A stretch of DNA of 64,000 nucleotides from Seonamhaeicola sp. ML3 (lineage in GTDB: Bacteria > Bacteroidota > Bacteroidia > Flavobacteriales > Flavobacteriaceae): positions 1,240,001 to 1,304,000 of the forward strand of contig NZ_CP096884.1 of the NCBI RefSeq assembly GCF_023273855.1. The letters run 5' to 3'. Below are positions 1 to 64,000 of the stretch, in pieces. The notes under the pieces are model-generated. The model saw nothing but the letters and a program-made list of their open reading frames with translations, was not told the origin of the DNA and did not search any database. Every line of letters starts with the position of its first letter. The stretch's first letter is position 1. The position numbers and the translations under genes were made by a program.

Positions 1-839
1 ATGACTACGAAAGCCGTCAAGTGTTTTACACATCAAAAGATGGAACTAAAGTGCCTATGATAATTACCCACAAAAAGGGCCTTGAATTAAATGGTAAAAA
101 CCCCACTATGCTTTATGGTTATGGGGGATTCAACATTAGTTTAAATCCTTCGTTTAACATTGGGATGGCTGTTTGGATGGAGCAGGGTGGCATTTATGCG
201 GTTCCAAATATTCGTGGCGGTGGAGAATACGGTAAAAAATGGCACAATGCAGGTACTAAAACCCAAAAACAAAATGTGTTTGATGACTTTATTGCTGCAG
301 CCGAATATCTCATTGAAAATAACTATACTTCCCCTCAATATCTTGCACTTAGAGGAGGTTCAAATGGTGGTTTATTAGTTGGTGCTGTTATGACCCAAAG
401 ACCAGATTTAGCAAAGGTCGCTTTACCCGCCGTTGGAGTTCTGGATATGTTAAGGTATCACACCTTTACTGCTGGCGCAGGATGGGCGTACGATTACGGA
501 ACTGCCGAAGACAGCAAAGCTATGTTCGAATATCTAAAAGGGTATTCCCCGTTACACAATATAAACCAAGGTGTTGAATACCCTGCAACTTTGATAACCA
601 CAGGTGACCATGACGACCGTGTTGTGCCAGCTCATAGTTTTAAATTTGCTGCCGAGTTGCAAAGTAAACAGACTGGCAATAACCCCGCTCTTATAAGAAT
701 TGAAACCGATGCCGGTCACGGTGCGGGAACTCCTGTTAGTAAAATCATTGAACAGTACGCCGATATTTTCAGTTTTACTTTATATAATATGGGCTATAAG
801 GTGTTGCCATATAAAACCAAGGAAAAAATTAAAGGATAA
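1..839 (+). CDS. Prolyl oligopeptidase (S9A), C-terminal part, cut by window start
   Basis: The reading frame is open from position 3 and begins mid-protein ([17 protein letters not shown]), so the N-terminal beta-propeller lies outside the window; the GTG at 21 is not a real start. What remains is the alpha/beta-hydrolase domain of the S9A family, which cleaves after proline in short peptides. Counting from the GTG, the nucleophile is Ser114 in GGSNGG, the acid is the second Asp of DHDDRV (about 200) and the His is His234 in AGHGAG. The oxyanion-side motif GYGGF and the RGGGEYG loop are also present. The gene ends with TAA and no operon partner follows closely. Flavobacterial homologues are usually exported, but the signal region cannot be seen here. 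Confidence 0.93.
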
Positions 840-887
840 GAACTCAAGTGTTTTCAATTTAAAGACCTTACCTAAATAGAACCAAGA

Positions 888-936
888 CTTGTCATTCTGA
901 GAACCTGAAACGAGTTCAGGTTGACAAAAATTCCAC
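888..936. repeat. Short palindromic intergenic repeat (PELVSGS type)
   Basis: The gap between the peptidase and the ABC gene contains a 7-bp inverted repeat ACCTGAA (903-909) / TTCAGGT (915-921) within a GTCATTCTGA...AAAATTCC block. Read on the minus strand it gives CQPELVSGSQ, a peptide string that recurs as an artefact wherever this repeat class overlaps spurious frames. It is probably a dispersed extragenic palindrome. It lacks a T-tract, so I do not call it a terminator. Confidence 0.6.
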
Positions 937-985
937 TTTTTAGCCATCGCCATTTTTTGTGTTATTTTTACAACTTTAAAAAAAG

Positions 986-1900
986 ATGCTGGAAGTAAAA
1001 AACATATCATTCAGTTATTTAGAAGAGCCTACTTTAAAGAACATATCTTTTAAGGTAAAGAGCGGAGAACACTTGGCGGTTATTGGTGAAAGTGGTTCAG
1101 GAAAAAGTACACTTTTGAAGCTCCTCTATGGGGAATATGATTTAACTGAAGGTTCTATCTATTGGAACGAAAATCAAATTTTAGGCCCAGCTTACAACCT
1201 GGTTATCGGCTACGATTTCATGAAATATGTGGCTCAAGAATTCGACTTAATGCCCTTTACAACCGTTGCCGAAAACATTGGGGAATTCCTATCTAACTTC
1301 TATCCGGAGGAAAAACAGCAACGTATAAGCGAATTGTTAGAAGTAGTTGAGTTGGCACCTTTGGCAAATACAAAAGTTAAATTGTTGAGTGGTGGACAAA
1401 AACAACGTGTTGCCCTAGCCAGAGCTCTTGCCAAGCAACCCGAAATTATTTTATTAGATGAACCCTTTAGCCATATCGATAATTTTAAAAAGCAGTCTTT
1501 ACGCAGAAAACTTTTTAATTTTCTAAAAGAGAAAAACATTACTTGTGTGGTGGCTACGCACGATAAAAATGATGTTATTTCTTATGCCGATAATATAATT
1601 GTTTTGGATAACAACAAAATCATTGACAATGGTACTCCAAATTACCTTTTTAACAATCCTAAAACACCGTTGATTGCCTCATTCTTTGGAGAATTTAATG
1701 TTATAGAACCCCACGGAATAGTTTATGCACACCAAATTAAAGTTGTTGAGAAATCGGCTTTAAAAGCTATAGTAAAACAATTTTATTACAACGGAACTTA
1801 CTATTTAATTGAAGCCGATTTGGGTGGGGAAATTATATTATTTCAACACCAAGATTTGATTGATAAACACAAAGAAATACATCTAGAAATTCAAAAATAG
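986..1900 (+). CDS. ABC transporter ATP-binding protein with C-terminal extension
   Basis: Nucleotide-binding subunit of an ABC importer or related machine. Walker A is GESGSGKST (residues 34-42), the signature is LSGGQ (134-138), Walker B is IILLDEP (154-160) and the switch His lies in ATHDKND. After residue 235 there is an extension of about 70 residues that resembles the TOBE-like tail of FbpC/PotA-type subunits, which suggests an ion or polyamine importer, but no permease or binding protein is next to it. The ATG at 986 puts the start directly before the conserved LEVKNISFSY strand. It converges with the GreA/GreB-like gene with no base between the stops. The substrate is unknown. Confidence 0.88.
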   Translation: MLEVKNISFSYLEEPTLKNISFKVKSGEHLAVIGESGSGKSTLLKLLYGEYDLTEGSIYWNENQILGPAYNLVIGYDFMKYVAQEFDLMPFTTVAENIGEFLSNFYPEEKQQRISELLEVVELAPLANTKVKLLSGGQKQRVALARALAKQPEIILLDEPFSHIDNFKKQSLRRKLFNFLKEKNITCVVATHDKNDVISYADNIIVLDNNKIIDNGTPNYLFNNPKTPLIASFFGEFNVIEPHGIVYAHQIKVVEKSALKAIVKQFYYNGTYYLIEADLGGEIILFQHQDLIDKHKEIHLEIQK

Positions 1901-2350
1901 TTAGAAAATTTCCTCTATTGTAAATTCTTGATTTCTGAAACTAATTTTATCTCCTGTTACTTTACCTAATAACAATTGCCCAATGGGTGTACTCGCTGAA
2001 ATGGCATAAAACACATCATTGCCTACCTTTAATTCTCCAGCACTAATACTTACAAAATAATTTAAATGGGATGTGTAAATCACGCTTCCTAAACTAATAA
2101 CTTCAGATCTTTTTACTACATCTATTTTAGAAAGAATTTCTTTGGTCTTTAAGACTTCTGCCAATTGGTTTCCTGCTTTTTCACGTTCCAGTTGCAGCAT
2201 CGCTCTTCCGGTTTCGTGCTTATCTCCTGCGGTACTTTTTGTTTCAGTAGTAAGTGATTCTTGGATTTCGGCAATGGTTTTTTCAATAGCCAGAAGTCTG
2301 GTTCCTAAAAATGCTTCACATTTATTAAAAAGGGACGCTTTAATATCCAT
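1901..2350 (-). CDS. GreA/GreB-family C-terminal-domain protein
   Basis: A 149-residue protein whose second half matches the FKBP-like GreA/GreB C-terminal domain (SLGSVIYTS, then STPIGQLLLGKVTGD near residue 118). The N-terminal half is predicted helical (about 1-75) and could form the coiled coil that enters the RNA polymerase secondary channel, but it does not closely match canonical GreA. Flavobacteria usually have a standard greA as well, so this is probably a paralogue that acts on RNA polymerase, possibly in transcript cleavage or stress. Some databases label this family as a 3-oxoacyl-ACP synthase, which the sequence does not support. It is monocistronic and followed on the opposite strand by the ABC gene. 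Confidence 0.75.
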   Translation of the reverse strand: MDIKASLFNKCEAFLGTRLLAIEKTIAEIQESLTTETKSTAGDKHETGRAMLQLEREKAGNQLAEVLKTKEILSKIDVVKRSEVISLGSVIYTSHLNYFVSISAGELKVGNDVFYAISASTPIGQLLLGKVTGDKISFRNQEFTIEEIF

Positions 2351-2400
2351 AAAACTAAAATAATTCTTTTATATAAGCACACTAAAAACAGATCATAAAA

Positions 2401-2426
2401 AAACTCCGAAATAAATTTCGGAGTTT
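2401..2426 (-). terminator. Rho-independent terminator of the fabH-accB-accC operon
   Basis: A perfect 12-bp inverted repeat (AAACTCCGAAAT / ATTTCGGAGTTT) with a 2-nt spacer lies 6 bp beyond the accC stop. In the minus direction it continues into a run of T, as expected for an intrinsic terminator. Confidence 0.85.
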
Positions 2427-2432
2427 CTATCT

Positions 2433-3785
2433 TTAGTCTTGAGCTATCTGCCTTATTTTAAAGTCTTCCATGAATTTAGTGGTATAGTTCCCCGCTAAAT
2501 AATCTGGATGTTCCATAAGTTGTCTGTGGAAAGGAATGGTTGTTTTAATCCCTTCTATAACAAACTCGTCTAAGGCACGCTTCATTTTGTTTATAGCTTC
2601 TTCTCTAGTCTGTGCCGTTGTAATTAATTTGGCAATCATAGAGTCGTAATTTGGTGGAATGGAATACCCCGCATATACATGAGTATCTAATCTAACACCG
2701 TGTCCTCCTGGAGCATGTAAAACAGTTATTTTACCTGGTGAAGGCCTAAAGTCGTTATACGGGTCTTCAGCATTAATTCTACATTCTATAGAGTGTAATT
2801 TTGGTTCATAATGCTTACCAGAAATTGGCACACCAGCGGCAACTAATATTTGTTCACGAATTAAATCGAAATCAATCACCTGTTCTGTAATTGGGTGCTC
2901 TACCTGTATACGTGTATTCATTTCCATGAAGTAGAAATTCCTATGCTTGTCTACCAAGAATTCTACCGTTCCTGCACCTTCATATTTAATATATTCTGCG
3001 GCACGCACAGCAGCTAACCCCATTTTTTCACGAAGTTCATCAGTCATAAATGGAGAAGGCACTTCTTCTGTTAACTTTTGATGACGACGCTGAACCGAAC
3101 AATCTCTTTCCGATAAGTGACAGGCCTTACCTGTCGAATCTCCAACAACTTGAATTTCGATATGCCTTGGTTCTTCAATAAGTTTTTCCATGTACATATC
3201 GTCGTTACCAAAGGCCGCTTTACTTTCTTGTCTGGCAGAGTCCCAAGCATCTTTCAAATCTTCTTTTTTGAAAACACCGCGCATACCTTTTCCTCCACCA
3301 CCGGCAGACGCTTTTAGCATCACGGGATAGCCTACTTCCTCGGCTAGTTTTTCACATTCTTCATAAGATTCTATAATGCCTTCACTTCCTGGAACACATG
3401 GCACACCCGCAGCTTTCATGGTCGCTTTGGCATTGGCCTTGTCTCCCATTTTATCAATCATTTCGGCCGAAGCCCCAATGAATTTTATACCATGTTCAGT
3501 ACAAATTTTTGAAAACTTAGCATTCTCTGAAAGGAACCCATATCCTGGGTGTATGGCATCGGCATTGGTAATTTCTGCCGCAGCGATGATATTCGACATT
3601 TTTAAATAAGACTCGCTACTGGGAGCTGGCCCTATACAAACAGCTTCGTCGGCAAACTTAACATGTAAGCTTTCCTCATCGGCTTTAGAGTAAACCGCAA
3701 CTGTTTTAATGCCCATTTCTTTACAGGTTCTAATAACACGAAGTGCTATTTCACCTCTATTGGCTACTAATATTTTTTTAAACAT
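2433..3785 (-). CDS. accC: Acetyl-CoA carboxylase, biotin carboxylase subunit
   Basis: Carboxylates the biotin on BCCP using ATP and bicarbonate, the first half-reaction of acetyl-CoA carboxylase in fatty acid synthesis. At 450 residues it has the full AccC length. The N-terminal Rossmann-like domain opens with [12 protein letters not shown]. The ATP-grasp glycine-rich loop is [13 protein letters not shown] (158-170), and [12 protein letters not shown] carries the metal and bicarbonate residues. It is the third gene of fabH-accB-accC and is followed by a strong terminator. The ATG at 3785 gives the standard [11 protein letters not shown] start. Confidence 0.98.
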
Positions 3786-3814
3786 AAATCTTCAAATTTT
3801 CAAAATTCAAAAAA

Positions 3815-3847
3815 CAAATTCCAAAATTATTTGGAGCTTGGAATTTG
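3815..3847. repeat. Inverted repeat between accB and accC
   Basis: Arms CAAATTCCAA (3815-3824) and TTGGAATTTG (3838-3847) pair perfectly, inside a longer region of similar AAATTC/GAATTT units. There is no T-tract, so it may adjust the accB:accC ratio or be a dispersed flavobacterial palindrome rather than a full terminator. Confidence 0.5.
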
Positions 3848-3864
3848 AAAATTGGGATTTTACA

Positions 3865-4356
3865 TTAAGATGGGTCTACTAAAAATAAAGGCTGATCGAA
3901 CTCTACAGGAGAAGAATCATCAACTAAAATCTTTACTACTTTTCCAGAAACTTCAGATTCTATTTCGTTGAATAGTTTCATAGCTTCGATAATACAAAGC
4001 ACATCACCTTCTGCAATAGTTTGTCCTACCTCTACAAATAAAGGTTTGTCTGGTGATGGTTTTCTGTAGAATGTACCAATAATAGGCGATTTGATTGTAA
4101 TATATTTAGAATCATCGTTAGCTGGAGTCTCTGCAGCAGGTACGGCAGGTGCAGCAGGAGCAGCTGCTTCAACTACTGGAGCAGGAACAGCAACTGGTTG
4201 AGCTATCTGAGGCGCAGGAACTTGTTGTACGATGGTTGTTTCGGTATCTGATCCTGTTTTAATGGTGATTTTTACATCATCCATCTCCAATTTAACCTCG
4301 CTTGCGCCAGACTTGGCGACAAACCTGATTAAGTTTTGAATCTCTTTAATATCCAT
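3865..4356 (-). CDS. accB: Biotin carboxyl carrier protein of acetyl-CoA carboxylase
   Basis: Carries the biotin that shuttles carboxyl groups from AccC to the carboxyltransferase. The layout is typical: an N-terminal domain (1-38), a flexible Pro/Ala-rich linker (about 44-80) and a C-terminal biotinyl domain. Biotin attaches to Lys127 in [12 protein letters not shown], and the thumb-containing AccB signature [14 protein letters not shown] is present. It lies 22 bp after fabH and about 80 bp before accC, all on the minus strand, so transcription as one unit is likely. Confidence 0.97.
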
Positions 4357-4378
4357 AGTTTTACTAATTAGTTAATGG

Positions 4379-5380
4379 TTAGTTATCTGAATTATAAGCC
4401 CATTTTAAATAAATGGCTCCCCAATTAAATCCGCCACCAAAAGCAGCGAATATTATATTATCACCCTTTTTAAGTTGTGATTCGTAGTCGTATATTAATA
4501 ACGGTAAGGTTGCAGAAGTCGTATTGCCATACTTTTGAATGTTCATCATCACCTTTTCAGATTCCAATCCCATTCTGTCTGCAGTGGCATCAATAATACG
4601 TTTATTGGCTTGATGTGCTGCTAACCAAGCAACATCGTCTTTGGTTAAATTATTCTTTTCCATGACCTTGGTAGTGGCGTCGGCCATATTAAATACGGCA
4701 TTTTTAAACACTGTTCTACCTTCTTGAAAAGCAAAATGACCCCCTGCGTCTATCGCCTCATGTGTGACTGGGTGAGACGATCCACCATAAGTAGCTTGCA
4801 AAAATTCCCTTCCTGTACCATCACTTCTTAAGTATTCGTCTTGTAAGCCTAAGCCATCATTGTTTGGCTCGAACAAAACAGCTCCGGCCCCATCTCCAAA
4901 TATGATACAGGTTGCTCTATCTTTATAATTTATTAAAGACGACATTTTATCGGCTCCAATTAAAAGGACTTTTTTGTATCTACCCGATTCGATAAACCCT
5001 GAAGCAACTGACATGCCATAGAGAAAACTAGAACAAGCAGCATCCATATCGAATGAGAAAGCATTGGTAGCTCCGATTTCAGATGCTGTAAAAGCAGCAG
5101 TAGATGCCGCTTTCATATCTGGTGTAGCTGTGGCTACAATAACCAAATCGATTTCTTTAGGATTAAGTCCTGTTTTATTTAATAAATCTTGGGCAGCCTT
5201 TATGGCCAAATAGGAAGTTCCTTTACCTTCTTCCTTAAGAATTCTTCTTTCTTTAATTCCTGTTCGGGTTGTAATCCATTCATCGTTTGTATCAACCATA
5301 GTCTCAAGTATTTGATTGGTTAATACATACTCTGGAACATACGCACCTACAGCCGTAATTGCCGCTGAAATTTTACTCAT
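4379..5380 (-). CDS. fabH: Beta-ketoacyl-ACP synthase III
   Basis: Condenses acyl-CoA with malonyl-ACP to start fatty acid synthesis. The thiolase-fold triad is intact: Cys116 in DAACSSFL, His256 in AAHQANKRI and Asn286 in YGNTTSAT. The GGGFNWGA tail is also present. It is 333 residues, the normal length. As first gene of the fabH-accB-accC operon it links chain initiation with malonyl-CoA supply. It lies downstream of rpmF but is separated from it by a terminator, so it probably has its own promoter within 5381-5510; I could not find a clear TAnnTTTG box there. Confidence 0.97.
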   Translation of the reverse strand: MSKISAAITAVGAYVPEYVLTNQILETMVDTNDEWITTRTGIKERRILKEEGKGTSYLAIKAAQDLLNKTGLNPKEIDLVIVATATPDMKAASTAAFTASEIGATNAFSFDMDAACSSFLYGMSVASGFIESGRYKKVLLIGADKMSSLINYKDRATCIIFGDGAGAVLFEPNNDGLGLQDEYLRSDGTGREFLQATYGGSSHPVTHEAIDAGGHFAFQEGRTVFKNAVFNMADATTKVMEKNNLTKDDVAWLAAHQANKRIIDATADRMGLESEKVMMNIQKYGNTTSATLPLLIYDYESQLKKGDNIIFAAFGGGFNWGAIYLKWAYNSDN

Positions 5381-5511
5381 AAACAGATAGTTAAATTGAC
5401 TGAAAATTCATTAAAATTTAACAAAAACACGCAAAATAGGGTGAAAACTACTAAATTTTAATGGAAAAACACACAATTTGTTTGTTTTTGTCTTTAGAAA
5501 AGGTGTGTCAT

Positions 5512-5539
5512 AAAAAAAACGCTCACAAGTGAGCGTTTT
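5512..5539 (-). terminator. Terminator after rpmF
   Basis: An 11-bp perfect stem (AAAACGCTCAC / GTGAGCGTTTT) with a 2-nt loop is followed on the minus strand by eight T. It sits about 20 bp beyond the rpmF stop and separates yceD-rpmF from fabH. Confidence 0.9.
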
Positions 5540-5559
5540 GTTCTATGCGCGCATAAAAA

Positions 5560-5760
5560 TTATGCTACGTTTTCTTCTTCAGAATTATCTACTAATACCT
5601 GACCTCTGTAATATAATTTTCCTTCATGCCAGTGAGCTCTGTGATATAAGTGAGCTTCTCCTGTTGTTGGGCAAGTAGCAATCTGTGGCACAGATGCTTT
5701 GTAATGAGTTCTTCTCTTATCTCTTCTCGTTTTAGAGATTTTTCTCTTAGGATGTGCCAT
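5560..5760 (-). CDS. rpmF: 50S ribosomal protein L32
   Basis: Small basic protein of the large ribosomal subunit. [17 protein letters not shown] is the characteristic L32 N-terminus, followed by the conserved [14 protein letters not shown] segment; only one Cys is seen, so the four-Cys zinc form is absent. It lies 8 bp downstream of the yceD-like gene, the usual bacterial order, and ends before a strong terminator. Confidence 0.98.
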
Positions 5761-5768
5761 TTTCTATA

Positions 5769-6320
5769 TTATTTATTATCCGTTAGTAATTTCTTTAATG
5801 TATTCCACCGAGGATCAATATCCTCTTCTTTCTTGTCTTTATTTTCTTTGAACTTTGGGCTTAATTCTTCTAATTTTTCTAGTATTTCAGAATTTAAGGT
5901 GCCGTCTTCAATGCCAGGGTGTACTCTTTTAATTGGTACTGCCAATACAATTAACTCGTATATATATTGCTGAACATTGATTTCATAAGTACCATGCGGT
6001 ACTATTAAAATATCTTCATATTCGTCATTGTATTCATCTCCAAACTTAACCACTAAATCAAACTCATTTTCAATAGTTTGGTTATATGGTTCATTGGTTA
6101 AATCGCAATTAATATTTACGATTCCAGATGCCTTAAAATGTAACTCCAATAATGTTGATTTTTTTTCTAACTGAATATCAACATCAACTTTTACATCGTT
6201 AAACTCTTCATACTCAAAAAAATCAAAGAACGCTTGCTCAATACTATGCTCAAAATGATGCTTCCCTATTTTTAATCCCACAAACTGGATTATAAACTCT
6301 TTCAATGCCTTCATTATCAC
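5769..6320 (-). CDS. YceD/DUF177 family protein
   Basis: Homologue of YceD, a protein encoded next to rpmF and linked to 23S rRNA accumulation in other bacteria and chloroplasts. Support comes from the position just before rpmF, the 183-residue length, the central CDLTNEPYNQTI segment and the acidic C-terminus with DPRWNTLKKLL, a hallmark of this family. The start is MIMK or MK; both ATGs are close together and neither has a Shine-Dalgarno motif. Its biochemical role is not settled in the family. Confidence 0.88.
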   Translation of the reverse strand: MIMKALKEFIIQFVGLKIGKHHFEHSIEQAFFDFFEYEEFNDVKVDVDIQLEKKSTLLELHFKASGIVNINCDLTNEPYNQTIENEFDLVVKFGDEYNDEYEDILIVPHGTYEINVQQYIYELIVLAVPIKRVHPGIEDGTLNSEILEKLEELSPKFKENKDKKEEDIDPRWNTLKKLLTDNK

Positions 6321-6394
6321 ATCTATTTTGAGCCTGCAAATATATGAATTTTTATATTACGCAACATTACTTATAAACATTTTTTTGTTTATAT

Positions 6395-7435
6395 CTATTT
6401 ACGCATCTTTTTTAACGGATTTGCCGTAAGTTGCTCATAATCAATTCTATTTTTATAAATCTGAATAGCCGCATATACTGCCTCCTTGAAAGACCCTGAA
6501 TCTGCAGTTCCTTTTCCTGCAATTTCAAAGGCAGTTCCATGATCAGGAGACGTTCTAATTTTATCTAAACCAGCAGTATAATTTACCCCTTGGCCAAATG
6601 AAAGCGTTTTAAAAGGAATTAAACCTTGATCATGGTATGTAGCCACTATAGCATCGAAATTCTTGTAATTGCTGGAACCAAAAAAGCTATCGGCCGCATA
6701 TGGTCCAAACACCAACTTACCGTCTTCCTTAATTTTTTTAAGTGTGGGACGCAAAATGTCGTCGTCTTCTCTTCCAATAACACCGTTATCTCCAGTATGC
6801 GGATTAATGCCCAAAACAGCTATTTTAGGTTTATTTATCCTAAAATCTTTTTTGAGTGAATTATGAATAGTATTAATCTTTTTTACAATGAGTTCCTCCG
6901 AAATATGAGTGACAACGTCTTTTACAGGCACATGATCGGTTAATAACCCCACCCTTAAATCGCCAGTAACCATAAACATGAGGCTTTCGCCTTTAAGTTC
7001 TTGTGCTAAATAATCGGTATGACCAGGAAATTTAAACGCATCTGACTGAATGTTATATTTGTTTATTGGTGCTGTGACCAATACATGAATTTCATCACGC
7101 TTTAAAGCCTCAACAGCGGCTTTCAAAGACTTAATGGCGTAACTACCAATCTTAATATCTTCCTTACCAAATTCTATCTTAACCGGTTCATTCCAACAAT
7201 TTAGCACATTTACTTTTCCTTGTGCTAATTGATTCATACCATTAATATTGTGAAAATTTATACCCGATTTAAAATGGCCTTTATAAAAATTCATGGATTT
7301 TGCCGAGGCAAATATTACAGGAGTACAAAAGTCTAAAACCCTACTATCTTCAAAGGTTTTTAAGATAATTTCTCCTCCAATTCCATTTAAATCGCCTATG
7401 GATATTCCAACTATTATATTTTCTGCTTTCTTCAT
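6395..7435 (-). CDS. pdxA: 4-hydroxythreonine-4-phosphate dehydrogenase
   Basis: NAD-dependent oxidation of 4-phosphohydroxy-L-threonine in de novo pyridoxal phosphate synthesis (DXP-dependent branch). Metal-binding histidines are visible in FPGHTDYLA, TDHVPVKDV and YHDQGLIPFK, and the active-site strand TSPDHGTAFEIAGKG is intact. It has 346 residues, normal length, and starts with the family pattern VGISIGDLNGIGGEI. It is divergent from ribE across a 65-bp gap that holds promoter-like boxes for both. Confidence 0.97.
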   Translation of the reverse strand: MKKAENIIVGISIGDLNGIGGEIILKTFEDSRVLDFCTPVIFASAKSMNFYKGHFKSGINFHNINGMNQLAQGKVNVLNCWNEPVKIEFGKEDIKIGSYAIKSLKAAVEALKRDEIHVLVTAPINKYNIQSDAFKFPGHTDYLAQELKGESLMFMVTGDLRVGLLTDHVPVKDVVTHISEELIVKKINTIHNSLKKDFRINKPKIAVLGINPHTGDNGVIGREDDDILRPTLKKIKEDGKLVFGPYAADSFFGSSNYKNFDAIVATYHDQGLIPFKTLSFGQGVNYTAGLDKIRTSPDHGTAFEIAGKGTADSGSFKEAVYAAIQIYKNRIDYEQLTANPLKKMRK

Positions 7436-7445
7436 TAAATATGAC

Positions 7446-7453
7446 TACTTTTG
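7446..7453 (+). promoter_or_regulatory. Candidate -7 box of ribE promoter
   Basis: TACTTTTG fits the Bacteroidota TAnnTTTG consensus and lies 47 bp before the ribE ATG. The -33 element is weak, as it would fall inside the 5' end of pdxA. Confidence 0.5.
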
Positions 7454-7471
7454 TCAATAGTTTTAATCCTG

Positions 7472-7479
7472 CAAATTTA
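7472..7479 (-). promoter_or_regulatory. Candidate -7 box of pdxA promoter
   Basis: On the minus strand this reads TAAATTTG, an exact TAnnTTTG match, 36 bp before the pdxA ATG. I see no clear TTTG -33 element. Confidence 0.4.
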
Positions 7480-7500
7480 ACCAAATAAACAGATAATACT

Positions 7501-8094
7501 ATGTTTACCGGAATTATTGAGGATATGGGTGTTATATCGAATTTAAGAGAGGAAAACACCAATCTTCACATAACAGTTAAAAGCAACATTACCTCAGAAT
7601 TGAAAATAGACCAGAGTGTGGCACACAATGGCGTTTGTTTAACTGTAATTGATATAAATAATGACGAATATACCGTTACCGCAATAAAAGAAACTCTTGA
7701 TAAAACTAATTTAAGCTCCCTTAAACTTAACGATAAAGTAAACCTTGAGCGCGCTATGAAATTGGGTGACCGTTTAGATGGCCATATTGTACAAGGGCAT
7801 GTCGACCAAACTGGAATCTGCACTCATGTTAAAGCTGAAAACGGTAGTTGGTTTTTTTCTTTTGAATACGATGCGTCGCTGAATAATTTAACTATTGAAA
7901 AAGGGTCTATTACAATAAATGGAACGAGTTTAACCGTAGTAAACTCTGGGCACAATACTTTTAGTGTAGCCATCATCCCATATACTTACGAGCACACGAA
8001 CTTTAACACTTTTAAAGAAGGAACGGTCGTTAATTTAGAATTTGATGTGTTGGGCAAATATGTTGCGAAATTAGCAACTTTAAAAGACGCCTAA
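7501..8094 (+). CDS. ribE: Riboflavin synthase, alpha subunit
   Basis: Dismutates two molecules of 6,7-dimethyl-8-ribityllumazine to riboflavin. The start MFTGIIE is diagnostic. Two lumazine-binding barrels are seen: domain 1 (about 1-90) and domain 2 starting around GDRLDGHIVQGHVDQTG. It has 197 residues, normal length. It is divergent from pdxA, and its 3' end overlaps the tail of the small convergent proline-rich gene by 4 bp. Confidence 0.97.
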   Translation: MFTGIIEDMGVISNLREENTNLHITVKSNITSELKIDQSVAHNGVCLTVIDINNDEYTVTAIKETLDKTNLSSLKLNDKVNLERAMKLGDRLDGHIVQGHVDQTGICTHVKAENGSWFFSFEYDASLNNLTIEKGSITINGTSLTVVNSGHNTFSVAIIPYTYEHTNFNTFKEGTVVNLEFDVLGKYVAKLATLKDA

Positions 8095-8303
8095 CTTTTT
8101 CTGGAGAGGTTCTTTTTTATCCCGTAAAACAAGGCAACCAGTACACCTAAAAACACACCTCCATCAATAGGAAATCCAGGCGGCGGCGGCGGCGGTGTGC
8201 CAGGCGGTGGCGGCGGTGGCGGCCCCAAATCTTGGCTGAGGCATACAAAACTTATTAATACAAATAAGATTGAGGCAAATATTCTTCTATTTTGTATAGT
8301 CAT
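8091..8303 (-). CDS. Small exported proline-rich protein with PIDGG-TM tail
   Basis: A 70-residue protein with a signal peptide (hydrophobic 8-22, FVCLSQ cleavage region), a GPPPPPPPGTPPPPPPG stretch, then PIDGG, a C-terminal hydrophobic helix (about 49-62) and a basic end KKNLSRKS. This tripartite tail (short motif, membrane helix, basic residues) resembles protein-sorting signals, and Bacteroidota families with a PID motif of this form exist. Nearly all of the mature protein is the signal itself, so there is no obvious cargo. Function unknown. A good promoter match precedes it, and its stop overlaps the ribE 3' end. Confidence 0.7.
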   Translation of the reverse strand: MTIQNRRIFASILFVLISFVCLSQDLGPPPPPPPGTPPPPPPGFPIDGGVFLGVLVALFYGIKKNLSRKS

Positions 8304-8310
8304 TTGTTAA

Positions 8311-8339
8311 CAAATGTATAAAAAAATGTGAGTTTCAAA
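8311..8339 (-). promoter_or_regulatory. Promoter of the small proline-rich gene
   Basis: On the minus strand a TTTG (-33; 8336-8339) is followed after 17 bp by TACATTTG (-7; 8311-8318), matching the Bacteroidota consensus. The -7 box ends only 7 bp before the ATG, so the transcript would be leaderless or nearly so. Confidence 0.5.
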
Positions 8340-8597
8340 AACAATTAAACCCGTTTTTCAATCATAAACATCCTTAAAAAGCATTAAATCACCGATTAAA
8401 TGCGTTATTTTGGGTTGTTTTCCTTACACAGAGTAACGTTAAGTTTTCAAAAAAATTATAGCAATTCATGAAAGTAATATCTTCCAAAACTTTCTTTCTG
8501 TGACAAATATATATATTATTTAAATTGAAAAAACTTTGGCTATATAATTTGATAATGAGTTTATTAACAATTGTAAATTGAGTAGGTTATCATAAAC

Positions 8598-11519
8598 TTA
8601 TTTGAGAGCAGCTTTGAGTATACTAACAGGATGCTTGGATTTCCTCTTTGTCCCATCCCAAATTTGATGCCTGCAACTTGTGCCTGCAGCAGCTATTAAA
8701 ACTGAATTTTCTGTGTTTCTAATTTTAGGGAACAACGTATCTTCCCCTATTTGCATGCTTAATTTATAATGCGCCTTTTCGTAACCAAATGAGCCTGCCA
8801 TACCACAGCAACCAGAATTAATAATACTCACACTGTAATTTTTGGGGAGATTTAACATTAAAAACGTGGATTCGGTACCGCTCAATGCCTTCTGATGGCA
8901 ATGGCCATGAATCTTCACAATCTTTTTTTTAGTAGTAAATTGGTCTGCAGAAATATTACCGTTCGAAATTTCGTTTTTAATAAACTCTTCAATTGTATAG
9001 GTGTTTTTCGAAATTTTTAAGGCTTCCGTTTTATTTTTTGCCAATCTTAAGTATTCATCTCTAAACGATAATATTGCTGAAGGCTCAATACCAACCAATG
9101 GCACATTTGCTGAAATTAGACCAGAAAAAATAGCTGTATTTTTGTTTGCAATAGTCCTGGCTTCATCTAAAAACCCTTTGGAGATGAGACTTCGGCCGCT
9201 CTCTTCGTGGTCAACAATATTCACTTTATAGCCCAGTTTAGAAAGTAGTTCAAAGGTATCTATACCGACCTCAACATCGTAATAATTGGTAAACTCATCT
9301 ACAAACAAATACAGTTCCCCTTTTTTGTATACTTTTTTTTTGGATTGGCTCTTATTTTTACTGTACCACTTTCTAAATGTTTTTGAAGCCAACTTGGGGA
9401 TACTTCTTTTGCTTGCAATTCCTAGAAGGTTCTTGGATAACATTGTATTTAAAACGGCATTGGTAAGTCCCTGAAAAGTACTGCCAATTTTATTATACTT
9501 TACATTGTTTGCCATTATTCGTGTTCCTAACGAAGGTGAATTCTCTTTATAATACTGATACAAAAACTCAGCCTTAAAACTGGCCACATCTACATTACTT
9601 GGACATTCGCTAGCACAAGCCTTACAACTTAAACATAAATCGAAAACCTGTTTTAGCTCCTCATGGTTAAAAGGATTTTCTTTATTAGAATTGGTTAAAA
9701 ACTCTCGTAACGCATTGGCTCTAGCTCTTGTAGTATCCTTTTCATTTTTTGTAGCTCTATAACTAGGACACATGGTGCCTCCAGCCGCAACCGACTTTCT
9801 ACAATCTCCAGAACCGTTACACTTTTCAGCTGCTTTTAAAAGCCCTTCAGAATCTGAAAAATCAAGTATCGTTTTAATTTCTGGCTCTTTTCTATCCGCC
9901 TCATAACGCAAGGATTCATCCATTGGAAAAGCATCAACAATCTTTCCTTTATTGAATAGATTATTAGAATCGAAAACTTGTTTGATTCGTTTTAGCAATT
10001 GGTAATTTTTGTCACCAATCATTAAGGGTAAGAATTCGGCACGTACAATACCATCGCCATGTTCACCACTGAACGATCCTTTATATTTTTTAACCAGTTT
10101 GGCTGTGTTGGTAGTTATCTCTCTAAAAAGCCTTACGTCTTTCGGTTTTTTTAAATTTAAAATAGGGCGCAAATGTATTTCACCAGCACCAGCATGGGCG
10201 TAGTAAACTGCTTTTTGATTATAGCCATCCATCATCTTGGTGAATTCAGCAATATAATTTGGTAAATCCTGTAAATCTACAGCAGTATCTTCTATACATG
10301 CCACGGCTTTAGAGTCTCCAACAATATTTCCCAATAACCCTAAACCAGCCTTTCTTAGCTCTAAGGCTTTCGCTATATCTTCACCGTATAGTTCGGCAAA
10401 AGCATATCCAAAATTGGCCTTTTTTAAATCCTGAATTAGTTTTTGGGCTTGACTTTTAACCAATTCTTTTGAATCTGCTCGTACCTCTAACATCAAAATC
10501 GCTTCAGGGTCACCATCAATAAAGAATCTATTCTTTAATTGTTCACGATTATTCTTTGTACAGTCTAAAATGGTTTTATCCAAAAGTTCGCAAGCATACA
10601 AATTGTGTGTCATGGCAATGACTGTGGCCTCTAAACTTTCCTGAACGGTCTTAAAGTGAGGCACAATTAACACCTCTTCTTTAGGCGGTAAATCGTCTAA
10701 CTGCAATGTAATAGCCGTAGAAAAAGCTAAGGTGCCTTCGCTACCACAAAGTAACTTTGCAATATTGATTTGTTGAACTATGCCATCTTTAGATGTATCA
10801 TCTAAAAGCGCATCAACCGCATACCCTGTATTTCTTCTATGTATGGTTTTATCAGGGAATTCTTTTCGAATCTCCAATTGTGTTTCTGGCTTAGATAGTT
10901 CTTTTACAAGAGATTTATATATTGAACCTTCTAATGTTTCTAATTTAAGTTTCTCTTGAAGCGCTTCTCTAGTTAAGGTTTTAAAAACGACTTCGGAACC
11001 ATCTGACAGTATAGTTTCAATTTCTAAAACCTTGTCTCTAGTAACCCCGTATTTAATAGAAGTTGAACCCGATGAGTTGTTGCCAACCATACCGCCAATC
11101 ATACACCTGTTACTGGTAGATGTATTTGGCGCAAAAAACAATCCGTAGGGTTTAAGAAATAAATTGAGCTCATCTCTTATAATACCTGGCTCTACCGTTA
11201 CGGTCTTTTCTTTTTCGTTAACATTTAAAATACGGGTAAAGTGTTTGGAAACATCCACTATAATACCATCGCCAACACATTGTCCTGCAAGGGAAGTCCC
11301 TGCAGTTCTTGGAATTAGAGTGGTATTATTATCATGGGCAAAGGCAATGAGCTTTTTTATATCGCGCTTGTCTTTTGGGAAAGCTACAGCTAATGGTATT
11401 TTTCGATACACCGAAGCATCAGTTGCATAAATACTTTTATGCAAGTCATCAAAAAACAACTCACCGCTTAATTGAGACGATAGTTTTTTAAGGTTATTTT
11501 CAAGGCTTACCTCCAACAT
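8598..11519 (-). CDS. FAD-linked oxidase / Fe-S oxidoreductase fusion (D-lactate dehydrogenase-like)
   Basis: A 973-residue fusion of a glycolate/D-lactate-oxidase-type flavoprotein and a GlpC-like Fe-S subunit. The PCMH FAD domain (about 35-270) has PRTAGTSLAGQCVG. The FAD-oxidase C-terminal domain follows, with HAGAGEIHLRP and SGEHGDGIVR. The Fe-S part has CNGSGDCRK and CLSCKACASECP (about 540-640), then CCG domains with HGHCHQKAL and SGCCGMAGSFG. Such fusions oxidise D-2-hydroxy acids, commonly D-lactate, and pass electrons to quinones at the membrane. The exact substrate cannot be read from sequence. It is monocistronic; MLEVSLENN at 11519 is the first ATG. Confidence 0.9.
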   Translation of the reverse strand: MLEVSLENNLKKLSSQLSGELFFDDLHKSIYATDASVYRKIPLAVAFPKDKRDIKKLIAFAHDNNTTLIPRTAGTSLAGQCVGDGIIVDVSKHFTRILNVNEKEKTVTVEPGIIRDELNLFLKPYGLFFAPNTSTSNRCMIGGMVGNNSSGSTSIKYGVTRDKVLEIETILSDGSEVVFKTLTREALQEKLKLETLEGSIYKSLVKELSKPETQLEIRKEFPDKTIHRRNTGYAVDALLDDTSKDGIVQQINIAKLLCGSEGTLAFSTAITLQLDDLPPKEEVLIVPHFKTVQESLEATVIAMTHNLYACELLDKTILDCTKNNREQLKNRFFIDGDPEAILMLEVRADSKELVKSQAQKLIQDLKKANFGYAFAELYGEDIAKALELRKAGLGLLGNIVGDSKAVACIEDTAVDLQDLPNYIAEFTKMMDGYNQKAVYYAHAGAGEIHLRPILNLKKPKDVRLFREITTNTAKLVKKYKGSFSGEHGDGIVRAEFLPLMIGDKNYQLLKRIKQVFDSNNLFNKGKIVDAFPMDESLRYEADRKEPEIKTILDFSDSEGLLKAAEKCNGSGDCRKSVAAGGTMCPSYRATKNEKDTTRARANALREFLTNSNKENPFNHEELKQVFDLCLSCKACASECPSNVDVASFKAEFLYQYYKENSPSLGTRIMANNVKYNKIGSTFQGLTNAVLNTMLSKNLLGIASKRSIPKLASKTFRKWYSKNKSQSKKKVYKKGELYLFVDEFTNYYDVEVGIDTFELLSKLGYKVNIVDHEESGRSLISKGFLDEARTIANKNTAIFSGLISANVPLVGIEPSAILSFRDEYLRLAKNKTEALKISKNTYTIEEFIKNEISNGNISADQFTTKKKIVKIHGHCHQKALSGTESTFLMLNLPKNYSVSIINSGCCGMAGSFGYEKAHYKLSMQIGEDTLFPKIRNTENSVLIAAAGTSCRHQIWDGTKRKSKHPVSILKAALK

Positions 11520-11591
11520 GAATTGTTTTAGGCGAATATAATTCTTTAAATAAAGAAAGCCTAGACCATACTTTATTTAGATTAACCTGTT

Positions 11592-12980
11592 TTATTTCTT
11601 TATAGTGGGAACAACGACCTTTTTATTAATCCAACAGGAAAATTTTATCTCTTTTCCAGAACACGCACATAAAAATATCATTTCTTTACTTGGAGCCAAA
11701 GCTTCATATCTTTTGATAGCTCTTTCGGCGTGTTGCTTTATGGTTGGGTCTACTATTAATGCTTTTCTGGCTTCATTTGCTGCGAGCCAATAGACCGCTC
11801 TTTTTTCAAACTCATCTTTACCACAATTATTGGCGCTCATTGCATACATAGACGCTATGGCTAAATGTGGCCTGCCGTTAGACGGATTAAGCTTTAAGGC
11901 TCTTCTGTAATAAATTCGAGCACGGGAATAGTCTGCTTTTCTCATTAGTGTAAAACCAATTCTGTTGGCTAATTTTGATTTTTTAAAAGTATCTGTTTCT
12001 AATTCGTAAGCCTTGGCCAAGTAATTCATTGCTTCTTCAGTTTTTCCCTTTTTCACAAGGATAATAGCCACAAAAAATTTGGTGTCTGCAGAAGGTGCTA
12101 CCTCATCATAGGCTATGGCTAACTTTTCATATAAAGGATCTTCAGTACATTCTTTATGGTACATTCTACTTACAGCACGTTTTAGCCAAATAGAATCTTT
12201 TTTATGTGCCTCAAAATCTTTTGTATATAATTGGATTAGATTTGAACAATCAGCTATTGTTGCAATCATTTTATTGATGTTTTCCGAAACTAAACTGTAA
12301 TTTTTTAGATAGTTCTTATACGACGATTTTGCTTTAATTTCTGTTTTGTTTAGCGGTATCTTTTTGTTCTGTTTTTCAACAAGTTTATTCAGTTTAAGGG
12401 AATAATTCTTCACCTCATTTTCTATTTTATCATTAATGTCATCGTATTTGTCAAAAACTTCTTTTAGACTTTTTTTACCAGCTTCATTAAGCTCCATAAT
12501 CAAAGAAAAATAAGTGTAAAGGGCTTTTGGGTGATTGAAGGTCTTTTTATCCATTTGAAACGCATTATCAAAACCATGATACAGTTCTTCGGTAGATTTT
12601 TCAAGAACATCCCTATTATCATACTTAAGCTGAAATGATTTGGCGCTGTATTGTCCTTTCGGCGTTTTATTTGGAAAATAGTTAAGCCTACTTTCCCAAA
12701 CCCCTAATAGTTCATTCAAAAGTCGTTTACGCGCTTCACCTTTTGTCCTCTCAATCTTATGCTTCAATATTTTTTCGCCATCGCTATAAATGGCAATATT
12801 TAATTCCGGACAACTGTCCTTAACAAATTTCCAATTATCGTAGGCTATATCGAAGTTTTTTACTGTTACATCTTGATGAAAAAGAGACAATTTTGTTTTG
12901 CATTCTATGTCCTTTTGAGCAAAAATTAAACTTACGTTTATCAAAAAGCAAACAAAGAATAATGTAAACTTGAATTTCAT
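11592..12980 (-). CDS. Secreted TPR-repeat protein
   Basis: A 462-residue protein with a Sec signal peptide (1-21, ending LIFAQ), a long lysine-rich helical middle region and TPR-like repeats between about 295 and 400 (for example GKTEEAMNYLAKAYELE and RARIYYRRALKLNPSNGRP). Bacteroidota proteins of this layout are periplasmic or outer-membrane scaffolds, sometimes linked to gliding or secretion, but no partner is adjacent. The C-terminus contains FLCACSGKEIKF, an unusual Cys pair in an otherwise Cys-poor tail. Function is not assigned. Confidence 0.8.
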   Translation of the reverse strand: MKFKFTLFFVCFLINVSLIFAQKDIECKTKLSLFHQDVTVKNFDIAYDNWKFVKDSCPELNIAIYSDGEKILKHKIERTKGEARKRLLNELLGVWESRLNYFPNKTPKGQYSAKSFQLKYDNRDVLEKSTEELYHGFDNAFQMDKKTFNHPKALYTYFSLIMELNEAGKKSLKEVFDKYDDINDKIENEVKNYSLKLNKLVEKQNKKIPLNKTEIKAKSSYKNYLKNYSLVSENINKMIATIADCSNLIQLYTKDFEAHKKDSIWLKRAVSRMYHKECTEDPLYEKLAIAYDEVAPSADTKFFVAIILVKKGKTEEAMNYLAKAYELETDTFKKSKLANRIGFTLMRKADYSRARIYYRRALKLNPSNGRPHLAIASMYAMSANNCGKDEFEKRAVYWLAANEARKALIVDPTIKQHAERAIKRYEALAPSKEMIFLCACSGKEIKFSCWINKKVVVPTIKK

Positions 12981-13152
12981 AATAGGTGTTTTTAGTTAGT
13001 ACTTGATGAAAAATACCACAAAACATGTACCAAAACTCCAAATATTGTTAGACGCAACGTTCTTTCATATTGCATTTAAATAGGTATTCTTTCAAAAGTA
13101 TTCAACGAAATAGCTAAATTTACCTACACTAATTCGTGAAACGAGCTAATCT

Positions 13153-13776
13153 ATGTCGCTTTTTGAGTCCGATTTAAACGACGAACAATTATTAGGAAAG
13201 TACCTTGATAAAATCTATGAAGAAATCAACATCCCAATTGAAAGAACACATGATACCGAACTTCAATTTAGAGGAGTTGATATTATTTATAAGAGCTCAA
13301 AAGGACCTGTTTACATCGACGAGAAATCGCAACTACACTATATAAACAAAGATTTACCAACTTTTACTTTTGAGCTGTCTTTTCTGAAAAACGGAAAAGA
13401 AAAAAGGGGTTGGTTCTTGGATAAAGAAAAAATTACCGACTACTATTTTCTAGTGACCGGCATTTATGTAAATAAGGACAAACAATTAAACTCTGGACTT
13501 AAATCCTGCAAAATAACCTCGGTAAACCGATTAAAATTAATAGAGTTACTAAAAGACAAAGGACTTAGTCCTTTAAAACTGAACACCTATTCTGAAACAA
13601 TTAGGTCAGATGAAAACGCTGCATTTAAAACTGAAATCCCCGAATTAAAGCCGAAAACCGAAGGTTGTTTGGTGTATTCTAATCAATTGGACGAAAAACC
13701 AATTAACCTCATGCTACGACTTAATTTTCTGATTCAGAAAGGTGTTGCAAAGCAGATTTATCCTGCGACTCTTTAA
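13153..13776 (+). CDS. Probable type II restriction endonuclease (PD-(D/E)XK-like)
   Basis: A 207-residue protein I do not match to a named enzyme. It contains FRGVDIIYKSSKGPVYIDEKSQ-like spacing: Asp43 in GVD, then 12 residues, then Asp56-Glu57-Lys58. This is the D...(D/E)xK arrangement of PD-(D/E)XK nucleases, set on predicted beta strands. It converges with a C5-cytosine methyltransferase gene and overlaps it by 56 bp, the expected layout for a cognate restriction enzyme. It is therefore inferred to cut the sequence that the neighbour methylates. The target site is not predictable. It could instead be a nicking or accessory nuclease. Confidence 0.65.
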   Translation: MSLFESDLNDEQLLGKYLDKIYEEINIPIERTHDTELQFRGVDIIYKSSKGPVYIDEKSQLHYINKDLPTFTFELSFLKNGKEKRGWFLDKEKITDYYFLVTGIYVNKDKQLNSGLKSCKITSVNRLKLIELLKDKGLSPLKLNTYSETIRSDENAAFKTEIPELKPKTEGCLVYSNQLDEKPINLMLRLNFLIQKGVAKQIYPATL

Positions 13777-15136
13777 TGCACTTGGAAAGCACCACACCTA
13801 TGCGCTCTACAATACCAACTACTAAAGCATTTCCCATAAAGAAAGCCCGTTTAGCATCGGTAACACGCTCATGTTTGGTATGATTATCAGGGAACATATT
13901 TAGCCGTTCTAACTCCAAAGGTGTTAATCTTCTATACAAAACATCTTTCTCCAATTCAACGAGATGTTTAAATCTTGAAGCGCCCGAACCTCCCTCGGAA
14001 GTGATAATGGTTCTGGATGGTAAGTTAATATCATCTGATAAGCTCAAAGGACCTTCTGTGTAATAAAAAGCACCTTTTGAAGACACCCTTTTTTCTGCCT
14101 TTCGGCCTTTAAGGTATTTCCATTTATCTAATTCCGTAAGTAAAACGGCCTCATCCCTGGAATTCATTTGAAGGTAGGAAAGCGATATACTAGGTTTTTG
14201 TTCTTTAATTATCGGAGTTTTTAGAACTTTTTTGCTGTCAACAAAAAATTCGTCACCAACTTTGCCATGGTCTATCAATACATCTTTTAGACTACCAAAA
14301 TCACTGTAGTTAATGTTGTTATCTGGCTTAGGCGTATAATCGAAAGTTAAAATATTTCGCCCAACCATAGAACCGCAATTGTAGAATTTACCGTGTACAA
14401 AATCGTTGGAGATTTCAACAGCACTCCCCTTAAGTTCGAATGCTTTTCTATCACCTTTTATTTGCGAGGGAAAGGATTTACCAAGCACGCTATTTTGTGA
14501 AATCCAATCAACACCCTCTTCTATGGTTAAACCACTTGCTTTGTGAGCACCAAAAATAAAGACACGTCTTCGCCGTTGTGGCATACCGTAATCGGCTGCA
14601 TTGATAACTTTCCACTCCACATCATAACCCAAATCGCTTAAAGTAGCCAAAAGTATCGCAAAATCGCGACCTCTTTTATTTACTGGAGATTTTAGCAACC
14701 TGTCTACATTTTCAAGCAAGATGAATTTTGGCCTTTTTACTTCTAAAATTCTATGAATGTTCCACCAAAGCACACCTTTTTTACCTTCAATGCCGTTGGT
14801 GTTTACACCGGCTACCGAATAATCCTGACATGGAAATCCACCTACCAGCAAATCGTGGTCTGGGATATTCGAATCGACTTTTGTGTCTGAAACTTCATTA
14901 CTGGCAATGGTATCGATATCATCTCCGCAATGATTTGCCCCTTGCCATTTATCTTTATAGACCAAATTAGCATGTTGAATACTGGTTGATGGTTCCCATT
15001 GATTAGACCAAACCACTTCGTAATTAGATTTTAAATCCTTGGTATAATTGGAAGAAGCCGATTTCCCGTTCCAACCCTCTAGACCAAGTCTAAAACCGCC
15101 TACGCCAGCAAATAATTCAACAACTTTAATACTCAT
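13721..15136 (-). CDS. DNA (cytosine-5-)-methyltransferase, type II
   Basis: A 471-residue C5-methyltransferase that transfers methyl from SAM to cytosine in a specific DNA site. Motif I is VELFAGVGGFRLGLE (6-20). Motif IV is GGFPCQDYS with catalytic Cys103. Motif VI is LLENVDRL (Glu142). Motif VIII is PQRRRRVFIFG (186-196), and the late motifs include FMGNALVVGIVERI. The variable target-recognition region is about 200-400. The tail-to-tail 56-bp overlap with the nuclease gene marks a type II R-M pair. The methyltransferase is transcribed from its own promoter on the other strand, which allows it to be made independently of the nuclease. Confidence 0.95.
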   Translation of the reverse strand: MSIKVVELFAGVGGFRLGLEGWNGKSASSNYTKDLKSNYEVVWSNQWEPSTSIQHANLVYKDKWQGANHCGDDIDTIASNEVSDTKVDSNIPDHDLLVGGFPCQDYSVAGVNTNGIEGKKGVLWWNIHRILEVKRPKFILLENVDRLLKSPVNKRGRDFAILLATLSDLGYDVEWKVINAADYGMPQRRRRVFIFGAHKASGLTIEEGVDWISQNSVLGKSFPSQIKGDRKAFELKGSAVEISNDFVHGKFYNCGSMVGRNILTFDYTPKPDNNINYSDFGSLKDVLIDHGKVGDEFFVDSKKVLKTPIIKEQKPSISLSYLQMNSRDEAVLLTELDKWKYLKGRKAEKRVSSKGAFYYTEGPLSLSDDINLPSRTIITSEGGSGASRFKHLVELEKDVLYRRLTPLELERLNMFPDNHTKHERVTDAKRAFFMGNALVVGIVERIGVVLSKCIKESQDKSALQHLSESEN

Positions 15137-15589
15137 ATAAGTACAGGTTTATGTCTTTCAAAAATAGGATTATTTATAAGGTGTTCTTTGGGGAAGAAGC
15201 GCTTTCCTTTCAATTTTTATTAACAGTGTGCAAAAGGATGATTCATTGAATAAAAAAAGCCCAAACTACATTTGTAATTTAGGTCTTTTCTGGTTTAGCT
15301 AGGCTTGAACCATGGAAGTTAGAATAACACACATTGATTTGCATGCTTTCATTTTAAATAGTTGATTTTTAGATTTCCATTATTTTAAAGTTATAGCTTT
15401 TAATAAAAATCTGATTTTCAATTTTTGAAGTTTCTCCAGCCTCCTAACTAGTTAATCCTAATTCATTTAAACATGTTTTAAATATTCTTTTTACTTGTAT
15501 TTAGTTCAATAATGGCAGCTTCAAGCATCTTATTTTCATAAGAATACTTGAAACCGCCTTGATCAAATAAAACTAAAACAAACTAACTT
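15137..15589. other. Intergenic region with decayed tRNA 3' end and terminator
   Basis: No gene is seen in these 453 bp. At 15252-15283 there is an exact copy of the A-run and hairpin found downstream of the tRNA-Met gene at 43.1 kb. It is followed by a degenerate tRNA 3' end (about 15291-15316) that keeps the T-loop string GGCTTGAACC. This is the leftmost of four copies and marks the putative outer edge of the island cluster. The rest is AT-rich with no recognisable signal. Confidence 0.6.
15252..15289 (-). terminator. Copy 1 of the tRNA-Met terminator hairpin
   Basis: Same hairpin as at 43101-43139, with a 13-bp stem including G-U pairs and a loop of about 4 nt. In the minus direction it runs into seven T. 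The tRNA that once fed it is degraded here, so it is a relic, though it could still stop transcripts. Confidence 0.6.
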
Positions 15590-17383
15590 TTATTGACTGT
15601 CGTCTATTACAGTTAACGGTGGTACGTTTTGCTCTGCACCAGGAAATCCTTTATTTTGATTAATAACTCCTTTTGAGTTATTCGTTATCGTAACAGCAGG
15701 AATTGGCCACAAAACAAAGCGTGGTTCAATGGTCGCCTGAACACCTCTAATAGTGCTACCTACTTTATAAAATATGTTTTTATCGATAACATGGTCGTAA
15801 TAAAAACTTTTCTCTGATAGATTATCTATTGAATATCCATTAAGATTATTGTCGGCCATAATTAAGGAAATACGTGTTAATTCTACCTTTCTAGGTTCTT
15901 CTAGATATAATTCTTTAGCACGTTCTTCTAAAATCTTCACTATAGTTACATCACCACCACTTATATCGCTTGCATTAGCTCTATTTCTAACTTCATTAAT
16001 GTCATCTGCCGCTGCACCTGTATTCCCTAACCAGTAATGGGCTTCTGCACGAAGTAAATAGGTTTCCGCCAAACGGTAAATATAACCATTACCGAACCCG
16101 CCATCGGGTCTTGAATCATCTGATTCGTCATGTGCAATAAATGTTTTGTAATGAGGGAAAGCATAGTAAAATTGCAAAGAGTCTTGGGCTGGATCTCCAA
16201 AATTATTTGGATTAACCGGCTGTAAGTAATCTGCCGAACTTGGATTGTTATAAACTAACTCATCCTTATCCACCCAGTTACCATCGCTACGTCTCAAATC
16301 ATTAGCATCATCCCACATTTCATAAATGTAATAAGGAGTCGCTCTTGACCATGCATTACCTCTTCCAATAGTGTCAATCATTGTTGTCCATACACCGCTT
16401 ATCCTGTCAATACTTCCTCTCGCGCCGTTACTATCTCTAACTGCACCATTCCACCACGCAGGAACAAAATCTCTGTGGGTTGCACGACCTGAACCTCCGC
16501 TGTTAGCGCTTTGTGGTGCTTCAAATCGATCTACAAAGCCTAATATCGTTTCGGTATTTGCTCCATTGAATACATTCTCTGGTCTTGCCAAATCCCATAT
16601 GTAATCTCTATCAGGATTATTGGCATCTACACCAAATCTATTCTCTACCAAGCTAAAAGGACCGTCAATAATTTCTGTTGCCGATTGTACTGCCCCAGAA
16701 AAATTACTGTTAGCTAATTGAATTTTAGTAAGTAAATGATAACCCGCCCATTTAGTTTCTGCACCTTCAACATTCGATTCTGGAAGCCATTGTACAGCAA
16801 ATTCCATGTCGCTTTCTATTTTATCTAAAATAGTTTTTCTGGCGTGGGTGAAATAATCTAATTTGGGTCCTGTAATTACTTGTCCAACAAACGGTACATC
16901 GCCATAAAGATGTACCAATTGGTAATACCAATACGACCTATGGAAATAAGCTGCTGCTGTAATGCTATTTCTCTCTTCTTCCGATTCTAAATCTGCTCTA
17001 TCTGCATAGAAAAGAAGTAAATTGGCAGTACTTATAGGGATTGAATAGGCTCTGTTAAAATAGTCTAGCATCTTGTAACCTCCATCACTATTGGGTGTAA
17101 ACTGTAATGCCAGGTTACGAGGCACACGGTTATTTCTTGCTGGTGCAAAACCTATATCTGTGGTGATTGACTGTGAGCAAATGCCACTACGTTCGCCATC
17201 ATATTGCCATCTCAATTCTTTTCTCAAAGTAATTAATAATGCGTCAAAACCTGATGTATCAACTAACGTATTATCTGGTGATAAAAATGATAACGGTTCG
17301 GGCTCTAAAAATTCTTCATCACAAGAGACGGTCACTGTGAGGGCTAAAATTGATAATATAAAATATTTAAACTTACTTTTCAT
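15590..17383 (-). CDS. SusD/RagB-family nutrient-binding lipoprotein
   Basis: Surface lipoprotein that forms the lid of a SusC channel and binds the imported glycan or other ligand. Lipobox VTVSC ends at Cys21, followed by DEEFLEPEP, the usual SusD opening. The helical TPR-like core and C-terminal motifs RLAETYLLRAEAHYW and LEERAKELYLEEPRKVELTR are clear. At 597 residues it has a typical length. It sits 17 bp downstream of the susC-like gene on the same strand. The ligand is not predictable because no glycoside hydrolase, sulfatase or peptidase is adjacent. Confidence 0.95.
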   Translation of the reverse strand: MKSKFKYFILSILALTVTVSCDEEFLEPEPLSFLSPDNTLVDTSGFDALLITLRKELRWQYDGERSGICSQSITTDIGFAPARNNRVPRNLALQFTPNSDGGYKMLDYFNRAYSIPISTANLLLFYADRADLESEEERNSITAAAYFHRSYWYYQLVHLYGDVPFVGQVITGPKLDYFTHARKTILDKIESDMEFAVQWLPESNVEGAETKWAGYHLLTKIQLANSNFSGAVQSATEIIDGPFSLVENRFGVDANNPDRDYIWDLARPENVFNGANTETILGFVDRFEAPQSANSGGSGRATHRDFVPAWWNGAVRDSNGARGSIDRISGVWTTMIDTIGRGNAWSRATPYYIYEMWDDANDLRRSDGNWVDKDELVYNNPSSADYLQPVNPNNFGDPAQDSLQFYYAFPHYKTFIAHDESDDSRPDGGFGNGYIYRLAETYLLRAEAHYWLGNTGAAADDINEVRNRANASDISGGDVTIVKILEERAKELYLEEPRKVELTRISLIMADNNLNGYSIDNLSEKSFYYDHVIDKNIFYKVGSTIRGVQATIEPRFVLWPIPAVTITNNSKGVINQNKGFPGAEQNVPPLTVIDDSQ

Positions 17384-17400
17384 AATTTCATGTTTTTTTA

Positions 17401-20400
17401 TTAAAGGCTAAATCTAAATCCAATGGAAAAAATACGTGGTAAAGGCGAGTTGTTAGACTCAGGATCTAAACCTTCCCATTTAGTAAAAGTGTATAGATTT
17501 CTTACTGAAGCATACATACTTGCGCTATCGAATTTTACTTTATCTAATATTGTTTTTGGAAGATTGTAAGATAAAGTAACATCCTGTATTCTTAAATAAG
17601 AGCGGTCTCTAAAAACATCAAGACCTGTTTCAAATGCTTGATCATTTTGTAATAAGCTACCGTACTCATTAGATGGATTTTCTGCAGTCCAATACGGTAA
17701 ATTATAAGTGTTTATACGATCATATAGATTCGTTTGAGGATGTGTGAGTTGGTTTAAATTACCCTTATGCCCAAACTCTCCTCTTAAAAATGTAGATAGA
17801 TTGAAATTTTTCAGGAATGTAAAATCGTTTCTTAAACCCAATCGCCAACGCGGTGTAGTATAACCAATAAACTGTTTATCTTCAAGTTGTGTAAATTGGT
17901 CGTCTCCATTAATATCCTCTGCTTTGTAATCTCCCGGAACTTGACCAAATACGGCTGCCTCTGCTTCTTCTCCTTGCTGCCATACTCCTGTAATATTATA
18001 CTCCCAAATCACATCGATGTCTTGACCAACAAACCAACCATTTTGGACATCGTTAACAGGTCGGGTAACTTCTTCACCATTTATGGTAACAGTTTCTGTG
18101 TCATTAAAAAGGTCGACAATTTCGTTGCGGTTTAATGAGAATACTACCCCAGAATTCCATCTAAAATTAGGTTTGTTTATATTAACAGAGTTTATAGTTA
18201 CCTCAACACCTTTGTTCTGTACTTCGCCTATATTAGTGTTAACATTTGTAAAACCAGAAATTGCAGGCAACCCTCTATTTACTAAAAGGTCTCTAGTATT
18301 CGCTTTATATACTTCTACGGTACCATTAATCCTGTTGCTTAATAAGCCAAAGTCAAGCCCAAGGTTAAAAGCTTCTGTCTGCTCCCAACGCAAATTAGGA
18401 TTAGCCAAAGTACCACCAAAAATAACGCCTTGTGCTACACCACTTTCAGTTAAATATTGGTTACTGTTAAGACGTGACAGAGCGGCATAATTACCTATAG
18501 ACCTGTTACCGTTTTTACCCCAAGAAAACCTAAGTTTAAGGTTGTTTACAAAATCTCCTTTAGGGAAAAAAGATTCTTTAGAGATTACCCAACCTAATGC
18601 TGCTGCTGGAAATGTGGCTCTGGGATTTCTTTCTCCAAAGGCAGAAAATCCATCTCTCCTAACTGATGCAGTTAGCAAATACTTATCCTTAAACTTGTAG
18701 TTTACCCTTCCCATAAGAGCATCTCCTCGTCTTGTTTGATCATTATTATCTATAACACGAAATTCAGGGTTTCCTAATTGAAGCCCATTAAATCCTAAGT
18801 TTTCATTAGGTGCAAAATCTGAAGCTTGCTGAAAAGACCTTCTACTCGACAATTCTTCAACATTCCATAAGAAAGTTGCGTCGAAAGTATGATTACCAAA
18901 CTCTTTTTTCCAACTTAAAATATTATCTACCATCCACTCATGCTGATGAAAGTCCACTCTACTACCAAGACCTACACCTTGGGTTCTAGTACTTGATGGG
19001 AAAAACTGATAATTTCTATCGAAGTCAAAACGATTTTGATAAGATACTCTAAAATTAAACCCATATGGAAGTTTAATATTTGCGTAAAGCACTCCAAACA
19101 GTCCATTTCTTATATCTTCTTCCTGTTTGGCATAGTGGTTGGCTAATGGGTTTTGAGCTGGCTGATAACCATGGGGTATAAGTACAAAATCTCCATTCTC
19201 ATCAATGTCGGTTCCATACGGGCTTTGTCTAAATACGCTTCTACTTCGGTTAGCAAAATCGAAACCGGCAGGAACAGCACTAAAATCTTGACTAGAAAAT
19301 TGTGTATTTACACCAAAACTAAACCAGTCATTTATTGCCGTATCTATATTTACACGGGTACGGTATGCTTTAAATTCATCACCTACTATTACCCCTTCAT
19401 TATCTGTATATCCAAAGGATAAGAAAAAGGAAGTTTTATTCTTTTTTCCTGACACATTTATATCTGCTGATTGGCGAATGCCGCTTTGAGTGACTTTATC
19501 GTACCAGTTGGTAGTTCTACCGTTTACGAAATTGTCAATTTCAATATCAAAGAAATTTAATCTGTTCAACCATTCAAGCGTATCATCAGCATTTGAGTTA
19601 TTGTTATAATTCCTCCATTGGTCCAAAGTTACCCCAGACGGTAAATCATTTGGATTGTTATAAAAACCCTCTCCTGCTCCTGGATCTACTAAAACGGAAT
19701 GATCTCTTCTAAAATCTAAGTATTCTTCTGCACTGAAAGGTCTTATATGATTCCCTATTGTAGACACCCCAGTTTCTAAAGCTATGTTGACTTTAATTTT
19801 ATCGGTACCCTTTTTAGTGGTTAATATTACAACACCATTAGCACCTTGCGCTCCATAAACAGCAACAGAACTTGCATCTTTTAATACATCTACAGATGCT
19901 AAATCGTTAGGGTTTATATCAGATAGTGCGCCTCGGTAGATTACTCCATCTAAAACAATTAAAGGTGTTGTGGTTGCTGTTAGGGAATTAGCACCTCTTA
20001 TTTCTAACGAACCTCCACCTGCAGCAGTTGCTCCTTGTGTTGAATTAAAACCAGCTACTGTACCATTAAGAAGCTCTACAACGTTGGTAGCCGACTGGCT
20101 TTCATATTTAGCAGCGTCTAATCGTGTTACCGCTCCTGTTAAATCACTTTTTTTAGCAGTACCATATCCAATAACGATAACTTCATCTAAGTTTGCAGCG
20201 TCTTCCTTTAAAATTACAGTAATTTTACTTTGCGAATTGAGTTGGATTTCTTGAGTTAAAAACCCAAGATAAGAAACTACTAAAACAGTATTTTCATCGT
20301 TAACTTCTAATTTGAAATTTCCATCAAAATCAGTTTGTGCACCATTTGAAGTTCCTTTTTCTAATATATTGGCTCCTGGCAAAGGTTGGCCATTTTCGTC

Positions 20401-20832
20401 ATTTACCGTACCTGTTACCTTGAACTTTTCTTGCTTTACTGGTTTTAGCGTATTCGATTCTGAACTATTGGACGGGCTTATAATAATTGATTTGTTATCG
20501 GAAAGTCTAAAAGCAACATTACTGCCAGAAAGAATATTATCCAATAATACTTCTAATTCAATAAATCCCTTTTTAAGTTCTACTTTCGGTGCATTTTTAA
20601 ATAAATCTTCAGGATAAATGAAACTGAATCCTGACTCCTTTGTAATTGTCTTAAAAGCTTGATATACCGTTACACTTTTATCTTTCTTGATTTCTATTTG
20701 CTCTTGCGAAAAACCATTTGAAGTGTTAAAGCCAAATACGGCTACACTCAAAAAAAAGATAAATGTTCTCATAACAATAATTAGTAATCGTTTTCGCAAC
20801 TGAAAACGACAATGAATAAATTTAATTTCCAT
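17401..20832 (-). CDS. SusC/RagA-family TonB-dependent transporter with STN domain
   Basis: Outer-membrane TonB-dependent channel of 1143 residues. The order is a signal region (MRTFIFFLSV at about 21-43), an STN domain (about 45-115) that contacts an anti-sigma factor, a carboxypeptidase-like CNA_B repeat (about 135-215, GQPLPGANILEKGTSNG), the plug (DEVIVIGYGTAKKSDLTGAV onward) and the beta-barrel ending SIGFRFSL. The STN domain matches the adjacent FecR and ECF sigma genes, so transport of ligand probably switches on its own transcription through that cascade. The longer start at 20832 gives the usual extended N-terminus; the internal Met21 is an alternative. Confidence 0.96.
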   Translation of the reverse strand: MEIKFIHCRFQLRKRLLIIVMRTFIFFLSVAVFGFNTSNGFSQEQIEIKKDKSVTVYQAFKTITKESGFSFIYPEDLFKNAPKVELKKGFIELEVLLDNILSGSNVAFRLSDNKSIIISPSNSSESNTLKPVKQEKFKVTGTVNDENGQPLPGANILEKGTSNGAQTDFDGNFKLEVNDENTVLVVSYLGFLTQEIQLNSQSKITVILKEDAANLDEVIVIGYGTAKKSDLTGAVTRLDAAKYESQSATNVVELLNGTVAGFNSTQGATAAGGGSLEIRGANSLTATTTPLIVLDGVIYRGALSDINPNDLASVDVLKDASSVAVYGAQGANGVVILTTKKGTDKIKVNIALETGVSTIGNHIRPFSAEEYLDFRRDHSVLVDPGAGEGFYNNPNDLPSGVTLDQWRNYNNNSNADDTLEWLNRLNFFDIEIDNFVNGRTTNWYDKVTQSGIRQSADINVSGKKNKTSFFLSFGYTDNEGVIVGDEFKAYRTRVNIDTAINDWFSFGVNTQFSSQDFSAVPAGFDFANRSRSVFRQSPYGTDIDENGDFVLIPHGYQPAQNPLANHYAKQEEDIRNGLFGVLYANIKLPYGFNFRVSYQNRFDFDRNYQFFPSSTRTQGVGLGSRVDFHQHEWMVDNILSWKKEFGNHTFDATFLWNVEELSSRRSFQQASDFAPNENLGFNGLQLGNPEFRVIDNNDQTRRGDALMGRVNYKFKDKYLLTASVRRDGFSAFGERNPRATFPAAALGWVISKESFFPKGDFVNNLKLRFSWGKNGNRSIGNYAALSRLNSNQYLTESGVAQGVIFGGTLANPNLRWEQTEAFNLGLDFGLLSNRINGTVEVYKANTRDLLVNRGLPAISGFTNVNTNIGEVQNKGVEVTINSVNINKPNFRWNSGVVFSLNRNEIVDLFNDTETVTINGEEVTRPVNDVQNGWFVGQDIDVIWEYNITGVWQQGEEAEAAVFGQVPGDYKAEDINGDDQFTQLEDKQFIGYTTPRWRLGLRNDFTFLKNFNLSTFLRGEFGHKGNLNQLTHPQTNLYDRINTYNLPYWTAENPSNEYGSLLQNDQAFETGLDVFRDRSYLRIQDVTLSYNLPKTILDKVKFDSASMYASVRNLYTFTKWEGLDPESNNSPLPRIFSIGFRFSL

Positions 20833-20927
20833 AAATTTGATTGTGTTAGTTTAGTTAAACATTAAATTAATACTACAGTAATTGGGATAAAGTGAAACCG
20901 CCAAATTTCGTATACTTTATCCCTTTT

Positions 20928-22085
20928 CTATTTTATGATAATGGTTCTATCATCTATTTTATAATCTTTGATTTTATTAAAATTCTTAATAGCATCTAAT
21001 ATTTCTTCTATTTTTAAGTTACGTTTCAAAGAACCATTAAACCTATTTCCTTTGACTTTTTCACTTTCAAAAACAAAATCAATATCATACCATCGAGATA
21101 ATACTTTAACGATATCGCTTAACGGCATCTTTTCAAAAGTGAATATGCCTTCTTTCCAAGATATTTCATTATAAACATCTACTAATTTAACATCAATATT
21201 ATTGGTGTTAACATCTAGTATTGATTGTTCTGATGGTTTTAAAACTTGATTTGTTCCCTCTACGTTAACAGTAACTTTACCTTCTACTAAAGTGGTAAAT
21301 ACCATAACCTCGTCTTTGTAGGCTCTTACATTAAATTCTGTACCCAAAACTTCGATATGTTGAGATGCATTTATAACTTTAAACTTATCGCCATTATGAT
21401 TTGAGCTAGGGGAAATATCAAAATAGGCTTCTCCATATACAAGCTCTACTTCGCGTGTTTGTCCTTTTATAAAGTTTTTAGGGTATTTTAATTGCGTCTC
21501 GGAATTTAACCACACCTGTGTACCATCAGAAAGTAGCACACGAAACTGCCCGCCTCTTGGAATAGTTAAATAATTATAAGCTAACTTGGCTTTATTTTCA
21601 TCAATGGTATCATATATAATCTCTTCTCCATTACTGTTCACATCTTTAGTTTTGAACTCCTCACCTTTAACCAACTTTACTTGAGATCCATCCTCTAGTG
21701 TGAGCACTGCCTTATTTGTACCATGATAGATTTTTGAATCTACAACAACTGGGGTAAGTTGCTGTGATTTATCTTTCGTGTCTCTGCCAATAAAAAAGTA
21801 TGCTGTTGAAATGAAAAGTATAACTGCCGCAGCATATTTCATTACATTACGTCTTAATGACAATCGCTTATCCTTCTTAATCTTTATTAATAGGTTGTTC
21901 TTGGTTCGTTCGGTGTTGAATTCTTTCATAAAATCATCAACTAAATAGTTAATTTCTATATAATCATTCAGTAATTGATCATACTCACTTTTATCATACC
22001 ATAAATTCAACTCATCCCATTCTTTTTTATTAATAGATTGGTTTAAAAACTTTATGATAAGTTCCTCTATATTTTTTGGTATCAT
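20928..22085 (-). CDS. FecR-family anti-sigma factor
   Basis: Inner-membrane anti-sigma factor of 385 residues: a cytoplasmic N-terminal domain (1-80) that would hold the ECF sigma factor, one membrane helix (about 83-99, YAAAVILFISTAYFFIG), a periplasmic FecR domain (about 190-290, with GGQFRVLLSDGTQVWLNSE) and a C-terminal DUF4974-type secretin-like domain (about 315-385). It is divergent from the sigma gene and directly upstream of the STN-bearing SusC gene, which completes a three-part signalling unit. The same strand and 95-bp spacing suggest that it may be transcribed with susC-susD. Confidence 0.95.
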   Translation of the reverse strand: MIPKNIEELIIKFLNQSINKKEWDELNLWYDKSEYDQLLNDYIEINYLVDDFMKEFNTERTKNNLLIKIKKDKRLSLRRNVMKYAAAVILFISTAYFFIGRDTKDKSQQLTPVVVDSKIYHGTNKAVLTLEDGSQVKLVKGEEFKTKDVNSNGEEIIYDTIDENKAKLAYNYLTIPRGGQFRVLLSDGTQVWLNSETQLKYPKNFIKGQTREVELVYGEAYFDISPSSNHNGDKFKVINASQHIEVLGTEFNVRAYKDEVMVFTTLVEGKVTVNVEGTNQVLKPSEQSILDVNTNNIDVKLVDVYNEISWKEGIFTFEKMPLSDIVKVLSRWYDIDFVFESEKVKGNRFNGSLKRNLKIEEILDAIKNFNKIKDYKIDDRTIIIK

Positions 22086-22237
22086 TTTTAAAGTTTTATA
22101 TATATTACATTGCTCTTTTGTAAGACCCCCAATATTTCATGTCTTTTTTTGATTTTATATTAAATTATTTGACATATTTAGGGCATATTAATATTTTTAG
22201 ATAAAATATCTAGTGTTTGGCTATTCATACATTTTTT

Positions 22238-22843
22238 ATGGGACCAATATTTGACGACAAACCAGAATTCATTTTCAGACTAAAAAAGGGAGATGAAGAA
22301 GCGTATGAAAATCTTGTAGATAAATATAATAGTAAGTTATGTCTATATGCTAATAGCCTACTTAATGACATCCCCCTATCTGAAGATATTGTTCAAAATT
22401 TATTCATTAAGATTTGGGAAAAAAGAGATAATCTTAGAGAAGATTTATCACTTAAAAGCTACCTATACAAATCTGTATATAACGCCTGTATCAATCAATA
22501 CAAAAAAAACCAAGCATTAACAGCTCTAGAGAAGAAATATGTCGAAGGCTTAAACCATATCGTCGAAAAAAAAGACGATGATACTCTAGACAAATTAAAA
22601 CTAAAAGTTAAACAAGCCATTGATAACTTACCGCCTAAGTGTAGAGAAGTTTTCGTTCTTAGTAAAAAAGATGGTTTAACGAATATAGAGATTTCTGAAT
22701 ATCTTAATGTTTCAGTTAGTACTATAGAGAGACATATAACCATCGCTTTCACTAAAATTAGAGCTGAAGTAGGCAGTAAAACCGAGTTGATATTATACCT
22801 GTTGTTTGCTAAAAAAATTCAAATATTTAATAGCTCTTCATAA
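22238..22843 (+). CDS. ECF-type RNA polymerase sigma factor
   Basis: Sigma-70 family factor of the extracytoplasmic-function type, about 201 residues. Region 2 spans FIFRLKKGDEEAYENLVDKY to IVQNLFIKIWEKRDNL. Region 4 has LPPKCREVFVLSKKDGLTN and the HTH EISEYLNVSVSTIERHI. I chose the ATG at 22238; an in-frame TTG at 22217 would add MAIHTFF, which is less like the family. It is divergent from its presumed FecR anti-sigma partner. Likely targets are the neighbouring susC-susD genes. Confidence 0.93.
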   Translation: MGPIFDDKPEFIFRLKKGDEEAYENLVDKYNSKLCLYANSLLNDIPLSEDIVQNLFIKIWEKRDNLREDLSLKSYLYKSVYNACINQYKKNQALTALEKKYVEGLNHIVEKKDDDTLDKLKLKVKQAIDNLPPKCREVFVLSKKDGLTNIEISEYLNVSVSTIERHITIAFTKIRAEVGSKTELILYLLFAKKIQIFNSSS

Positions 22844-23242
22844 GTTTTTAGGCAAAATTCCTGTAGAGTAAACCTATTAGTTTTGTTATTCGATAGTATT
22901 TCAAAATAAACGAGAAGTATTTGAGTTTTTTATAGAAATGATTTTTGGATTTTAATTTATACAGATAAACCAAAAAACCTATTATACCTGAGAGCACAAA
23001 AAAAGCCCAAACTACATCTGTAATTTAGGCTTTTTGGTGGTCCCACCTGTTCTACTGTATTATATATCAATATAGAGTAATGTGCAGTATTATTGAGTTT
23101 TTACTTTACTTGCTTTTAGGTGAAATTACCATATAGAGTATTATAATTGTACAAAGGTTTGAGCATCATTTTTAAATTCTAAGTTCACTAAAAATTAATC
23201 TTCCTTTGGCAAGGAGGCTTTACATTTGTTAAAATCTTAGTT
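22844..23242. other. Intergenic region with second tRNA 3'-end copy
   Basis: No gene is seen. It contains the terminator-plus-tRNA relic at 22998-23049, which divides the SusCD segment from the Dps-TrkH segment. The remainder is AT-rich sequence without recognisable elements. Confidence 0.6.
22998..23049 (-). repeat. Copy 2 of tRNA-Met 3' end plus terminator (att-like relic)
   Basis: Seven A, the conserved hairpin (22998-23035) and the first 13 nt of the att-like core (GTGGTCCCACCTG, 23037-23049). It differs from the copy at 27558-27618 by a single base over 52 nt, then diverges. It is on the same strand as the other copies. No intact tRNA remains here. Confidence 0.75.
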
Positions 23243-23743
23243 TTACTTCACCCACGAAGTAAACATCCAGTTACGCTTTTCTAAATGCCTCATAAAGTCA
23301 GTAATGATTTGTTCCGTAACATTGTCTCCGATGTCTAAAGAGGCTGTAACGACATCCAGCATGCTATCGTGTAGTATATGGTAATCCATTAGTAACTCTT
23401 CCACCATTTCTATAGAAGTCTTTTCTGTATTGGTTTCTTGTACTTTAGACCTTTCTAATATAGCTGCCATATTCATGCTAGGCTTCAATCCAAAAGACCT
23501 GATTCGTTCTGCTAGTATATCAATGTGCTCATTTGTAATGTTATATTCGTTTTCAAATTCTTGGTGCAATTCAAAAAAATCACTTCCCACAACGTCCCAA
23601 TGAAAATTTCTCATCTTCAAATAGAAAATTGTGTAATCTGCCATTAGTTGACGAATTTTAACTACAATTTCGGTAGTTTCTAAAAATGTAAATCCTAATT
23701 TTTTAAAAGGCTTTAGTCGTTTCTTTTTATTTATTGTTTCCAT
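23243..23743 (-). CDS. Dps-family ferritin-like DNA-protection protein
   Basis: A 166-residue Dps: it oxidises Fe(II) with peroxide, stores iron in a dodecamer and protects DNA. Ferroxidase ligands have the correct spacing: His48 (NFHW), His60, Asp75 and Glu79. The basic N-terminus KKKRLKPFKKLG could bind DNA. The family HWDVVGSDFFELHQEFE block is intact. It is 53 bp downstream of the mscS-like gene on the same strand, in what seems to be a stress-response cassette between two tRNA relics. Confidence 0.93.
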   Translation of the reverse strand: METINKKKRLKPFKKLGFTFLETTEIVVKIRQLMADYTIFYLKMRNFHWDVVGSDFFELHQEFENEYNITNEHIDILAERIRSFGLKPSMNMAAILERSKVQETNTEKTSIEMVEELLMDYHILHDSMLDVVTASLDIGDNVTEQIITDFMRHLEKRNWMFTSWVK

Positions 23744-23796
23744 AATTTCTAATTTTTTTATAATTAAACGTTCATTTTCATCTGAATGAGCTGCTG

Positions 23797-24699
23797 TTAA
23801 TCTGCACTCATAGTTATTGCTTCATTGAGATGTTCCATTTTTTCGTTATTCCCAAATTTTAAAGTCCTAATAGGAAAAGGAATATTAATATTATCTTTTT
23901 CAAATGCTTTTCTTATTACCTTGATGGCTTTACTCTTTGACCTTAGCTTTTCTAATGCGCTTTCGGCATCTATCCAAAATCGGCATAAGAAATTAATGGA
24001 ACTATCTCCAAAAGAAGTATAATAAAACTCAACATCGTCTGCATCAAGGACTTGTTCGAAAGCATTGGCAATAGAATTTTTTGTCACATTTTCTACGAGT
24101 TCCAAATCAGATTCATACCCTACTCCACATTCAACCATTACACGCATTTTGGTTGTAAGAGAATAGTTCTTTAAAGGGCTTTCCAAGATAGTTTTATTGG
24201 GTATGATTACTATGTTGTTATCAGCTTCTTTTAACGTAAACTCTCTTAAATTCAAATCAATTACTTCACCTGCGAAACTATTGGTCTCAACCCAGTCTCC
24301 CAAACGAATCTTTTTCCTAAACGATAATATTATACCTGCAATGGTGTTTGACAGCGTGCCCTGAAGAGCCATACCAATTATAATACCCGCAATACCTGCA
24401 CCTGTAAGTAATGACTTTAGGGTTTCATTTAAATTTAGTGCTCCAAGTGCCAAGAAGAGGCCCAGTATTACAACTACTGTTGAAGCTATCTTTGCTATAA
24501 CAGTTGCAACAGACTTTTTTGACACCCTATTTTTTAAAAGTTTTATAATCATCTTACTAAAAAACTTAGATAAGTAATAGGATGTTAAAAGAACAGCAAG
24601 TGCCATTACAATATTAGGGATACTATCTATTAAAACATTTAACCAATGGTTTAATTTATCGGCTATTGTGCTTGATATCTCAGATATGTTACTTTGCAT
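23797..24699 (-). CDS. Small-conductance mechanosensitive channel (MscS family)
   Basis: A 300-residue MscS channel that releases solutes on hypo-osmotic shock. Three membrane helices are seen (about 18-45, 62-84 and the pore helix 90-127 with the glycine-rich GAGIAGIIIGMALQGTL), followed by the beta domain (RLGDWVETNSFAGEVIDLNLRE, PNKTILESPLKNYS) and the alpha-beta cap. It lies upstream of dps on the same strand; joint transcription is likely. Confidence 0.94.
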   Translation of the reverse strand: MQSNISEISSTIADKLNHWLNVLIDSIPNIVMALAVLLTSYYLSKFFSKMIIKLLKNRVSKKSVATVIAKIASTVVVILGLFLALGALNLNETLKSLLTGAGIAGIIIGMALQGTLSNTIAGIILSFRKKIRLGDWVETNSFAGEVIDLNLREFTLKEADNNIVIIPNKTILESPLKNYSLTTKMRVMVECGVGYESDLELVENVTKNSIANAFEQVLDADDVEFYYTSFGDSSINFLCRFWIDAESALEKLRSKSKAIKVIRKAFEKDNINIPFPIRTLKFGNNEKMEHLNEAITMSAD

Positions 24700-24847
24700 T
24701 ATCTTTGCTTTTTAGTATTTATACAAAGATATTTAGGAAGGAGTGTGTAGGTTTGCTCAAATCATCAAGATATTAATCCATTTCTAATTTTGAGAAAACT
24801 TTAACAGTGTAATATTAATAAAATAGAACTATTGCTGCTTTTTCAAG

Positions 24848-25870
24848 TTAAGTTCTCATTACCTGTTTTTTTAAATAGTCACTAGGTCTTATACCGTATT
24901 TACGCTTAAAAATTTTTGAAAAATAACTTCTACTACTAAAACCTATGGCGTATACAATTTGTGTAATATTTAAATCGGTAGTATCCATTAAATCTCTTGC
25001 TTCTTCAAGTCTTACATGCCTAATATATTCTGTTACCGTTCTAGAAAACAAATGCTTAAACCCCTCTTGAAGCTTAGTATGGTTTAAACCACATTTTAAG
25101 GCTAAATTATCAACATTTTGGTCTTTAGAAACATCCTTAAGAATATACTTGGAAATGCGTCTTACTGCCAAAAGTTCCCGTTTTGTGAGATTCGTATTTC
25201 TCTTTGACTTTTGCATGTCCTTGCTATGGTGCTCTAGATGTAAGGCTAAAATCTGATAGACAATACCCTCTATTAAAAGAATACGCATCATTCCTGATTG
25301 TTTTATATCACTCAAAGATTTAACCAATTGAGCCAATTTTAAATTATATGAGCCAAAATAGGAAAATACGTGCTCGTGATGCTCATCGTGAAATACACGA
25401 TACAAGTTTTGGTTGAGTACAGAGGCATCATTAAGGCGTTTTTTTAAAAATTTAATTCTACTGACCTGTACCAAGGTAATATGTAATTTTTCATCCTTAG
25501 GAAAATACCCATAATTGTAACCGCCATCTTTACTTGTTATAATTATAGGTCGTAGAGCTTCAAGCTTTCGATTAGCGTCTTCTTTTTCAAACCTATGATA
25601 ACAATAGCCATTTGATATGTATGTAAAGTGAATGGGGTTAAATTCTGAAGTATCCATGACTAACATTATTTCATTAAAGAAAGTAATATTATATTCCAAT
25701 AGGCTTCCTCCCCATTCAAAAGTTAAAAATCTAATGCTTCCTTTTGCCATTTGGCTGGAAACATTTAAGACATACTCACCCCAACGACCAGAGATAGTAC
25801 CCCCAATAACCTCCTGGATTTGCCTTACCGTGCCCGCTGTATCTTGTGCCGTAATATTTATAGTTGTCAT
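24848..25870 (-). CDS. AraC-family transcriptional regulator
   Basis: A 340-residue regulator with a C-terminal double HTH (about 235-335; LALKCGLNHTKLQEGFKHLF and IVYAIGFSSRSYFSKIFKRKYGIRPSDYLKK) and an N-terminal sensing domain of about 220 residues without a recognised ligand motif. It is upstream of mscS-dps on the same strand, 148 bp from the gene, so it may control that pair and possibly the divergent trkH. Confidence 0.9.
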   Translation of the reverse strand: MTTINITAQDTAGTVRQIQEVIGGTISGRWGEYVLNVSSQMAKGSIRFLTFEWGGSLLEYNITFFNEIMLVMDTSEFNPIHFTYISNGYCYHRFEKEDANRKLEALRPIIITSKDGGYNYGYFPKDEKLHITLVQVSRIKFLKKRLNDASVLNQNLYRVFHDEHHEHVFSYFGSYNLKLAQLVKSLSDIKQSGMMRILLIEGIVYQILALHLEHHSKDMQKSKRNTNLTKRELLAVRRISKYILKDVSKDQNVDNLALKCGLNHTKLQEGFKHLFSRTVTEYIRHVRLEEARDLMDTTDLNITQIVYAIGFSSRSYFSKIFKRKYGIRPSDYLKKQVMRT

Positions 25871-26018
25871 TTTATAGATAGCTTAATATATGTAAAAATA
25901 CAGCTTTGAACTAAAAGTACATTGTAAATTCTTATCATGCCATGTTTTGAAATGAACTCCAATTTCAATATCTTTTGAATATAGAATTTATCAAAAAAAG
26001 AGAAGCACTAATTAACTT

Positions 26019-27356
26019 ATGAAATTATTTAAACCACTGAGGCAATTATTAAAAAGTGATAAATCTGTTATCTTATTTCTAATTGGCGGTTATTTTTTCT
26101 TGTCGCTTCTATGCTTCCTTATTTTAATGTTGCCTTTTTGCAGAAATAACAACATTTCAATAATAGATCACATATTCTTTTCAGTGTCTTTGGTTAGTAC
26201 AACAGGTTTGGCACCGTTAAATTTTGCAGAAAGTTATTCAATGGCCGGACAAATCATAAGTTTATTTTTTATTCAACTAGGGGGAGTTGGCTATATGGCA
26301 TTGAGCTCGTTTGTAATTTTAAAACGCCACAACAAAGTACCTCTAATTTCGGCAAAATTACTACGATTGGAATTCAATTTACCGCAAAAATACCCGCTAC
26401 TGGCTTTTATTCATAGTGTTTTTATTTTCACTTTTCTCATAGAGTTTATAGGTGCCATTTTTCTTTATATCGGTTTTAAACAGGAGGCCGTTTCTCAACC
26501 ACTTTGGCAAGCCATTTTTCATAGTATTTCTGCTTTTTGCACCGCTGGTTTTAGCCTTTTTGAAAATTCTATGACACCATTTTCCAATAACGGCTACATT
26601 ACTAATACTATTATGGTATTATCGCTTTTAGGTTCTATTGGTTTTATAGTATTACTAGATATTTGGTTTAAACTAAGGCAGAAAAAAGCAAAAATCACAC
26701 TGACATCAAAAATTATATTACTAGCTACTTTTGTTTTTATTGTCCTTCCTACATGTTTAATTTACAGTTCAGATTCAAATTTACAAAGATTAGGCTGGGA
26801 AGGTTTTAGGCTTGCGTTTTTTCAGACAGTATCTGCCCACACCACAGTAGGATTTAACAATCATGATCTAGGAACATTAGGTATCCCAGCAATTTTCGTT
26901 TTTATAATTGTTATGGTAGTGGGTGCTTCACCAGCAGGAACCGGAGGTGGTATAAAAACCACATCTGTAACTGCGCTCTATGCAGTGTTGACAGCAATAT
27001 TAAAACGCCGCAAACGTATTACTTTTTTATCTAAGCTGATTCCATCATCAAAAATATATCTTGCCATAGCGTCAGGGATTTTTTACGCCTTAATTCTTAT
27101 AATCGGAATTTGGACAGTGCTGATAATTGATGGCAATAACTTTTCATTGTCCGAAATTGCTTTTGAATGCAGTTCAGCTTTGAGCACGGTAGGACTGTCA
27201 ACGGGAATTACGGGCACCCTTTCTAATACAAGTAAAACTATTGTGGCATTATTAATGTTTATTGGTAGGCTTGGTGTTCTCACTTTTGGTTTTGCATTAA
27301 TTACCAAATCGCCCTTGCTTGATGACAATATTGAAACCGAAGATATTGCTATTTAA
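26019..27356 (+). CDS. TrkH/KtrB-family potassium transporter
   Basis: A 445-residue K+ translocating subunit with about 10 membrane helices. The four pore loops keep their filter glycines: VSTTGLAPL, CTAGFSLF, HTTVGFNNHD and LSTVGLSTG. The M2C-type gate region GASPAGTGGGIKTTS is present. No TrkA/KtrA regulatory subunit lies nearby, so the partner is elsewhere or absent. It is divergent from the AraC-mscS-dps group, which makes an osmotic and oxidative stress theme for this segment. Confidence 0.92.
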   Translation: MKLFKPLRQLLKSDKSVILFLIGGYFFLSLLCFLILMLPFCRNNNISIIDHIFFSVSLVSTTGLAPLNFAESYSMAGQIISLFFIQLGGVGYMALSSFVILKRHNKVPLISAKLLRLEFNLPQKYPLLAFIHSVFIFTFLIEFIGAIFLYIGFKQEAVSQPLWQAIFHSISAFCTAGFSLFENSMTPFSNNGYITNTIMVLSLLGSIGFIVLLDIWFKLRQKKAKITLTSKIILLATFVFIVLPTCLIYSSDSNLQRLGWEGFRLAFFQTVSAHTTVGFNNHDLGTLGIPAIFVFIIVMVVGASPAGTGGGIKTTSVTALYAVLTAILKRRKRITFLSKLIPSSKIYLAIASGIFYALILIIGIWTVLIIDGNNFSLSEIAFECSSALSTVGLSTGITGTLSNTSKTIVALLMFIGRLGVLTFGFALITKSPLLDDNIETEDIAI

Positions 27357-27907
27357 TATTCCTGTCATTAAAAAATGATATTTATTCAATCTACTTTCTA
27401 AGGTTCTATTCAAATGAAACTTGATTATAAAACCCTTTTTTATTTTATGATTTGTATGTTTTGCCATTCCTACTCTAAAAATTAGAAAAAAGATAAACAT
27501 TGCAAGGATAGGTATTGTAAGCTGAATTTTGCCTTTTTTGTGATACTATACCAGACTAAAAAAAGCCCAAACTACATTTGTAATTTAGGCTTTTTGGTGG
27601 TCCCACCTGGGCTCGAACTTTTCTACATAAACACCTATAAAATAATTATTTATGTTTTTACTTGTCATATTCATTCCTTTTTTACCCCCTTAAATTAAAA
27701 AGCAGAGAAAGAATCAAGCTTTTACTATCTCATAGTCAGAATAAAAAATTTTATATGATTTTTCTTTCGCTATAATTAATAAATTTATTAGCTTTATCAC
27801 CTCTCCTATTTTATTGCTTTTTAGCATAGAATCCACAATTTATTTGTGGAAACGAATAGTAACATTTTTATTAAAATTTGTACTAATACAACACAATATA
27901 ACTTTAA
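27357..27907. other. Intergenic junction between segments B and C
   Basis: 551 bp without a credible gene. It contains the third tRNA 3'-end copy (27558-27618). To its right is very AT-rich DNA that leads to the first gene of the integrative element. Confidence 0.6.
27558..27618 (-). repeat. Copy 3 of tRNA-Met 3' end plus terminator; distal att site
   Basis: 61 nt that match the intact locus at 43101-43161 at all but two positions. It includes the terminator hairpin and the last 21 nt of the tRNA gene, up to the T-arm. The 22-bp core at 27597-27618 is identical to 43140-43161, after which the sequences diverge completely. This is the classic displaced attachment half left by tRNA-targeting integration. 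Confidence 0.85.
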
Positions 27908-28858
27908 ATGAGTGAAATTAACAGAAAACTAGAAGCTTTAACCTTTACTTTTAAAAACAAAGAAAATAAGGCTGATACATCGATAAATCTATTAGATGAA
28001 TTGTTTACAAAGTTTCCAAACTTCATAGATCTTCTACCAAATGACGAATCAAATAAAAGAAGTGTAAAAATTGAGAAGAAAAAAGATAGTGATGGAGAAA
28101 CAGTTTCTACATTTAAAAAGTATGAATCTGGAAGGTTTATATGTGGTAAAATTTCTTCAACAAACTATGGAAAAATAATTAAAATAATTAACCCAAATGA
28201 TAAAGATGCTGAGCCAGTGTACAAGAGTAAACCTGAGCATGGTGTTGAAAAGGTCTTTTTCTTTTTTATTCATATCCCTAAAGACAACCACAAAGGGTTT
28301 ATTCTTCTAGAGCGTAGTGGTGTTTTTGGAATTAGAACCGTCTTCTGCTCTGTTTTAAAAAGCTTTATGAAAGAAACCTACCCAGAAAATAAAATATCCT
28401 TCAATGAATTTATTGATAAGGATATCGCTAAACGTTTTGTCACCAATGGAACTACTAAGTCTGTAACACTCACTACAGATAAAATACCTAAAGAGTTGAG
28501 TGATAAATTAAACTTTCTAGAAGAAGAATACAAAGATTATAGTATCTCTTTAACAATAAAAAAGAAAAGAGGTTACTTTGGTTCTAGCACAAAAAAGGTT
28601 TTGGACAAACTTTATTCCTCTAAAGATAAAAGTTACTTATTAACAGAAAAATTAAAAGTAGTTGGATTTGGTGAGAATAGTGAGATAACCACTCGCGTAA
28701 AACTTAATGGCAAAGAAAAAAATATTGATTTTAATGAATCTTTCAAGCTTAAAAGCATTTATGACATTAATGTTGAATTGGACGAGTTTGGAGAGTCTAA
28801 AATTGATGAAATTACAAATTCAGCGATAACCTTATTTAAAGACATTAATCCTTTCTAA
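27908..28858 (+). CDS. RexA-like soluble protein, candidate phage-exclusion sensor
   Basis: A 316-residue, lysine-rich soluble protein with no membrane helix. I do not recognise a named domain with certainty. The segment GFILLERSGVFGIRTVF (about 130-147) recalls the GFARTVFGP segment of lambda RexA, and the size, position and partner fit RexA (279 residues, followed by a four-helix membrane protein). The stop is one base before the ATG of the next gene, so the two are translationally coupled. It is at the end of the element farthest from the integrase, a usual cargo position. Alternatives are a KwaB-like or an unrelated abortive-infection sensor. The RexA reading is from memory of the family and remains an inference. 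Confidence 0.5.
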   Translation: MSEINRKLEALTFTFKNKENKADTSINLLDELFTKFPNFIDLLPNDESNKRSVKIEKKKDSDGETVSTFKKYESGRFICGKISSTNYGKIIKIINPNDKDAEPVYKSKPEHGVEKVFFFFIHIPKDNHKGFILLERSGVFGIRTVFCSVLKSFMKETYPENKISFNEFIDKDIAKRFVTNGTTKSVTLTTDKIPKELSDKLNFLEEEYKDYSISLTIKKKRGYFGSSTKKVLDKLYSSKDKSYLLTEKLKVVGFGENSEITTRVKLNGKEKNIDFNESFKLKSIYDINVELDEFGESKIDEITNSAITLFKDINPF

Positions 28859-28859
28859 T

Positions 28860-29372
28860 ATGTTCTCGTTCATAAACATTATAGAAGTCATAAAAAACCA
28901 TTATAGAACGTTAAAAACGGATAAATACGGAAATATATTCCTATTTGTTCTTTTGCCTATTTTGTTTGGAATGTTAGCAATATTTATAAAATCCGTTAGT
29001 TCAGGATTGGATTCTATACTTTCTACAGCTTTATCAATATTTATTGGTTTATTTATAAATTTACTTGTCCTAATTGTTTCACTCACAAGAACTCCCACAA
29101 AAGAAAAGAAAGAAATAAGGAAACAAGTAGTTGAGGAAACTTTTTACAACATTACCTATGTAATACTCATTTCAATAATTGCCTTGGGTTTAATTATGAT
29201 TAAGAATATAAATTTTGGATTGACCCATATTTACTTATGTATATTCAAAAAAACAATAATTTTTTTGTTTACTTTCTTTTTTACTCAAATACTACTCACT
29301 ATTTTACTGATTTTAAAAAGAATTTTTAACCTATTCAAATTTGATATAAACAACTTTAACAAATCCAAATAA
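28860..29372 (+). CDS. Four-helix membrane protein, RexB-like candidate effector
   Basis: A 170-residue integral membrane protein with four predicted helices (about 24-46, 52-75, 97-117, 132-155) and a charged loop TRTPTKEKKEIRKQVVEE between helices 2 and 3. Lambda RexB (144 residues) also has four helices with a basic loop in the same place and follows rexA. Coupled to the preceding gene by a 1-bp gap. Inferred role: an ion-channel-like effector that depolarises the membrane when the soluble partner senses infection. The C-terminus is basic, as expected for a cytoplasmic tail. No sequence-level family match is claimed. Confidence 0.5.
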   Translation: MFSFINIIEVIKNHYRTLKTDKYGNIFLFVLLPILFGMLAIFIKSVSSGLDSILSTALSIFIGLFINLLVLIVSLTRTPTKEKKEIRKQVVEETFYNITYVILISIIALGLIMIKNINFGLTHIYLCIFKKTIIFLFTFFFTQILLTILLILKRIFNLFKFDINNFNKSK

Positions 29373-29411
29373 TTTTTTATTATTTGAAAAGCTATTACCA
29401 CCTCCAGACCT

Positions 29412-29442
29412 AAAAAAAGGACACCTTTTATGATGCCCTTTT
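29412..29442 (-). terminator. Terminator after the 29.5-32.1 kb minus-strand genes
   Basis: An 11-bp stem with G-U pairs (29415-29425 with 29432-29442), followed on the minus strand by a run of T. It lies 16 bp past the stop of the 150-residue gene and also faces the convergent RexB-like gene. Confidence 0.65.
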
Positions 29443-29457
29443 ACTGTTATCACTCTA

Positions 29458-29910
29458 TTAAAAGGATATCTCATACTGCTTTAAATCTATGCTGCAAATG
29501 TGTCTAGAGTTGAATGTTAACAAACTCTTATCCTCGCTTATATTCATCTTGATAAATTCGTCTAATGCCTTCTTATTGATTTTAATTGACCCATTAAAAA
29601 CATCGTCTAAAAAAACATTAGTTAAGGTGTTCAAATACCCCATTTCACCATGAATATGCTTAGTAGTTAAAGAATAAAAAGCTTTGGTAGCGTACTTATA
29701 ATCCATAAGTTTCGCTGCAACTTCTTGTGTAAATAAATTAAACGCCTCTTCAGGGACAACGAAATTGAAGTATTCTTCACCGCAATCTTTCAATTGATCT
29801 TTATATTTAACAAGGAACTCCTTATAATTTTCATATTCAGATGACCCAAGCATGAGTAATCCATTTGAAAAATTATTGATAGCTCTTTCAAAATTTTTAT
29901 TTCTTTTCAT
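29458..29910 (-). CDS. Hypothetical protein of the integrative element
   Basis: A 150-residue acidic-to-neutral helical protein (FERAINNFSNGLLMLG... KKALDEFIKMNISEDK). No signal peptide, membrane helix or known motif is seen. It lies 26 bp downstream of the GIY-YIG gene and just before a terminator, so it is probably the last gene of the primase-helicase transcript. Function unknown. Confidence 0.6.
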   Translation of the reverse strand: MKRNKNFERAINNFSNGLLMLGSSEYENYKEFLVKYKDQLKDCGEEYFNFVVPEEAFNLFTQEVAAKLMDYKYATKAFYSLTTKHIHGEMGYLNTLTNVFLDDVFNGSIKINKKALDEFIKMNISEDKSLLTFNSRHICSIDLKQYEISF

Positions 29911-29936
29911 AATTACCTCTTATCTTAATTAGTTGT

Positions 29937-30608
29937 TTATTTATATTCCCACCTATAACCTTCAGGAGGTTTTCGTTCTCCTCTACAAAACCTTGCTATA
30001 CAGGATTTAGAAACTCCCGTTCTTCTGGACGCTTCTGATACAGATTCAAATTCCAACTCTTCACCATCAACAAGATTATAATATAACACTACCTTCTTTC
30101 GAGAATCTTTATCAGGTCTAAAGGGTTCTTTAAACTCATAACTCCAATAATAACCTCCGTACATATTATTTACGCTTAAACAAGCTCTGCCAATATGCTG
30201 TTTGCTTGAATTAATTGATTTAGCGGCTTCATCCAAACCAGAAAATTTTTCTATAAGTGCCCCATCTGAAATATCATATTTATAAACTGTTCTTTTAATG
30301 CCCGAACCACCACTATCACCATTATAACCATCTTCTTTTGAATTATAATCTAAAATGTATTCTTTCTCTTTTTGAGCTAATTCATGAGTACTTGTCGTGG
30401 TATAAATCTGTTCCCAAGAAAAGGCATCTTTGCCATAAGTACTAATAGCCTCATAGAACTTTCCTTTTTCACCTCTGTTCACCCTCTCTAAGTGGTCAAG
30501 CTTTCGCTGATTTAAAGAATGAGTAGTTGCCCCTATATAAAACTCGCCAGTAACTTCATTCTTAACGGAATAGATAATTCCAGCAGTTTTTTTATTTTTC
30601 TTCATCAT
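29937..30608 (-). CDS. GIY-YIG homing endonuclease-like protein with NUMOD repeats
   Basis: A 223-residue protein. The N-terminal GIY-YIG nuclease domain (about 9-95) has GIIYSVKNEVTGEFYIGATT and a downstream LAQKEKEYILDYNS segment with the metal-binding Glu. The C-terminal half has two NUMOD-like DNA-binding units (VYKYDISDGALIEKFSGLDEAAKSI; VVLYYNLVDGEELEFESVSEASRR). This is the layout of free-standing phage Seg/I-TevI-type homing endonucleases. Its start overlaps the end of the primase-helicase gene by 17 bp, so it is nested in the replication operon and may be a selfish passenger. Confidence 0.85.
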   Translation of the reverse strand: MMKKNKKTAGIIYSVKNEVTGEFYIGATTHSLNQRKLDHLERVNRGEKGKFYEAISTYGKDAFSWEQIYTTTSTHELAQKEKEYILDYNSKEDGYNGDSGGSGIKRTVYKYDISDGALIEKFSGLDEAAKSINSSKQHIGRACLSVNNMYGGYYWSYEFKEPFRPDKDSRKKVVLYYNLVDGEELEFESVSEASRRTGVSKSCIARFCRGERKPPEGYRWEYK

Positions 30609-32073
30609 TTACTTTCTTAATTCGTACAATAAAATAATATTTACTTCCTGTAGACTTAGTTTCATACTCACCTCCATACTTATGAGCATAGTCATTTAAC
30701 CAAATACCAAACATTTTAGAGCTCACTTTTTCAATATCTGGATACATATCTTCAAAAAGTTCCTGATAAAACCTTTTGTCAATCCATTTATTATATTCCA
30801 AATTTTCATCCATAAAGTCAATAAACTCATCGGAACTTTTATCAGCCATTCGTACTTTATTAAAATTAATCGGGGCAGCCTTAACCAACCCTTTTTCTAA
30901 ATAGTCCTGAATACAAGTCATCATGAAGTAGAAAAATTTGTTCCATTCATCTTTTGACCATAAGTCATCAAAAAACCTATTTTTAAATTCATGTTCAGGA
31001 CGAAACCAATCATTATAGTAGTTAGCTAGTTCAAATTCATACTTCCTTCTTCTAGTAGAAGAACCTTTAGGACCCTTAATCAAATAATTGCTGGTAAACA
31101 TTATTTTTGGCATCATTTTTCTAGAAATATAAAATGCTTGTTTCATTTTCTTTTCAACTTCCATCCCTCCTGTAATCATGTCAAAGAAAGGCTCTAAAGA
31201 AACTGATTTAGCAAAATCTTCAAAAACTATAATATCAGTTGTGTAGTCAACGCGTTGATAAGCAAAATTACTACCCATTTTTAGTTGTTTGCCTCCAATT
31301 TCAACTCTATCTCTACAATGATTCAATGCCGTGCTAAGAAGAGTTTTGCCAGTACCTCCTTCAGCTCTGGAGCCTCCCATATTCTCATCATACAAAATAA
31401 CTGCGACATCTTCCCCTCTCTCAGTATTACGATGAAGTAAGTAACCGAGCATTGTTTTAAATGCTAAAAACCTTTCTTCATCTTTCTTACAAATGTTAAA
31501 ACAAAAGGTTTCAAATTGACCGCGAGAGTTGTTAGACGGAAATACAAATTCTTTATTTATAATTCTATTTTCCCAAATAACAGTGTCCAGTTCTTTGTAT
31601 GGTTTTATTTGAAAATCCTCATCTGAAATATCAATGAAACAATTGTGAAAATAAAACCTAGAGGAATTTCTTTGGTCCCTATCATTAATTATTTCAATTG
31701 ATTTTAACAAATTTAATTTCATCCTAGACAAGTATGACCCTACTCCTTTGGCAAACACTTCATAGATATCATCAAGTGCTTTTCTTTCTAAATGCTCTTT
31801 TACTAATTGTACAGCCATTTCTACTGTAGATTTTTTAATACGATTATTAAGCTCTTGAACTAATCCAATATTCCTATTATTTTGAGTAATATTGACAAAG
31901 CCATTTCTGCCTAAAAATTTCATTAATTTACCTTGTAATAATTTTGGGTTACCTTTCTCATCGTAAGTCCAAAAGTCAAGGACATTTTCACCATTAAATA
32001 ATATTTCTATTTCTGGATCTGAATTTTCTTCTACTTCTTTGTTTAAGTCTTTTTTCATAATTTTATTCACCAA
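30592..32073 (-). CDS. Primase-helicase (DUF5906-type, SF3-like) of the element
   Basis: A 493-residue replication protein. The C-terminal helicase core has Walker A EGGTGKT (238-244), Walker B IIVFEDF (281-287) and the polar sensor Asn329 in MFTSNY. The SSTRRRKYEFEL arginine segment is typical of the DUF5906 primase-helicase group found on phages and integrative elements. The N-terminal 200 residues would hold the primase-related or DNA-binding part, but I see no clear catalytic motif there. It presumably starts replication of the excised element. It is divergent from the HTH regulator at 32.1 kb. Confidence 0.82.
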   Translation of the reverse strand: MVNKIMKKDLNKEVEENSDPEIEILFNGENVLDFWTYDEKGNPKLLQGKLMKFLGRNGFVNITQNNRNIGLVQELNNRIKKSTVEMAVQLVKEHLERKALDDIYEVFAKGVGSYLSRMKLNLLKSIEIINDRDQRNSSRFYFHNCFIDISDEDFQIKPYKELDTVIWENRIINKEFVFPSNNSRGQFETFCFNICKKDEERFLAFKTMLGYLLHRNTERGEDVAVILYDENMGGSRAEGGTGKTLLSTALNHCRDRVEIGGKQLKMGSNFAYQRVDYTTDIIVFEDFAKSVSLEPFFDMITGGMEVEKKMKQAFYISRKMMPKIMFTSNYLIKGPKGSSTRRRKYEFELANYYNDWFRPEHEFKNRFFDDLWSKDEWNKFFYFMMTCIQDYLEKGLVKAAPINFNKVRMADKSSDEFIDFMDENLEYNKWIDKRFYQELFEDMYPDIEKVSSKMFGIWLNDYAHKYGGEYETKSTGSKYYFIVRIKKVNDEEK

Positions 32074-32108
32074 TTAAAAATAACCTTCGCAACGAGGTGA
32101 GTTTACAT

Positions 32109-32137
32109 TGCATTGCAAAATTCAAAATGAGCAATGC
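32109..32137. promoter_or_regulatory. Inverted repeat, candidate operator between primase and regulator
   Basis: GCATTGC (32109-32115) and GCAATGC (32131-32137) form an inverted repeat in the divergent promoter region. A related palindrome, ATTGCA-TGG-TGCAAT, overlaps the start of the XRE gene at 37.05 kb, which suggests a shared regulator. Confidence 0.4.
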
Positions 32138-32158
32138 AGCCAGTTTGCAGTTGAAAAA

Positions 32159-32749
32159 ATGAATCATAAAGAAGCTGATTTACGATATAGAATAATTGAC
32201 GAAAGCATTCGTAATAAGCAAATAAACTGCACTATGGAAGTTCTTATTAGAAGATGCTCCTATCATCTGACAGAACTTAGAGGTAAACCTTCTAGTATTT
32301 CAGAACGGACTATTTCGTACGATCTTAAAGCACTAAGAGAAGGGATAAAGGGTAAATCTGCTCCAATAAAGTGCTCTAATGGTACTTATTATTATGAAGA
32401 TGAAGACTTTGAGTTGTTTCCAGACTCCAATAAGATAATAAATGAGGTTAGTGAAACATTGAAGTCTTTAGAAAGGCTTAATGGTGAAATGCATCAAACC
32501 CGAGAATATTTATTGCTATTAAATAAAATGTCTCAAATTTCAGATTTAATATTACCTCCTAATATTAAGGCGGACATAGATAAGATATTTAAAACACCCG
32601 TTCCCAATATCAAAAAAAACCATGAGCTTCAAGAAGAGTATATTAATAATCTAATTTCTATTAATGAATCAATTAAATCACGTAGTAAATGGTATAAAAA
32701 GCTAGAAATACTTCAAAAGGCAATCATGGAAGATTTTAACTCAATGTGA
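32159..32749 (+). CDS. Winged-HTH regulator (WYL-regulator N-terminus, no WYL domain)
   Basis: About 196 residues from the ATG at 32159 (MNHKEADLRYRIIDESIRNK); an in-frame TTG at 32108 would place the start inside an inverted repeat, so I prefer the ATG. The N-terminal winged helix (LRYRIIDESIRN... SISERTISYDLKALRE) is the one that precedes WYL domains in Bacteroidota regulators. Here the rest is a helical, coiled-coil-like segment without a WYL fold. It is divergent from the primase-helicase gene and likely controls the replication operon. Confidence 0.7.
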   Translation: MNHKEADLRYRIIDESIRNKQINCTMEVLIRRCSYHLTELRGKPSSISERTISYDLKALREGIKGKSAPIKCSNGTYYYEDEDFELFPDSNKIINEVSETLKSLERLNGEMHQTREYLLLLNKMSQISDLILPPNIKADIDKIFKTPVPNIKKNHELQEEYINNLISINESIKSRSKWYKKLEILQKAIMEDFNSM

Positions 32750-32786
32750 ATGCCAAAAAAAAGTATTTAATTTTTGGAGTTACCTT

Positions 32787-32799
32787 GTCAACTTGTCAA
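32787..32799 (-). repeat. Iteron-like motif copy 1
   Basis: On the minus strand this reads TTGACAAGTTGAC; including the next bases it is two direct TTGACAAG units. The same 13-mer is at 37330-37342 on the plus strand. The two copies flank the replication/recombination genes. Confidence 0.4.
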
Positions 32800-32813
32800 G
32801 TTTTTTCTTACAA

Positions 32814-32852
32814 ATATAGGTGGCCCTATTAAATTAATAAAGCCGCCTATAT
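32814..32852. terminator. Hairpin 3' of the HTH regulator
   Basis: An 11-bp stem (ATATAGGTGGC 32814-32824 with GCCGCCTATAT 32842-32852, one G-U pair) with a 17-nt loop. There is no good T-tract on either side, so terminator function between these convergent genes is only probable; it could be a structured RNA or an origin hairpin. Confidence 0.4.
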
Positions 32853-32937
32853 TACAATTGCAAATCCATTTTCAGTGGTTTTTTGATAAAGCTGAAACCG
32901 TCTCAAAAGCTTGGTTATCCAAAATGCAGCATAACAG

Positions 32938-33195
32938 CTAATTTTCATCTATTATAATATCAAAATAATTATAGTAATATAATTGCCCACTAATCTCATA
33001 AACAGTCTTTAGTTCTATAGTAACCTTAACAGCTTCAACTTCCAATCTTTCACCTTTCTTCAAGGCTCCTATCTCATGCAATACAACCACTTCAAAAGGA
33101 CAAAAAAGCAGCTCTAAGACATTGTTCCAGGCCACAACATAAAGTTCCTTAGGATTGCTGTATTTAAGCAATTCAGCCAGTTCTTCTTCATTCAT
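32938..33195 (-). CDS. Small acidic hypothetical protein
   Basis: 85 residues with acidic ends (MNEEELAELL... IIIDEN). It is predicted mostly beta and has no motif I can name. It lies 48 bp downstream of the DUF3871 gene and is the last gene of the 33-37 kb minus-strand cluster. Confidence 0.55.
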   Translation of the reverse strand: MNEEELAELLKYSNPKELYVVAWNNVLELLFCPFEVVVLHEIGALKKGERLEVEAVKVTIELKTVYEISGQLYYYNYFDIIIDEN

Positions 33196-33243
33196 TTTAT
33201 CTTATTCTTTTTTAGATGGAATCTTTCAGTTTTAGCTATATTA

Positions 33244-34230
33244 TTAGTGATGCACAAACCAATTCCATTCGTTGTTTTGGATAGAATTACTAAGGTTTTG
33301 TGTTAACTCGTATGCATTTACGTTCCGCTCCAAATTAGAATCTATATAGCTGCTCTTATTGGCTTCGGTAAGCAAATTGTACAAATTCCATAAGCTAATA
33401 GAGCCGTCTTCATTCCTTTTAAAATTTGGACAGCTGTAATAGTCTTTTACAACATGGTTAATCTGTGAATCACTCAGTCCTATCGGGAATATATTCTTCC
33501 GTTCAGGTTTACTTAAATGTCCGTACATCCTAACTTTACCCATAAAATGGGCAAACTGTTCTTCCGTAAGCCCATAGTCTTCCATGGACTCCATGACTTC
33601 TAGATGTTGCTCAATGCAATAACCCTTGAACAAAGATTCCGCCTTAGCCTCCAGTTCTGATATCGAACCAATCCTAATTTCATTTGAGAATCCATCTGTA
33701 CTGATACATAGGTTGGTACAGACCTTATTCTGAAACCCAATGAAAAGCTTGAACTTCTCCAAGCTCTTTTTACTGTAGAGGTTTTCTTGATTGTAAGCCC
33801 TAACCCCTCCAACACACAACTTTAGTTCATTTCCATTGATGTTCTGTCTTACAGAAGGCATCTCCATAACAAAAGCACATCTTTCATAGTACAATGTTTT
33901 CTCATGTTCCAAAAGCTCTTTAGCAGGTTTGCCTATTGCACTTGGCACCCTACCCTTTATGATATGGCTAACCCTAATATCAGGAGTTTCAATCTCTGCC
34001 GCAGGGAACAATTGTTTTGCTATTTCATAGGTGCTGTCAATGAATTCGTAGTGACTGATTGTAGTTTCGTTGTCACGTGCAAAGACTGGTATGATACAAT
34101 CCTTTTTTAGATGCTCCAAACTTACCTGCTTAGTATTGGCTTCAATGAATGCGCCATTGGGTCTTTTTATAATTTCTGATTCAGGTATGACCTGAGAATT
34201 TATATCACTGTTTACTGTTGTCAATTCCAT
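33244..34230 (-). CDS. DUF3871-family protein
   Basis: A 328-residue protein matching the DUF3871 family of Bacteroidota mobile elements: FIEANTKQVSLEHLKKDCIIPVF, RVSHIIKGRVPSAIGKPAKEL and GGVRAYNQENLYSKKSLEKF are characteristic blocks. The role is unknown; the family usually sits with recombination or replication genes on integrative elements. Its start overlaps the end of the ATPase gene by 26 bp, so translation is coupled. No catalytic motif is evident. Confidence 0.8.
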   Translation of the reverse strand: MELTTVNSDINSQVIPESEIIKRPNGAFIEANTKQVSLEHLKKDCIIPVFARDNETTISHYEFIDSTYEIAKQLFPAAEIETPDIRVSHIIKGRVPSAIGKPAKELLEHEKTLYYERCAFVMEMPSVRQNINGNELKLCVGGVRAYNQENLYSKKSLEKFKLFIGFQNKVCTNLCISTDGFSNEIRIGSISELEAKAESLFKGYCIEQHLEVMESMEDYGLTEEQFAHFMGKVRMYGHLSKPERKNIFPIGLSDSQINHVVKDYYSCPNFKRNEDGSISLWNLYNLLTEANKSSYIDSNLERNVNAYELTQNLSNSIQNNEWNWFVHH

Positions 34231-35101
34231 TGTCTTGGTTTTTGGTTTGATTAATTATTGAGTTTTTAGAAACTAACTGACCTTGGATATTTTCAAGTTG
34301 TTGTTTCCTTTTTAATACCGTCTCTTTAAGTTGCTGTCGCAGTTCGGGGTGTTTTGAATACACATGCCTTAGCTGTTCCATTGTCTGACAGTTTTCTATT
34401 TCACTTATTATCTTGTCAATATCACGGGTATTCCCTTGATTGCACCACTCAAGTATCTTTTTGCCTGTAGCGGCATTAATCAAGAACTCAGGTTTTCCAG
34501 AAAATAGATTAGTCCTATCCTTACTGGATACGGCATTATGCTTTATATCCAAATCAAAAACTATGGTGAATTCGTAATCAAGGTCATTCCGTTGGATAGC
34601 CTTTAGACCAACTTTTTCAGGAACATATTTGCCGTCCTTTTGGTTGAGCACATAGTCCTGTTTAACCCTCATAGTAGCAATGACATGGGCATTTGATTGG
34701 AGTATCTTATTGACAAATGAATTCTGCCTTGGCGTGATTTTAGCCCAATTTGAAAAGCTATTGCCTGGCATCTTACTGTGGGCGTCTAATAGGTAATCCC
34801 AACAGTGACTCAAGCTGTCTATAATGATAACTTCCATTTTAGCTTTTAGACAGATATCTATTGCCTCAATGTAACGTTCTGGTGAAAAAGGTCCTTCCAT
34901 GGAAATGACATTATAATCACCCAAATAGGCATATAAATCAGCACTCCTGTTCTCCGTGTCTATTACAGCTACTTTTGATAGATTGTTAGCTGTCAATCCT
35001 TTTGCAATCAATAATGAAGACATTGTCTTTCCACTGCCAGCACTTCCTTGCAATGCCATCTTAATCTTGGCTTTTTTTCTTTCTGATTTTCTTAGTTCCA
35101 T
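34205..35101 (-). CDS. RecA-fold ATPase (AAA_24 / Sak4-like)
   Basis: A 298-residue ATPase with Walker A GSAGSGKT (19-26), Walker B VIIIDS (91-96) and a downstream segment VIATMRVKQDYV typical of the phage Sak4-like group of RecA-type recombination proteins. Proteins of this group help single-strand annealing with a partner SSB. The following DUF3871 gene overlaps it and an OB-like candidate lies upstream, so a recombination module is inferred. The basic N-terminus RKSERKKAKIK may contact DNA. Confidence 0.75.
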   Translation of the reverse strand: MELRKSERKKAKIKMALQGSAGSGKTMSSLLIAKGLTANNLSKVAVIDTENRSADLYAYLGDYNVISMEGPFSPERYIEAIDICLKAKMEVIIIDSLSHCWDYLLDAHSKMPGNSFSNWAKITPRQNSFVNKILQSNAHVIATMRVKQDYVLNQKDGKYVPEKVGLKAIQRNDLDYEFTIVFDLDIKHNAVSSKDRTNLFSGKPEFLINAATGKKILEWCNQGNTRDIDKIISEIENCQTMEQLRHVYSKHPELRQQLKETVLKRKQQLENIQGQLVSKNSIINQTKNQDNGIDNSKQ

Positions 35102-35191
35102 AATTGGATTTGTTATGTTGTATAATTTTTTTGATTATTTGATGTAAAAAAGAGCTCCTGTTTAAGAAGCTCCTAATTATCCTCTTGTCGC

Positions 35192-35599
35192 CTAGACAAC
35201 GGCTTCTTCATCAACAAGATGGTCTTTAAGTTTACTTTCAGAAGATGGTTCCAGTATGGACGGTTTTTCCAGATTCTTACCAATTAGTCTTGCAAGGTCT
35301 ACTGAAGAACCAGGCAAACTTGCAACTGCACGACCAGCATAATCTCCTTCAGCCTGAATGATAATGCTAATTCTTTCTCCTGCCCTAAATACATCGGGAT
35401 GGGCTTCAATACTTTTGCTGTAAAACCGTGTTAACACTTCTCCTTCTCCACCGTCTGGATACCGTATTTTAGTTGTTCCCAACCTATAAGGGGTTTCCTT
35501 ATGGTTTTTAAGTTTTAAAACTTCTTGTCTGATTTCTGCAACGACTGCTGGAATTTGTATTTCCAACAACCCTGTCTCTAAATTTCTTCTTTCTACCAT
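35192..35599 (-). CDS. Hypothetical protein, possible OB-fold/SSB-like
   Basis: 135 residues. A central beta-rich segment (YRLGTTKIRYPDGGEGEVLTRFY... RISIIIQAEGDYAGRAVASLP) and an acidic C-terminus (LKDHLVDEEAVV) give an SSB-like impression, and the gene precedes a Sak4-like ATPase, which often pairs with an SSB. The fold is inferred, not recognised. No Cys and no membrane helix. Confidence 0.5.
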   Translation of the reverse strand: MVERRNLETGLLEIQIPAVVAEIRQEVLKLKNHKETPYRLGTTKIRYPDGGEGEVLTRFYSKSIEAHPDVFRAGERISIIIQAEGDYAGRAVASLPGSSVDLARLIGKNLEKPSILEPSSESKLKDHLVDEEAVV

Positions 35600-35803
35600 T
35601 GTAAAAATGTTTTATCGTTAATAAATGATTTTAAGGCTAAAACCCAGGGGGATTAGCAGAAATGGGAAAGAGTAGCGGGGTGATTTTTTAGATTAACTCA
35701 CGCTCACGATAGTAATAAAAAAAAGAAGGGGGGGGTACTTGAAAAGTTACAGGAATTTTAAATTTTGAAAATGGATTTGAATTTTTGTCAAAAAAAAATT
35801 TTT

Positions 35804-36142
35804 TCAATCCCAAATTATACCTCCTGAAAAGAACCGCAATTTAGGCTCATTGCACTTTGGGCATAGATGGAATCCATCTGTCAACACATTATCAAAACTT
35901 CGTTCAACAATTTTGTTTCCGTTATCAGTTATAAGTTTCTCGTTATTATAGGGGGTTACATTCTTAGAGTTACAATCAGGGCAGGTCAATACCTTAGATT
36001 TTAAATTCCCGTCTACCATATTATTGCAATTAGAACATAGGCATGGGAATAATTCTGTGGTCTTATAGTTTTGCCTACTTCCCCCAATTAAAGCGTCCTT
36101 TTTGAACCCACATTTGCATATAGCTCTTACTGTTGCTCCCAT
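35804..36142 (-). CDS. Zinc-ribbon protein
   Basis: 112 residues with three zinc-binding pairs plus one CxC: CKCGF, CLCSNC, CPDC and CPKC. Probably one or two zinc ribbons that bind nucleic acid. It follows the 36.15-kb gene after a gap of 11 bp. No enzymatic motif. It might be a regulator or a structural component of the element's replication complex. Confidence 0.65.
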   Translation of the reverse strand: MGATVRAICKCGFKKDALIGGSRQNYKTTELFPCLCSNCNNMVDGNLKSKVLTCPDCNSKNVTPYNNEKLITDNGNKIVERSFDNVLTDGFHLCPKCNEPKLRFFSGGIIWD

Positions 36143-36153
36143 TGTTTTTATTT

Positions 36154-36507
36154 TTAAAATGGCATGTTATTTTCTCCATCTGGAATTTGCTTGTTCCTAC
36201 ATTCTTCAACCCTGAATTCATCTTCATCTTCTTGGTGTATCAAATATCTAATAATGAACTCATCAGTTTCTTTATGATGGAAGCTATAAACTTTAGCTTT
36301 GGGATAACAGTATTTACATTCAGATGGTTTTACTACTAGGGAATCCATACCTCTTAATTTTAGATTTTCGAATAAATTTTGTAGTTCTGAAATGAGTTCA
36401 TACTTTGTTTTATATGAATAGTATCCATCATTAAGAGAATCTAGACAACTTGTATCTAATCTCTCAAAAGCACTTATTAGTGAATTTAATAATTCCTGAA
36501 GTTTCAT
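36154..36507 (-). CDS. Hypothetical protein
   Basis: 117 residues, helical N-terminus (LQELLNSLISAFERLD) and a central CKYCYPKAKVYSFHH segment that could bind a metal. No family recognised. It lies 6 bp from the preceding and 11 bp from the following gene, in one minus-strand operon. Confidence 0.55.
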   Translation of the reverse strand: MKLQELLNSLISAFERLDTSCLDSLNDGYYSYKTKYELISELQNLFENLKLRGMDSLVVKPSECKYCYPKAKVYSFHHKETDEFIIRYLIHQEDEDEFRVEECRNKQIPDGENNMPF

Positions 36508-36513
36508 AAATGA

Positions 36514-36987
36514 TTAAGACCTTAATTCATCAGATATCAGAATAACAGTAAAATCAATATCACCGTCATAACCACTTTTGAAATTGTCTTTTACAAGTTG
36601 GTTGTAAGTTTTCTGAATTAGATTATATAAGGTTTTAAGGTTTGTTAATGCATTAGGGATTATATCGTCCTGTACATCCACCAAATACATCATTAAAATA
36701 AACAATGGAATATCCCCTTTGCAATTATCCAACAGCAAATTCAATTTTTTATTATTTATGAATTTAGTATCAGGCAAATGTGTATTATATGTGTCTACAA
36801 GATATTTAAGGTCATAAATTACTAAATCAAAATCCTCATAGCTAACAGGTACACTATGCCCAATGTTTTTATGAGTATTTAACAATTGATTTGTGAAAAG
36901 GATTGGATTATTTTCAAGATTTATAAAGTATGTTAATATATCTGTATTCATTTTTATAAGTTTTAAATTAATGGATAGATTTAGCAT
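36514..36987 (-). CDS. Hypothetical protein
   Basis: 157 residues, or 146 from an internal ATG (MNTDILTYFINLENN). It is mostly helical (FINNKKLNLLLDNCKGDIPLF), with no motif, signal or membrane segment that I can name. First gene of the minus-strand cluster that runs to 32.9 kb and divergent from the XRE regulator gene. Confidence 0.55.
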   Translation of the reverse strand: MLNLSINLKLIKMNTDILTYFINLENNPILFTNQLLNTHKNIGHSVPVSYEDFDLVIYDLKYLVDTYNTHLPDTKFINNKKLNLLLDNCKGDIPLFILMMYLVDVQDDIIPNALTNLKTLYNLIQKTYNQLVKDNFKSGYDGDIDFTVILISDELRS

Positions 36988-37051
36988 CTATCAAATATAA
37001 TTAAAATGTAGTATTTTAAGGTTACAACATTTAACCTCGTTAATTGGAATT

Positions 37052-37066
37052 TTATTGCATGGTGCA
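37052..37066. promoter_or_regulatory. Palindrome over the XRE start codon
   Basis: ATTGCA-TGG-TGCAAT overlaps the ATG at 37059. Such a site at the start of an XRE repressor gene is a good candidate for autorepression and resembles the inverted repeat at 32109-32137. Confidence 0.45.
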
Positions 37067-37304
37067 ATTGTCTGATAAGAGGCTTAATGAGTTAAAAGAT
37101 TCCATTCCAAAAATTATTGGAACTAGAATCAAGAATTTAAGAAAAGAGAAAGGTCTTACTCAAACAGAATTAGCTGAACTAGTTGGAAAGGACAGACAAT
37201 ATCTATACAAAATAGAGAAAGGCAAGGTTACTCCAAACATTGTCACAATATCAGCTCTTGCAATTGCCTTAGAAATTTCACTAAAGAATTTTTTTGATTT
37301 TTAG
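37059..37304 (+). CDS. XRE-family transcriptional regulator
   Basis: 81 residues from the ATG at 37059 (an in-frame TTG at 37044 is the alternative). It is a single Cro/CI-type HTH: RIKNLRKEKGLTQTELAELVGKDRQYLYKIEKGKVTPNIVTISALAIAL. Likely repressor of the divergent minus-strand operon (36.99 to 32.9 kb) and of itself, through the palindrome at its own start codon. Confidence 0.88.
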   Translation: MVQLSDKRLNELKDSIPKIIGTRIKNLRKEKGLTQTELAELVGKDRQYLYKIEKGKVTPNIVTISALAIALEISLKNFFDF

Positions 37305-37329
37305 ACCTCTGGAATTTTGATGAAAAATG

Positions 37330-37342
37330 TTGACAAGTTGAC
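37330..37342 (+). repeat. Iteron-like motif copy 2
   Basis: TTGACAAGTTGAC, identical to the inverted copy at 32787-32799, followed by CGTCAAGTTTGACA, a partly inverted continuation. It lies just after the XRE stop. Confidence 0.4.
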
Positions 37343-37437
37343 CGTCAAGTTTGACAGATTATTTTAAATCAATATGATTAGTATACTTATCTAAGTGTAT
37401 TCCTAATTTAAAGCTTCCTATTTTTGAATATATCAAA

Positions 37438-37466
37438 TAAAAAACCCTCTCTATAAAGAATGGGTT
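37438..37466 (-). terminator. Terminator after the 200-residue lipoprotein gene
   Basis: AAACCC / GGGTTT stem with an A/T-rich loop about 30 bp past the stop; in the minus direction it ends in a run of T. Confidence 0.6.
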
Positions 37467-37496
37467 TGTGATTTTATGAAGATTTAGTTATAAGAT

Positions 37497-38099
37497 TTAA
37501 AATGCAGGTGGAGGAGTATCTCCATCACAATCGGTTAAGTCGGCTTCAAAATACATTGCCCAACTATTACCCCCAAAATCTTCCCCCTCTGCCCAAGCAG
37601 TTTCCTCAGATGGACCATCTACTTCTGCATGTGCTGCAAAACATAACTCACCAGTAATCTCTCCTATATTAACTGTGTAAATAACTTGTGTAGTACCATC
37701 TTCATGTTCACTAGCATACTCAAAATGTCCAATTTTAGGGTTATTTGCACCTGTTAGAGGAAAGTCATCTTCCTCGCAATTGGTAATATGTAAATGTGTA
37801 GCATTTAATACCCAATCTCCATCGGTTGTATATGTTACTGTTAAAATATCTCCTTCAACATCAATAGTAACCGTTCCAATTTCGTAATGCTGCCCTGCAA
37901 TCAAATTAATAGTATGGCAATGCTCTTCTGAAGTATCATCAGTAGAAATATCACTTGCCGTTACTTCAAAACTTTCTTTCTTTTTAGAAGATTTCTTTTC
38001 GGTTAATAATTGAGAATCTTTTTCTTCTAGGCTTTCTAAGTTACATCCCAATAAAAGAAGTCCCAAACTCAAAAGAGAGGCTTTTGCTATATTTTTCAT
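37497..38099 (-). CDS. Hypothetical lipoprotein
   Basis: 200 residues with a lipoprotein signal (hydrophobic 8-18, LLLLGC, Cys19), then an acidic, Ser/Lys-rich linker and a beta-rich domain (HCHTINLIAGQHYEIGTV... FGGNSWAMYFEADLTDC). The C-terminal WAEGEDFGGNSWAMYFE block occurs in many Bacteroidota surface proteins of unknown role. Expected on the cell surface or in the periplasm. Flanked by its own terminator, it is a cargo gene of the element. Confidence 0.75.
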   Translation of the reverse strand: MKNIAKASLLSLGLLLLGCNLESLEEKDSQLLTEKKSSKKKESFEVTASDISTDDTSEEHCHTINLIAGQHYEIGTVTIDVEGDILTVTYTTDGDWVLNATHLHITNCEEDDFPLTGANNPKIGHFEYASEHEDGTTQVIYTVNIGEITGELCFAAHAEVDGPSEETAWAEGEDFGGNSWAMYFEADLTDCDGDTPPPAF

Positions 38100-38230
38100 A
38101 ACATATCATTAAGTAGGTTAATATCTCAAATATAGTCAACAATAGATTATTGGTAAAATATTTTCGCTGAATTACATAATTTTCAATAAAATGAAAGTTT
38201 AGTATTACTTTATGTTGTGAAATTCCACTA

Positions 38231-38268
38231 AAAAACCCATTCTAAAATATAGAACGGGTCTTTCTTAT
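38231..38268 (-). terminator. Terminator after the DUF4382 gene
   Basis: A stem of AACCCATTCTA with TAGAACGGGTT (one mismatch) followed on the minus strand by T residues; about 20 bp past the stop. Confidence 0.65.
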
Positions 38269-38287
38269 TAATATAATTAAGTGTTCT

Positions 38288-39133
38288 CTAATTATCCAAT
38301 TCAAGCGTAATTGTTCCAACTGCTTCTACATTACCAACTTCAACAGTAATTTCATCTGATACATAATTTACATATCCTTCTTTGGCAATCTTTACAATAT
38401 AGGTTCCTTCTTCAAGTCCTTGAACCATAAAATGTCCATTATCATCTGTCAAGGTATCTTTAACCAATATATCATCTATTGTATAAACTTCTACAATTTG
38501 ATTAGCTATTGGTGTTTCTACTTCTTCTATAAGTTCAATCACCTTACCATTTATTGAACCTGAACTGATTTCTGCATCAACCTTTATAACGGGTTTTAGT
38601 ATGTACTTTCCAGAATTACCAGCTTTAACAATAGATTCTTGAACACTCCAATCTAAAATAAATGTATATACAAACCCTGCTTCTAATTCTTCATCTAAAT
38701 TAAGCTTCAATCCAGATTGTTCTGCACTTGGAGTATCTAAAGGGATTAATTCATCTTCTCTTTCTATCTTTAATGTATTGTTATCACTTAAAATCAGTCT
38801 TACCTGTTTTAATATACCAACTGGTACTACTTCATCTGTTAATAATAAACTATTTCCAGCTATAAGTTCTGTGATGTCAACGTTTATTGGATAGCCCCCT
38901 TCTGGTGTAAAGCTTTCCCAACCTTCCTCATCATCTTCATTAGATTGATATTGAATGTCTATTATTTCAATATTTACTTCTTCATAATCCCCTGGTTCAT
39001 CTACTAACTTTAATTGAACTCTTGCTGTCTCAGTTTTGTTATTACTGTCACTATCATCACAATTAACCATTAATAGTAAAGCCATAATGGTCATTACAGT
39101 TCCCAATCCCGATTTTAAATACTTCATATTCAT
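38288..39133 (-). CDS. DUF4382 lipoprotein with carboxypeptidase-regulatory-like domain
   Basis: 281 residues. The lipoprotein signal ends at LLMVNC. A DUF4382 domain follows (about 36-190; RVQLKLVDEPGDYEEVNIEIIDIQ, then PVGILKQVRLILSDNN), and then a beta-sandwich of the CNA_B/carboxypeptidase-regulatory type (about 195-280; GSINGKVIELIEE... LTDDNGHFMVQGLEEGTYIVKIAKEGY). Such proteins are surface-exposed and probably structural or adhesive. Monocistronic, with its own terminator. Confidence 0.85.
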   Translation of the reverse strand: MNMKYLKSGLGTVMTIMALLLMVNCDDSDSNNKTETARVQLKLVDEPGDYEEVNIEIIDIQYQSNEDDEEGWESFTPEGGYPINVDITELIAGNSLLLTDEVVPVGILKQVRLILSDNNTLKIEREDELIPLDTPSAEQSGLKLNLDEELEAGFVYTFILDWSVQESIVKAGNSGKYILKPVIKVDAEISSGSINGKVIELIEEVETPIANQIVEVYTIDDILVKDTLTDDNGHFMVQGLEEGTYIVKIAKEGYVNYVSDEITVEVGNVEAVGTITLELDN

Positions 39134-39640
39134 AACTTTATTTTTAAGAGATATTTACAAAAATACGATCCACTTATAATAGTTGGTTTATTTATCCTTG
39201 CTACTTTTAAGATTTAGCCGCCAATTTTCGTTGAAATGCATCTTTATAAAAATTTAAGAAAGAAAAAGGAGGCAATTAAGCCTCCTCATATATTCTCAAT
39301 AAAGATTCTAACAATAATCATTTGTTAAGGGTAGCTATCAATCCATCTCTACGAGAATTAAGATAATCTTGGTTGTATTTTAAAATTATAAGTTTTAAAT
39401 GTAATTTCCAAAAAATCAGGCAATATTCATTAAAATAAAAAAAGATGGATAAAGCTATCCACCTTTTTGCCCCAAATCTACCATGAACTTAACCTACTTA
39501 TGTTTATGGTATTCCAAACATAGCTAAGTCAATTGATATAATCCATAGTATTCTACCAACCACTCAAATAATTGTTCAAATGGACTTATTTTTAATTTGT
39601 TGTAGTCCTTTTATCCATTTTTTTATATTTTCCTATCCAC
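39134..39640. other. Intergenic region with two hairpins
   Basis: 507 bp with no credible coding frame. Two stem-loops are visible: 39268-39287 (AGGAGGC / GCCTCCT) and about 39444-39465 (GATGGATA / TATCCACC). Both have T-runs on their minus-strand 3' side, although no annotated minus-strand gene leads into them. The stretch could hold a small RNA or merely bidirectional terminators. Confidence 0.5.
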
Positions 39641-40429
39641 ATGTTGAAAACTGTATTTCATATATCCAAAATGGATTGTCCTTCTGAAGAAAATTTAATC
39701 CGTATGAAATTAAATGATTTTACTACGATTAAAAACTTAGATTTTGACTTATCAAAAAGGGAACTAACTGTCTATCATACCGAAAATTCAGTTCAAATAG
39801 AACAGTCCATTAATGATTTGGGTTTAGGAGCAAAAAAAATAGGCACATATCAGACTACCCAAACCTCTTTTAAAGAACAAACCAACCAAAAAAAATTACT
39901 GTGGACTGTACTATTAATTAATTTCATCTTCTTTTTAATAGAGATTACGACAGGGTTATTTTCTAAATCCATGGGACTTGTTTCAGACAGTTTGGACATG
40001 TTAGCAGATAGCTTTGTTTATGGTATTAGTCTATTTGCTATTAGCGGAACTGTTACCAGAAAAAAAAGAGTTGCCAAAACTGCTGGTTATTTTCAAATAA
40101 CACTTGCCATTATTGGATTATTAGAAGTCATTAGAAGATTTGCAACCTCTGAAACTATACCTCACTTTTCCACTATGATAATTGTTTCAATCTTTGCCTT
40201 AATAGGAAATATTACATGTCTCTACTTATTACAAAAATCTAGAAGCAAAGAAGCTCATATGCAAGCTAGTATGATATTTACCTCCAATGACATTGTTATT
40301 AATAGTGGTGTAATCATTGCTGGAATTTTAGTTAATTGGCTGAATTCAGTTTACCCTGATTTGATAATTGGAACCATTGTTTTTATAATAGTAATTCAAG
40401 GTGCTATAAGGATATTAAAACTAGGGTAA
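39641..40429 (+). CDS. Cation transporter (CDF-like) with N-terminal HMA-like domain
   Basis: 262 residues. The N-terminal 70 residues resemble a heavy-metal-associated domain with MDCPSEE in place of the usual MxCxxC. The rest is a cation diffusion facilitator-like membrane domain: SKSMGLVSDSLDMLADSFVYGISLFAIS carries the helix-2 DxxxD metal site. Four to six membrane helices; a long cytoplasmic C-terminal domain is missing, so it is a short CDF form. Probably exports a divalent metal from the cytoplasm. It converges with the integrase gene, 16 bp away, as cargo of the element. Confidence 0.82.
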   Translation: MLKTVFHISKMDCPSEENLIRMKLNDFTTIKNLDFDLSKRELTVYHTENSVQIEQSINDLGLGAKKIGTYQTTQTSFKEQTNQKKLLWTVLLINFIFFLIEITTGLFSKSMGLVSDSLDMLADSFVYGISLFAISGTVTRKKRVAKTAGYFQITLAIIGLLEVIRRFATSETIPHFSTMIIVSIFALIGNITCLYLLQKSRSKEAHMQASMIFTSNDIVINSGVIIAGILVNWLNSVYPDLIIGTIVFIIVIQGAIRILKLG

Positions 40430-40445
40430 AATCATCATGACAAGA

Positions 40446-41639
40446 TTAATTACAGTCTTTTAACCTATTAATCTCCATACTAATTCTCTTCTCTACCACC
40501 TTACCATAACTATCCTGAGTTATCTTTATACTACTATGCCCTAACAACTCACTAACTATTTCCAGAGGAACATCATTGTATAGCAGCACCGTTGAAGCAA
40601 ATGTTCTCCTTGCCATATGTGTTGTAAACTTTTTATCTATTCCTGTAATAGCTCCAATCTCCTTTAAATATGAATTATACTTTTGATTAGTAATTCTTGG
40701 AAACACATAACCATCTTGATTATAATGTTCAAGAATTTTTAAAGCCCTAGGTAATAATGGAATTGATAATAGTTTAGATGTTTTCTTTCTGTCCATCTTT
40801 ATCCACTTATTACCATCAAATCCAACTATGATGTGCCTTTGCTTTAAATCCATTAACTCTCTATATGGCAATCCAGTATAACAACAGAAAATAAAAAGGG
40901 CTTGTACAAACTTTAATCTAGATTGTGAGAACTCATGTTTTTCAAGTTTTTTTAGCTCTTCTGGAGAAAGAAATACAATATTATTTTTAGTCCTTTTTGC
41001 TTTGTACAGCATAAACGGGTCTTTATCCAAATAACCTTCTGCAACAGCAATTCTAACAGGCTTTCTAAAGCGTTGTATCATCTTATTTATTGTTGCTTGA
41101 CCTAATCCTTTCTCTGTCTTTAAATAGTATTCAAAATCAGCTAAAAACTGTAGTTTCAACTTATTTAATGGATAATCGTTACGCTTATATTTATGTTTAA
41201 TAAAATCCTTTACATGCTTATATGAATAGTCAAACTTTATCCAGGTAGCTCTTTGAATATCAATCCCTATTAGCTTTTTTAGAGATTCTAAATAACGTTT
41301 AAAAGCTTCAAGTGTTCCTTGTTCTTTTTGAGTTTTTTCTCCTTTATATTGAAGATAGATATCTTCTACGGTAAAGCTTTCTTCTTTAACTTGAAGCATT
41401 AAAAAAGCCCTATTAATTTTAGTTTTAATAAGGCTTAATTGTGTGTTGATGAGTTTTTCGTCAGGTTCAGATGGCTTGACCAGTTGTTGCTTGGGATTCC
41501 AGTTTTTAGGATTAATAAATTGCCCTGTAGCGAATTCTTTTCTCTTCTTATTTAATGTAATTCTACAAGCAATTGAACATTTCTGTTTTGAATTAGTTTT
41601 TGATTTATTCTTTAATATAAAGAGTATATTGATTTTCAT
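40446..41639 (-). CDS. Tyrosine recombinase / integrase of the element
   Basis: A 397-residue phage-type integrase of the Bacteroidota kind, with an N-terminal arm-binding domain (1-90), a SAM-like core-binding domain (about 105-205) and a catalytic domain. HxxR is His341-Arg344 (HMAR), then His368 in ELLGHSS and the nucleophile Tyr378 in TQDSYGK. The first catalytic Arg is not in the usual place: TGLPYREL has Pro258, with Arg260 nearby, as in other Bacteroidota integrases that lack a canonical Arg I. It lies 1.5 kb from the tRNA-Met that it presumably targets, in divergent orientation to the 422-residue gene. Confidence 0.93.
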   Translation of the reverse strand: MKINILFILKNKSKTNSKQKCSIACRITLNKKRKEFATGQFINPKNWNPKQQLVKPSEPDEKLINTQLSLIKTKINRAFLMLQVKEESFTVEDIYLQYKGEKTQKEQGTLEAFKRYLESLKKLIGIDIQRATWIKFDYSYKHVKDFIKHKYKRNDYPLNKLKLQFLADFEYYLKTEKGLGQATINKMIQRFRKPVRIAVAEGYLDKDPFMLYKAKRTKNNIVFLSPEELKKLEKHEFSQSRLKFVQALFIFCCYTGLPYRELMDLKQRHIIVGFDGNKWIKMDRKKTSKLLSIPLLPRALKILEHYNQDGYVFPRITNQKYNSYLKEIGAITGIDKKFTTHMARRTFASTVLLYNDVPLEIVSELLGHSSIKITQDSYGKVVEKRISMEINRLKDCN

Positions 41640-41695
41640 TTCTGTTGATTTAAAATTAATTTAGTGTTCGCTTGATTTCACATTAACTTAGAGCA

Positions 41696-42964
41696 ATGCA
41701 AACGAAGATTCTAAAGATTGTTGGACACAGTATTTACTACACTCAAAGTGATTATATTAGTTTTGAGAAAAGTAATTTTCCTGACCTGAGTGAATTTAAA
41801 TTTAGGACTCACGTTGGTGTTTTATGGGAAGTGGAAATAGAAAAATATAATCCTCAGAATAAAACTTTAACAGTAAGAATTATTGACTATCACAGTGACA
41901 AAATAGATGAATTTGAATTGCAGTCTAAAAGGAATAGTGGTTTGGTAAATATTTGCTTTGTAGACTTAAATTGGAAGAGGCTACAAACCCAATTCTTGTC
42001 TTTTAGAAAATCCTCCTTCAAAAAAATCATTAACAACGAATCATTTAATGATACAAACAATGATGTTCCTTTAGAAACCCCACCTCAAGGCTTTACAGGT
42101 CTCAAGACATCTAGCTTTAAACAAGCTCATAGTGTTCCCCAAAAAACAACTGAAGAGTTTTATGCGACAGTTCGTTTTAAAGATGCTAAATTTCTAGACG
42201 GCAGTGTAAAATTCTGTTGTGGAATAAAAGAGTTGTCAGAAAAAGTGGAGCTTGAAATACTTAATCCCCAATTAAAAAAGGAGTTTGATTATATAAAATA
42301 TCATTTTCATAAAGTATTTAAAAGAAAATCATTTGAGGTCATTGGCTCTAAAATTATAATTGATTACGATATAGAATTTGAGAATATATCCTCTCCACAA
42401 ATTTCCCAAATCAATTATACTTTAATTGAAGAACTAAAAAATATAGAGTACTCTAGTATAACAAAATTAACACCTAAAGAAAACTCTAAGAAACTGCTTG
42501 ACCTAAATGAGGTTTTTGATGAGCTAAGCATTGATTTAAATAGTGGATTGTTTAACGAAAGTGAAGAAGATTTAATTAACTTCTTTTTAAAGGATAGTAA
42601 CATAAGAAATAAGCAACAACTAGTATACCTGTCTGGATTAAAACAAAGTAAACTAAATAATATTAGGTTTTCTCTCAGACCAAATTTTGGGTTTTTGTTT
42701 ACTATTAAGGGTAAATTGAAAACTCATTATTGTTGGGAACTTCTAGATTCCCATGCTACGTACCTATGGAGTATTAATAACGATATAAATAATAAAATTG
42801 ATATCATTGAACAGATAATAAGCTTAATAGGTAGAATAGGCAGACGCAAGTATAAAGAAAATCTGGAGCTACCTCCTTCTGTAGAATTTAACCTAATCCG
42901 ACATTTAAATAAGAGTAATGGATTTAAAGACTGGAAAAGTAAATTAAATGAACTTTCTCAATGA
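41696..42964 (+). CDS. Hypothetical protein next to the integrase
   Basis: 422 residues without a recognised domain. It is beta-rich at the start (KILKIVGHSIYYTQSD... LWEVEIEKYNPQNKTLTVRIIDYHSD), with a charged middle and helical end. No signal peptide or membrane helix. It diverges from the integrase across 56 bp and lies between it and the tRNA, so it is on the recombination edge of the element. Homologues beside Bacteroidota integrases are common in my recollection, but no function is known to me. Confidence 0.6.
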   Translation: MQTKILKIVGHSIYYTQSDYISFEKSNFPDLSEFKFRTHVGVLWEVEIEKYNPQNKTLTVRIIDYHSDKIDEFELQSKRNSGLVNICFVDLNWKRLQTQFLSFRKSSFKKIINNESFNDTNNDVPLETPPQGFTGLKTSSFKQAHSVPQKTTEEFYATVRFKDAKFLDGSVKFCCGIKELSEKVELEILNPQLKKEFDYIKYHFHKVFKRKSFEVIGSKIIIDYDIEFENISSPQISQINYTLIEELKNIEYSSITKLTPKENSKKLLDLNEVFDELSIDLNSGLFNESEEDLINFFLKDSNIRNKQQLVYLSGLKQSKLNNIRFSLRPNFGFLFTIKGKLKTHYCWELLDSHATYLWSINNDINNKIDIIEQIISLIGRIGRRKYKENLELPPSVEFNLIRHLNKSNGFKDWKSKLNELSQ

Positions 42965-43100
42965 AAATTTTTAGGCACCTTTTTAAATCATAAGCGCACC
43001 TAATAGTGCACCTTTTTCTATAAAAAACTTGGCAACTATCATTTTAGAAGGGAAAATGCAATTAATGCATACAATGCAGTTATGTCAAAGTATAAGACAC

Positions 43101-43139
43101 AAAAAAAGCCCAAACTACATTTGTAATTTAGGCCTTTTT
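43101..43139 (-). terminator. Terminator of the tRNA-Met gene
   Basis: Directly 3' of the tRNA on the minus strand: a 13-bp stem with G-U pairs, 4-nt loop and seven T. Near-identical copies at 15252, 22998 and 27558 follow degraded tRNA ends. Confidence 0.85.
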
Positions 43140-43140
43140 G

Positions 43141-43214
43141 TGGTCCCACCTGGGCTCGAACCAGGGACTTTCTGATTATGAGTCAGATACTCTAACCAAC
43201 TGAGTTATAGGACC
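43141..43214 (-). tRNA. tRNA-Met (anticodon CAT)
   Basis: A complete cloverleaf of 74 nt including the discriminator A. Acceptor arm GGTCCTA / TGGGACC (one G-U), D-loop AGTTGGTTA, anticodon stem TCTGA/TCAGA with loop CTCATAA (CAT at 43178-43180, read on minus), T-arm CCTGG-TTCGAGC-CCAGG. CCA is not encoded. The elongator Met tRNA fits best, but a CAT tRNA modified to read Ile ATA cannot be excluded by sequence alone. Its 3' end is the attachment site of the 15.6-kb element, and its 5' end overlaps the GIY-YIG reading frame. Confidence 0.95.
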
Positions 43215-43449
43215 TTTTATATTTTTCTTTTATCCATTGTTTTCCATATCCAGACTTTAAATACTTTTCTCGCTTTCTAGCTTCTTCTCTATTATCTAGA
43301 CTTTCAAAGAAAAACAATTTCCAAGGACGATATCCTTTGGTGCTTTTCGTTCTTCCAGCATTATGTTCAGCTAACCTCTTTTCAACATTAGAAGTCATAC
43401 CTACATAAAACCTTCCATCTTTTTCACTTATAAGAACGTAAACAAACAT
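43192..43449 (-). CDS. Single-domain GIY-YIG nuclease (URI type) fused to tRNA start
   Basis: 85 residues: GIY-YIG core FVYVLISEKDGRFYVGMTSNVEKRLAEHN with catalytic Arg in EKRLAEHN and Glu in REEARKREKYLKSG. The last codons (RSYNSVG, stop) are the 5' part of the tRNA-Met gene read as protein, an overlap of 23 bp. Upstream is a damaged copy of the tRNA 5' half, so the gene seems to have arrived with a partial tRNA duplication. It would be transcribed with the tRNA. Single-domain URI proteins are common in Bacteroidota and are thought to be DNA repair or selfish nucleases. Confidence 0.85.
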   Translation of the reverse strand: MFVYVLISEKDGRFYVGMTSNVEKRLAEHNAGRTKSTKGYRPWKLFFFESLDNREEARKREKYLKSGYGKQWIKEKYKRSYNSVG

Positions 43450-43461
43450 CTTATCTATTTC

Positions 43462-43522
43462 GTCAGATACTCCCTGCCTGCTTGACCGCAGGTAGGCAGG
43501 TAACCAACTGAGTTATAGGACC
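43462..43522 (-). pseudogene. tRNA-Met 5' half interrupted by a 28-bp palindromic repeat
   Basis: Minus-strand positions 43522-43501 match the first 22 nt of the intact tRNA exactly and 43472-43462 match the next 11 nt. Between them, 43473-43500 is a 28-bp GC-rich near-palindrome (CCTGCCTGC...GGTAGGCAGG). The match ends just before the anticodon loop, so this copy cannot give a functional tRNA. Confidence 0.85.
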
Positions 43523-43653
43523 TATTGCAAACAAGCTGCTATCCTCTTTAAATAAGAGTGTGCAATATTACTACATATTTTAAAATCCTACAAGATATTT
43601 TAATTAAAAAGAAACCCTCGGAAAACAAGGTAACTAGGCTTTCTTGAGTAGGA

Positions 43654-44073
43654 TTACTCGTCAGATTCTGTGATTTTAATCTCCTGACAAAGCTCAATTA
43701 AAACCCCATTAGAACTTTTTGGGTGTAAGAAAGTCACCAACTTATTATCGGCGCCTTTTTTTGGGATTTCATTTAATACTACAAACCCCTCGTTTTTTAA
43801 ACGTTTTATTTCTGCTTCAATATCATCAACATCAAAGGCGATATGGTGAATACCCTCACCCTTTTTTTCAATAAACTTGGCAATAGGACTATCTGGCTTA
43901 GTGGCCTCTAATAATTCAATTTTATTGGTTCCAACATTAAAAAAAGAGGTTTTTACACCTTCGCTTTCAACCGTTTCAATTTTGTAATGCAGTTGACCAA
44001 ATAATTTGGAAAAGAGACCATTGGATTCTTCTAAATCTTTCACAGCTATGCCAATATGCTCAATTTTGTTCAT
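43654..44073 (-). CDS. mce: Methylmalonyl-CoA epimerase
   Basis: A 139-residue VOC-family metalloenzyme that interconverts (R)- and (S)-methylmalonyl-CoA in propionate metabolism. IEHIGIAVKDLEES opens the first beta-alpha-beta-beta-beta module and GIHHIAFDVDDIEAEI opens the second; metal-binding His and Glu residues are present (HIGIAV, HHIAFDV, LIELCQE). No mutase genes are adjacent. It is divergent from rbfA. Confidence 0.93.
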   Translation of the reverse strand: MNKIEHIGIAVKDLEESNGLFSKLFGQLHYKIETVESEGVKTSFFNVGTNKIELLEATKPDSPIAKFIEKKGEGIHHIAFDVDDIEAEIKRLKNEGFVVLNEIPKKGADNKLVTFLHPKSSNGVLIELCQEIKITESDE

Positions 44074-44140
44074 CGTGTTGGTTTTAAAACAAGGTACGAA
44101 ATTGTAGATTAAAAAAGATGATAATCATTAAAATATCCTT

Positions 44141-44148
44141 TACTTTTG
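44141..44148 (+). promoter_or_regulatory. Candidate -7 box of the rbfA promoter
   Basis: TACTTTTG followed by CAC matches TAnnTTTG, 43 bp before the TTG start of rbfA. Confidence 0.55.
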
Positions 44149-44191
44149 CACTATTCAAGCCCGTTATTGGGATTTAAAATTAAGAGGCGTT

Positions 44192-44587
44192 TTGGAACAG
44201 AGTCAGAGACAGAAAAAAATAGGATCCGTTTTACAAAGTGATTTAGTAGATGTGCTTCAACGCGCGGCTAAAGATGGTGGTTTGCATGGTGTGTTAATTT
44301 CGGTTACTAAAGTAAATGTTACTGTAGATCTTTCTATTGCCAAAGTATACTTAAGCATTTTTCCTAATAACAAAGCTGCTGAGCTTTTAGAAGGTATAAA
44401 AGCCAATACCGCGTCCATAAGGCACGAATTGGCACAGCGAACCAGAAACCAGCTTAGAAGAATGCCCGAACTATCTTTTTATATTGATGATTCTTTAGAA
44501 TATATCGATGGTATTGAGCGTTCTTTAAAAGGATTGGACAACCCTATTGAAGACCCCGATTTACTGGACAAAAGAAAAAAATCTTAG
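44192..44587 (+). CDS. rbfA: Ribosome-binding factor A
   Basis: A 131-residue KH-type factor for late 30S maturation (16S rRNA 5' end). SQRQKKIGSVLQSDLVDVLQ and the SIAKVYLSIFP strand are typical, and the C-terminus has MPELSFYIDDSLEYIDGIERSL. The start is a TTG at 44192, as no ATG gives a family-like N-terminus. It abuts the permease gene, whose TTG directly follows the rbfA stop. Confidence 0.94.
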   Translation: MEQSQRQKKIGSVLQSDLVDVLQRAAKDGGLHGVLISVTKVNVTVDLSIAKVYLSIFPNNKAAELLEGIKANTASIRHELAQRTRNQLRRMPELSFYIDDSLEYIDGIERSLKGLDNPIEDPDLLDKRKKS

Positions 44588-45802
44588 TTGAATGTAGCCC
44601 TTTATATAGCAAAACGTTACCTGCGCTCTAAGAGCTCAAACAACGCTATAAATTTTATAACCTATATTGCCATTATTGGGGTTGTTCTAGGCTCGGCTTC
44701 ATTATTCGTTGTACTTTCTGGTTTTGCTGGGTTAAGAGATTTTACTTTAGAATTCTCCAATATTGTAGACCCTGATTTAAAGGCCGAATCTACCAAAGGG
44801 AAATCATTTACACTTACCGATTCCGAAATCTCAAAACTGAATGATTTAGAGGGAATTGCCGTTTTTTCTAAAATTGTAGAAGAGCGGGTTTTAATGACTT
44901 CGGAAGAAAAAAAGAGCATTGTGTTCCTTAAGGGCGTTGATGGGAATTTCCAAAAGGTTGTTGATATAGAATCGCAAATAGAACATGGTGGCTGGTTAGA
45001 CCAAAAATCGAATCAAATTGTTACCGGTTGGGGTGTCGCCAATAATTTATCTATTGGTGTTTTGGATTATACAAGGCCCATAAATATTTATGTACCCAAA
45101 CCCGGCATAAAGCAAATCACCTCTACCAACGATGCTTTTAGAGCTGTAAAGGCTGCTAATGTAGGCTTGTTTTACATTAATGAAAAACTAAACGATAATT
45201 ATGTTTATGCGCCCATAGCTTTAACCAAAGAGTTGTTGAATTATAGCCCCAATCAAATTACCGCTTTAGAATTTAAGTTAAATAAAGGGGCTGATGAAGC
45301 GGTTATTAAACAAAAAATACAATCGGTGTTAGGCGACAAGGTTTTGTTAAAAAACAAAGCGCAATTAAATGATGCGCTATATAAAATGTTAAACACCGAA
45401 TACCTAGCGGTTTACCTTATTTTCACACTAGTATTGATCATTGCCTTTTTCAATATTATAGGGTCTTTAATTATGATGATGCTAGATAAGAAACAAAGCC
45501 TAAACACCTTGTTCAACCTTGGCATAAACCTAAAAGATATTCGTAAAATCTTCTTTCTTCAAGGCAGTTTAATGAGTATTGTTGGTGGTTTTATTGGTAT
45601 TCTTCTGGGGCTGTTACTCATTACCAATCAAATTTACGGCCCGGATGTATTAAAAGTATACATCACACCGGACTTACCATATCCAAGCAAAATCAAATTA
45701 ATTAATCTCGTATTGGTCTTTGCAACTATTTCGGTTTTGGGAATTGTTGCTTCAAAAATTGCTTCGGTAAGGATTACCAAAGCTTTGGTGAAGACTAATT
45801 AA
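44588..45802 (+). CDS. ABC transporter permease of the LolC/LolE (FtsX) family
   Basis: A 404-residue membrane protein with four helices (about 22-48, 272-297, 322-342, 370-392) and a large periplasmic domain, the MacB/FtsX architecture of lipoprotein-releasing LolCE. The opening YIAKRYLRSKSSNNAINFITYIAIIG is typical. The start is TTG at 44588 immediately after the rbfA TAG. The matching LolD ATPase is not adjacent. Expected role: extraction of outer-membrane lipoproteins from the inner membrane. Confidence 0.9.
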   Translation: MNVALYIAKRYLRSKSSNNAINFITYIAIIGVVLGSASLFVVLSGFAGLRDFTLEFSNIVDPDLKAESTKGKSFTLTDSEISKLNDLEGIAVFSKIVEERVLMTSEEKKSIVFLKGVDGNFQKVVDIESQIEHGGWLDQKSNQIVTGWGVANNLSIGVLDYTRPINIYVPKPGIKQITSTNDAFRAVKAANVGLFYINEKLNDNYVYAPIALTKELLNYSPNQITALEFKLNKGADEAVIKQKIQSVLGDKVLLKNKAQLNDALYKMLNTEYLAVYLIFTLVLIIAFFNIIGSLIMMMLDKKQSLNTLFNLGINLKDIRKIFFLQGSLMSIVGGFIGILLGLLLITNQIYGPDVLKVYITPDLPYPSKIKLINLVLVFATISVLGIVASKIASVRITKALVKTN

Positions 45803-45841
45803 TCATTTTAATTAGTTAAACGTCTTAACCTCTACTTGTTC

Positions 45842-46420
45842 TTAATTGAAAAAATATCCCAAACTTAGTTGAATTACAGTATTGGTTACATCATGAGTGT
45901 TGTTTTTGGACCCACTAACCTCCAATACAGGTTGTATGCCTTGATAAGCATTGGCCTCAATAAAAAAGTTGCCAAAATCATAACCAATACCAAAGTTAAC
46001 ACCATAATCTAAACTTGATTTTACATCGCCCAAATCATTAGTTCCTTTTTTTGTATTAATAAGAACCCCAACTTGAGGTCCAGTTATTATATAAGGTTTA
46101 GAAAAAAATTTAAAATTGAGAGGAATATTTAAATAACTTAATTTATAATCAACATCATCTGGAGAAGCAGCTCCTCCTCTTCCTTCTTTCCTATCGCCTT
46201 GTAATGAAAAAACTAATTTAGGTCTAAACGAAATATTTTTGGTCAATTCGTGTTCATAAACACCGCCTAAATGAAAACCAAATGTCTTATCTACATAAAC
46301 TTCCTTGAGAAATCCATTAGTAAGTGCCGAATTACTCGCTCCAGCAAAAAACCCTAAGCTGTTTTGGGAAGACAATGTCATGGTAATTGCAAAGACGAAA
46401 ACGAAGAAAATATTTTTCAT
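45842..46420 (-). CDS. Outer-membrane beta-barrel (porin-family) protein
   Basis: 192 residues with a Sec signal (MKNIFFVFVFAITMTLSSQ) and alternating amphipathic strands (FHLGGVYEHELTKNISFRPKLVFSLQG, LNIPLNFKFFSKPYIITGPQVGVLI) ending in an aromatic LSLGYFFN, as in OMP_b-brl_2/PorT-like small barrels. Its transport or binding role is unknown. It is monocistronic and convergent with the lolE-like gene. Confidence 0.85.
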   Translation of the reverse strand: MKNIFFVFVFAITMTLSSQNSLGFFAGASNSALTNGFLKEVYVDKTFGFHLGGVYEHELTKNISFRPKLVFSLQGDRKEGRGGAASPDDVDYKLSYLNIPLNFKFFSKPYIITGPQVGVLINTKKGTNDLGDVKSSLDYGVNFGIGYDFGNFFIEANAYQGIQPVLEVSGSKNNTHDVTNTVIQLSLGYFFN

Positions 46421-46463
46421 TATTCTGTATTTTTCCTAAAAATAGGAAAAATCCGAAAAAACA

Positions 46464-47477
46464 CTAATGCGTAAACTGATAATCGCCAAACTTCTCCAGC
46501 ACCTCATCAAAGGCAGCAAATACATCTTCCGGCTTATCGCTGGTTACCATTTTGGTTCGGTATTCCTTAAAGTGCGGAATACCTTTAAAGTAGTTGGTAT
46601 AGTGTCTTCGGGTTTCAAAAACACCTAAAACTGGACCTTTCCAGTCCATAGACATTTGTAAATGCCTGCGTGCAGCCTCTACACGTTCTTCTATAGAAAT
46701 AGGTGCCAAATGTTCTCCTGTTTCAAAATAATGTTTCACTTGTTTAAAAAACCAAGGATTCCCAATACTGGCACGACCAATCATAGCGCCATCCAAGCCG
46801 TAGCTGTCTCGCATTTCGGCCGCCTTTTCAGGAGAATCAACATCACCGTTTCCAAAAACAGGAATATGCATTCTTGAGTTGTTTTTTACGGCAGCAATAG
46901 GTTTCCAATCGGCACTACCTTTATACATTTGGGCTCGTGTACGCCCATGAATGGAAATGGCCTTACACCCCACATCTTGCAATCTTTCGGCCACCTCTAC
47001 TATTTTTATAGACTCATGGTCCCAACCTAATCTGGTCTTAACCGTAATGGGCAAACTGGAACGCTTTACCATTTCTTCGGTGAGTTTGACCATTAAATCA
47101 ATGTCCTTTAAAATTCCTGCACCAGCACCTTTGCTCACTACCTTTTTTACGGGACAACCAAAATTGATATCGATAATATCGGGCTTAGACCGCTCTACAA
47201 TATCAATGGTCTGTAACATACTGTCTAAATTGGCACCAAAAATCTGAATCCCCACCGGGCGTTCCTTTTCATAGATATCCAACTTCATCACGCTTTTGGA
47301 AGCATTTCGAATAAGACCTTCACTAGATACAAACTCGGTATAAACAACATCGGCACCTTGTTCCTTGCACAAAGCACGAAATGGCGGATCACTTACATCT
47401 TCCATAGGTGCTAAAAGCAGAGGAAAATCGGGAAGTTCTATGTTGTCTATTTTTACCACAGTTGTATTTTTCAGCAA
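46464..47477 (-). CDS. dusB: tRNA-dihydrouridine synthase B
   Basis: A 337-residue FMN-dependent enzyme that reduces uridine in the tRNA D-loop. TIM-barrel start LLLAPMEDVSDPPFRALC, catalytic Cys in INFGCPVKKVVSKGAGAG, and FMN-phosphate loop FGNGDVDSPEKAAEM...DGAMIGRASIGNPWFF are all intact. It is divergent from the Lgt-like gene now split by the insertion sequence; the original gap was only about 39 bp. Confidence 0.96.
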   Translation of the reverse strand: MLKNTTVVKIDNIELPDFPLLLAPMEDVSDPPFRALCKEQGADVVYTEFVSSEGLIRNASKSVMKLDIYEKERPVGIQIFGANLDSMLQTIDIVERSKPDIIDINFGCPVKKVVSKGAGAGILKDIDLMVKLTEEMVKRSSLPITVKTRLGWDHESIKIVEVAERLQDVGCKAISIHGRTRAQMYKGSADWKPIAAVKNNSRMHIPVFGNGDVDSPEKAAEMRDSYGLDGAMIGRASIGNPWFFKQVKHYFETGEHLAPISIEERVEAARRHLQMSMDWKGPVLGVFETRRHYTNYFKGIPHFKEYRTKMVTSDKPEDVFAAFDEVLEKFGDYQFTH

Positions 47478-47516
47478 AACTAGTACTTTTCTCTATATTT
47501 ATAAAAAATTCAACTG

Positions 47517-47576
47517 TTGCAAATTCCTTTTGAACCTCAATTATTCGGTTATAACATAAACATTCACTTAGTCTTA
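47517..47576 (+). pseudogene. 5' fragment of the Lgt-like gene, cut by IS3-family element
   Basis: Twenty codons from a TTG start: LQIPFEPQLFGYNINIHLVL. In-frame stop TAA at 47502 lies just upstream, so the frame begins here. The last codon TTA (47574-47576) is also the first codon after the element at 48880, forming the 3-bp target duplication. Joined, the two parts read HLVLEYLAFFFAYRYY, a normal Lgt-like N-terminus. Confidence 0.85.
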
Positions 47577-47616
47577 TGTCACGTCCTGAAATATGGCTAC
47601 AGGTTAATAATTGATT

Positions 47617-48504
47617 TTACGCTGCATTTGTATATACCATTTCAGGTGTTTTAAAATCTAAAGATAAATGTAATCTTATAGAGTTGTATAAGTTGATAGC
47701 ATTTTTTGCTGCACGCTTAGCGTGTTTCAGGCTGTCAAAGGTCTGGTCGAGATAGAACTCGTCTTTAAGGATGCCGTTTACACGTTCTGCAAGTGCGTTT
47801 TCGTAGCAATGATTGTCTTCGGTCATACTGATTTTGATGTTTTTATTTCTTAGAATGTTAGTGTAAAGGTTACTGCAATATTGGATTCCACGGTCAGAGT
47901 GGTGTACTTGAGGCGTACGCTTACCAGACTGTTTCAGGGCTTTTTGAAGAGCCCTTACACAGCCTGCCAGCTCAAGGCTGTCACTAAGGTCATATCCTAC
48001 TATCTTACGGCTGTACATATCTGTAATGAGGGCAAGGTAGGAGAAGCCATTGATAGTTCTGATGTAGGTTATATCGCTTACCCAAACTTGGTTTGGTTCC
48101 TTTATTTCCAAATCCTTGATGATGTTCTTGTACTTGTAGAACCTGTGGAATGAGTTTGTGGTTTTATGATGTGCTTTCTTTCTGTGAATCAGCATATTGT
48201 GTTTTCTTAAGATGTTAAACAAGGTGTCTCTACCGACATTTAAGCCAGCTTGCTTAAAGTTGTTATCTAGAGACTTAATAAGCTTTCTGGTGCCTTCTCT
48301 AGGCAGGGATTTACGTCTCTGCTTGACTATCTGAATGGTTTTCTGTTCAATCTGTAATCGCTTGTCTGCTCTACGTTTATACTTGTAGTATGCATCGCGT
48401 TTAAGACCGAAGAAGCTGCAAACAGTAGCTAAAGAAGCAAATCCCCTAGACTTTTCCCTGGCCTTTATCAGGGCTTGATATTTAGCTTTTTTTTTAGCTC
48501 GAGG
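47617..48504 (-). CDS. IS3-family transposase OrfB (DDE integrase), expressed by -1 frameshift
   Basis: The frame is open from the slippery A-run (48490-48498) to the stop at 47617, about 290 residues. It opens with an HTH_21 segment (YYKYKRRADKR... REGTRKLIKSL), followed by the rve core: DITYIRT (first Asp), HHSDRGIQY (second Asp) and ENALAERVNGILKDE (Glu). A TTG at 48222 would give only a partial protein. The -1 shift at A9G in orfA (CTA AAA AAA AAG) joins OrfA to GCT AAA TAT CAA of OrfB. Confidence 0.88.
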   Translation of the reverse strand, partial: PRAKKKAKYQALIKAREKSRGFASLATVCSFFGLKRDAYYKYKRRADKRLQIEQKTIQIVKQRRKSLPREGTRKLIKSLDNNFKQAGLNVGRDTLFNILRKHNMLIHRKKAHHKTTNSFHRFYKYKNIIKDLEIKEPNQVWVSDITYIRTINGFSYLALITDMYSRKIVGYDLSDSLELAGCVRALQKALKQSGKRTPQVHHSDRGIQYCSNLYTNILRNKNIKISMTEDNHCYENALAERVNGILKDEFYLDQTFDSLKHAKRAAKNAINLYNSIRLHLSLDFKTPEMVYTNAA

Positions 48505-48839
48505 ACAGATTTGTAGCCTAACTGTTCTGCGGCTACTTCAAGATAGGATTCATCTACAAGCGCATCCATATCCTTTTTCAATAAGAGTTTCTTGAGCTGT
48601 TCAATCTCTTTTTGAAGCTGTTTGATACGTGTTATCTCGTCTTTTGTTTTCACGGTTACTCGTGTGTTCATTAAGTCCTTACGGTTGTACTTCTTGATCC
48701 ATTCGTTAATGGTAGAAGAGTTGATGCCGTAAGCCTTGCCTAATTGATACTTGTTTAGTTTTCCGGTGGTAAGTTCGTCTAAAATTTTGAGTTTAAAAGA
48801 TTCTGAATACCGTCTAATTACTTTGTCATTTTTGTACAT
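48468..48839 (-). CDS. IS3-family OrfA (HTH protein)
   Basis: 123 residues with an N-terminal helix-turn-helix (FKLKILDELTTGKLNKYQLGKAYGINSSTINEWIKKY) and a C-terminal leucine-zipper-like helix (ITRIKQLQKEIEQLKKLLLKKD). It binds the IS ends and, through frameshifting near its 3' end, forms the OrfAB transposase. The A9 slippery run lies 20 bp before its stop. Confidence 0.9.
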   Translation of the reverse strand: MYKNDKVIRRYSESFKLKILDELTTGKLNKYQLGKAYGINSSTINEWIKKYNRKDLMNTRVTVKTKDEITRIKQLQKEIEQLKKLLLKKDMDALVDESYLEVAAEQLGYKSVLELKKKLNIKP

Positions 48840-48879
48840 AATTGTTTAAGATTATGTAGCCTTTATTCAGGACGGGTCA

Positions 48880-49566
48880 TTAGAGTATTTAGCGTTCTTT
48901 TTTGCATATAGATATTATGTGGTTTTGCGACGAAAAAACAAAGATTCTATTTCGTCCAATAATCGTCTATCCATAATTCTTGGTGCTGCTCTAGGCGCTT
49001 TAATTGGTTCTCGCGTTGTTGGAGTTTTAGAAAACCCCGTTTTTGAGTTATCACAACAAAACATCATTCAGTTACTAAATACCAAAACCATTATGGGTGG
49101 TTTGTTTGGTGGCCTTCTAGGTGTGGAACTAACCAAAAAGATTATTGGCGAAACCCAATCTTCTGGCGATTTATTTGTGTTTCCAATTATCCTAGGGATT
49201 TTTATTGGGCGCATTGGTTGTTTTTTATCTGGCATCAATGAATTTACTTATGGAAAGGAAACCTCTTTTTTTACTGGAATGGATTTGGGTGACGGCCTGT
49301 TTCGTCATCCCACGTCGTTGTATGAATTGGTGTTTTTGGTTATACTTTTTTTAAGTCTGAAATGGCTGCAAAAATATCGCGAATTACAAAATGGCGATCT
49401 TTTTAAATGGTTTATGATTTTATACTTCGGATTTCGGTTTTGCATTGAATTTATAAAACCAAACGTGTTTTTTGTTTTTGGACTCAGTACGATTCAAATT
49501 TTATGTGTAGTTTGTTGGTTTTATTATATTAAATTCATCACTATAAACTTAAAAAATGCCCATTAG
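48880..49566 (+). pseudogene. 3' fragment of Lgt-like membrane protein gene
   Basis: Resembles prolipoprotein diacylglyceryl transferase: multi-pass protein with FIGRIGCFLSGINEFTYGKETSFFTGMDLGDGLFRHPTSLYE, the Lgt-like glycine/arginine and HPTSLYE region. The frame stays open back to the IS boundary (LEYLAFFFAYRYYVVLRRKN), so a GTG at 48919 could still give a 215-residue protein lacking the first helix. Its 3' end overlaps the radical SAM gene by 11 bp. Being a paralogue beside a lipid-modifying-type radical SAM gene, it may act on lipids other than lipoproteins; a housekeeping lgt is expected elsewhere. Confidence 0.82.
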
Positions 49567-50950
49567 AAAATATACTTACTACGACTACACCCAAAGCCTA
49601 TGCCCTGAATGTTTACGCCGTGTAGATGCAAAAATTGTATTTGAAAATGGTAAGGTTTATATGTTAAAGCGTTGCCCTGAACACGGAAATTCTAAGGTGT
49701 TGATTGCAGACGATATTGAGTACTATAAAAACATTAGAAATTACAATAAACCGAGTGAAACACCGTATTTGTTTAACACGAAAACACACTATGGATGCCC
49801 CTATGATTGTGGATTGTGTCCAGACCATGAGCAGCACTCCTGCCTTACGGTGGTTGAGGTGACCGACCGCTGTAATTTAACCTGCCCAACTTGTTATGCG
49901 GGGTCTTCTCCAAGCTATGGAAGGCATCGCACTTTGGAAGAAGTTAAAGAGATGTTAGACACCATTGTGAAGAATGAAAAGGAACCTGATGTGGTGCAAA
50001 TTTCGGGTGGAGAACCAACAATTCACCCACAATTTTGGGGCATTTTGGATTATGCAAAGTCGTTGCATATAAGGCATTTGATGTTGAATACCAACGGTAT
50101 AAAAATTGCTAAGGATTTTGAGTTTGCAAAACGTTTAAAAACCTATGCTCCTGATTTTGAAATCTATTTACAATTTGATTCTTTTGAAAATTCTGTATTG
50201 CAAGAATTACGCGGCGCCGACTTATGGGATATTCGCAAACAGGCCTTAGAAAATTTGAATGCGCTTAATTTATCCACAACTTTAGTAGTAACGCTTCAAA
50301 AAGACTTAAATGATCATGAGATTGGGAAAATAATCGACTTTGCTCTACAACAAAAATGCGTGCGTGGTGTTACGTTTCAGCCTACGCAAATTGCGGGAAG
50401 ATTAGATAATTTTAACCCCGAAACCGATAGAATGACACTAACTGAAGTGCGCCGAAATATTATGGAACAGACTGATATTTTTACCTCGGACGATTTATTG
50501 CCCGTACCTTGTAATCCTGATGCTTTAGTGATGGGGTATGCTTTAAAATTAGATGGTGAAGTGTTTCCGTTAACCCGATACATTAACCCTAACGATTTAC
50601 TAGATAATAGCAAAAACACCATTATTTACGAGCAAGATGAGCAACTGCACGGGAAAATGATTGAACTGTTCAGCACAGGAAATTCTGTGGAAGTTGCCGA
50701 AGAAAATCTAAAAAGCATTATGTGTTGCTTGCCTAATATTAATGCACCAAATCTGGGTTACGACAATTTATTTCGTATTATTATCATGCAATTTATTGAT
50801 GCTTACAACTTTGATGTGCGCGCCATAAAGAAATCTTGTGTGCATATTGTGGATAAGGACAATAAGATTATTCCGTTTGAAACCATGAATTTATTTTATC
50901 GGGATGATAAAAAGGAACGTTTAGAAGAATTAAGAAATGAAATTAATTGA
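49556..50950 (+). CDS. Radical SAM protein of the MJ0619/tetraether-lipid-synthase (Tes)-like family
   Basis: 464 residues. N-terminal rubredoxin-like metal site CPECLRRVD...RCPEHG (Cys16, 19, 40), then GCPYDCGLCPDHEQHSC (Cys81, 85, 88, 96) for an extra cluster, then the SAM [4Fe-4S] motif CNLTCPTC (106-113) and ISGGEPTIHP. The C-terminus has MCCLPN, KKSCVHIVDKDNKIIPFETMNLFYRDD. This order is that of MJ0619-type enzymes, some of which join lipid tails in archaeal tetraether synthesis. The bacterial substrate is unknown; the coupled Lgt-like gene and small membrane proteins point to a lipid. Overlaps its neighbours at both ends. Confidence 0.88.
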   Translation: MPIRKYTYYDYTQSLCPECLRRVDAKIVFENGKVYMLKRCPEHGNSKVLIADDIEYYKNIRNYNKPSETPYLFNTKTHYGCPYDCGLCPDHEQHSCLTVVEVTDRCNLTCPTCYAGSSPSYGRHRTLEEVKEMLDTIVKNEKEPDVVQISGGEPTIHPQFWGILDYAKSLHIRHLMLNTNGIKIAKDFEFAKRLKTYAPDFEIYLQFDSFENSVLQELRGADLWDIRKQALENLNALNLSTTLVVTLQKDLNDHEIGKIIDFALQQKCVRGVTFQPTQIAGRLDNFNPETDRMTLTEVRRNIMEQTDIFTSDDLLPVPCNPDALVMGYALKLDGEVFPLTRYINPNDLLDNSKNTIIYEQDEQLHGKMIELFSTGNSVEVAEENLKSIMCCLPNINAPNLGYDNLFRIIIMQFIDAYNFDVRAIKKSCVHIVDKDNKIIPFETMNLFYRDDKKERLEELRNEIN

Positions 50951-51149
50951 TTCTATATTTTTAAACCTTGACGGATTAGGAACAATATTGGCGATATGGG
51001 CATTTTTCGCTTTTGGTGTACCTTTAATCCTATTAATTTCGGGAGTTGCTCTTCGAAATAAGAACAAGAAAAAGTCCAAAAACTATTTAATTGCTGCCGT
51101 TGTTTATGTAATTATCGGGCTTGGGATTTGCGGTAGTATGATGATTTAA
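50937..51149 (+). CDS. Small two-helix membrane protein (paralogue 1)
   Basis: 70 residues with two membrane helices (about 14-38 and 50-69) separated by a basic loop RNKNKKKSKN. It overlaps the 3' end of the radical SAM gene by 14 bp, so it is translationally coupled. It is similar to the next protein: both have GVxLR/GFSIR-NK and end in GLGICGSM / SLGVCGAM. Unknown function; could anchor or regulate the radical SAM enzyme at the membrane. Confidence 0.75.
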   Translation: MKLIDSIFLNLDGLGTILAIWAFFAFGVPLILLISGVALRNKNKKKSKNYLIAAVVYVIIGLGICGSMMI

Positions 51150-51158
51150 TATTTCAAT

Positions 51159-51368
51159 ATGGTTTCGCTTTTAAGCCCAAATATGGATTTTACAGGTCTA
51201 TTTATTATCATTTTATTGATAATGTTTGGGCCTTCTGTTCTATTAACGATTATTGGATTTAGTATCCGAGGAAAAAATAATAAAGCGGCAAAAGTATTAT
51301 TTATCATTGCTTCTGTTTACCTAATCATTAGTTTAGGTGTTTGCGGTGCGATGATAGCCGGTTTTTAA
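51159..51368 (+). CDS. Small two-helix membrane protein (paralogue 2)
   Basis: 69 residues, or 61 from the internal ATG at 51183. Two helices with a central basic loop RGKNNKAAK, the same plan and C-terminal motif as its upstream neighbour, from which it is 9 bp away. This looks like a tandem duplication. Its 3' end overlaps the convergent DUF4345 gene by 36 bp. Confidence 0.72.
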   Translation: MVSLLSPNMDFTGLFIIILLIMFGPSVLLTIIGFSIRGKNNKAAKVLFIIASVYLIISLGVCGAMIAGF

Positions 51369-51734
51369 AACCCAAAAACCATAAAAACCTAAAACAAACT
51401 CTCCAGCGGTTCCAAAAATATAAACAAGCGTAGGGGTACCATCTAGAACCAAACTTATAAGTCTACCAAACCCCAAACCCAACATAAAAACCATATTACT
51501 CATCAATGCTATCTTCAGAAATTTGGTGTTACAAACTCCTAATATCCAAAGTACAGCAAATCCTAAATACAAGCCCATAATAGCTTTAAATGCATTGAGT
51601 TCATCAATTGTTTGAAGCTGAATGTTGAAGTTTTCACTTGGATTGAAGCCATATAATAATGCAACAGGAATAACAATAACAATCGAAATTATAAGATGGA
51701 TTTTGTTTAGAATATCTGATTTTTTAAGTACCAT
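51333..51734 (-). CDS. DUF4345-like membrane protein
   Basis: 133 residues with four membrane helices (about 11-30, 46-67, 73-93, 105-125). The pattern LNAFKAIMGLYLGFAVLW and MLGLGFGRLISLVLDGTP is that of DUF4345 proteins, of unknown function. Its tail lies on the opposite strand of the small paralogue-2 gene. Confidence 0.78.
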   Translation of the reverse strand: MVLKKSDILNKIHLIISIVIVIPVALLYGFNPSENFNIQLQTIDELNAFKAIMGLYLGFAVLWILGVCNTKFLKIALMSNMVFMLGLGFGRLISLVLDGTPTLVYIFGTAGEFVLGFYGFWVLKTGYHRTANT

Positions 51735-51782
51735 TGAAATAACCTGTTCTTACACAAAGGTAAAGATTATCATTTTAGAGTG

Positions 51783-51815
51783 AGACCAGACAGGTTTCAA
51801 AAACCTGTCTGGTCT
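51783..51815. repeat. Perfect 15-bp palindromic repeat
   Basis: AGACCAGACAGGTTT (51783-51797) and its exact complement at 51801-51815 with a 3-nt spacer. There is no T-tract on either strand, so it is better seen as an extragenic palindrome of the kind dispersed in Flavobacteriaceae, although it may also stop transcription of the lytT-like gene. Confidence 0.7.
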
Positions 51816-51831
51816 GAACATTTAATATAGC

Positions 51832-52593
51832 CTAAGCATCAATCCAATCCTTAATTACAGCATTATAACTCCTTCCCGAAGTAACACTAGATTGTTTAGA
51901 GTTGTTTAAAGTAATGGTGTACCTGCTATTAAAGTATTTTTGAATGTCTTTTACAAAATCTTTATTGATGATAATACCTCTGTGAATACGTAAAAAGTTA
52001 TCGGGTAGTTTTTGTTCTAAAGCTGAAATCGTTTCGCTACTCAAGTGTTTTTGTGTCCCACAATGAATGGTTGTGTAATTATCACTAGCCTCGAAATACG
52101 CAACCTCATCTAGCTTTACAAAAATTAACTTATTGTTTTTTTTGACCGTTATGGAGGTCATTTTCTTGTCTTGCTTTAACGCTGAAATTTCTCGTAATAC
52201 ACTTAAAATATCTTGGGAATACACAGGTTCATTAAAGGTCTTCAGTTTTTCCACTGTTTTTTTAAGTCGGGACTCCTTAACGGGTTTAACCAAATAATCG
52301 ACACTATTGGTTTCAAAGGCTTTCAGGGCATATTCGTCGTAAGCCGTACAAAACACCACCATGGGTATTATTTGTAATTGAGCCAATAAATCAAAACCGG
52401 TTTGCCCAGGCATTTCTATATCTAAAAAGATAATATCGGGTTTAAGGTGCTCTATCTTTTCTTTGGCTGTTGTAACATTCTCTGCGGTATCAATAACTTG
52501 AAAGGTTTCAGGAAATGCCTTTAACAAATTTTCCAAGCCCAATCTAGCAGGCGCTTCGTCATCAACAATTATAGTAGTATATGGCGTCTTCAT
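51832..52593 (-). CDS. LytTR-family response regulator
   Basis: 253 residues with an N-terminal receiver domain (Asp11, Asp12, phospho-acceptor Asp58 in IIFLDIEMPG, Lys in YLVKPVKE) and a C-terminal LytTR DNA-binding domain (about 145-250, with VAYFEASDNYTTIHC and LPDNFLRIHRGIIINKDFV). Its start is one base after the kinase stop, so the two form a coupled pair. Targets unknown. Confidence 0.95.
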   Translation of the reverse strand: MKTPYTTIIVDDEAPARLGLENLLKAFPETFQVIDTAENVTTAKEKIEHLKPDIIFLDIEMPGQTGFDLLAQLQIIPMVVFCTAYDEYALKAFETNSVDYLVKPVKESRLKKTVEKLKTFNEPVYSQDILSVLREISALKQDKKMTSITVKKNNKLIFVKLDEVAYFEASDNYTTIHCGTQKHLSSETISALEQKLPDNFLRIHRGIIINKDFVKDIQKYFNSRYTITLNNSKQSSVTSGRSYNAVIKDWIDA

Positions 52594-52594
52594 A

Positions 52595-54493
52595 TTACAG
52601 GGTTTCGGGTAAGGTTATGGTAATTGCTTTTTCTGGGGTATTGGTCCAATTTAAGGAAGCCCTATCGCCATAGCTTAACCTTAGCAAATCATAAACGGTT
52701 TGTAGGCCATGACCACTGACTAAACCTTCAGGAAAATCAGGACCATTATCACCAACTGAGATTAACAATTGATTATCCGTTCTTTTAATACTCAAATTAA
52801 TTTTCCCTTCGCCTTCGTTTTGAGAAACACCATGTTTTACGGCATTTTCTACCAATGGCTGAATTAAAAATAATGGGATTTCATGATGTTCTAATCCTTT
52901 ATCCACTTCAATTTTAAAATTTAGTCGGTCACCAAACCTAATTTTTTCAATATCCAAATACGAGGTCACCATATCTATTTCATCCTTTACCGTACTCATC
53001 TTTTTACCCTTTCGGTTTATGGAATAATTAAACAAATCTGATAAAGCATATACCATTTTTTGGGTTTTATTTGCATCTACTGGCGCTAAACTCGCTATGG
53101 AATTTAATGAATTATATAAAAAATGCGGATTGATTTGCGATTGCAACAATTTGGTCTCGGCTTGGGCGTGCAGTTGCTTTAATTTGCTGAGTTCAACCTC
53201 CTTTTCATTTACTAGCGACTGCGAATAATGGTTTAGATAGATTAGAATTCCGCGACCGATTGATAAAAACCCATATAATAAAAATCCCGACCAATGATAT
53301 GTAAGTATTGAAACAGTCCTACCCTCAATCACATATGCTAAAAAAGGTAAATTGAAAACTAAAAACGTAAATAATACTTTGAACAATAAGTTAACACTTA
53401 ATCCCCAAGATTTTTTAATTACACGTTTCTCAAAAAACCAAAGTAGTAATGCTCCCAATGAAGAAAAAATAATAGATGGTAAAATATCTTCAATCATGTA
53501 ATCCATCCATGTCATACTTGAGTTGAATGAGGTAAAATGCTTGTAAATCCTACCTAAAGAACTAGCGCAAATTGTAACTAATAAAATTGGGGGAAAATAA
53601 TTTAGATACTCATATTTGAACTTCTTGTAATGAAAAACACTGAATAGTAGAATAAAAAACAGAAGGCCTATGCCACATATAATCAACCATACTTTTTTTA
53701 AATAGTTGTCCTTATCCAAAAAATGATTAGCATACCTCCAGCCATAAACGCCGTTCATGTATTCTTTTAATTCTTGTTCAAAATTTGGGCTATAAAATTT
53801 TTGTAGAACGAGTTCATCGGATTCACTGATATTTTGATTTACATAATCATCCGAGATATGAAAGCTCTTTGCAGATAATATTTTAAACATAACATTTTTA
53901 AACAACTTCGCTCTTTCAGAGGAATTAATAATATTAGAAAAGAAATTAAACCTCGTAAGAGAATTAATATACCCAGCCATTCTTTTTTGATTGGAAGACA
54001 TAGAGAACGATTGAAAATGAACAAAAGTTTCATCATCAATAACATCATACCAGGGGTTCTCACCAAAAGAAACAGTACCACTGTTATTGATTTCAAATTT
54101 GATAGCAAAAGAATTTAAATGCTTAATGGGATATCCGTTTACCATACTATCTTTAGAAATCTCATGCCTGGAGATATAATTTGAAAAATAATCTATTTCT
54201 AAATGGGGCAATAAGCCTTTAAAATATTGTAAAGTATTGTCGAAGGCTAAACTATCTTTATCTACTGCACCACTAAGTTTAAATAGCACAGGACCTTTAT
54301 ACTTTAAAAGTGTTTTTGATTTTGATATACCTCTACCATAAACCTGTGTTATTATGCGTTCCCAAGTAGGGTCTTTTTGTTCATTTAATTCATTATTAAA
54401 AATCTTTTCATTGATAGATTCAGAATTAGAAGAAACCATTGTAACATCAATGACTACTAAAACAAGAATTAAAAAAAATAGGTTTTTCATCAC
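52595..54493 (-). CDS. LytS/YehU-type sensor histidine kinase
   Basis: 632 residues: signal helix (1-18), a periplasmic region of about 240 residues with no known sensor motif, about five membrane helices (265-430), a short coiled coil (ELSKLKQLHAQAETKLL) and the His_kinase domain with phospho-His in SQINPHFLYNSLN, then HATPase with PLVENAVKHGVSQNE and GDNGPDFPEG. This is the partner of the adjacent LytTR regulator. The large periplasmic domain is long for this family. Confidence 0.94.
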   Translation of the reverse strand: MMKNLFFLILVLVVIDVTMVSSNSESINEKIFNNELNEQKDPTWERIITQVYGRGISKSKTLLKYKGPVLFKLSGAVDKDSLAFDNTLQYFKGLLPHLEIDYFSNYISRHEISKDSMVNGYPIKHLNSFAIKFEINNSGTVSFGENPWYDVIDDETFVHFQSFSMSSNQKRMAGYINSLTRFNFFSNIINSSERAKLFKNVMFKILSAKSFHISDDYVNQNISESDELVLQKFYSPNFEQELKEYMNGVYGWRYANHFLDKDNYLKKVWLIICGIGLLFFILLFSVFHYKKFKYEYLNYFPPILLVTICASSLGRIYKHFTSFNSSMTWMDYMIEDILPSIIFSSLGALLLWFFEKRVIKKSWGLSVNLLFKVLFTFLVFNLPFLAYVIEGRTVSILTYHWSGFLLYGFLSIGRGILIYLNHYSQSLVNEKEVELSKLKQLHAQAETKLLQSQINPHFLYNSLNSIASLAPVDANKTQKMVYALSDLFNYSINRKGKKMSTVKDEIDMVTSYLDIEKIRFGDRLNFKIEVDKGLEHHEIPLFLIQPLVENAVKHGVSQNEGEGKINLSIKRTDNQLLISVGDNGPDFPEGLVSGHGLQTVYDLLRLSYGDRASLNWTNTPEKAITITLPETL

Positions 54494-54632
54494 AGTAAAT
54501 TTAAAATTTTATACCCCAAAAGAACTAGTAAGTCTTAAATTCTAAAACCTATTTTTTGCAAACTGCATATATGTAGTAGTGAACTGCATGAATTTGATTA
54601 TTTTAGTTACTTTATACACGAACATATTTAAC

Positions 54633-54640
54633 TATCTTTG
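54633..54640 (+). promoter_or_regulatory. Candidate -7 box of the lepA promoter
   Basis: TATCTTTG followed by CGCC, a strong Bacteroidota -7 match, 26 bp before the lepA ATG. The -33 region is weak. Confidence 0.6.
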
Positions 54641-54666
54641 CGCCTCCATTGTAGCAAGACAAAGAA

Positions 54667-56463
54667 ATGAAGCACATTAGAAACTTTTGTATTATAGCCC
54701 ATATTGATCATGGTAAAAGCACCTTGGCAGACCGTTTGTTAGATTATACTGGTTCTGTTACTGCAAGAGAAAAGCAAGACCAGCTTCTTGACAATATGGA
54801 TTTAGAACGTGAACGCGGTATTACCATTAAAAGTCACGCCATTCAAATGGATTATGAGTACAAAGGTGAAAAGTTTGTTTTAAACCTTATTGATACACCT
54901 GGCCACGTAGATTTTAGTTACGAAGTTTCCCGTTCTATAGCCGCTTGTGAAGGCGCCCTACTTATTGTTGATGCGGCGCAGAGTATCCAAGCACAGACCA
55001 TTTCCAATCTGTATTTGGCCTTGGAGAATGACTTGGAAATTATTCCAGTACTTAATAAAGTAGACTTACCAAGTGCCAACCCAGAAGAAGTTACCGATGA
55101 TATTGTAGACCTCCTAGGTTGTGACCCAGAAGAAGTGATTCATGCCAGCGGAAAAACAGGCTTTGGCGTAGATAATATTTTGGCCGCTATTATTGATAGA
55201 ATTCCGGCCCCGCAAGGTAATCCTGATGCACCTCTACAAGCGCTTATTTTTGATTCTGTTTACAATACTTTTAGAGGTATTGAAACCTATTTTAGGGTTT
55301 TTAATGGTGAAATTAAAAAAGGGCAACACATTAAATTTGTTGCAACAAATAAAGATTATTATGCCGATGAAGTAGGCACTTTAATGCTTAACCAAGTGGC
55401 AAAACAAAGTGTGAAAACGGGAGATGTTGGTTACTTAATTACAGGTATAAAAACGGCAAAAGAAGTAAAGGTAGGAGATACTATTACTGATTTTGCGAAA
55501 CCTACAACCAACATAGTTGAAGGGTTTGAAGATGTAAAACCTATGGTTTTTGCTGGTATTTACCCTGTAGACACAGAAGATTACGAAGAATTAAGGGCTT
55601 CTATGGAAAAACTACAGCTTAATGATGCTTCTTTGGTCTTTCAGCCAGAAAGTTCAGCAGCGCTTGGTTTTGGTTTCCGTTGTGGGTTCTTGGGGATGCT
55701 TCATATGGAAATTATCCAGGAACGTTTAGAGCGTGAATTTGATATGACGGTTATCACTACGGTACCCAATGTGTCTTATCATGCTTATACCAATAAAGAG
55801 CCAGACGAGGTTATTATTGTAAATAACCCCTCAGACCTACCAGAACCTTCTACTATAAATCGAGTTGAAGAGCCATTTATTAAAGCGACTATTATAACCA
55901 AAGCCGATTTTGTTGGTAATGTCATGAGCTTATGTATTGAAAAAAGAGGCATTATCACCAACCAAACGTATTTAACTACAGAACGCGTAGAATTAACTTT
56001 TGAAATGCCTTTAGCCGAAATTGTTTTTGATTTTTACGACAGGTTAAAAACAGTATCTAAAGGTTATGCTTCTTTTGATTACCATCCTATAGGGATGAAG
56101 GTTTCTAAGTTGGTACGTTTAGATATTTTACTAAATTCACAACCAGTCGATGCGCTTTCTGCATTAATCCATGCAGATAACGCACAGACTATAGGTAGAA
56201 AAATGTGCGAGAAGTTAAGAGAGCTTATTCCGCGACAACAATTCGATATTCCAATTCAAGCAGCGATTGGTGCCAAAATCGTTTCTAGGGAAACCATTAA
56301 AGCCTTGCGTAAAGATGTTACTGCTAAGTGTTACGGTGGTGATATTTCCCGTAAACGTAAACTTCTTGAAAAACAGAAAAAAGGTAAAAAACGGATGCGC
56401 CAAGTGGGGAATGTAGAGATTCCACAGCAAGCGTTTATGGCGGTTTTAAAGCTGAATGATTAA
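54667..56463 (+). CDS. lepA: Elongation factor 4 (LepA) GTPase
   Basis: 598-residue ribosomal GTPase that acts on stalled or mis-translocated ribosomes. G1 [16 protein letters not shown]2 region [10 protein letters not shown]3 DTPGHVDF, G4 NKVDLPS. The LepA-specific C-terminal domain has [27 protein letters not shown] and ends [19 protein letters not shown]. Full length; monocistronic. Confidence 0.98.
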
Positions 56464-56592
56464 CCCTAACCCGCTGTTTATCAAATAGTAAATTTGTAAT
56501 ACATACAGATTTATTGTATCTTTTCACATCTTCAAATTGAACATGATATTTATTTCTGCTTAGTTAAGGTATTAACTAATCCATTAAATATT

Positions 56593-57366
56593 ATGAAAAC
56601 AAAACTATTTTTCTACACTTGTTTTGCCCTTTCATTGTTGGTTTTTAACAACAATTTGTACTCTCAAAATTTTTATGAATCGTCTACCGAAATTACCTCG
56701 TTTGGTAATACTTTGGACATTGATCATGAATTTACGCTAAATAGCGATGAAAAATCTTTTAATTTCATTGAAATCGCAAACAGTGTAGATGACACACTCA
56801 CTCTTGATGAAGAAGAACAGGATCCAGAACAATTAATTCGTTTTGCTAGGACCATGCTGGCATTAGGAGCTGGTATAGCCTTTGGCGATAGTGATACCCT
56901 TTATTGTTTGCATGCCGCTTATTACTTGCGCTTAGCCATGTATACAAATGCAGCTTTGTTTGGTTCGCTGGGAGTTGCCTTTGATGGGCTAAGCGGTGAT
57001 AATTTTACAAGAAATTTAATCGATTTACAATTCAGGCTTTTAATGTTCCACGCCATAACTAAATACAAGCAAGTTCACTTTATCTACGGTATGATGTTGG
57101 CATACGCCTTTGGCTCTGAAAAATTTGATGGTGGTTCTAAATACGACCTCACAAGATTAACCGCAGCACTAGTGCTCGGTTTCAATATTATTTTAACCAC
57201 TCAATTTTCAATTATGCTACAAACCAATATTTTTGCACATCAAAGATGGACCCAAAAACTAAACGGTTCTGAAATTGAAAACAACACTACTTGGGGATAC
57301 ATTAACAAAGGGAATTTGCTCACACTTTCCTTAGTATGGAATTTGGCCAATTCCAGAGCACGATAA
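56593..57366 (+). CDS. Hypothetical secreted protein
   Basis: 257 residues with a Sec signal (1-24, ending NLYSQ). A short acidic stretch (DDTLTLDEEEQDPEQ) follows. The rest has Gly- and aromatic-rich segments (IAFGDSDTLYCLHAAYYLRLAMYTNAALFGSLGV), which could be an outer-membrane barrel of about 8 strands. No family recognised. It has its own terminator and no operon partner. Confidence 0.7.
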   Translation: MKTKLFFYTCFALSLLVFNNNLYSQNFYESSTEITSFGNTLDIDHEFTLNSDEKSFNFIEIANSVDDTLTLDEEEQDPEQLIRFARTMLALGAGIAFGDSDTLYCLHAAYYLRLAMYTNAALFGSLGVAFDGLSGDNFTRNLIDLQFRLLMFHAITKYKQVHFIYGMMLAYAFGSEKFDGGSKYDLTRLTAALVLGFNIILTTQFSIMLQTNIFAHQRWTQKLNGSEIENNTTWGYINKGNLLTLSLVWNLANSRAR

Positions 57367-57386
57367 CAAGTAACTAATCATCATTG

Positions 57387-57424
57387 ACCCCTACTTCACA
57401 ATTTGTGGTAGGGGTTTTTGTTTT
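57387..57424 (+). terminator. Terminator after the secreted protein gene
   Basis: ACCCCTAC / GTAGGGGT stem with a short inner CAC/GTG stem, followed on the plus strand by a T-rich run. Confidence 0.8.
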
Positions 57425-57631
57425 TAGTTATTTTGTAATGTAATTATGCACTTAATGTTATATCACATTTCCCAAAAACCCGAACACACCCAACCAGAAC
57501 TTATTGTTAAATTTTATAGAAAATAAACACTAAAATTCGGCTTTTGTTGAATTTCTTTTATGAAAATTTCAATAATCCTCAATAATGCTTTTTTTTTCTC
57601 AAAAATGAGATTTCAACAAAGTTATTAACAA

Positions 57632-57639
57632 TATTTTTG
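57632..57639 (+). promoter_or_regulatory. Candidate -7 box of the glycogen operon promoter
   Basis: TATTTTTG, a TAnnTTTG match, with TTTC at 57611-57614 as a weak -33 element. It lies 93 bp before the ATG at 57733 and overlaps a TTG at 57637, which argues against that TTG as start codon. Confidence 0.5.
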
Positions 57640-57732
57640 TATGTTTATGTACCAACCTCCTTCTCATTTTTGGGTTTTGAGGCTAACACAAAAACAAAAT
57701 CATTTATTACCAAACCTATTGAGAAATCGTTT

Positions 57733-58944
57733 ATGAAAGCTCTTTTTTTTACTAGAGAATTTCCACCTTATGTTTATGGTGGCGCCGGAGTTCATGTTGA
57801 ATATTTAGCTGCTGAATTAGCAAAGCTTATGGAAATTGATGTACGTTGCTTTGGTGATCAAGATGAAAAAAACGACAACTTTACCGTAAAGGGCTTTCCT
57901 TATGACAATGCCCTTTTTAGCGATTCTAATAGTAAGCTTAAATCTGTTTTTCAAACATTAAGCACGGGGATTCATATGAATGCCGAAGAAATAGATGCCG
58001 ATATCGTACACTGTCATACTTGGTACTCGCACTTTGCAGGGATTGTTGCTAAACTGTGTTACGGTACACCATTGGTTATTACGGGACATTCATTAGAACC
58101 TTTAAGGCCCTGGAAACGTGAGCAATTGGGCAGAGGTTACGATGCATCTTCATGGGTAGAAAAAACAGCTCTTGAAATGGCCGATGCTGTTATTGCCGTA
58201 TCTAAAGAAACCAAAGAAGATATCTTAACCCATTTTAATGTCGACGAGGAAAAAGTCCATGTTATCTATAATGGTATTAATCTGCAGCAGTATCAGGTAA
58301 CTTCTGCAACAGACACATTAGATACTTACGGTGTTGACAAAAACAAACCCTATGTTTTATTTGTGGGTAGAATTACGCGCCAGAAAGGTATTATTCATTT
58401 AGTGAATGCCATAAAATATATTGAACCCGACACACAGATTGTACTTTGTGCCGGTGCTCCAGACACCCCCGAAATTGGAAAGGAAATGGAAGATGCCGTA
58501 AACGAAGTAAAGAAAACGAGAGACAATGTTATTTGGATAGATAAAATGGTAACCAAAGAAGAAATCATTCAATTGTATTCTCATGCCGATGTATTCTGTT
58601 GTCCTTCTATCTACGAACCTTTTGGTATTATAAATATTGAAGCTATGGCTTGTAATACCGCAGTTGTTGCCAGTGCCGTAGGCGGTATTAAAGAGGTTGT
58701 TGTAGATGGGGAAACCGGTATTTTAGTGCCTTTGGAACAACTAAACGAAGCGCCTTTTGAACCTGTTGACCCTGATAAATTTTCAAGAGATTTAGCAGAA
58801 GGAGTCAACAAAGTTATTGGGGACAAAGCCCTAAGAGAGTCTATGGCGATTAAAGGTAGAAAACGTGTTGAAGACTACTTCGATTGGATAGCCATAGCCA
58901 AACAAACCGAAACACTATACAAATCCCTAATACAAAACAACTAA
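57733..58944 (+). CDS. GT4-type glycogen synthase / maltose-1-phosphate synthase (GlgM-like)
   Basis: 403-residue GT-B glycosyltransferase of the actinobacterial glycogen-synthase type. The start MKALFFTREFPPYVYGGAGVH at 57733 is the family start; an upstream in-frame TTG lies in the promoter. Motifs: HCHTWYSH, GHSLEPLRPWKREQLG, phosphate-binding GRITRQKG and the retaining E-x7-E EPFGIINIEAMAC. In the GlgE pathway such enzymes use ADP-glucose to form maltose-1-phosphate (and can extend glucan). First gene of the cluster, 21 bp before glgC. Confidence 0.9.
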   Translation: MKALFFTREFPPYVYGGAGVHVEYLAAELAKLMEIDVRCFGDQDEKNDNFTVKGFPYDNALFSDSNSKLKSVFQTLSTGIHMNAEEIDADIVHCHTWYSHFAGIVAKLCYGTPLVITGHSLEPLRPWKREQLGRGYDASSWVEKTALEMADAVIAVSKETKEDILTHFNVDEEKVHVIYNGINLQQYQVTSATDTLDTYGVDKNKPYVLFVGRITRQKGIIHLVNAIKYIEPDTQIVLCAGAPDTPEIGKEMEDAVNEVKKTRDNVIWIDKMVTKEEIIQLYSHADVFCCPSIYEPFGIINIEAMACNTAVVASAVGGIKEVVVDGETGILVPLEQLNEAPFEPVDPDKFSRDLAEGVNKVIGDKALRESMAIKGRKRVEDYFDWIAIAKQTETLYKSLIQNN

Positions 58945-58965
58945 TCACTAAAAAAAGTAACTATT

Positions 58966-60234
58966 ATGATAAATAACAAAGTTTTATCGATTATCCTGGG
59001 TGGCGGACAAGGATCTAGACTTTATCCTCTAACCCAAGAACGATCAAAACCGGCTGTGCCTATTGCAGGTAAATACAGGTTGGTAGATATTCCTATTTCT
59101 AACTGTATAAATGCAGATATAAAACGGATTTACGTTTTAACTCAGTTTAATTCTGCAGGTTTAAACAAACACATAAAGAACACCTATCATTTTAGTTTTT
59201 TTAGCAGTGCATTTGTAGACGTTCTTGCTGCCGAACAAACACCACAAAGTAAAACCTGGTTTCAAGGAACCGCAGATGCTGTAAGACAGAGCATGCACCA
59301 CTTTTTAGGTAATGATTTTGAATATGCACTAATTTTATCTGGCGACCAATTATACCAAATGGATTATGATAAAATGATAGAAGCTCATGAAGAAAGTGGT
59401 GCAGAAATTTCTATAGCAACAATTCCTGTAAATGCAAAAGATGCCACAGGGTTCGGTATCTTAAAGGCAAACGAAGAAAATATCATTACCTCTTTTATTG
59501 AAAAACCCGATGCCGATTTATTACCCGATTGGACCTCTGAAGTAAGCGATGAAATGAAGGCTCAAGGTAGAAATTATCTAGCCTCGATGGGGATTTATAT
59601 TTTCAATAGAGACCTACTGGTTGAACTCATGGAAAATCCGGATACTAACGATTTTGGTAAGGAAATTATTCCACAATCCATAGATTCTCACAAAACATTA
59701 AGTTATCAATACGAAGGGTATTGGACAGATATAGGAACTGTAGAGTCCTTTTTTGAAGCCAACCTTGGATTAACAGACGATATTCCTAAATTCGATTTAT
59801 ACGATAGAGACAAGCGTATATACACCCACGCAAGAATGCTTCCCACAACAAAAATCTCGGATACGGTCTTAGATAAAACCGTAATTTCAGAAGGATGTAT
59901 TATTAGCGCTTCGAGGATAGAGCGATCAGTTATTGGTATTCGCTCTAGAATTGGAAAAGAGTCTACCATTATTAACACTTACATGATGGGAAATGACTAC
60001 TACGAAACCTTAGAGGAAATAGATAACAACAAAATTGAAATCTTATTAGGAATTGGTGAACGCTGCTTCATTAAAAACTGCATTATAGACAAAAACTGTA
60101 GAATTGGCGATGATGTTAAAATCAATGGAGGACCACATTTAGAGGATACAGAAACAGATACGTATTGTATCAAAGACGGTATTGTAGTTCTCAAAAAAGA
60201 CGCTGTAATTCCAAAAAATACAATTATTCAATAA
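58966..60234 (+). CDS. glgC: Glucose-1-phosphate adenylyltransferase
   Basis: 422-residue enzyme making ADP-glucose from glucose-1-phosphate and ATP, the committed step of glycogen synthesis. Nucleotide loop GGGQGSRLYPLTQERSKPAVP, substrate site EKPD and GTADAVRQ, then a left-handed beta-helix C-terminal domain (about 290-422). Follows the GT4 synthase at 21 bp and supplies its donor. Confidence 0.97.
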   Translation: MINNKVLSIILGGGQGSRLYPLTQERSKPAVPIAGKYRLVDIPISNCINADIKRIYVLTQFNSAGLNKHIKNTYHFSFFSSAFVDVLAAEQTPQSKTWFQGTADAVRQSMHHFLGNDFEYALILSGDQLYQMDYDKMIEAHEESGAEISIATIPVNAKDATGFGILKANEENIITSFIEKPDADLLPDWTSEVSDEMKAQGRNYLASMGIYIFNRDLLVELMENPDTNDFGKEIIPQSIDSHKTLSYQYEGYWTDIGTVESFFEANLGLTDDIPKFDLYDRDKRIYTHARMLPTTKISDTVLDKTVISEGCIISASRIERSVIGIRSRIGKESTIINTYMMGNDYYETLEEIDNNKIEILLGIGERCFIKNCIIDKNCRIGDDVKINGGPHLEDTETDTYCIKDGIVVLKKDAVIPKNTIIQ

Positions 60235-60337
60235 TAATTTTATTCTTTAACCATTTAATAACATTAAGTTTTTAATAATCAATCGTTTTCGTAAGGTTAG
60301 CTGCCCTATTGGTAATTAATGGTATATCTTAATTTAC

Positions 60338-60345
60338 TAATTTTG
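60338..60345 (+). promoter_or_regulatory. Candidate internal promoter -7 box before glgE
   Basis: TAATTTTG followed by CGCAC matches the consensus, 25 bp before glgE. The 135-bp gap after glgC supports a second promoter inside the cluster. Confidence 0.5.
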
Positions 60346-60369
60346 CGCACTTAAAACCAACATTGTGCT

Positions 60370-62307
60370 ATGTTAAATCAAAAAAGAGTTGTAATAGATT
60401 ATGTTTCGCCAAATGTAAATAGAGGCGAATTTTATATTAAGCGTGTCGTAAATGAACTAATTAATATTGAAGCCCACATCTTGGCAGATGGTCATGATGT
60501 TCTGGGTGCTTCGGTACTTTATAAACATGAAGACGAAAAACTTTGGGCAGAAGCACGTTTAGGATTAGCAGTAAATAATGAATGGCACGGAACCTTTGCA
60601 GTTACAAAACAAGGGTTTTATTCCTATAAAGTTCAAGCTTGGGTAGACTATGCGCTTAACTGGCAACACGGTATAGAGCGTAAAATTGATGATGGACAAT
60701 ACGTTAAATCTGAACTTTTAGAAGGTATTGAATACCTCAAGGCCATTAAAGATGAGGTTGAACAAGACGATTCATTTTACTTTGACCACCTCATCAATAT
60801 TTTTGCAAACGAAAACAATTACGACGAAGCAATTGCAGAAGCTAGATCTGAGCGTTTACACTATATCTTTCTAAAACACCCTAAAAAAATACTTGCTAAC
60901 GAAAGCAAAACATATAAAGCCTACGTAGATCGTAAAAAAGCGCGTTTTAGCACTTGGTACGAATTTTTTCCGCGTTCGGCTTCAGAACATGATGGTGTTC
61001 ATGGCACCCTGAAAGATTGTGAAAGATTATTGCCAAGAGTTAAAAATATGGGGTTTGACACCTTATATCTGCCTCCAATTCATCCCATAGGTGAAGTAAA
61101 CCGAAAAGGAAAAAACAATACTACAGAAGCTTTTGAAGGTGATGTAGGCTCTACTTGGGGTATTGGTTCTAGGCTTGGCGGACATAAAGATGTACACCCA
61201 GATTTAGGTAATATCGATGATTTGAAAAACTTAGTTCAAAAAGCTAAAGAACAAGGTATTGAAATTGCCATGGATTATGCCTTACAAGCTGCTCCAGACC
61301 ACCCGTGGGTAAACCAACACCCAGAATGGTTTAAATGGCGACCAGATGGAACCGTTCAGTACGCTGAAAACCCTCCAAAAAAATACCAAGATATCCTACC
61401 TATTTATTGGGAAAGTGAAGACTACGAAAACCTATGGAAAGAGTGTTTGGACATTCTCTTGCATTGGATAGATTGTGGTGTAAATGTGTTTAGGGTAGAT
61501 AACCCGCACACAAAACCTTTTTACTTCTGGAATTGGATCATCGCTCAAGTAAAGGCGAAACACCCAGATGTTATATTTCTGGCCGAGGCCTTTACCGCGC
61601 CTAAAGTCATGCAACAATTGGCTAAACAAGGCTATACACAATCTTACACTTATTTTACTTGGCGTAATACCAAGCAAGAATTAATTGAATATGTGGAAGA
61701 GCTTACCAAAACAGAATCTCGTGAATATATGCAACCCAACTTCTGGCCTAATACACCAGACATTAACCCGTTTCATTTACAGGGAGCTAATGAAGCTAAG
61801 CATATAATCAGGTACAGTCTGGCGGCTACTTTAAGTTCTAGCATTGGTATTTATGGACCTGTTTTCGAATATATGCTAAGTGATCCTTTGTTGGGTAGAG
61901 AAGAATACAACAACTCAGAAAAATTTCAATTCACACATTACGATTGGAATATCCAAAACAAATTAATTACGGTTATTACAAAACTAAATAACCTTAGGCA
62001 TCAAAACGAAGCACTACAGCAAACCAATAACATAAAATTTTGCCATATAGAAAACGAAAACCTTATGGCGTTTTACAAGTGGAACGATTCTAAAACTAAT
62101 GAGCTATTAATCATTATTAGTTTAGATGCTCACAATATGCAGCAAGGAACAGTTCAGTTACCGTTGGCAGAAATGGGAGTTGACGCTGGTCATCATATTG
62201 AAATGCATGATTTAATTACCGATAATCGTTATAACTGGCAAAACGAGTGGAACTTTGTAGAGTTACATCCTACTTTACCGTTCCATATTTTCCAAATGAA
62301 TAAATAA
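60370..62307 (+). CDS. glgE: Alpha-1,4-glucan:maltose-1-phosphate maltosyltransferase
   Basis: 645-residue GH13 (GH13_3) enzyme that transfers maltosyl units from alpha-maltose-1-phosphate to glucan. An N-terminal domain (1-110) with the GEFYIKRVVNE and HGTFAVTKQGFYSYKVQAWVD strands is followed by an insert and the barrel: STWYEFFPRS, LPPIHPIGEVNRKGKNN, nucleophile Asp377 in VFRVDNPH and acid Glu406 in FLAEAFT. These are GlgE-specific. Spacing to the maltokinase gene is 6 bp. Confidence 0.96.
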   Translation: MLNQKRVVIDYVSPNVNRGEFYIKRVVNELINIEAHILADGHDVLGASVLYKHEDEKLWAEARLGLAVNNEWHGTFAVTKQGFYSYKVQAWVDYALNWQHGIERKIDDGQYVKSELLEGIEYLKAIKDEVEQDDSFYFDHLINIFANENNYDEAIAEARSERLHYIFLKHPKKILANESKTYKAYVDRKKARFSTWYEFFPRSASEHDGVHGTLKDCERLLPRVKNMGFDTLYLPPIHPIGEVNRKGKNNTTEAFEGDVGSTWGIGSRLGGHKDVHPDLGNIDDLKNLVQKAKEQGIEIAMDYALQAAPDHPWVNQHPEWFKWRPDGTVQYAENPPKKYQDILPIYWESEDYENLWKECLDILLHWIDCGVNVFRVDNPHTKPFYFWNWIIAQVKAKHPDVIFLAEAFTAPKVMQQLAKQGYTQSYTYFTWRNTKQELIEYVEELTKTESREYMQPNFWPNTPDINPFHLQGANEAKHIIRYSLAATLSSSIGIYGPVFEYMLSDPLLGREEYNNSEKFQFTHYDWNIQNKLITVITKLNNLRHQNEALQQTNNIKFCHIENENLMAFYKWNDSKTNELLIIISLDAHNMQQGTVQLPLAEMGVDAGHHIEMHDLITDNRYNWQNEWNFVELHPTLPFHIFQMNK

Positions 62308-62313
62308 TACCAT

Positions 62314-63942
62314 ATGACCAAAACAACAACTCGTTCTCAAACAGATGCTGTGTTCGTTATCAATGAACATTGGGAACAGTTGTTGAATAATAAAGCTTTT
62401 ACGAGCGCTTTTTTAAGTGATGTTTTAGAAAATTATATCGTAAAACAGCGGTGGTATGGCGGTAAGGCAAGCCGTATAAAATACATTGAATTATCAGAAT
62501 ATTTTAGACTACAGCATAAAGGCGAAGTATATTACGGGTTAATTCTAGAAGTAAATTACCATGAGGCCTTTTATCATCATTATTTTCTGCCCATTGCCTT
62601 CGTTACCGACGAGGCTTACGTAGAGGACAGTGCTATTCTGCCCATAGAACTATCGGGGATTGGCGGCCATATTATAGATGCCACTTACCTTGAGGCTTTT
62701 AGAAGAGTAATTTTCAACAGACTAGTTACAGCAGAACCGAACGATAAAACTCCCGTTCGATATCACAAAAACAAACGTCTTGATGGTATTGAATACGAAA
62801 CTTCTAGGTTTATGGGCTTGGAACAAAGCAATACCTCTATAGTTTACAACAATAAGTACGTTTTAAAATTCTTTAGGCGCATATATGCCGATAAAAATCC
62901 AGATTATGAAATGTCTCGATTTCTTTCTGAGAAAAAAGAATTTAAAAACACACCTGCTTATCTAGGAAGTATCAATATTGAAGACTCCGATAGCGATATT
63001 ATCACCATAGCTCTAATGCAAGAAATGATTCCTAATGAAGGGGATGCTTGGGATTATATGCTAAAAGAACTTCATAAGCTCTTCATGCATCTCAAGGAAA
63101 CGCAAATAGATGTTGCTACTTTATCAAATGCCCCTTTATTTTCCAGATTGAACTTAGAGGATATTTCTCCTGAAATTCTTAACTGGATAGGCCTTTCTTT
63201 TTTCAAAAAAATACAAACTTTGGCAAAAAGAACAGCAGAAATGCATATTGCCCTTGGCGCTGAATTTGAAGAAACAGCTTTCGACCCAGCAAGATTTAAT
63301 AGCGATTACGAGGTTTGGCTAAAAAACAGATTGCTTTATCAATTCCAAAATAGACTCAATACCGTTGAAAACAACCTTCATAAGTTAGAAGGCCTTACAC
63401 TCAAATTGGCCCAAGAATTTCTTGATAGAAAAAACGACATAAGGAAGCGTTTTGTAAAATTCGATTGGACCAAACTGAAAGGCGAACGCATAAGGGTTCA
63501 TGGTGATTATCACTTAGGGCAAATATTGGTTCATAAAGACGACTTCTATATTTTAGATTTCGAAGGCGAGCCAGAAAGTACCATTCGAGATCGTAAAGTA
63601 AAGCAACCCCCATTAAAAGATGTTTCGGGCTTATTTCGAAGTTTTCACTATGCTATTTATAGTTGTATCCTCAATCATGGAGCAACATATGGTATACCTC
63701 GAAAGCAGTTGTTTAAAGCAGCCGATGTTTTATTCAACCATATCACTGGTGTGTTTTTAGACACCTATGTCGCACTAGTACGGGAAGCTAACTTAAACAT
63801 TGGCTACGAAAAAGAACGCAATTTTATTTTAAAATATACAATGCTCGAAAAAGCCGTTTATGAAATCGGATACGAGCTAAACTCACGTCCACAATGGGCG
63901 GTAATCCCTTTAAAGGGAATCTCTAACATTATTAACAACTAA
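62314..63942 (+). CDS. Maltokinase (Mak/Pep2-type)
   Basis: 542-residue aminoglycoside-phosphotransferase-fold kinase that makes maltose-1-phosphate from maltose and ATP. N-terminal cap has ENYIVKQRWYGGKASRIKYIEL; catalytic VHGDYHLGQILV and metal-binding ILDFEGEPES are typical of maltokinase, as is the RDRKVKQPPLKDVSGLFRSFHYA tail. It lies 6 bp from glgE on one side and 6 bp from glgB on the other. A trehalose synthase (TreS), its usual maltose source, is not in the window and may lie downstream. Confidence 0.92.
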   Translation: MTKTTTRSQTDAVFVINEHWEQLLNNKAFTSAFLSDVLENYIVKQRWYGGKASRIKYIELSEYFRLQHKGEVYYGLILEVNYHEAFYHHYFLPIAFVTDEAYVEDSAILPIELSGIGGHIIDATYLEAFRRVIFNRLVTAEPNDKTPVRYHKNKRLDGIEYETSRFMGLEQSNTSIVYNNKYVLKFFRRIYADKNPDYEMSRFLSEKKEFKNTPAYLGSINIEDSDSDIITIALMQEMIPNEGDAWDYMLKELHKLFMHLKETQIDVATLSNAPLFSRLNLEDISPEILNWIGLSFFKKIQTLAKRTAEMHIALGAEFEETAFDPARFNSDYEVWLKNRLLYQFQNRLNTVENNLHKLEGLTLKLAQEFLDRKNDIRKRFVKFDWTKLKGERIRVHGDYHLGQILVHKDDFYILDFEGEPESTIRDRKVKQPPLKDVSGLFRSFHYAIYSCILNHGATYGIPRKQLFKAADVLFNHITGVFLDTYVALVREANLNIGYEKERNFILKYTMLEKAVYEIGYELNSRPQWAVIPLKGISNIINN

Positions 63943-63948
63943 CTATTC

Positions 63949-64000
63949 ATGGCACATGTAAAATCTTATAGCTTATTCACAGATTTCGATATCGACTTGT
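63949..64000 (+). CDS. glgB: Glycogen branching enzyme, first 17 codons (cut by window end)
   Basis: The visible codons from ATG at 63949 read MAHVKSYSLFTDFDIDL, which matches the flavobacterial GlgB N-terminus (SLFTDFDI). It introduces alpha-1,6 branches in the glucan made by GlgE. Position immediately after maltokinase fits the GlgE-pathway cluster. The rest is outside the window. Confidence 0.75.
   Translation, partial: MAHVKSYSLFTDFDIDL

What the first reader, a model, noticed from the sequence alone, without database searches (positions are those of the whole stretch)
13153..15136. Convergent, overlapping R-M pair with an unrecognised nuclease
The nuclease is short (207 residues) with GVD...DEK spacing and shares its last 56 bp with the methyltransferase on the other strand. 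Overlapping 3' ends make loss of one gene alone harmful and may cause antisense control. The nuclease matches no enzyme I know, so its recognition sequence may be new. The pair sits beside the oldest tRNA relic, perhaps as a remnant of a further island.
Basis: partly seen in the sequence, partly recalled or inferred. Interest (0 to 1): 0.5.

Follow-up and report, generated by a model that had tools for sequence, protein, structure and literature searches.

The report
GATC restriction pair with new nuclease
Two overlapping bacterial genes most likely form an ordinary DNA defence pair, a cutter and a protecting enzyme, but the cutter belongs to a protein family without a name in the libraries searched and very probably reads the well-known site GATC rather than a new one.

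Summary
In detail: a 207-aa ORF (R, 13153-13776, +) and a 471-aa C5-cytosine methyltransferase (M, 13721-15136, -) converge and share 56 bp. It is most likely a Type II restriction-modification pair. R has no match in Pfam, NCBIfam or PDB sequences, but is a real family: of 172 relatives found, 80 were kept, and E11, G41, D43, D56, E57, K58 are invariant in 83 sequences. A confident model (pLDDT 95.8) resembles PD-(D/E)XK nucleases. R follows M: 71 of 80 loci have M adjacent (48 tandem, 23 convergent, all 23 overlapping), and the other 9 genomes carry M elsewhere. The site is probably not new. This M lineage also sits beside Sau3AI-family and BglII/BstYI-family nucleases, pointing to GATC, which is the most avoided 4-mer in the window's genome (observed/expected 0.36). 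The comparison across genomes agrees but is statistically weak. R is best read as a third, unrelated nuclease family serving one GATC methyltransferase lineage, sometimes stacked with a BglII-like or Sau3AI-like nuclease, sometimes unlinked from M. Antisense control is untested. The tRNA relic is real; membership in a further island is undecided.

The parts
13153..13776 (+). R: 207-aa putative restriction endonuclease of an unnamed family; likely metal site D43, D56, K58, with E11 also invariant
   Evidence: ORF; invariant residues in 83 sequences; AlphaFold2 pLDDT 95.8, pTM 0.90; structural resemblance to PD-(D/E)XK nucleases
13721..15136 (-). M: 471-aa C5-cytosine DNA methyltransferase, predicted to modify GATC
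   Evidence: PF00145, TIGR00675, PADLOC MTase_II; PCQ, ENV and QRRRR motifs conserved; relatives beside Sau3AI- and BglII-family nucleases
13721..13776 (.). 56-bp overlap of the 3' ends of R and M
   Evidence: all 23 convergent relatives overlap by 4-50 bp
15252..15316 (-). degenerate copy of the tRNA-Met 3' end and its terminator region; not part of the R-M function
   Evidence: 85% over 67 columns to 43101-43167; terminator-like stem at 15260-15283

Best explanation
A Type II restriction-modification system. M methylates the cytosine of GATC (5mC) in host DNA; R, a small PD-(D/E)XK nuclease probably acting as a dimer with a D43/D56/K58 metal site, cuts unmethylated GATC in incoming DNA. Shown here: both ORFs, the conserved pairing of R with M, the conserved nuclease residues, a confident model, GATC-type nucleases beside relatives of M, and GATC avoidance in the genome. 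Inferred: catalysis, dimerisation, the exact site and methylated base, and defence as the role. The convergent overlap is a conserved layout in part of the family; most relatives are tandem.
For: M adjacent to R in 21 of 22 family loci and 71 of 80 named loci; the other 9 genomes have M on another contig. All 22 R genomes lie among the 46 of 299 with M. Invariant D43, D56, E57, K58; model pLDDT 95.8 with PD-(D/E)XK-like matches. M's relatives sit beside Sau3AI-family nucleases and BglII-family ones. GATC is the lowest 4-mer in 204 kb of the own genome (187 against 519 expected).
Against: No biochemistry or methylome. Structural scores are middling (VIA Z at most 7.3; no PDB Foldseek match at E <= 0.001). 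Across genomes the GATC contrast is weak: R+M against no-M p 0.07, 6 of 36 no-M genomes also have GATC as their lowest palindrome, and several R+M genomes show no avoidance (0.97, 0.99, 1.12). A paper states that GATC is avoided in bacterial genomes also as a Type IIM site (PMC6286503, passage). M's recognition region is only about 36% identical to its relatives.
Confidence: 0.75

Rival explanations
1. A Type II R-M pair, but M and R read a different or longer site that only overlaps GATC.
For: M's recognition region is much less conserved than its core (36% against 68% to R-partnered relatives); the BglII/BstYI family reads longer sites that contain GATC (recalled); other short palindromes such as CGCG (0.64) are avoided too.
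Against: GATC is low in all 16 flanking contexts in the own genome (0.19-0.72), which fits a 4-base site; Sau3AI-family nucleases (GATC, recalled) are the commonest named partners of M's relatives.
Confidence: 0.15
2. R is not a restriction enzyme but an accessory nuclease, for instance a repair nickase that handles mismatches left by deaminated 5mC (as Vsr does beside Dcm), or a helper of another nuclease.
For: One M relative has a very-short-patch-repair gene beside it; 7 of 80 R loci, and the Psychrobacillus plasmid, have a BglII-like ORF directly upstream of R, and L042 has M, R and a Sau3AI-like gene in a row; solitary R with M elsewhere fits a helper too.
Against: No Vsr match. GATC is lower, not higher, with R+M (median 0.59) than with orphan M (0.85; p 0.045), the opposite of what a repair enzyme should do. 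In 64 of the 71 loci with M adjacent, neither my BglII-like nor Sau3AI-like profile found a second nuclease in the locus.
Confidence: 0.1
3. A decayed or silent pair: M is active or not, R no longer cuts.
For: 15 of 24 genomes with M but no R have no other profiled nuclease near M, so loss of the nuclease seems common.
Against: Both window ORFs are full length with all conserved residues; GATC is strongly avoided in this genome.
Confidence: 0.06

Closest known systems
Sau3AI-type R-M systems (GATC; C5 methyltransferase with MutH-like nuclease, NF040973)
   Same: M belongs to a lineage whose other members lie beside Sau3AI-family nucleases; predicted site GATC and 5mC.
   Different: R is 207 aa, without any MutH/Sau3AI match; the Sau3AI-family proteins here are about 460-490 aa.
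BglII/BstYI nuclease family (PF09195)
   Same: Lies directly upstream of R in 7 of 80 loci and on the Psychrobacillus plasmid; M relatives on two plasmids have one.
   Different: R does not match PF09195; no match was found in the own genome, although that search's control rang nowhere.
DpnI catalytic domain and other PD-(D/E)XK nucleases (PvuII, Hjc, RecU, I-Ssp6803I)
   Same: Best structural scores (DpnI Z 7.3, 138 residues, rmsd 4.3; PvuII 6.6; Hjc 6.7); catalytic residues in the expected hairpin.
   Different: About 6-12% identity; scores are tied and under 8, so no particular kinship is shown. DpnI cuts methylated GATC (PMC4081073, passage), which a pair with M protecting the host would not.

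Membership tests
Type II restriction-modification system | DNA methyltransferase with complete catalytic motifs | tested here: met
   PF00145 over residues 3-449; PCQ, ENV, QRRRR motifs conserved
Type II restriction-modification system | Nuclease gene linked to the methyltransferase gene across relatives | tested here: met
   71 of 80 named loci, 21 of 22 family loci; 9 of 80 have M on another contig
Type II restriction-modification system | Site-specific cleavage blocked by the methyltransferase | not testable with these tools
   needs enzyme or methylome
GATC specificity | Methylation or cutting at GATC | tested here: inconclusive
   indirect: partner nucleases of M relatives; avoidance strong in the own genome, weak across genomes
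PD-(D/E)XK superfamily | D...(D/E)XK residues on adjacent strands | tested here: met
   D43 just before strand 44-48; D56-E57-K58 in strand 51-59; invariant in 83
PD-(D/E)XK superfamily | Fold match to solved members | tested here: inconclusive
   VIA Z up to 7.3, nearly all top rows nucleases, none at Z 8; no Foldseek PDB match at E <= 0.001
Sau3AI-type methyltransferase lineage (M) | Relatives linked to a Sau3AI-family nuclease | tested here: met
   9 of 24 genomes with M but no R; 7 of 10 plasmid records viewed; not compared with M.Sau3AI itself
Sau3AI/MutH nuclease family (R) | Match to PF02976 or NF040973 | tested here: not met
   no match up to E 1
BglII/BstYI nuclease family (R) | Match to PF09195 | tested here: not met
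   no Pfam match up to E 1
Vsr repair endonuclease (R) | Match to the Pfam Vsr model | tested here: not met
   no Pfam match up to E 1

The most novel reading that the evidence does not exclude
R is a plug-in nuclease family that can live on GATC methylation supplied by any M of the lineage: alone in some genomes, in place of Sau3AI-like nucleases in others, and in the BglII-like/R loci acting jointly with the second nuclease (a two-nuclease or heterodimeric cutter). One methyltransferase lineage would then be the shared antidote of three unrelated nucleases.
Probability: 0.25. Interest if true: 0.55.

Novelty: new member of a known kind. Interest (0 to 1): 0.42.

Why it matters
It adds a nuclease family, unnamed in Pfam, NCBIfam, PHROGs and solved-structure sequences as searched here, to the enzymes that probably cut GATC. 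It also offers a natural experiment: one methyltransferase lineage with three unrelated nucleases, with orphan methyltransferases and unlinked nucleases in related genomes. That makes partner exchange in restriction systems, and the cause of site avoidance, directly testable. For the strain, GATC methylation would be the practical key to transforming it.

Tried and rejected
Libraries for R: Pfam, NCBIfam and PDB sequences gave nothing; PADLOC and PHROGs only chance-level matches; an alignment profile against PDB sequences nothing credible (best E 0.044). A viral-contig scan matched 98 stretches by pattern and confirmed none.

Loss of GATC through 5mC deamination alone: not favoured, since orphan-M genomes (median 0.85, 12) do not differ from no-M genomes (0.86, 36; p 0.56). 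Against my reading: enlarging the no-M set from 18 to 36 genomes weakened R+M against no-M from p 0.003 to 0.07. Of 40 no-M stretches asked for, 4 were under 8 kb and dropped (two each). Eight of the 9 Sau3AI genomes and 12 of the 15 orphan-M genomes were sampled. In the same test (R or Sau3AI against the rest) AATT, CATG, TATA and TTAA also differ at p under 0.05 with smaller shifts, so p 0.009 for GATC does not survive correction for 16 words. Kinship of the genomes is not corrected anywhere.

Overlap lengths first computed (4-77 bp) were wrong, because some tblastn hits run past M's stop; recounted from the ORFs (4-50 bp). One tandem locus there gives a 615-bp M/R overlap, and L094's M is cut by the contig end; neither was examined further.

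No BglII-like remnant was found in the window with the two-protein query (best E 0.1, elsewhere). The own-genome PF09195 search found nothing but its control rang nowhere, so absence is not shown; NF040973 was absent, its control ringing only weakly. No Rfam match at 12900-23200. Promoter-like sites near the pair (4) were fewer than in shuffles. L065's neighbouring methyltransferase (32% identity) is not of this lineage, so L065 counts as without adjacent M. The DpnI match was not read as kinship, as rows tie. Several solitary-R genomes are MAGs, where contamination could place R or M.

Papers: ten searches listed no title or abstract start describing this nuclease. REBASE cannot be reached here, so these genes may stand there as unnamed entries. 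Passages seen: PMC3874152, PMC4081073, PMC6286503; otherwise listings only.

Full report
What is there. The two ORFs are as described: R, 207 aa, 13153-13776 (+), and M, 471 aa, 13721-15136 (-), with a 56-bp overlap of their 3' ends. M is a C5-cytosine DNA methyltransferase (PF00145 E 1.1e-62; TIGR00675 E 3.4e-68; PADLOC MTase_II E 7.4e-142). R matches nothing in Pfam, NCBIfam or PDB sequences and only chance-level entries in PADLOC and PHROGs.

R is a real, conserved family. In 299 genomes of the window's taxonomic family, 23 match R at E <= 0.001; one (G193) is a weak partial hit inside a 1107-aa frame and is set aside, leaving 22 with the own genome. A scan of one genome per species gave 172 relatives, of which the best 80 were kept; they are mainly Flavobacteriaceae, with other Bacteroidota and one Campylobacterota MAG. 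One more homologue lies on a Psychrobacillus plasmid and a partly matching one on an unverified phage contig. In 83 sequences (window, the 80, and these two) E11, G41, D43, D56, E57, K58, T70, F71, E74, W87 and K93 never vary.

R looks like a nuclease. AlphaFold2 with 47 rows gave pLDDT 95.8 and pTM 0.90. D43 stands just before strand 44-48, and D56-E57-K58 in strand 51-59: the PD-(D/E)XK layout. Foldseek found no PDB match at E <= 0.001; the first was I-Ssp6803I at 0.02, followed by RecU, Hjc, MutH and MspI chains. The second look gave DpnI Z 7.3, SPARDA complexes 6.9-7.2, Eco15I 6.8, Hjc 6.7, PvuII 6.6. These are tied and below 8: they suggest the superfamily and no particular relative. Against predicted viral structures ten matches reached E <= 0.001, mainly uncharacterised phage proteins.

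R and M belong together. M is next to R in 21 of 22 family loci: 19 tandem and 2 convergent (window and L002). In the 80 named loci M is adjacent in 71: 48 tandem with M first, and 23 convergent. The other 9 (L034, L040, L047, L052, L057, L063, L065, L068, L092) have no adjacent M of this lineage, but all 9 genomes carry one on another contig; some are MAGs. At E <= 1e-55, 46 of the same 299 genomes have M, and all 22 R genomes are among them (hypergeometric 7e-21, kinship not corrected).

The overlap. All 23 convergent relatives overlap, by 4 to 50 bp counted from the ORFs; the window's 56 bp is the longest, and its M (471 aa) and that of L024 (468 codons, 50 bp) are longer than the other 21 (406-419 codons). 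In the R tree the layouts are clustered (10 changes for all groups against a shuffled mean of 30), and the window groups with Winogradskyella sp. IP29b_bin.133 (L024; R 61%; M 73%). As most relatives are tandem and both M without R and R without adjacent M occur, the overlap is not what holds the pair together. Antisense RNAs are documented for EcoRI and Eco29kI (PMC3874152, passages), in another layout; nothing here tests it.

Which site. Of the 46 M genomes 24 lack R. In 9 of them a Sau3AI-family ORF lies in the stretch fetched around M (up to 9.5 kb); in 15 neither R, Sau3AI-like nor BglII-like ORFs were found there (stretches). Three Sau3AI-like proteins from M loci, one of them from a solitary-R genome (L175), match NF040973 at 463-547 bits, cut-off 300. 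Of 10 plasmid records viewed around M relatives (of 23 found), 6 have an annotated Sau3AI/MutH-family nuclease, 1 more matches NF040973 (L211, 534 bits), 1 has a BglII/BstYI-family nuclease, and 2 have neither. The Psychrobacillus plasmid has M, a PLD protein, a BglII/BstYI-family nuclease and an R homologue. Sau3AI reads GATC, and BglII/BstYI enzymes read sites around GATC (recalled). M's recognition region is equally close to R-partnered (median 36%) and Sau3AI-partnered (35%) relatives, and less close to two control methyltransferases (21%, over fewer columns).

Site avoidance. In 204 kb of the window's genome GATC occurs 187 times against 519 expected, the lowest of the 4-mers with more than 50 expected, the next being CGCG at 0.64; all 16 flanking contexts are low. 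No GATC lies between 12137 and 15561, so none in the pair. Across genomes the median observed/expected is 0.59 with R+M (22), 0.60 with Sau3AI+M (8), 0.85 with orphan M (12) and 0.86 with no M (36). Pooled, GATC ranks first of 16 palindromes in the first two groups and in the tandem, convergent and solitary R loci, but 6th with orphan M and 4th with no M. The statistics are modest: R+M against no-M p 0.07; R+M against orphan M p 0.045; R or Sau3AI against the rest p 0.009, uncorrected for 16 words or kinship. Some R+M genomes show no avoidance (0.97, 0.99, 1.12), and 6 of 36 no-M genomes have GATC as their lowest palindrome. A paper reports that sites of orthodox Type II systems are commonly avoided in prokaryotic genomes, and that GATC is avoided too as a Type IIM site (PMC6286503, passages), so avoidance alone does not name the enzyme. 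That it follows the nuclease rather than M also speaks against R being a repair enzyme.

Two-nuclease loci. In 7 of 80 loci (convergent L024, L025, L032, L051, L054, L059; solitary L034) and on the Psychrobacillus plasmid a BglII-family ORF lies directly upstream of R (PF09195 over its cut-off in all 8). In L042 the order is M, R, Sau3AI-family (472 bits). The window lacks the BglII-like neighbour that its closest relative has.

Surroundings. Synteny with one congener (G494) runs from window 2397 to 12923 and stops just before R; its 19.5-kb stretch holds no R or M. So the pair begins a strain-variable stretch. The tRNA-Met copies (intact 43140-43214; 27597-27618; 23037-23049; degenerate 15252-15316) are real, and a tyrosine-recombinase gene lies at 40446-41639. 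The pair lies beyond the outermost copy, and no further copy was found on its other side, so membership in a further island cannot be told. In 37 of 48 tandem loci and 12 of 15 orphan-M loci, but 1 of 23 convergent ones, M sits near the same GNAT gene or 124-aa gene, which suggests a long-settled tandem locus in those lineages and a more mobile convergent form.

Verdict. A Type II R-M pair, probably for GATC, with a nuclease family that the libraries searched here do not name: a new member of a known kind.

Noticed in passing
window 43140-43214, 43501-43522, 27597-27618, 23037-23049, 15252-15316; 40446-41639: Intact tRNA-Met with a row of partial 3'-end copies downstream, a copy of its first 22 bases at 43501-43522, and a tyrosine-recombinase gene close by: looks like successive integrations at one tRNA.
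   Followed up: partly
L105:4965-5588 (phage contig MT836495.1): An R homologue with GID and DEK motifs on an unverified phage contig from human faeces, with no M found on the 7.6-kb stretch.
   Followed up: partly
L196:5438-5812 and similar loci: A conserved 124-aa gene beside M in many Maribacter-like genomes; its TPDIVA...YYFEISLKS stretch looks nuclease-like, with only a chance-level Hjc match (E 0.087).
   Followed up: no
L042:1410-4744: M, R and a Sau3AI-family nuclease in a row: two nucleases with one methyltransferase.
   Followed up: partly
L104:1489-3860 (Psychrobacillus glaciei plasmid pPB01): PLD protein (RE_NgoFVII match), BglII-family nuclease and R homologue in a row, with the methyltransferase divergent.
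   Followed up: partly
window 11592-12980; own genome 618303-619679: The TPR-protein gene at the edge of the variable stretch has a 57% identical second copy elsewhere in the genome.
   Followed up: no
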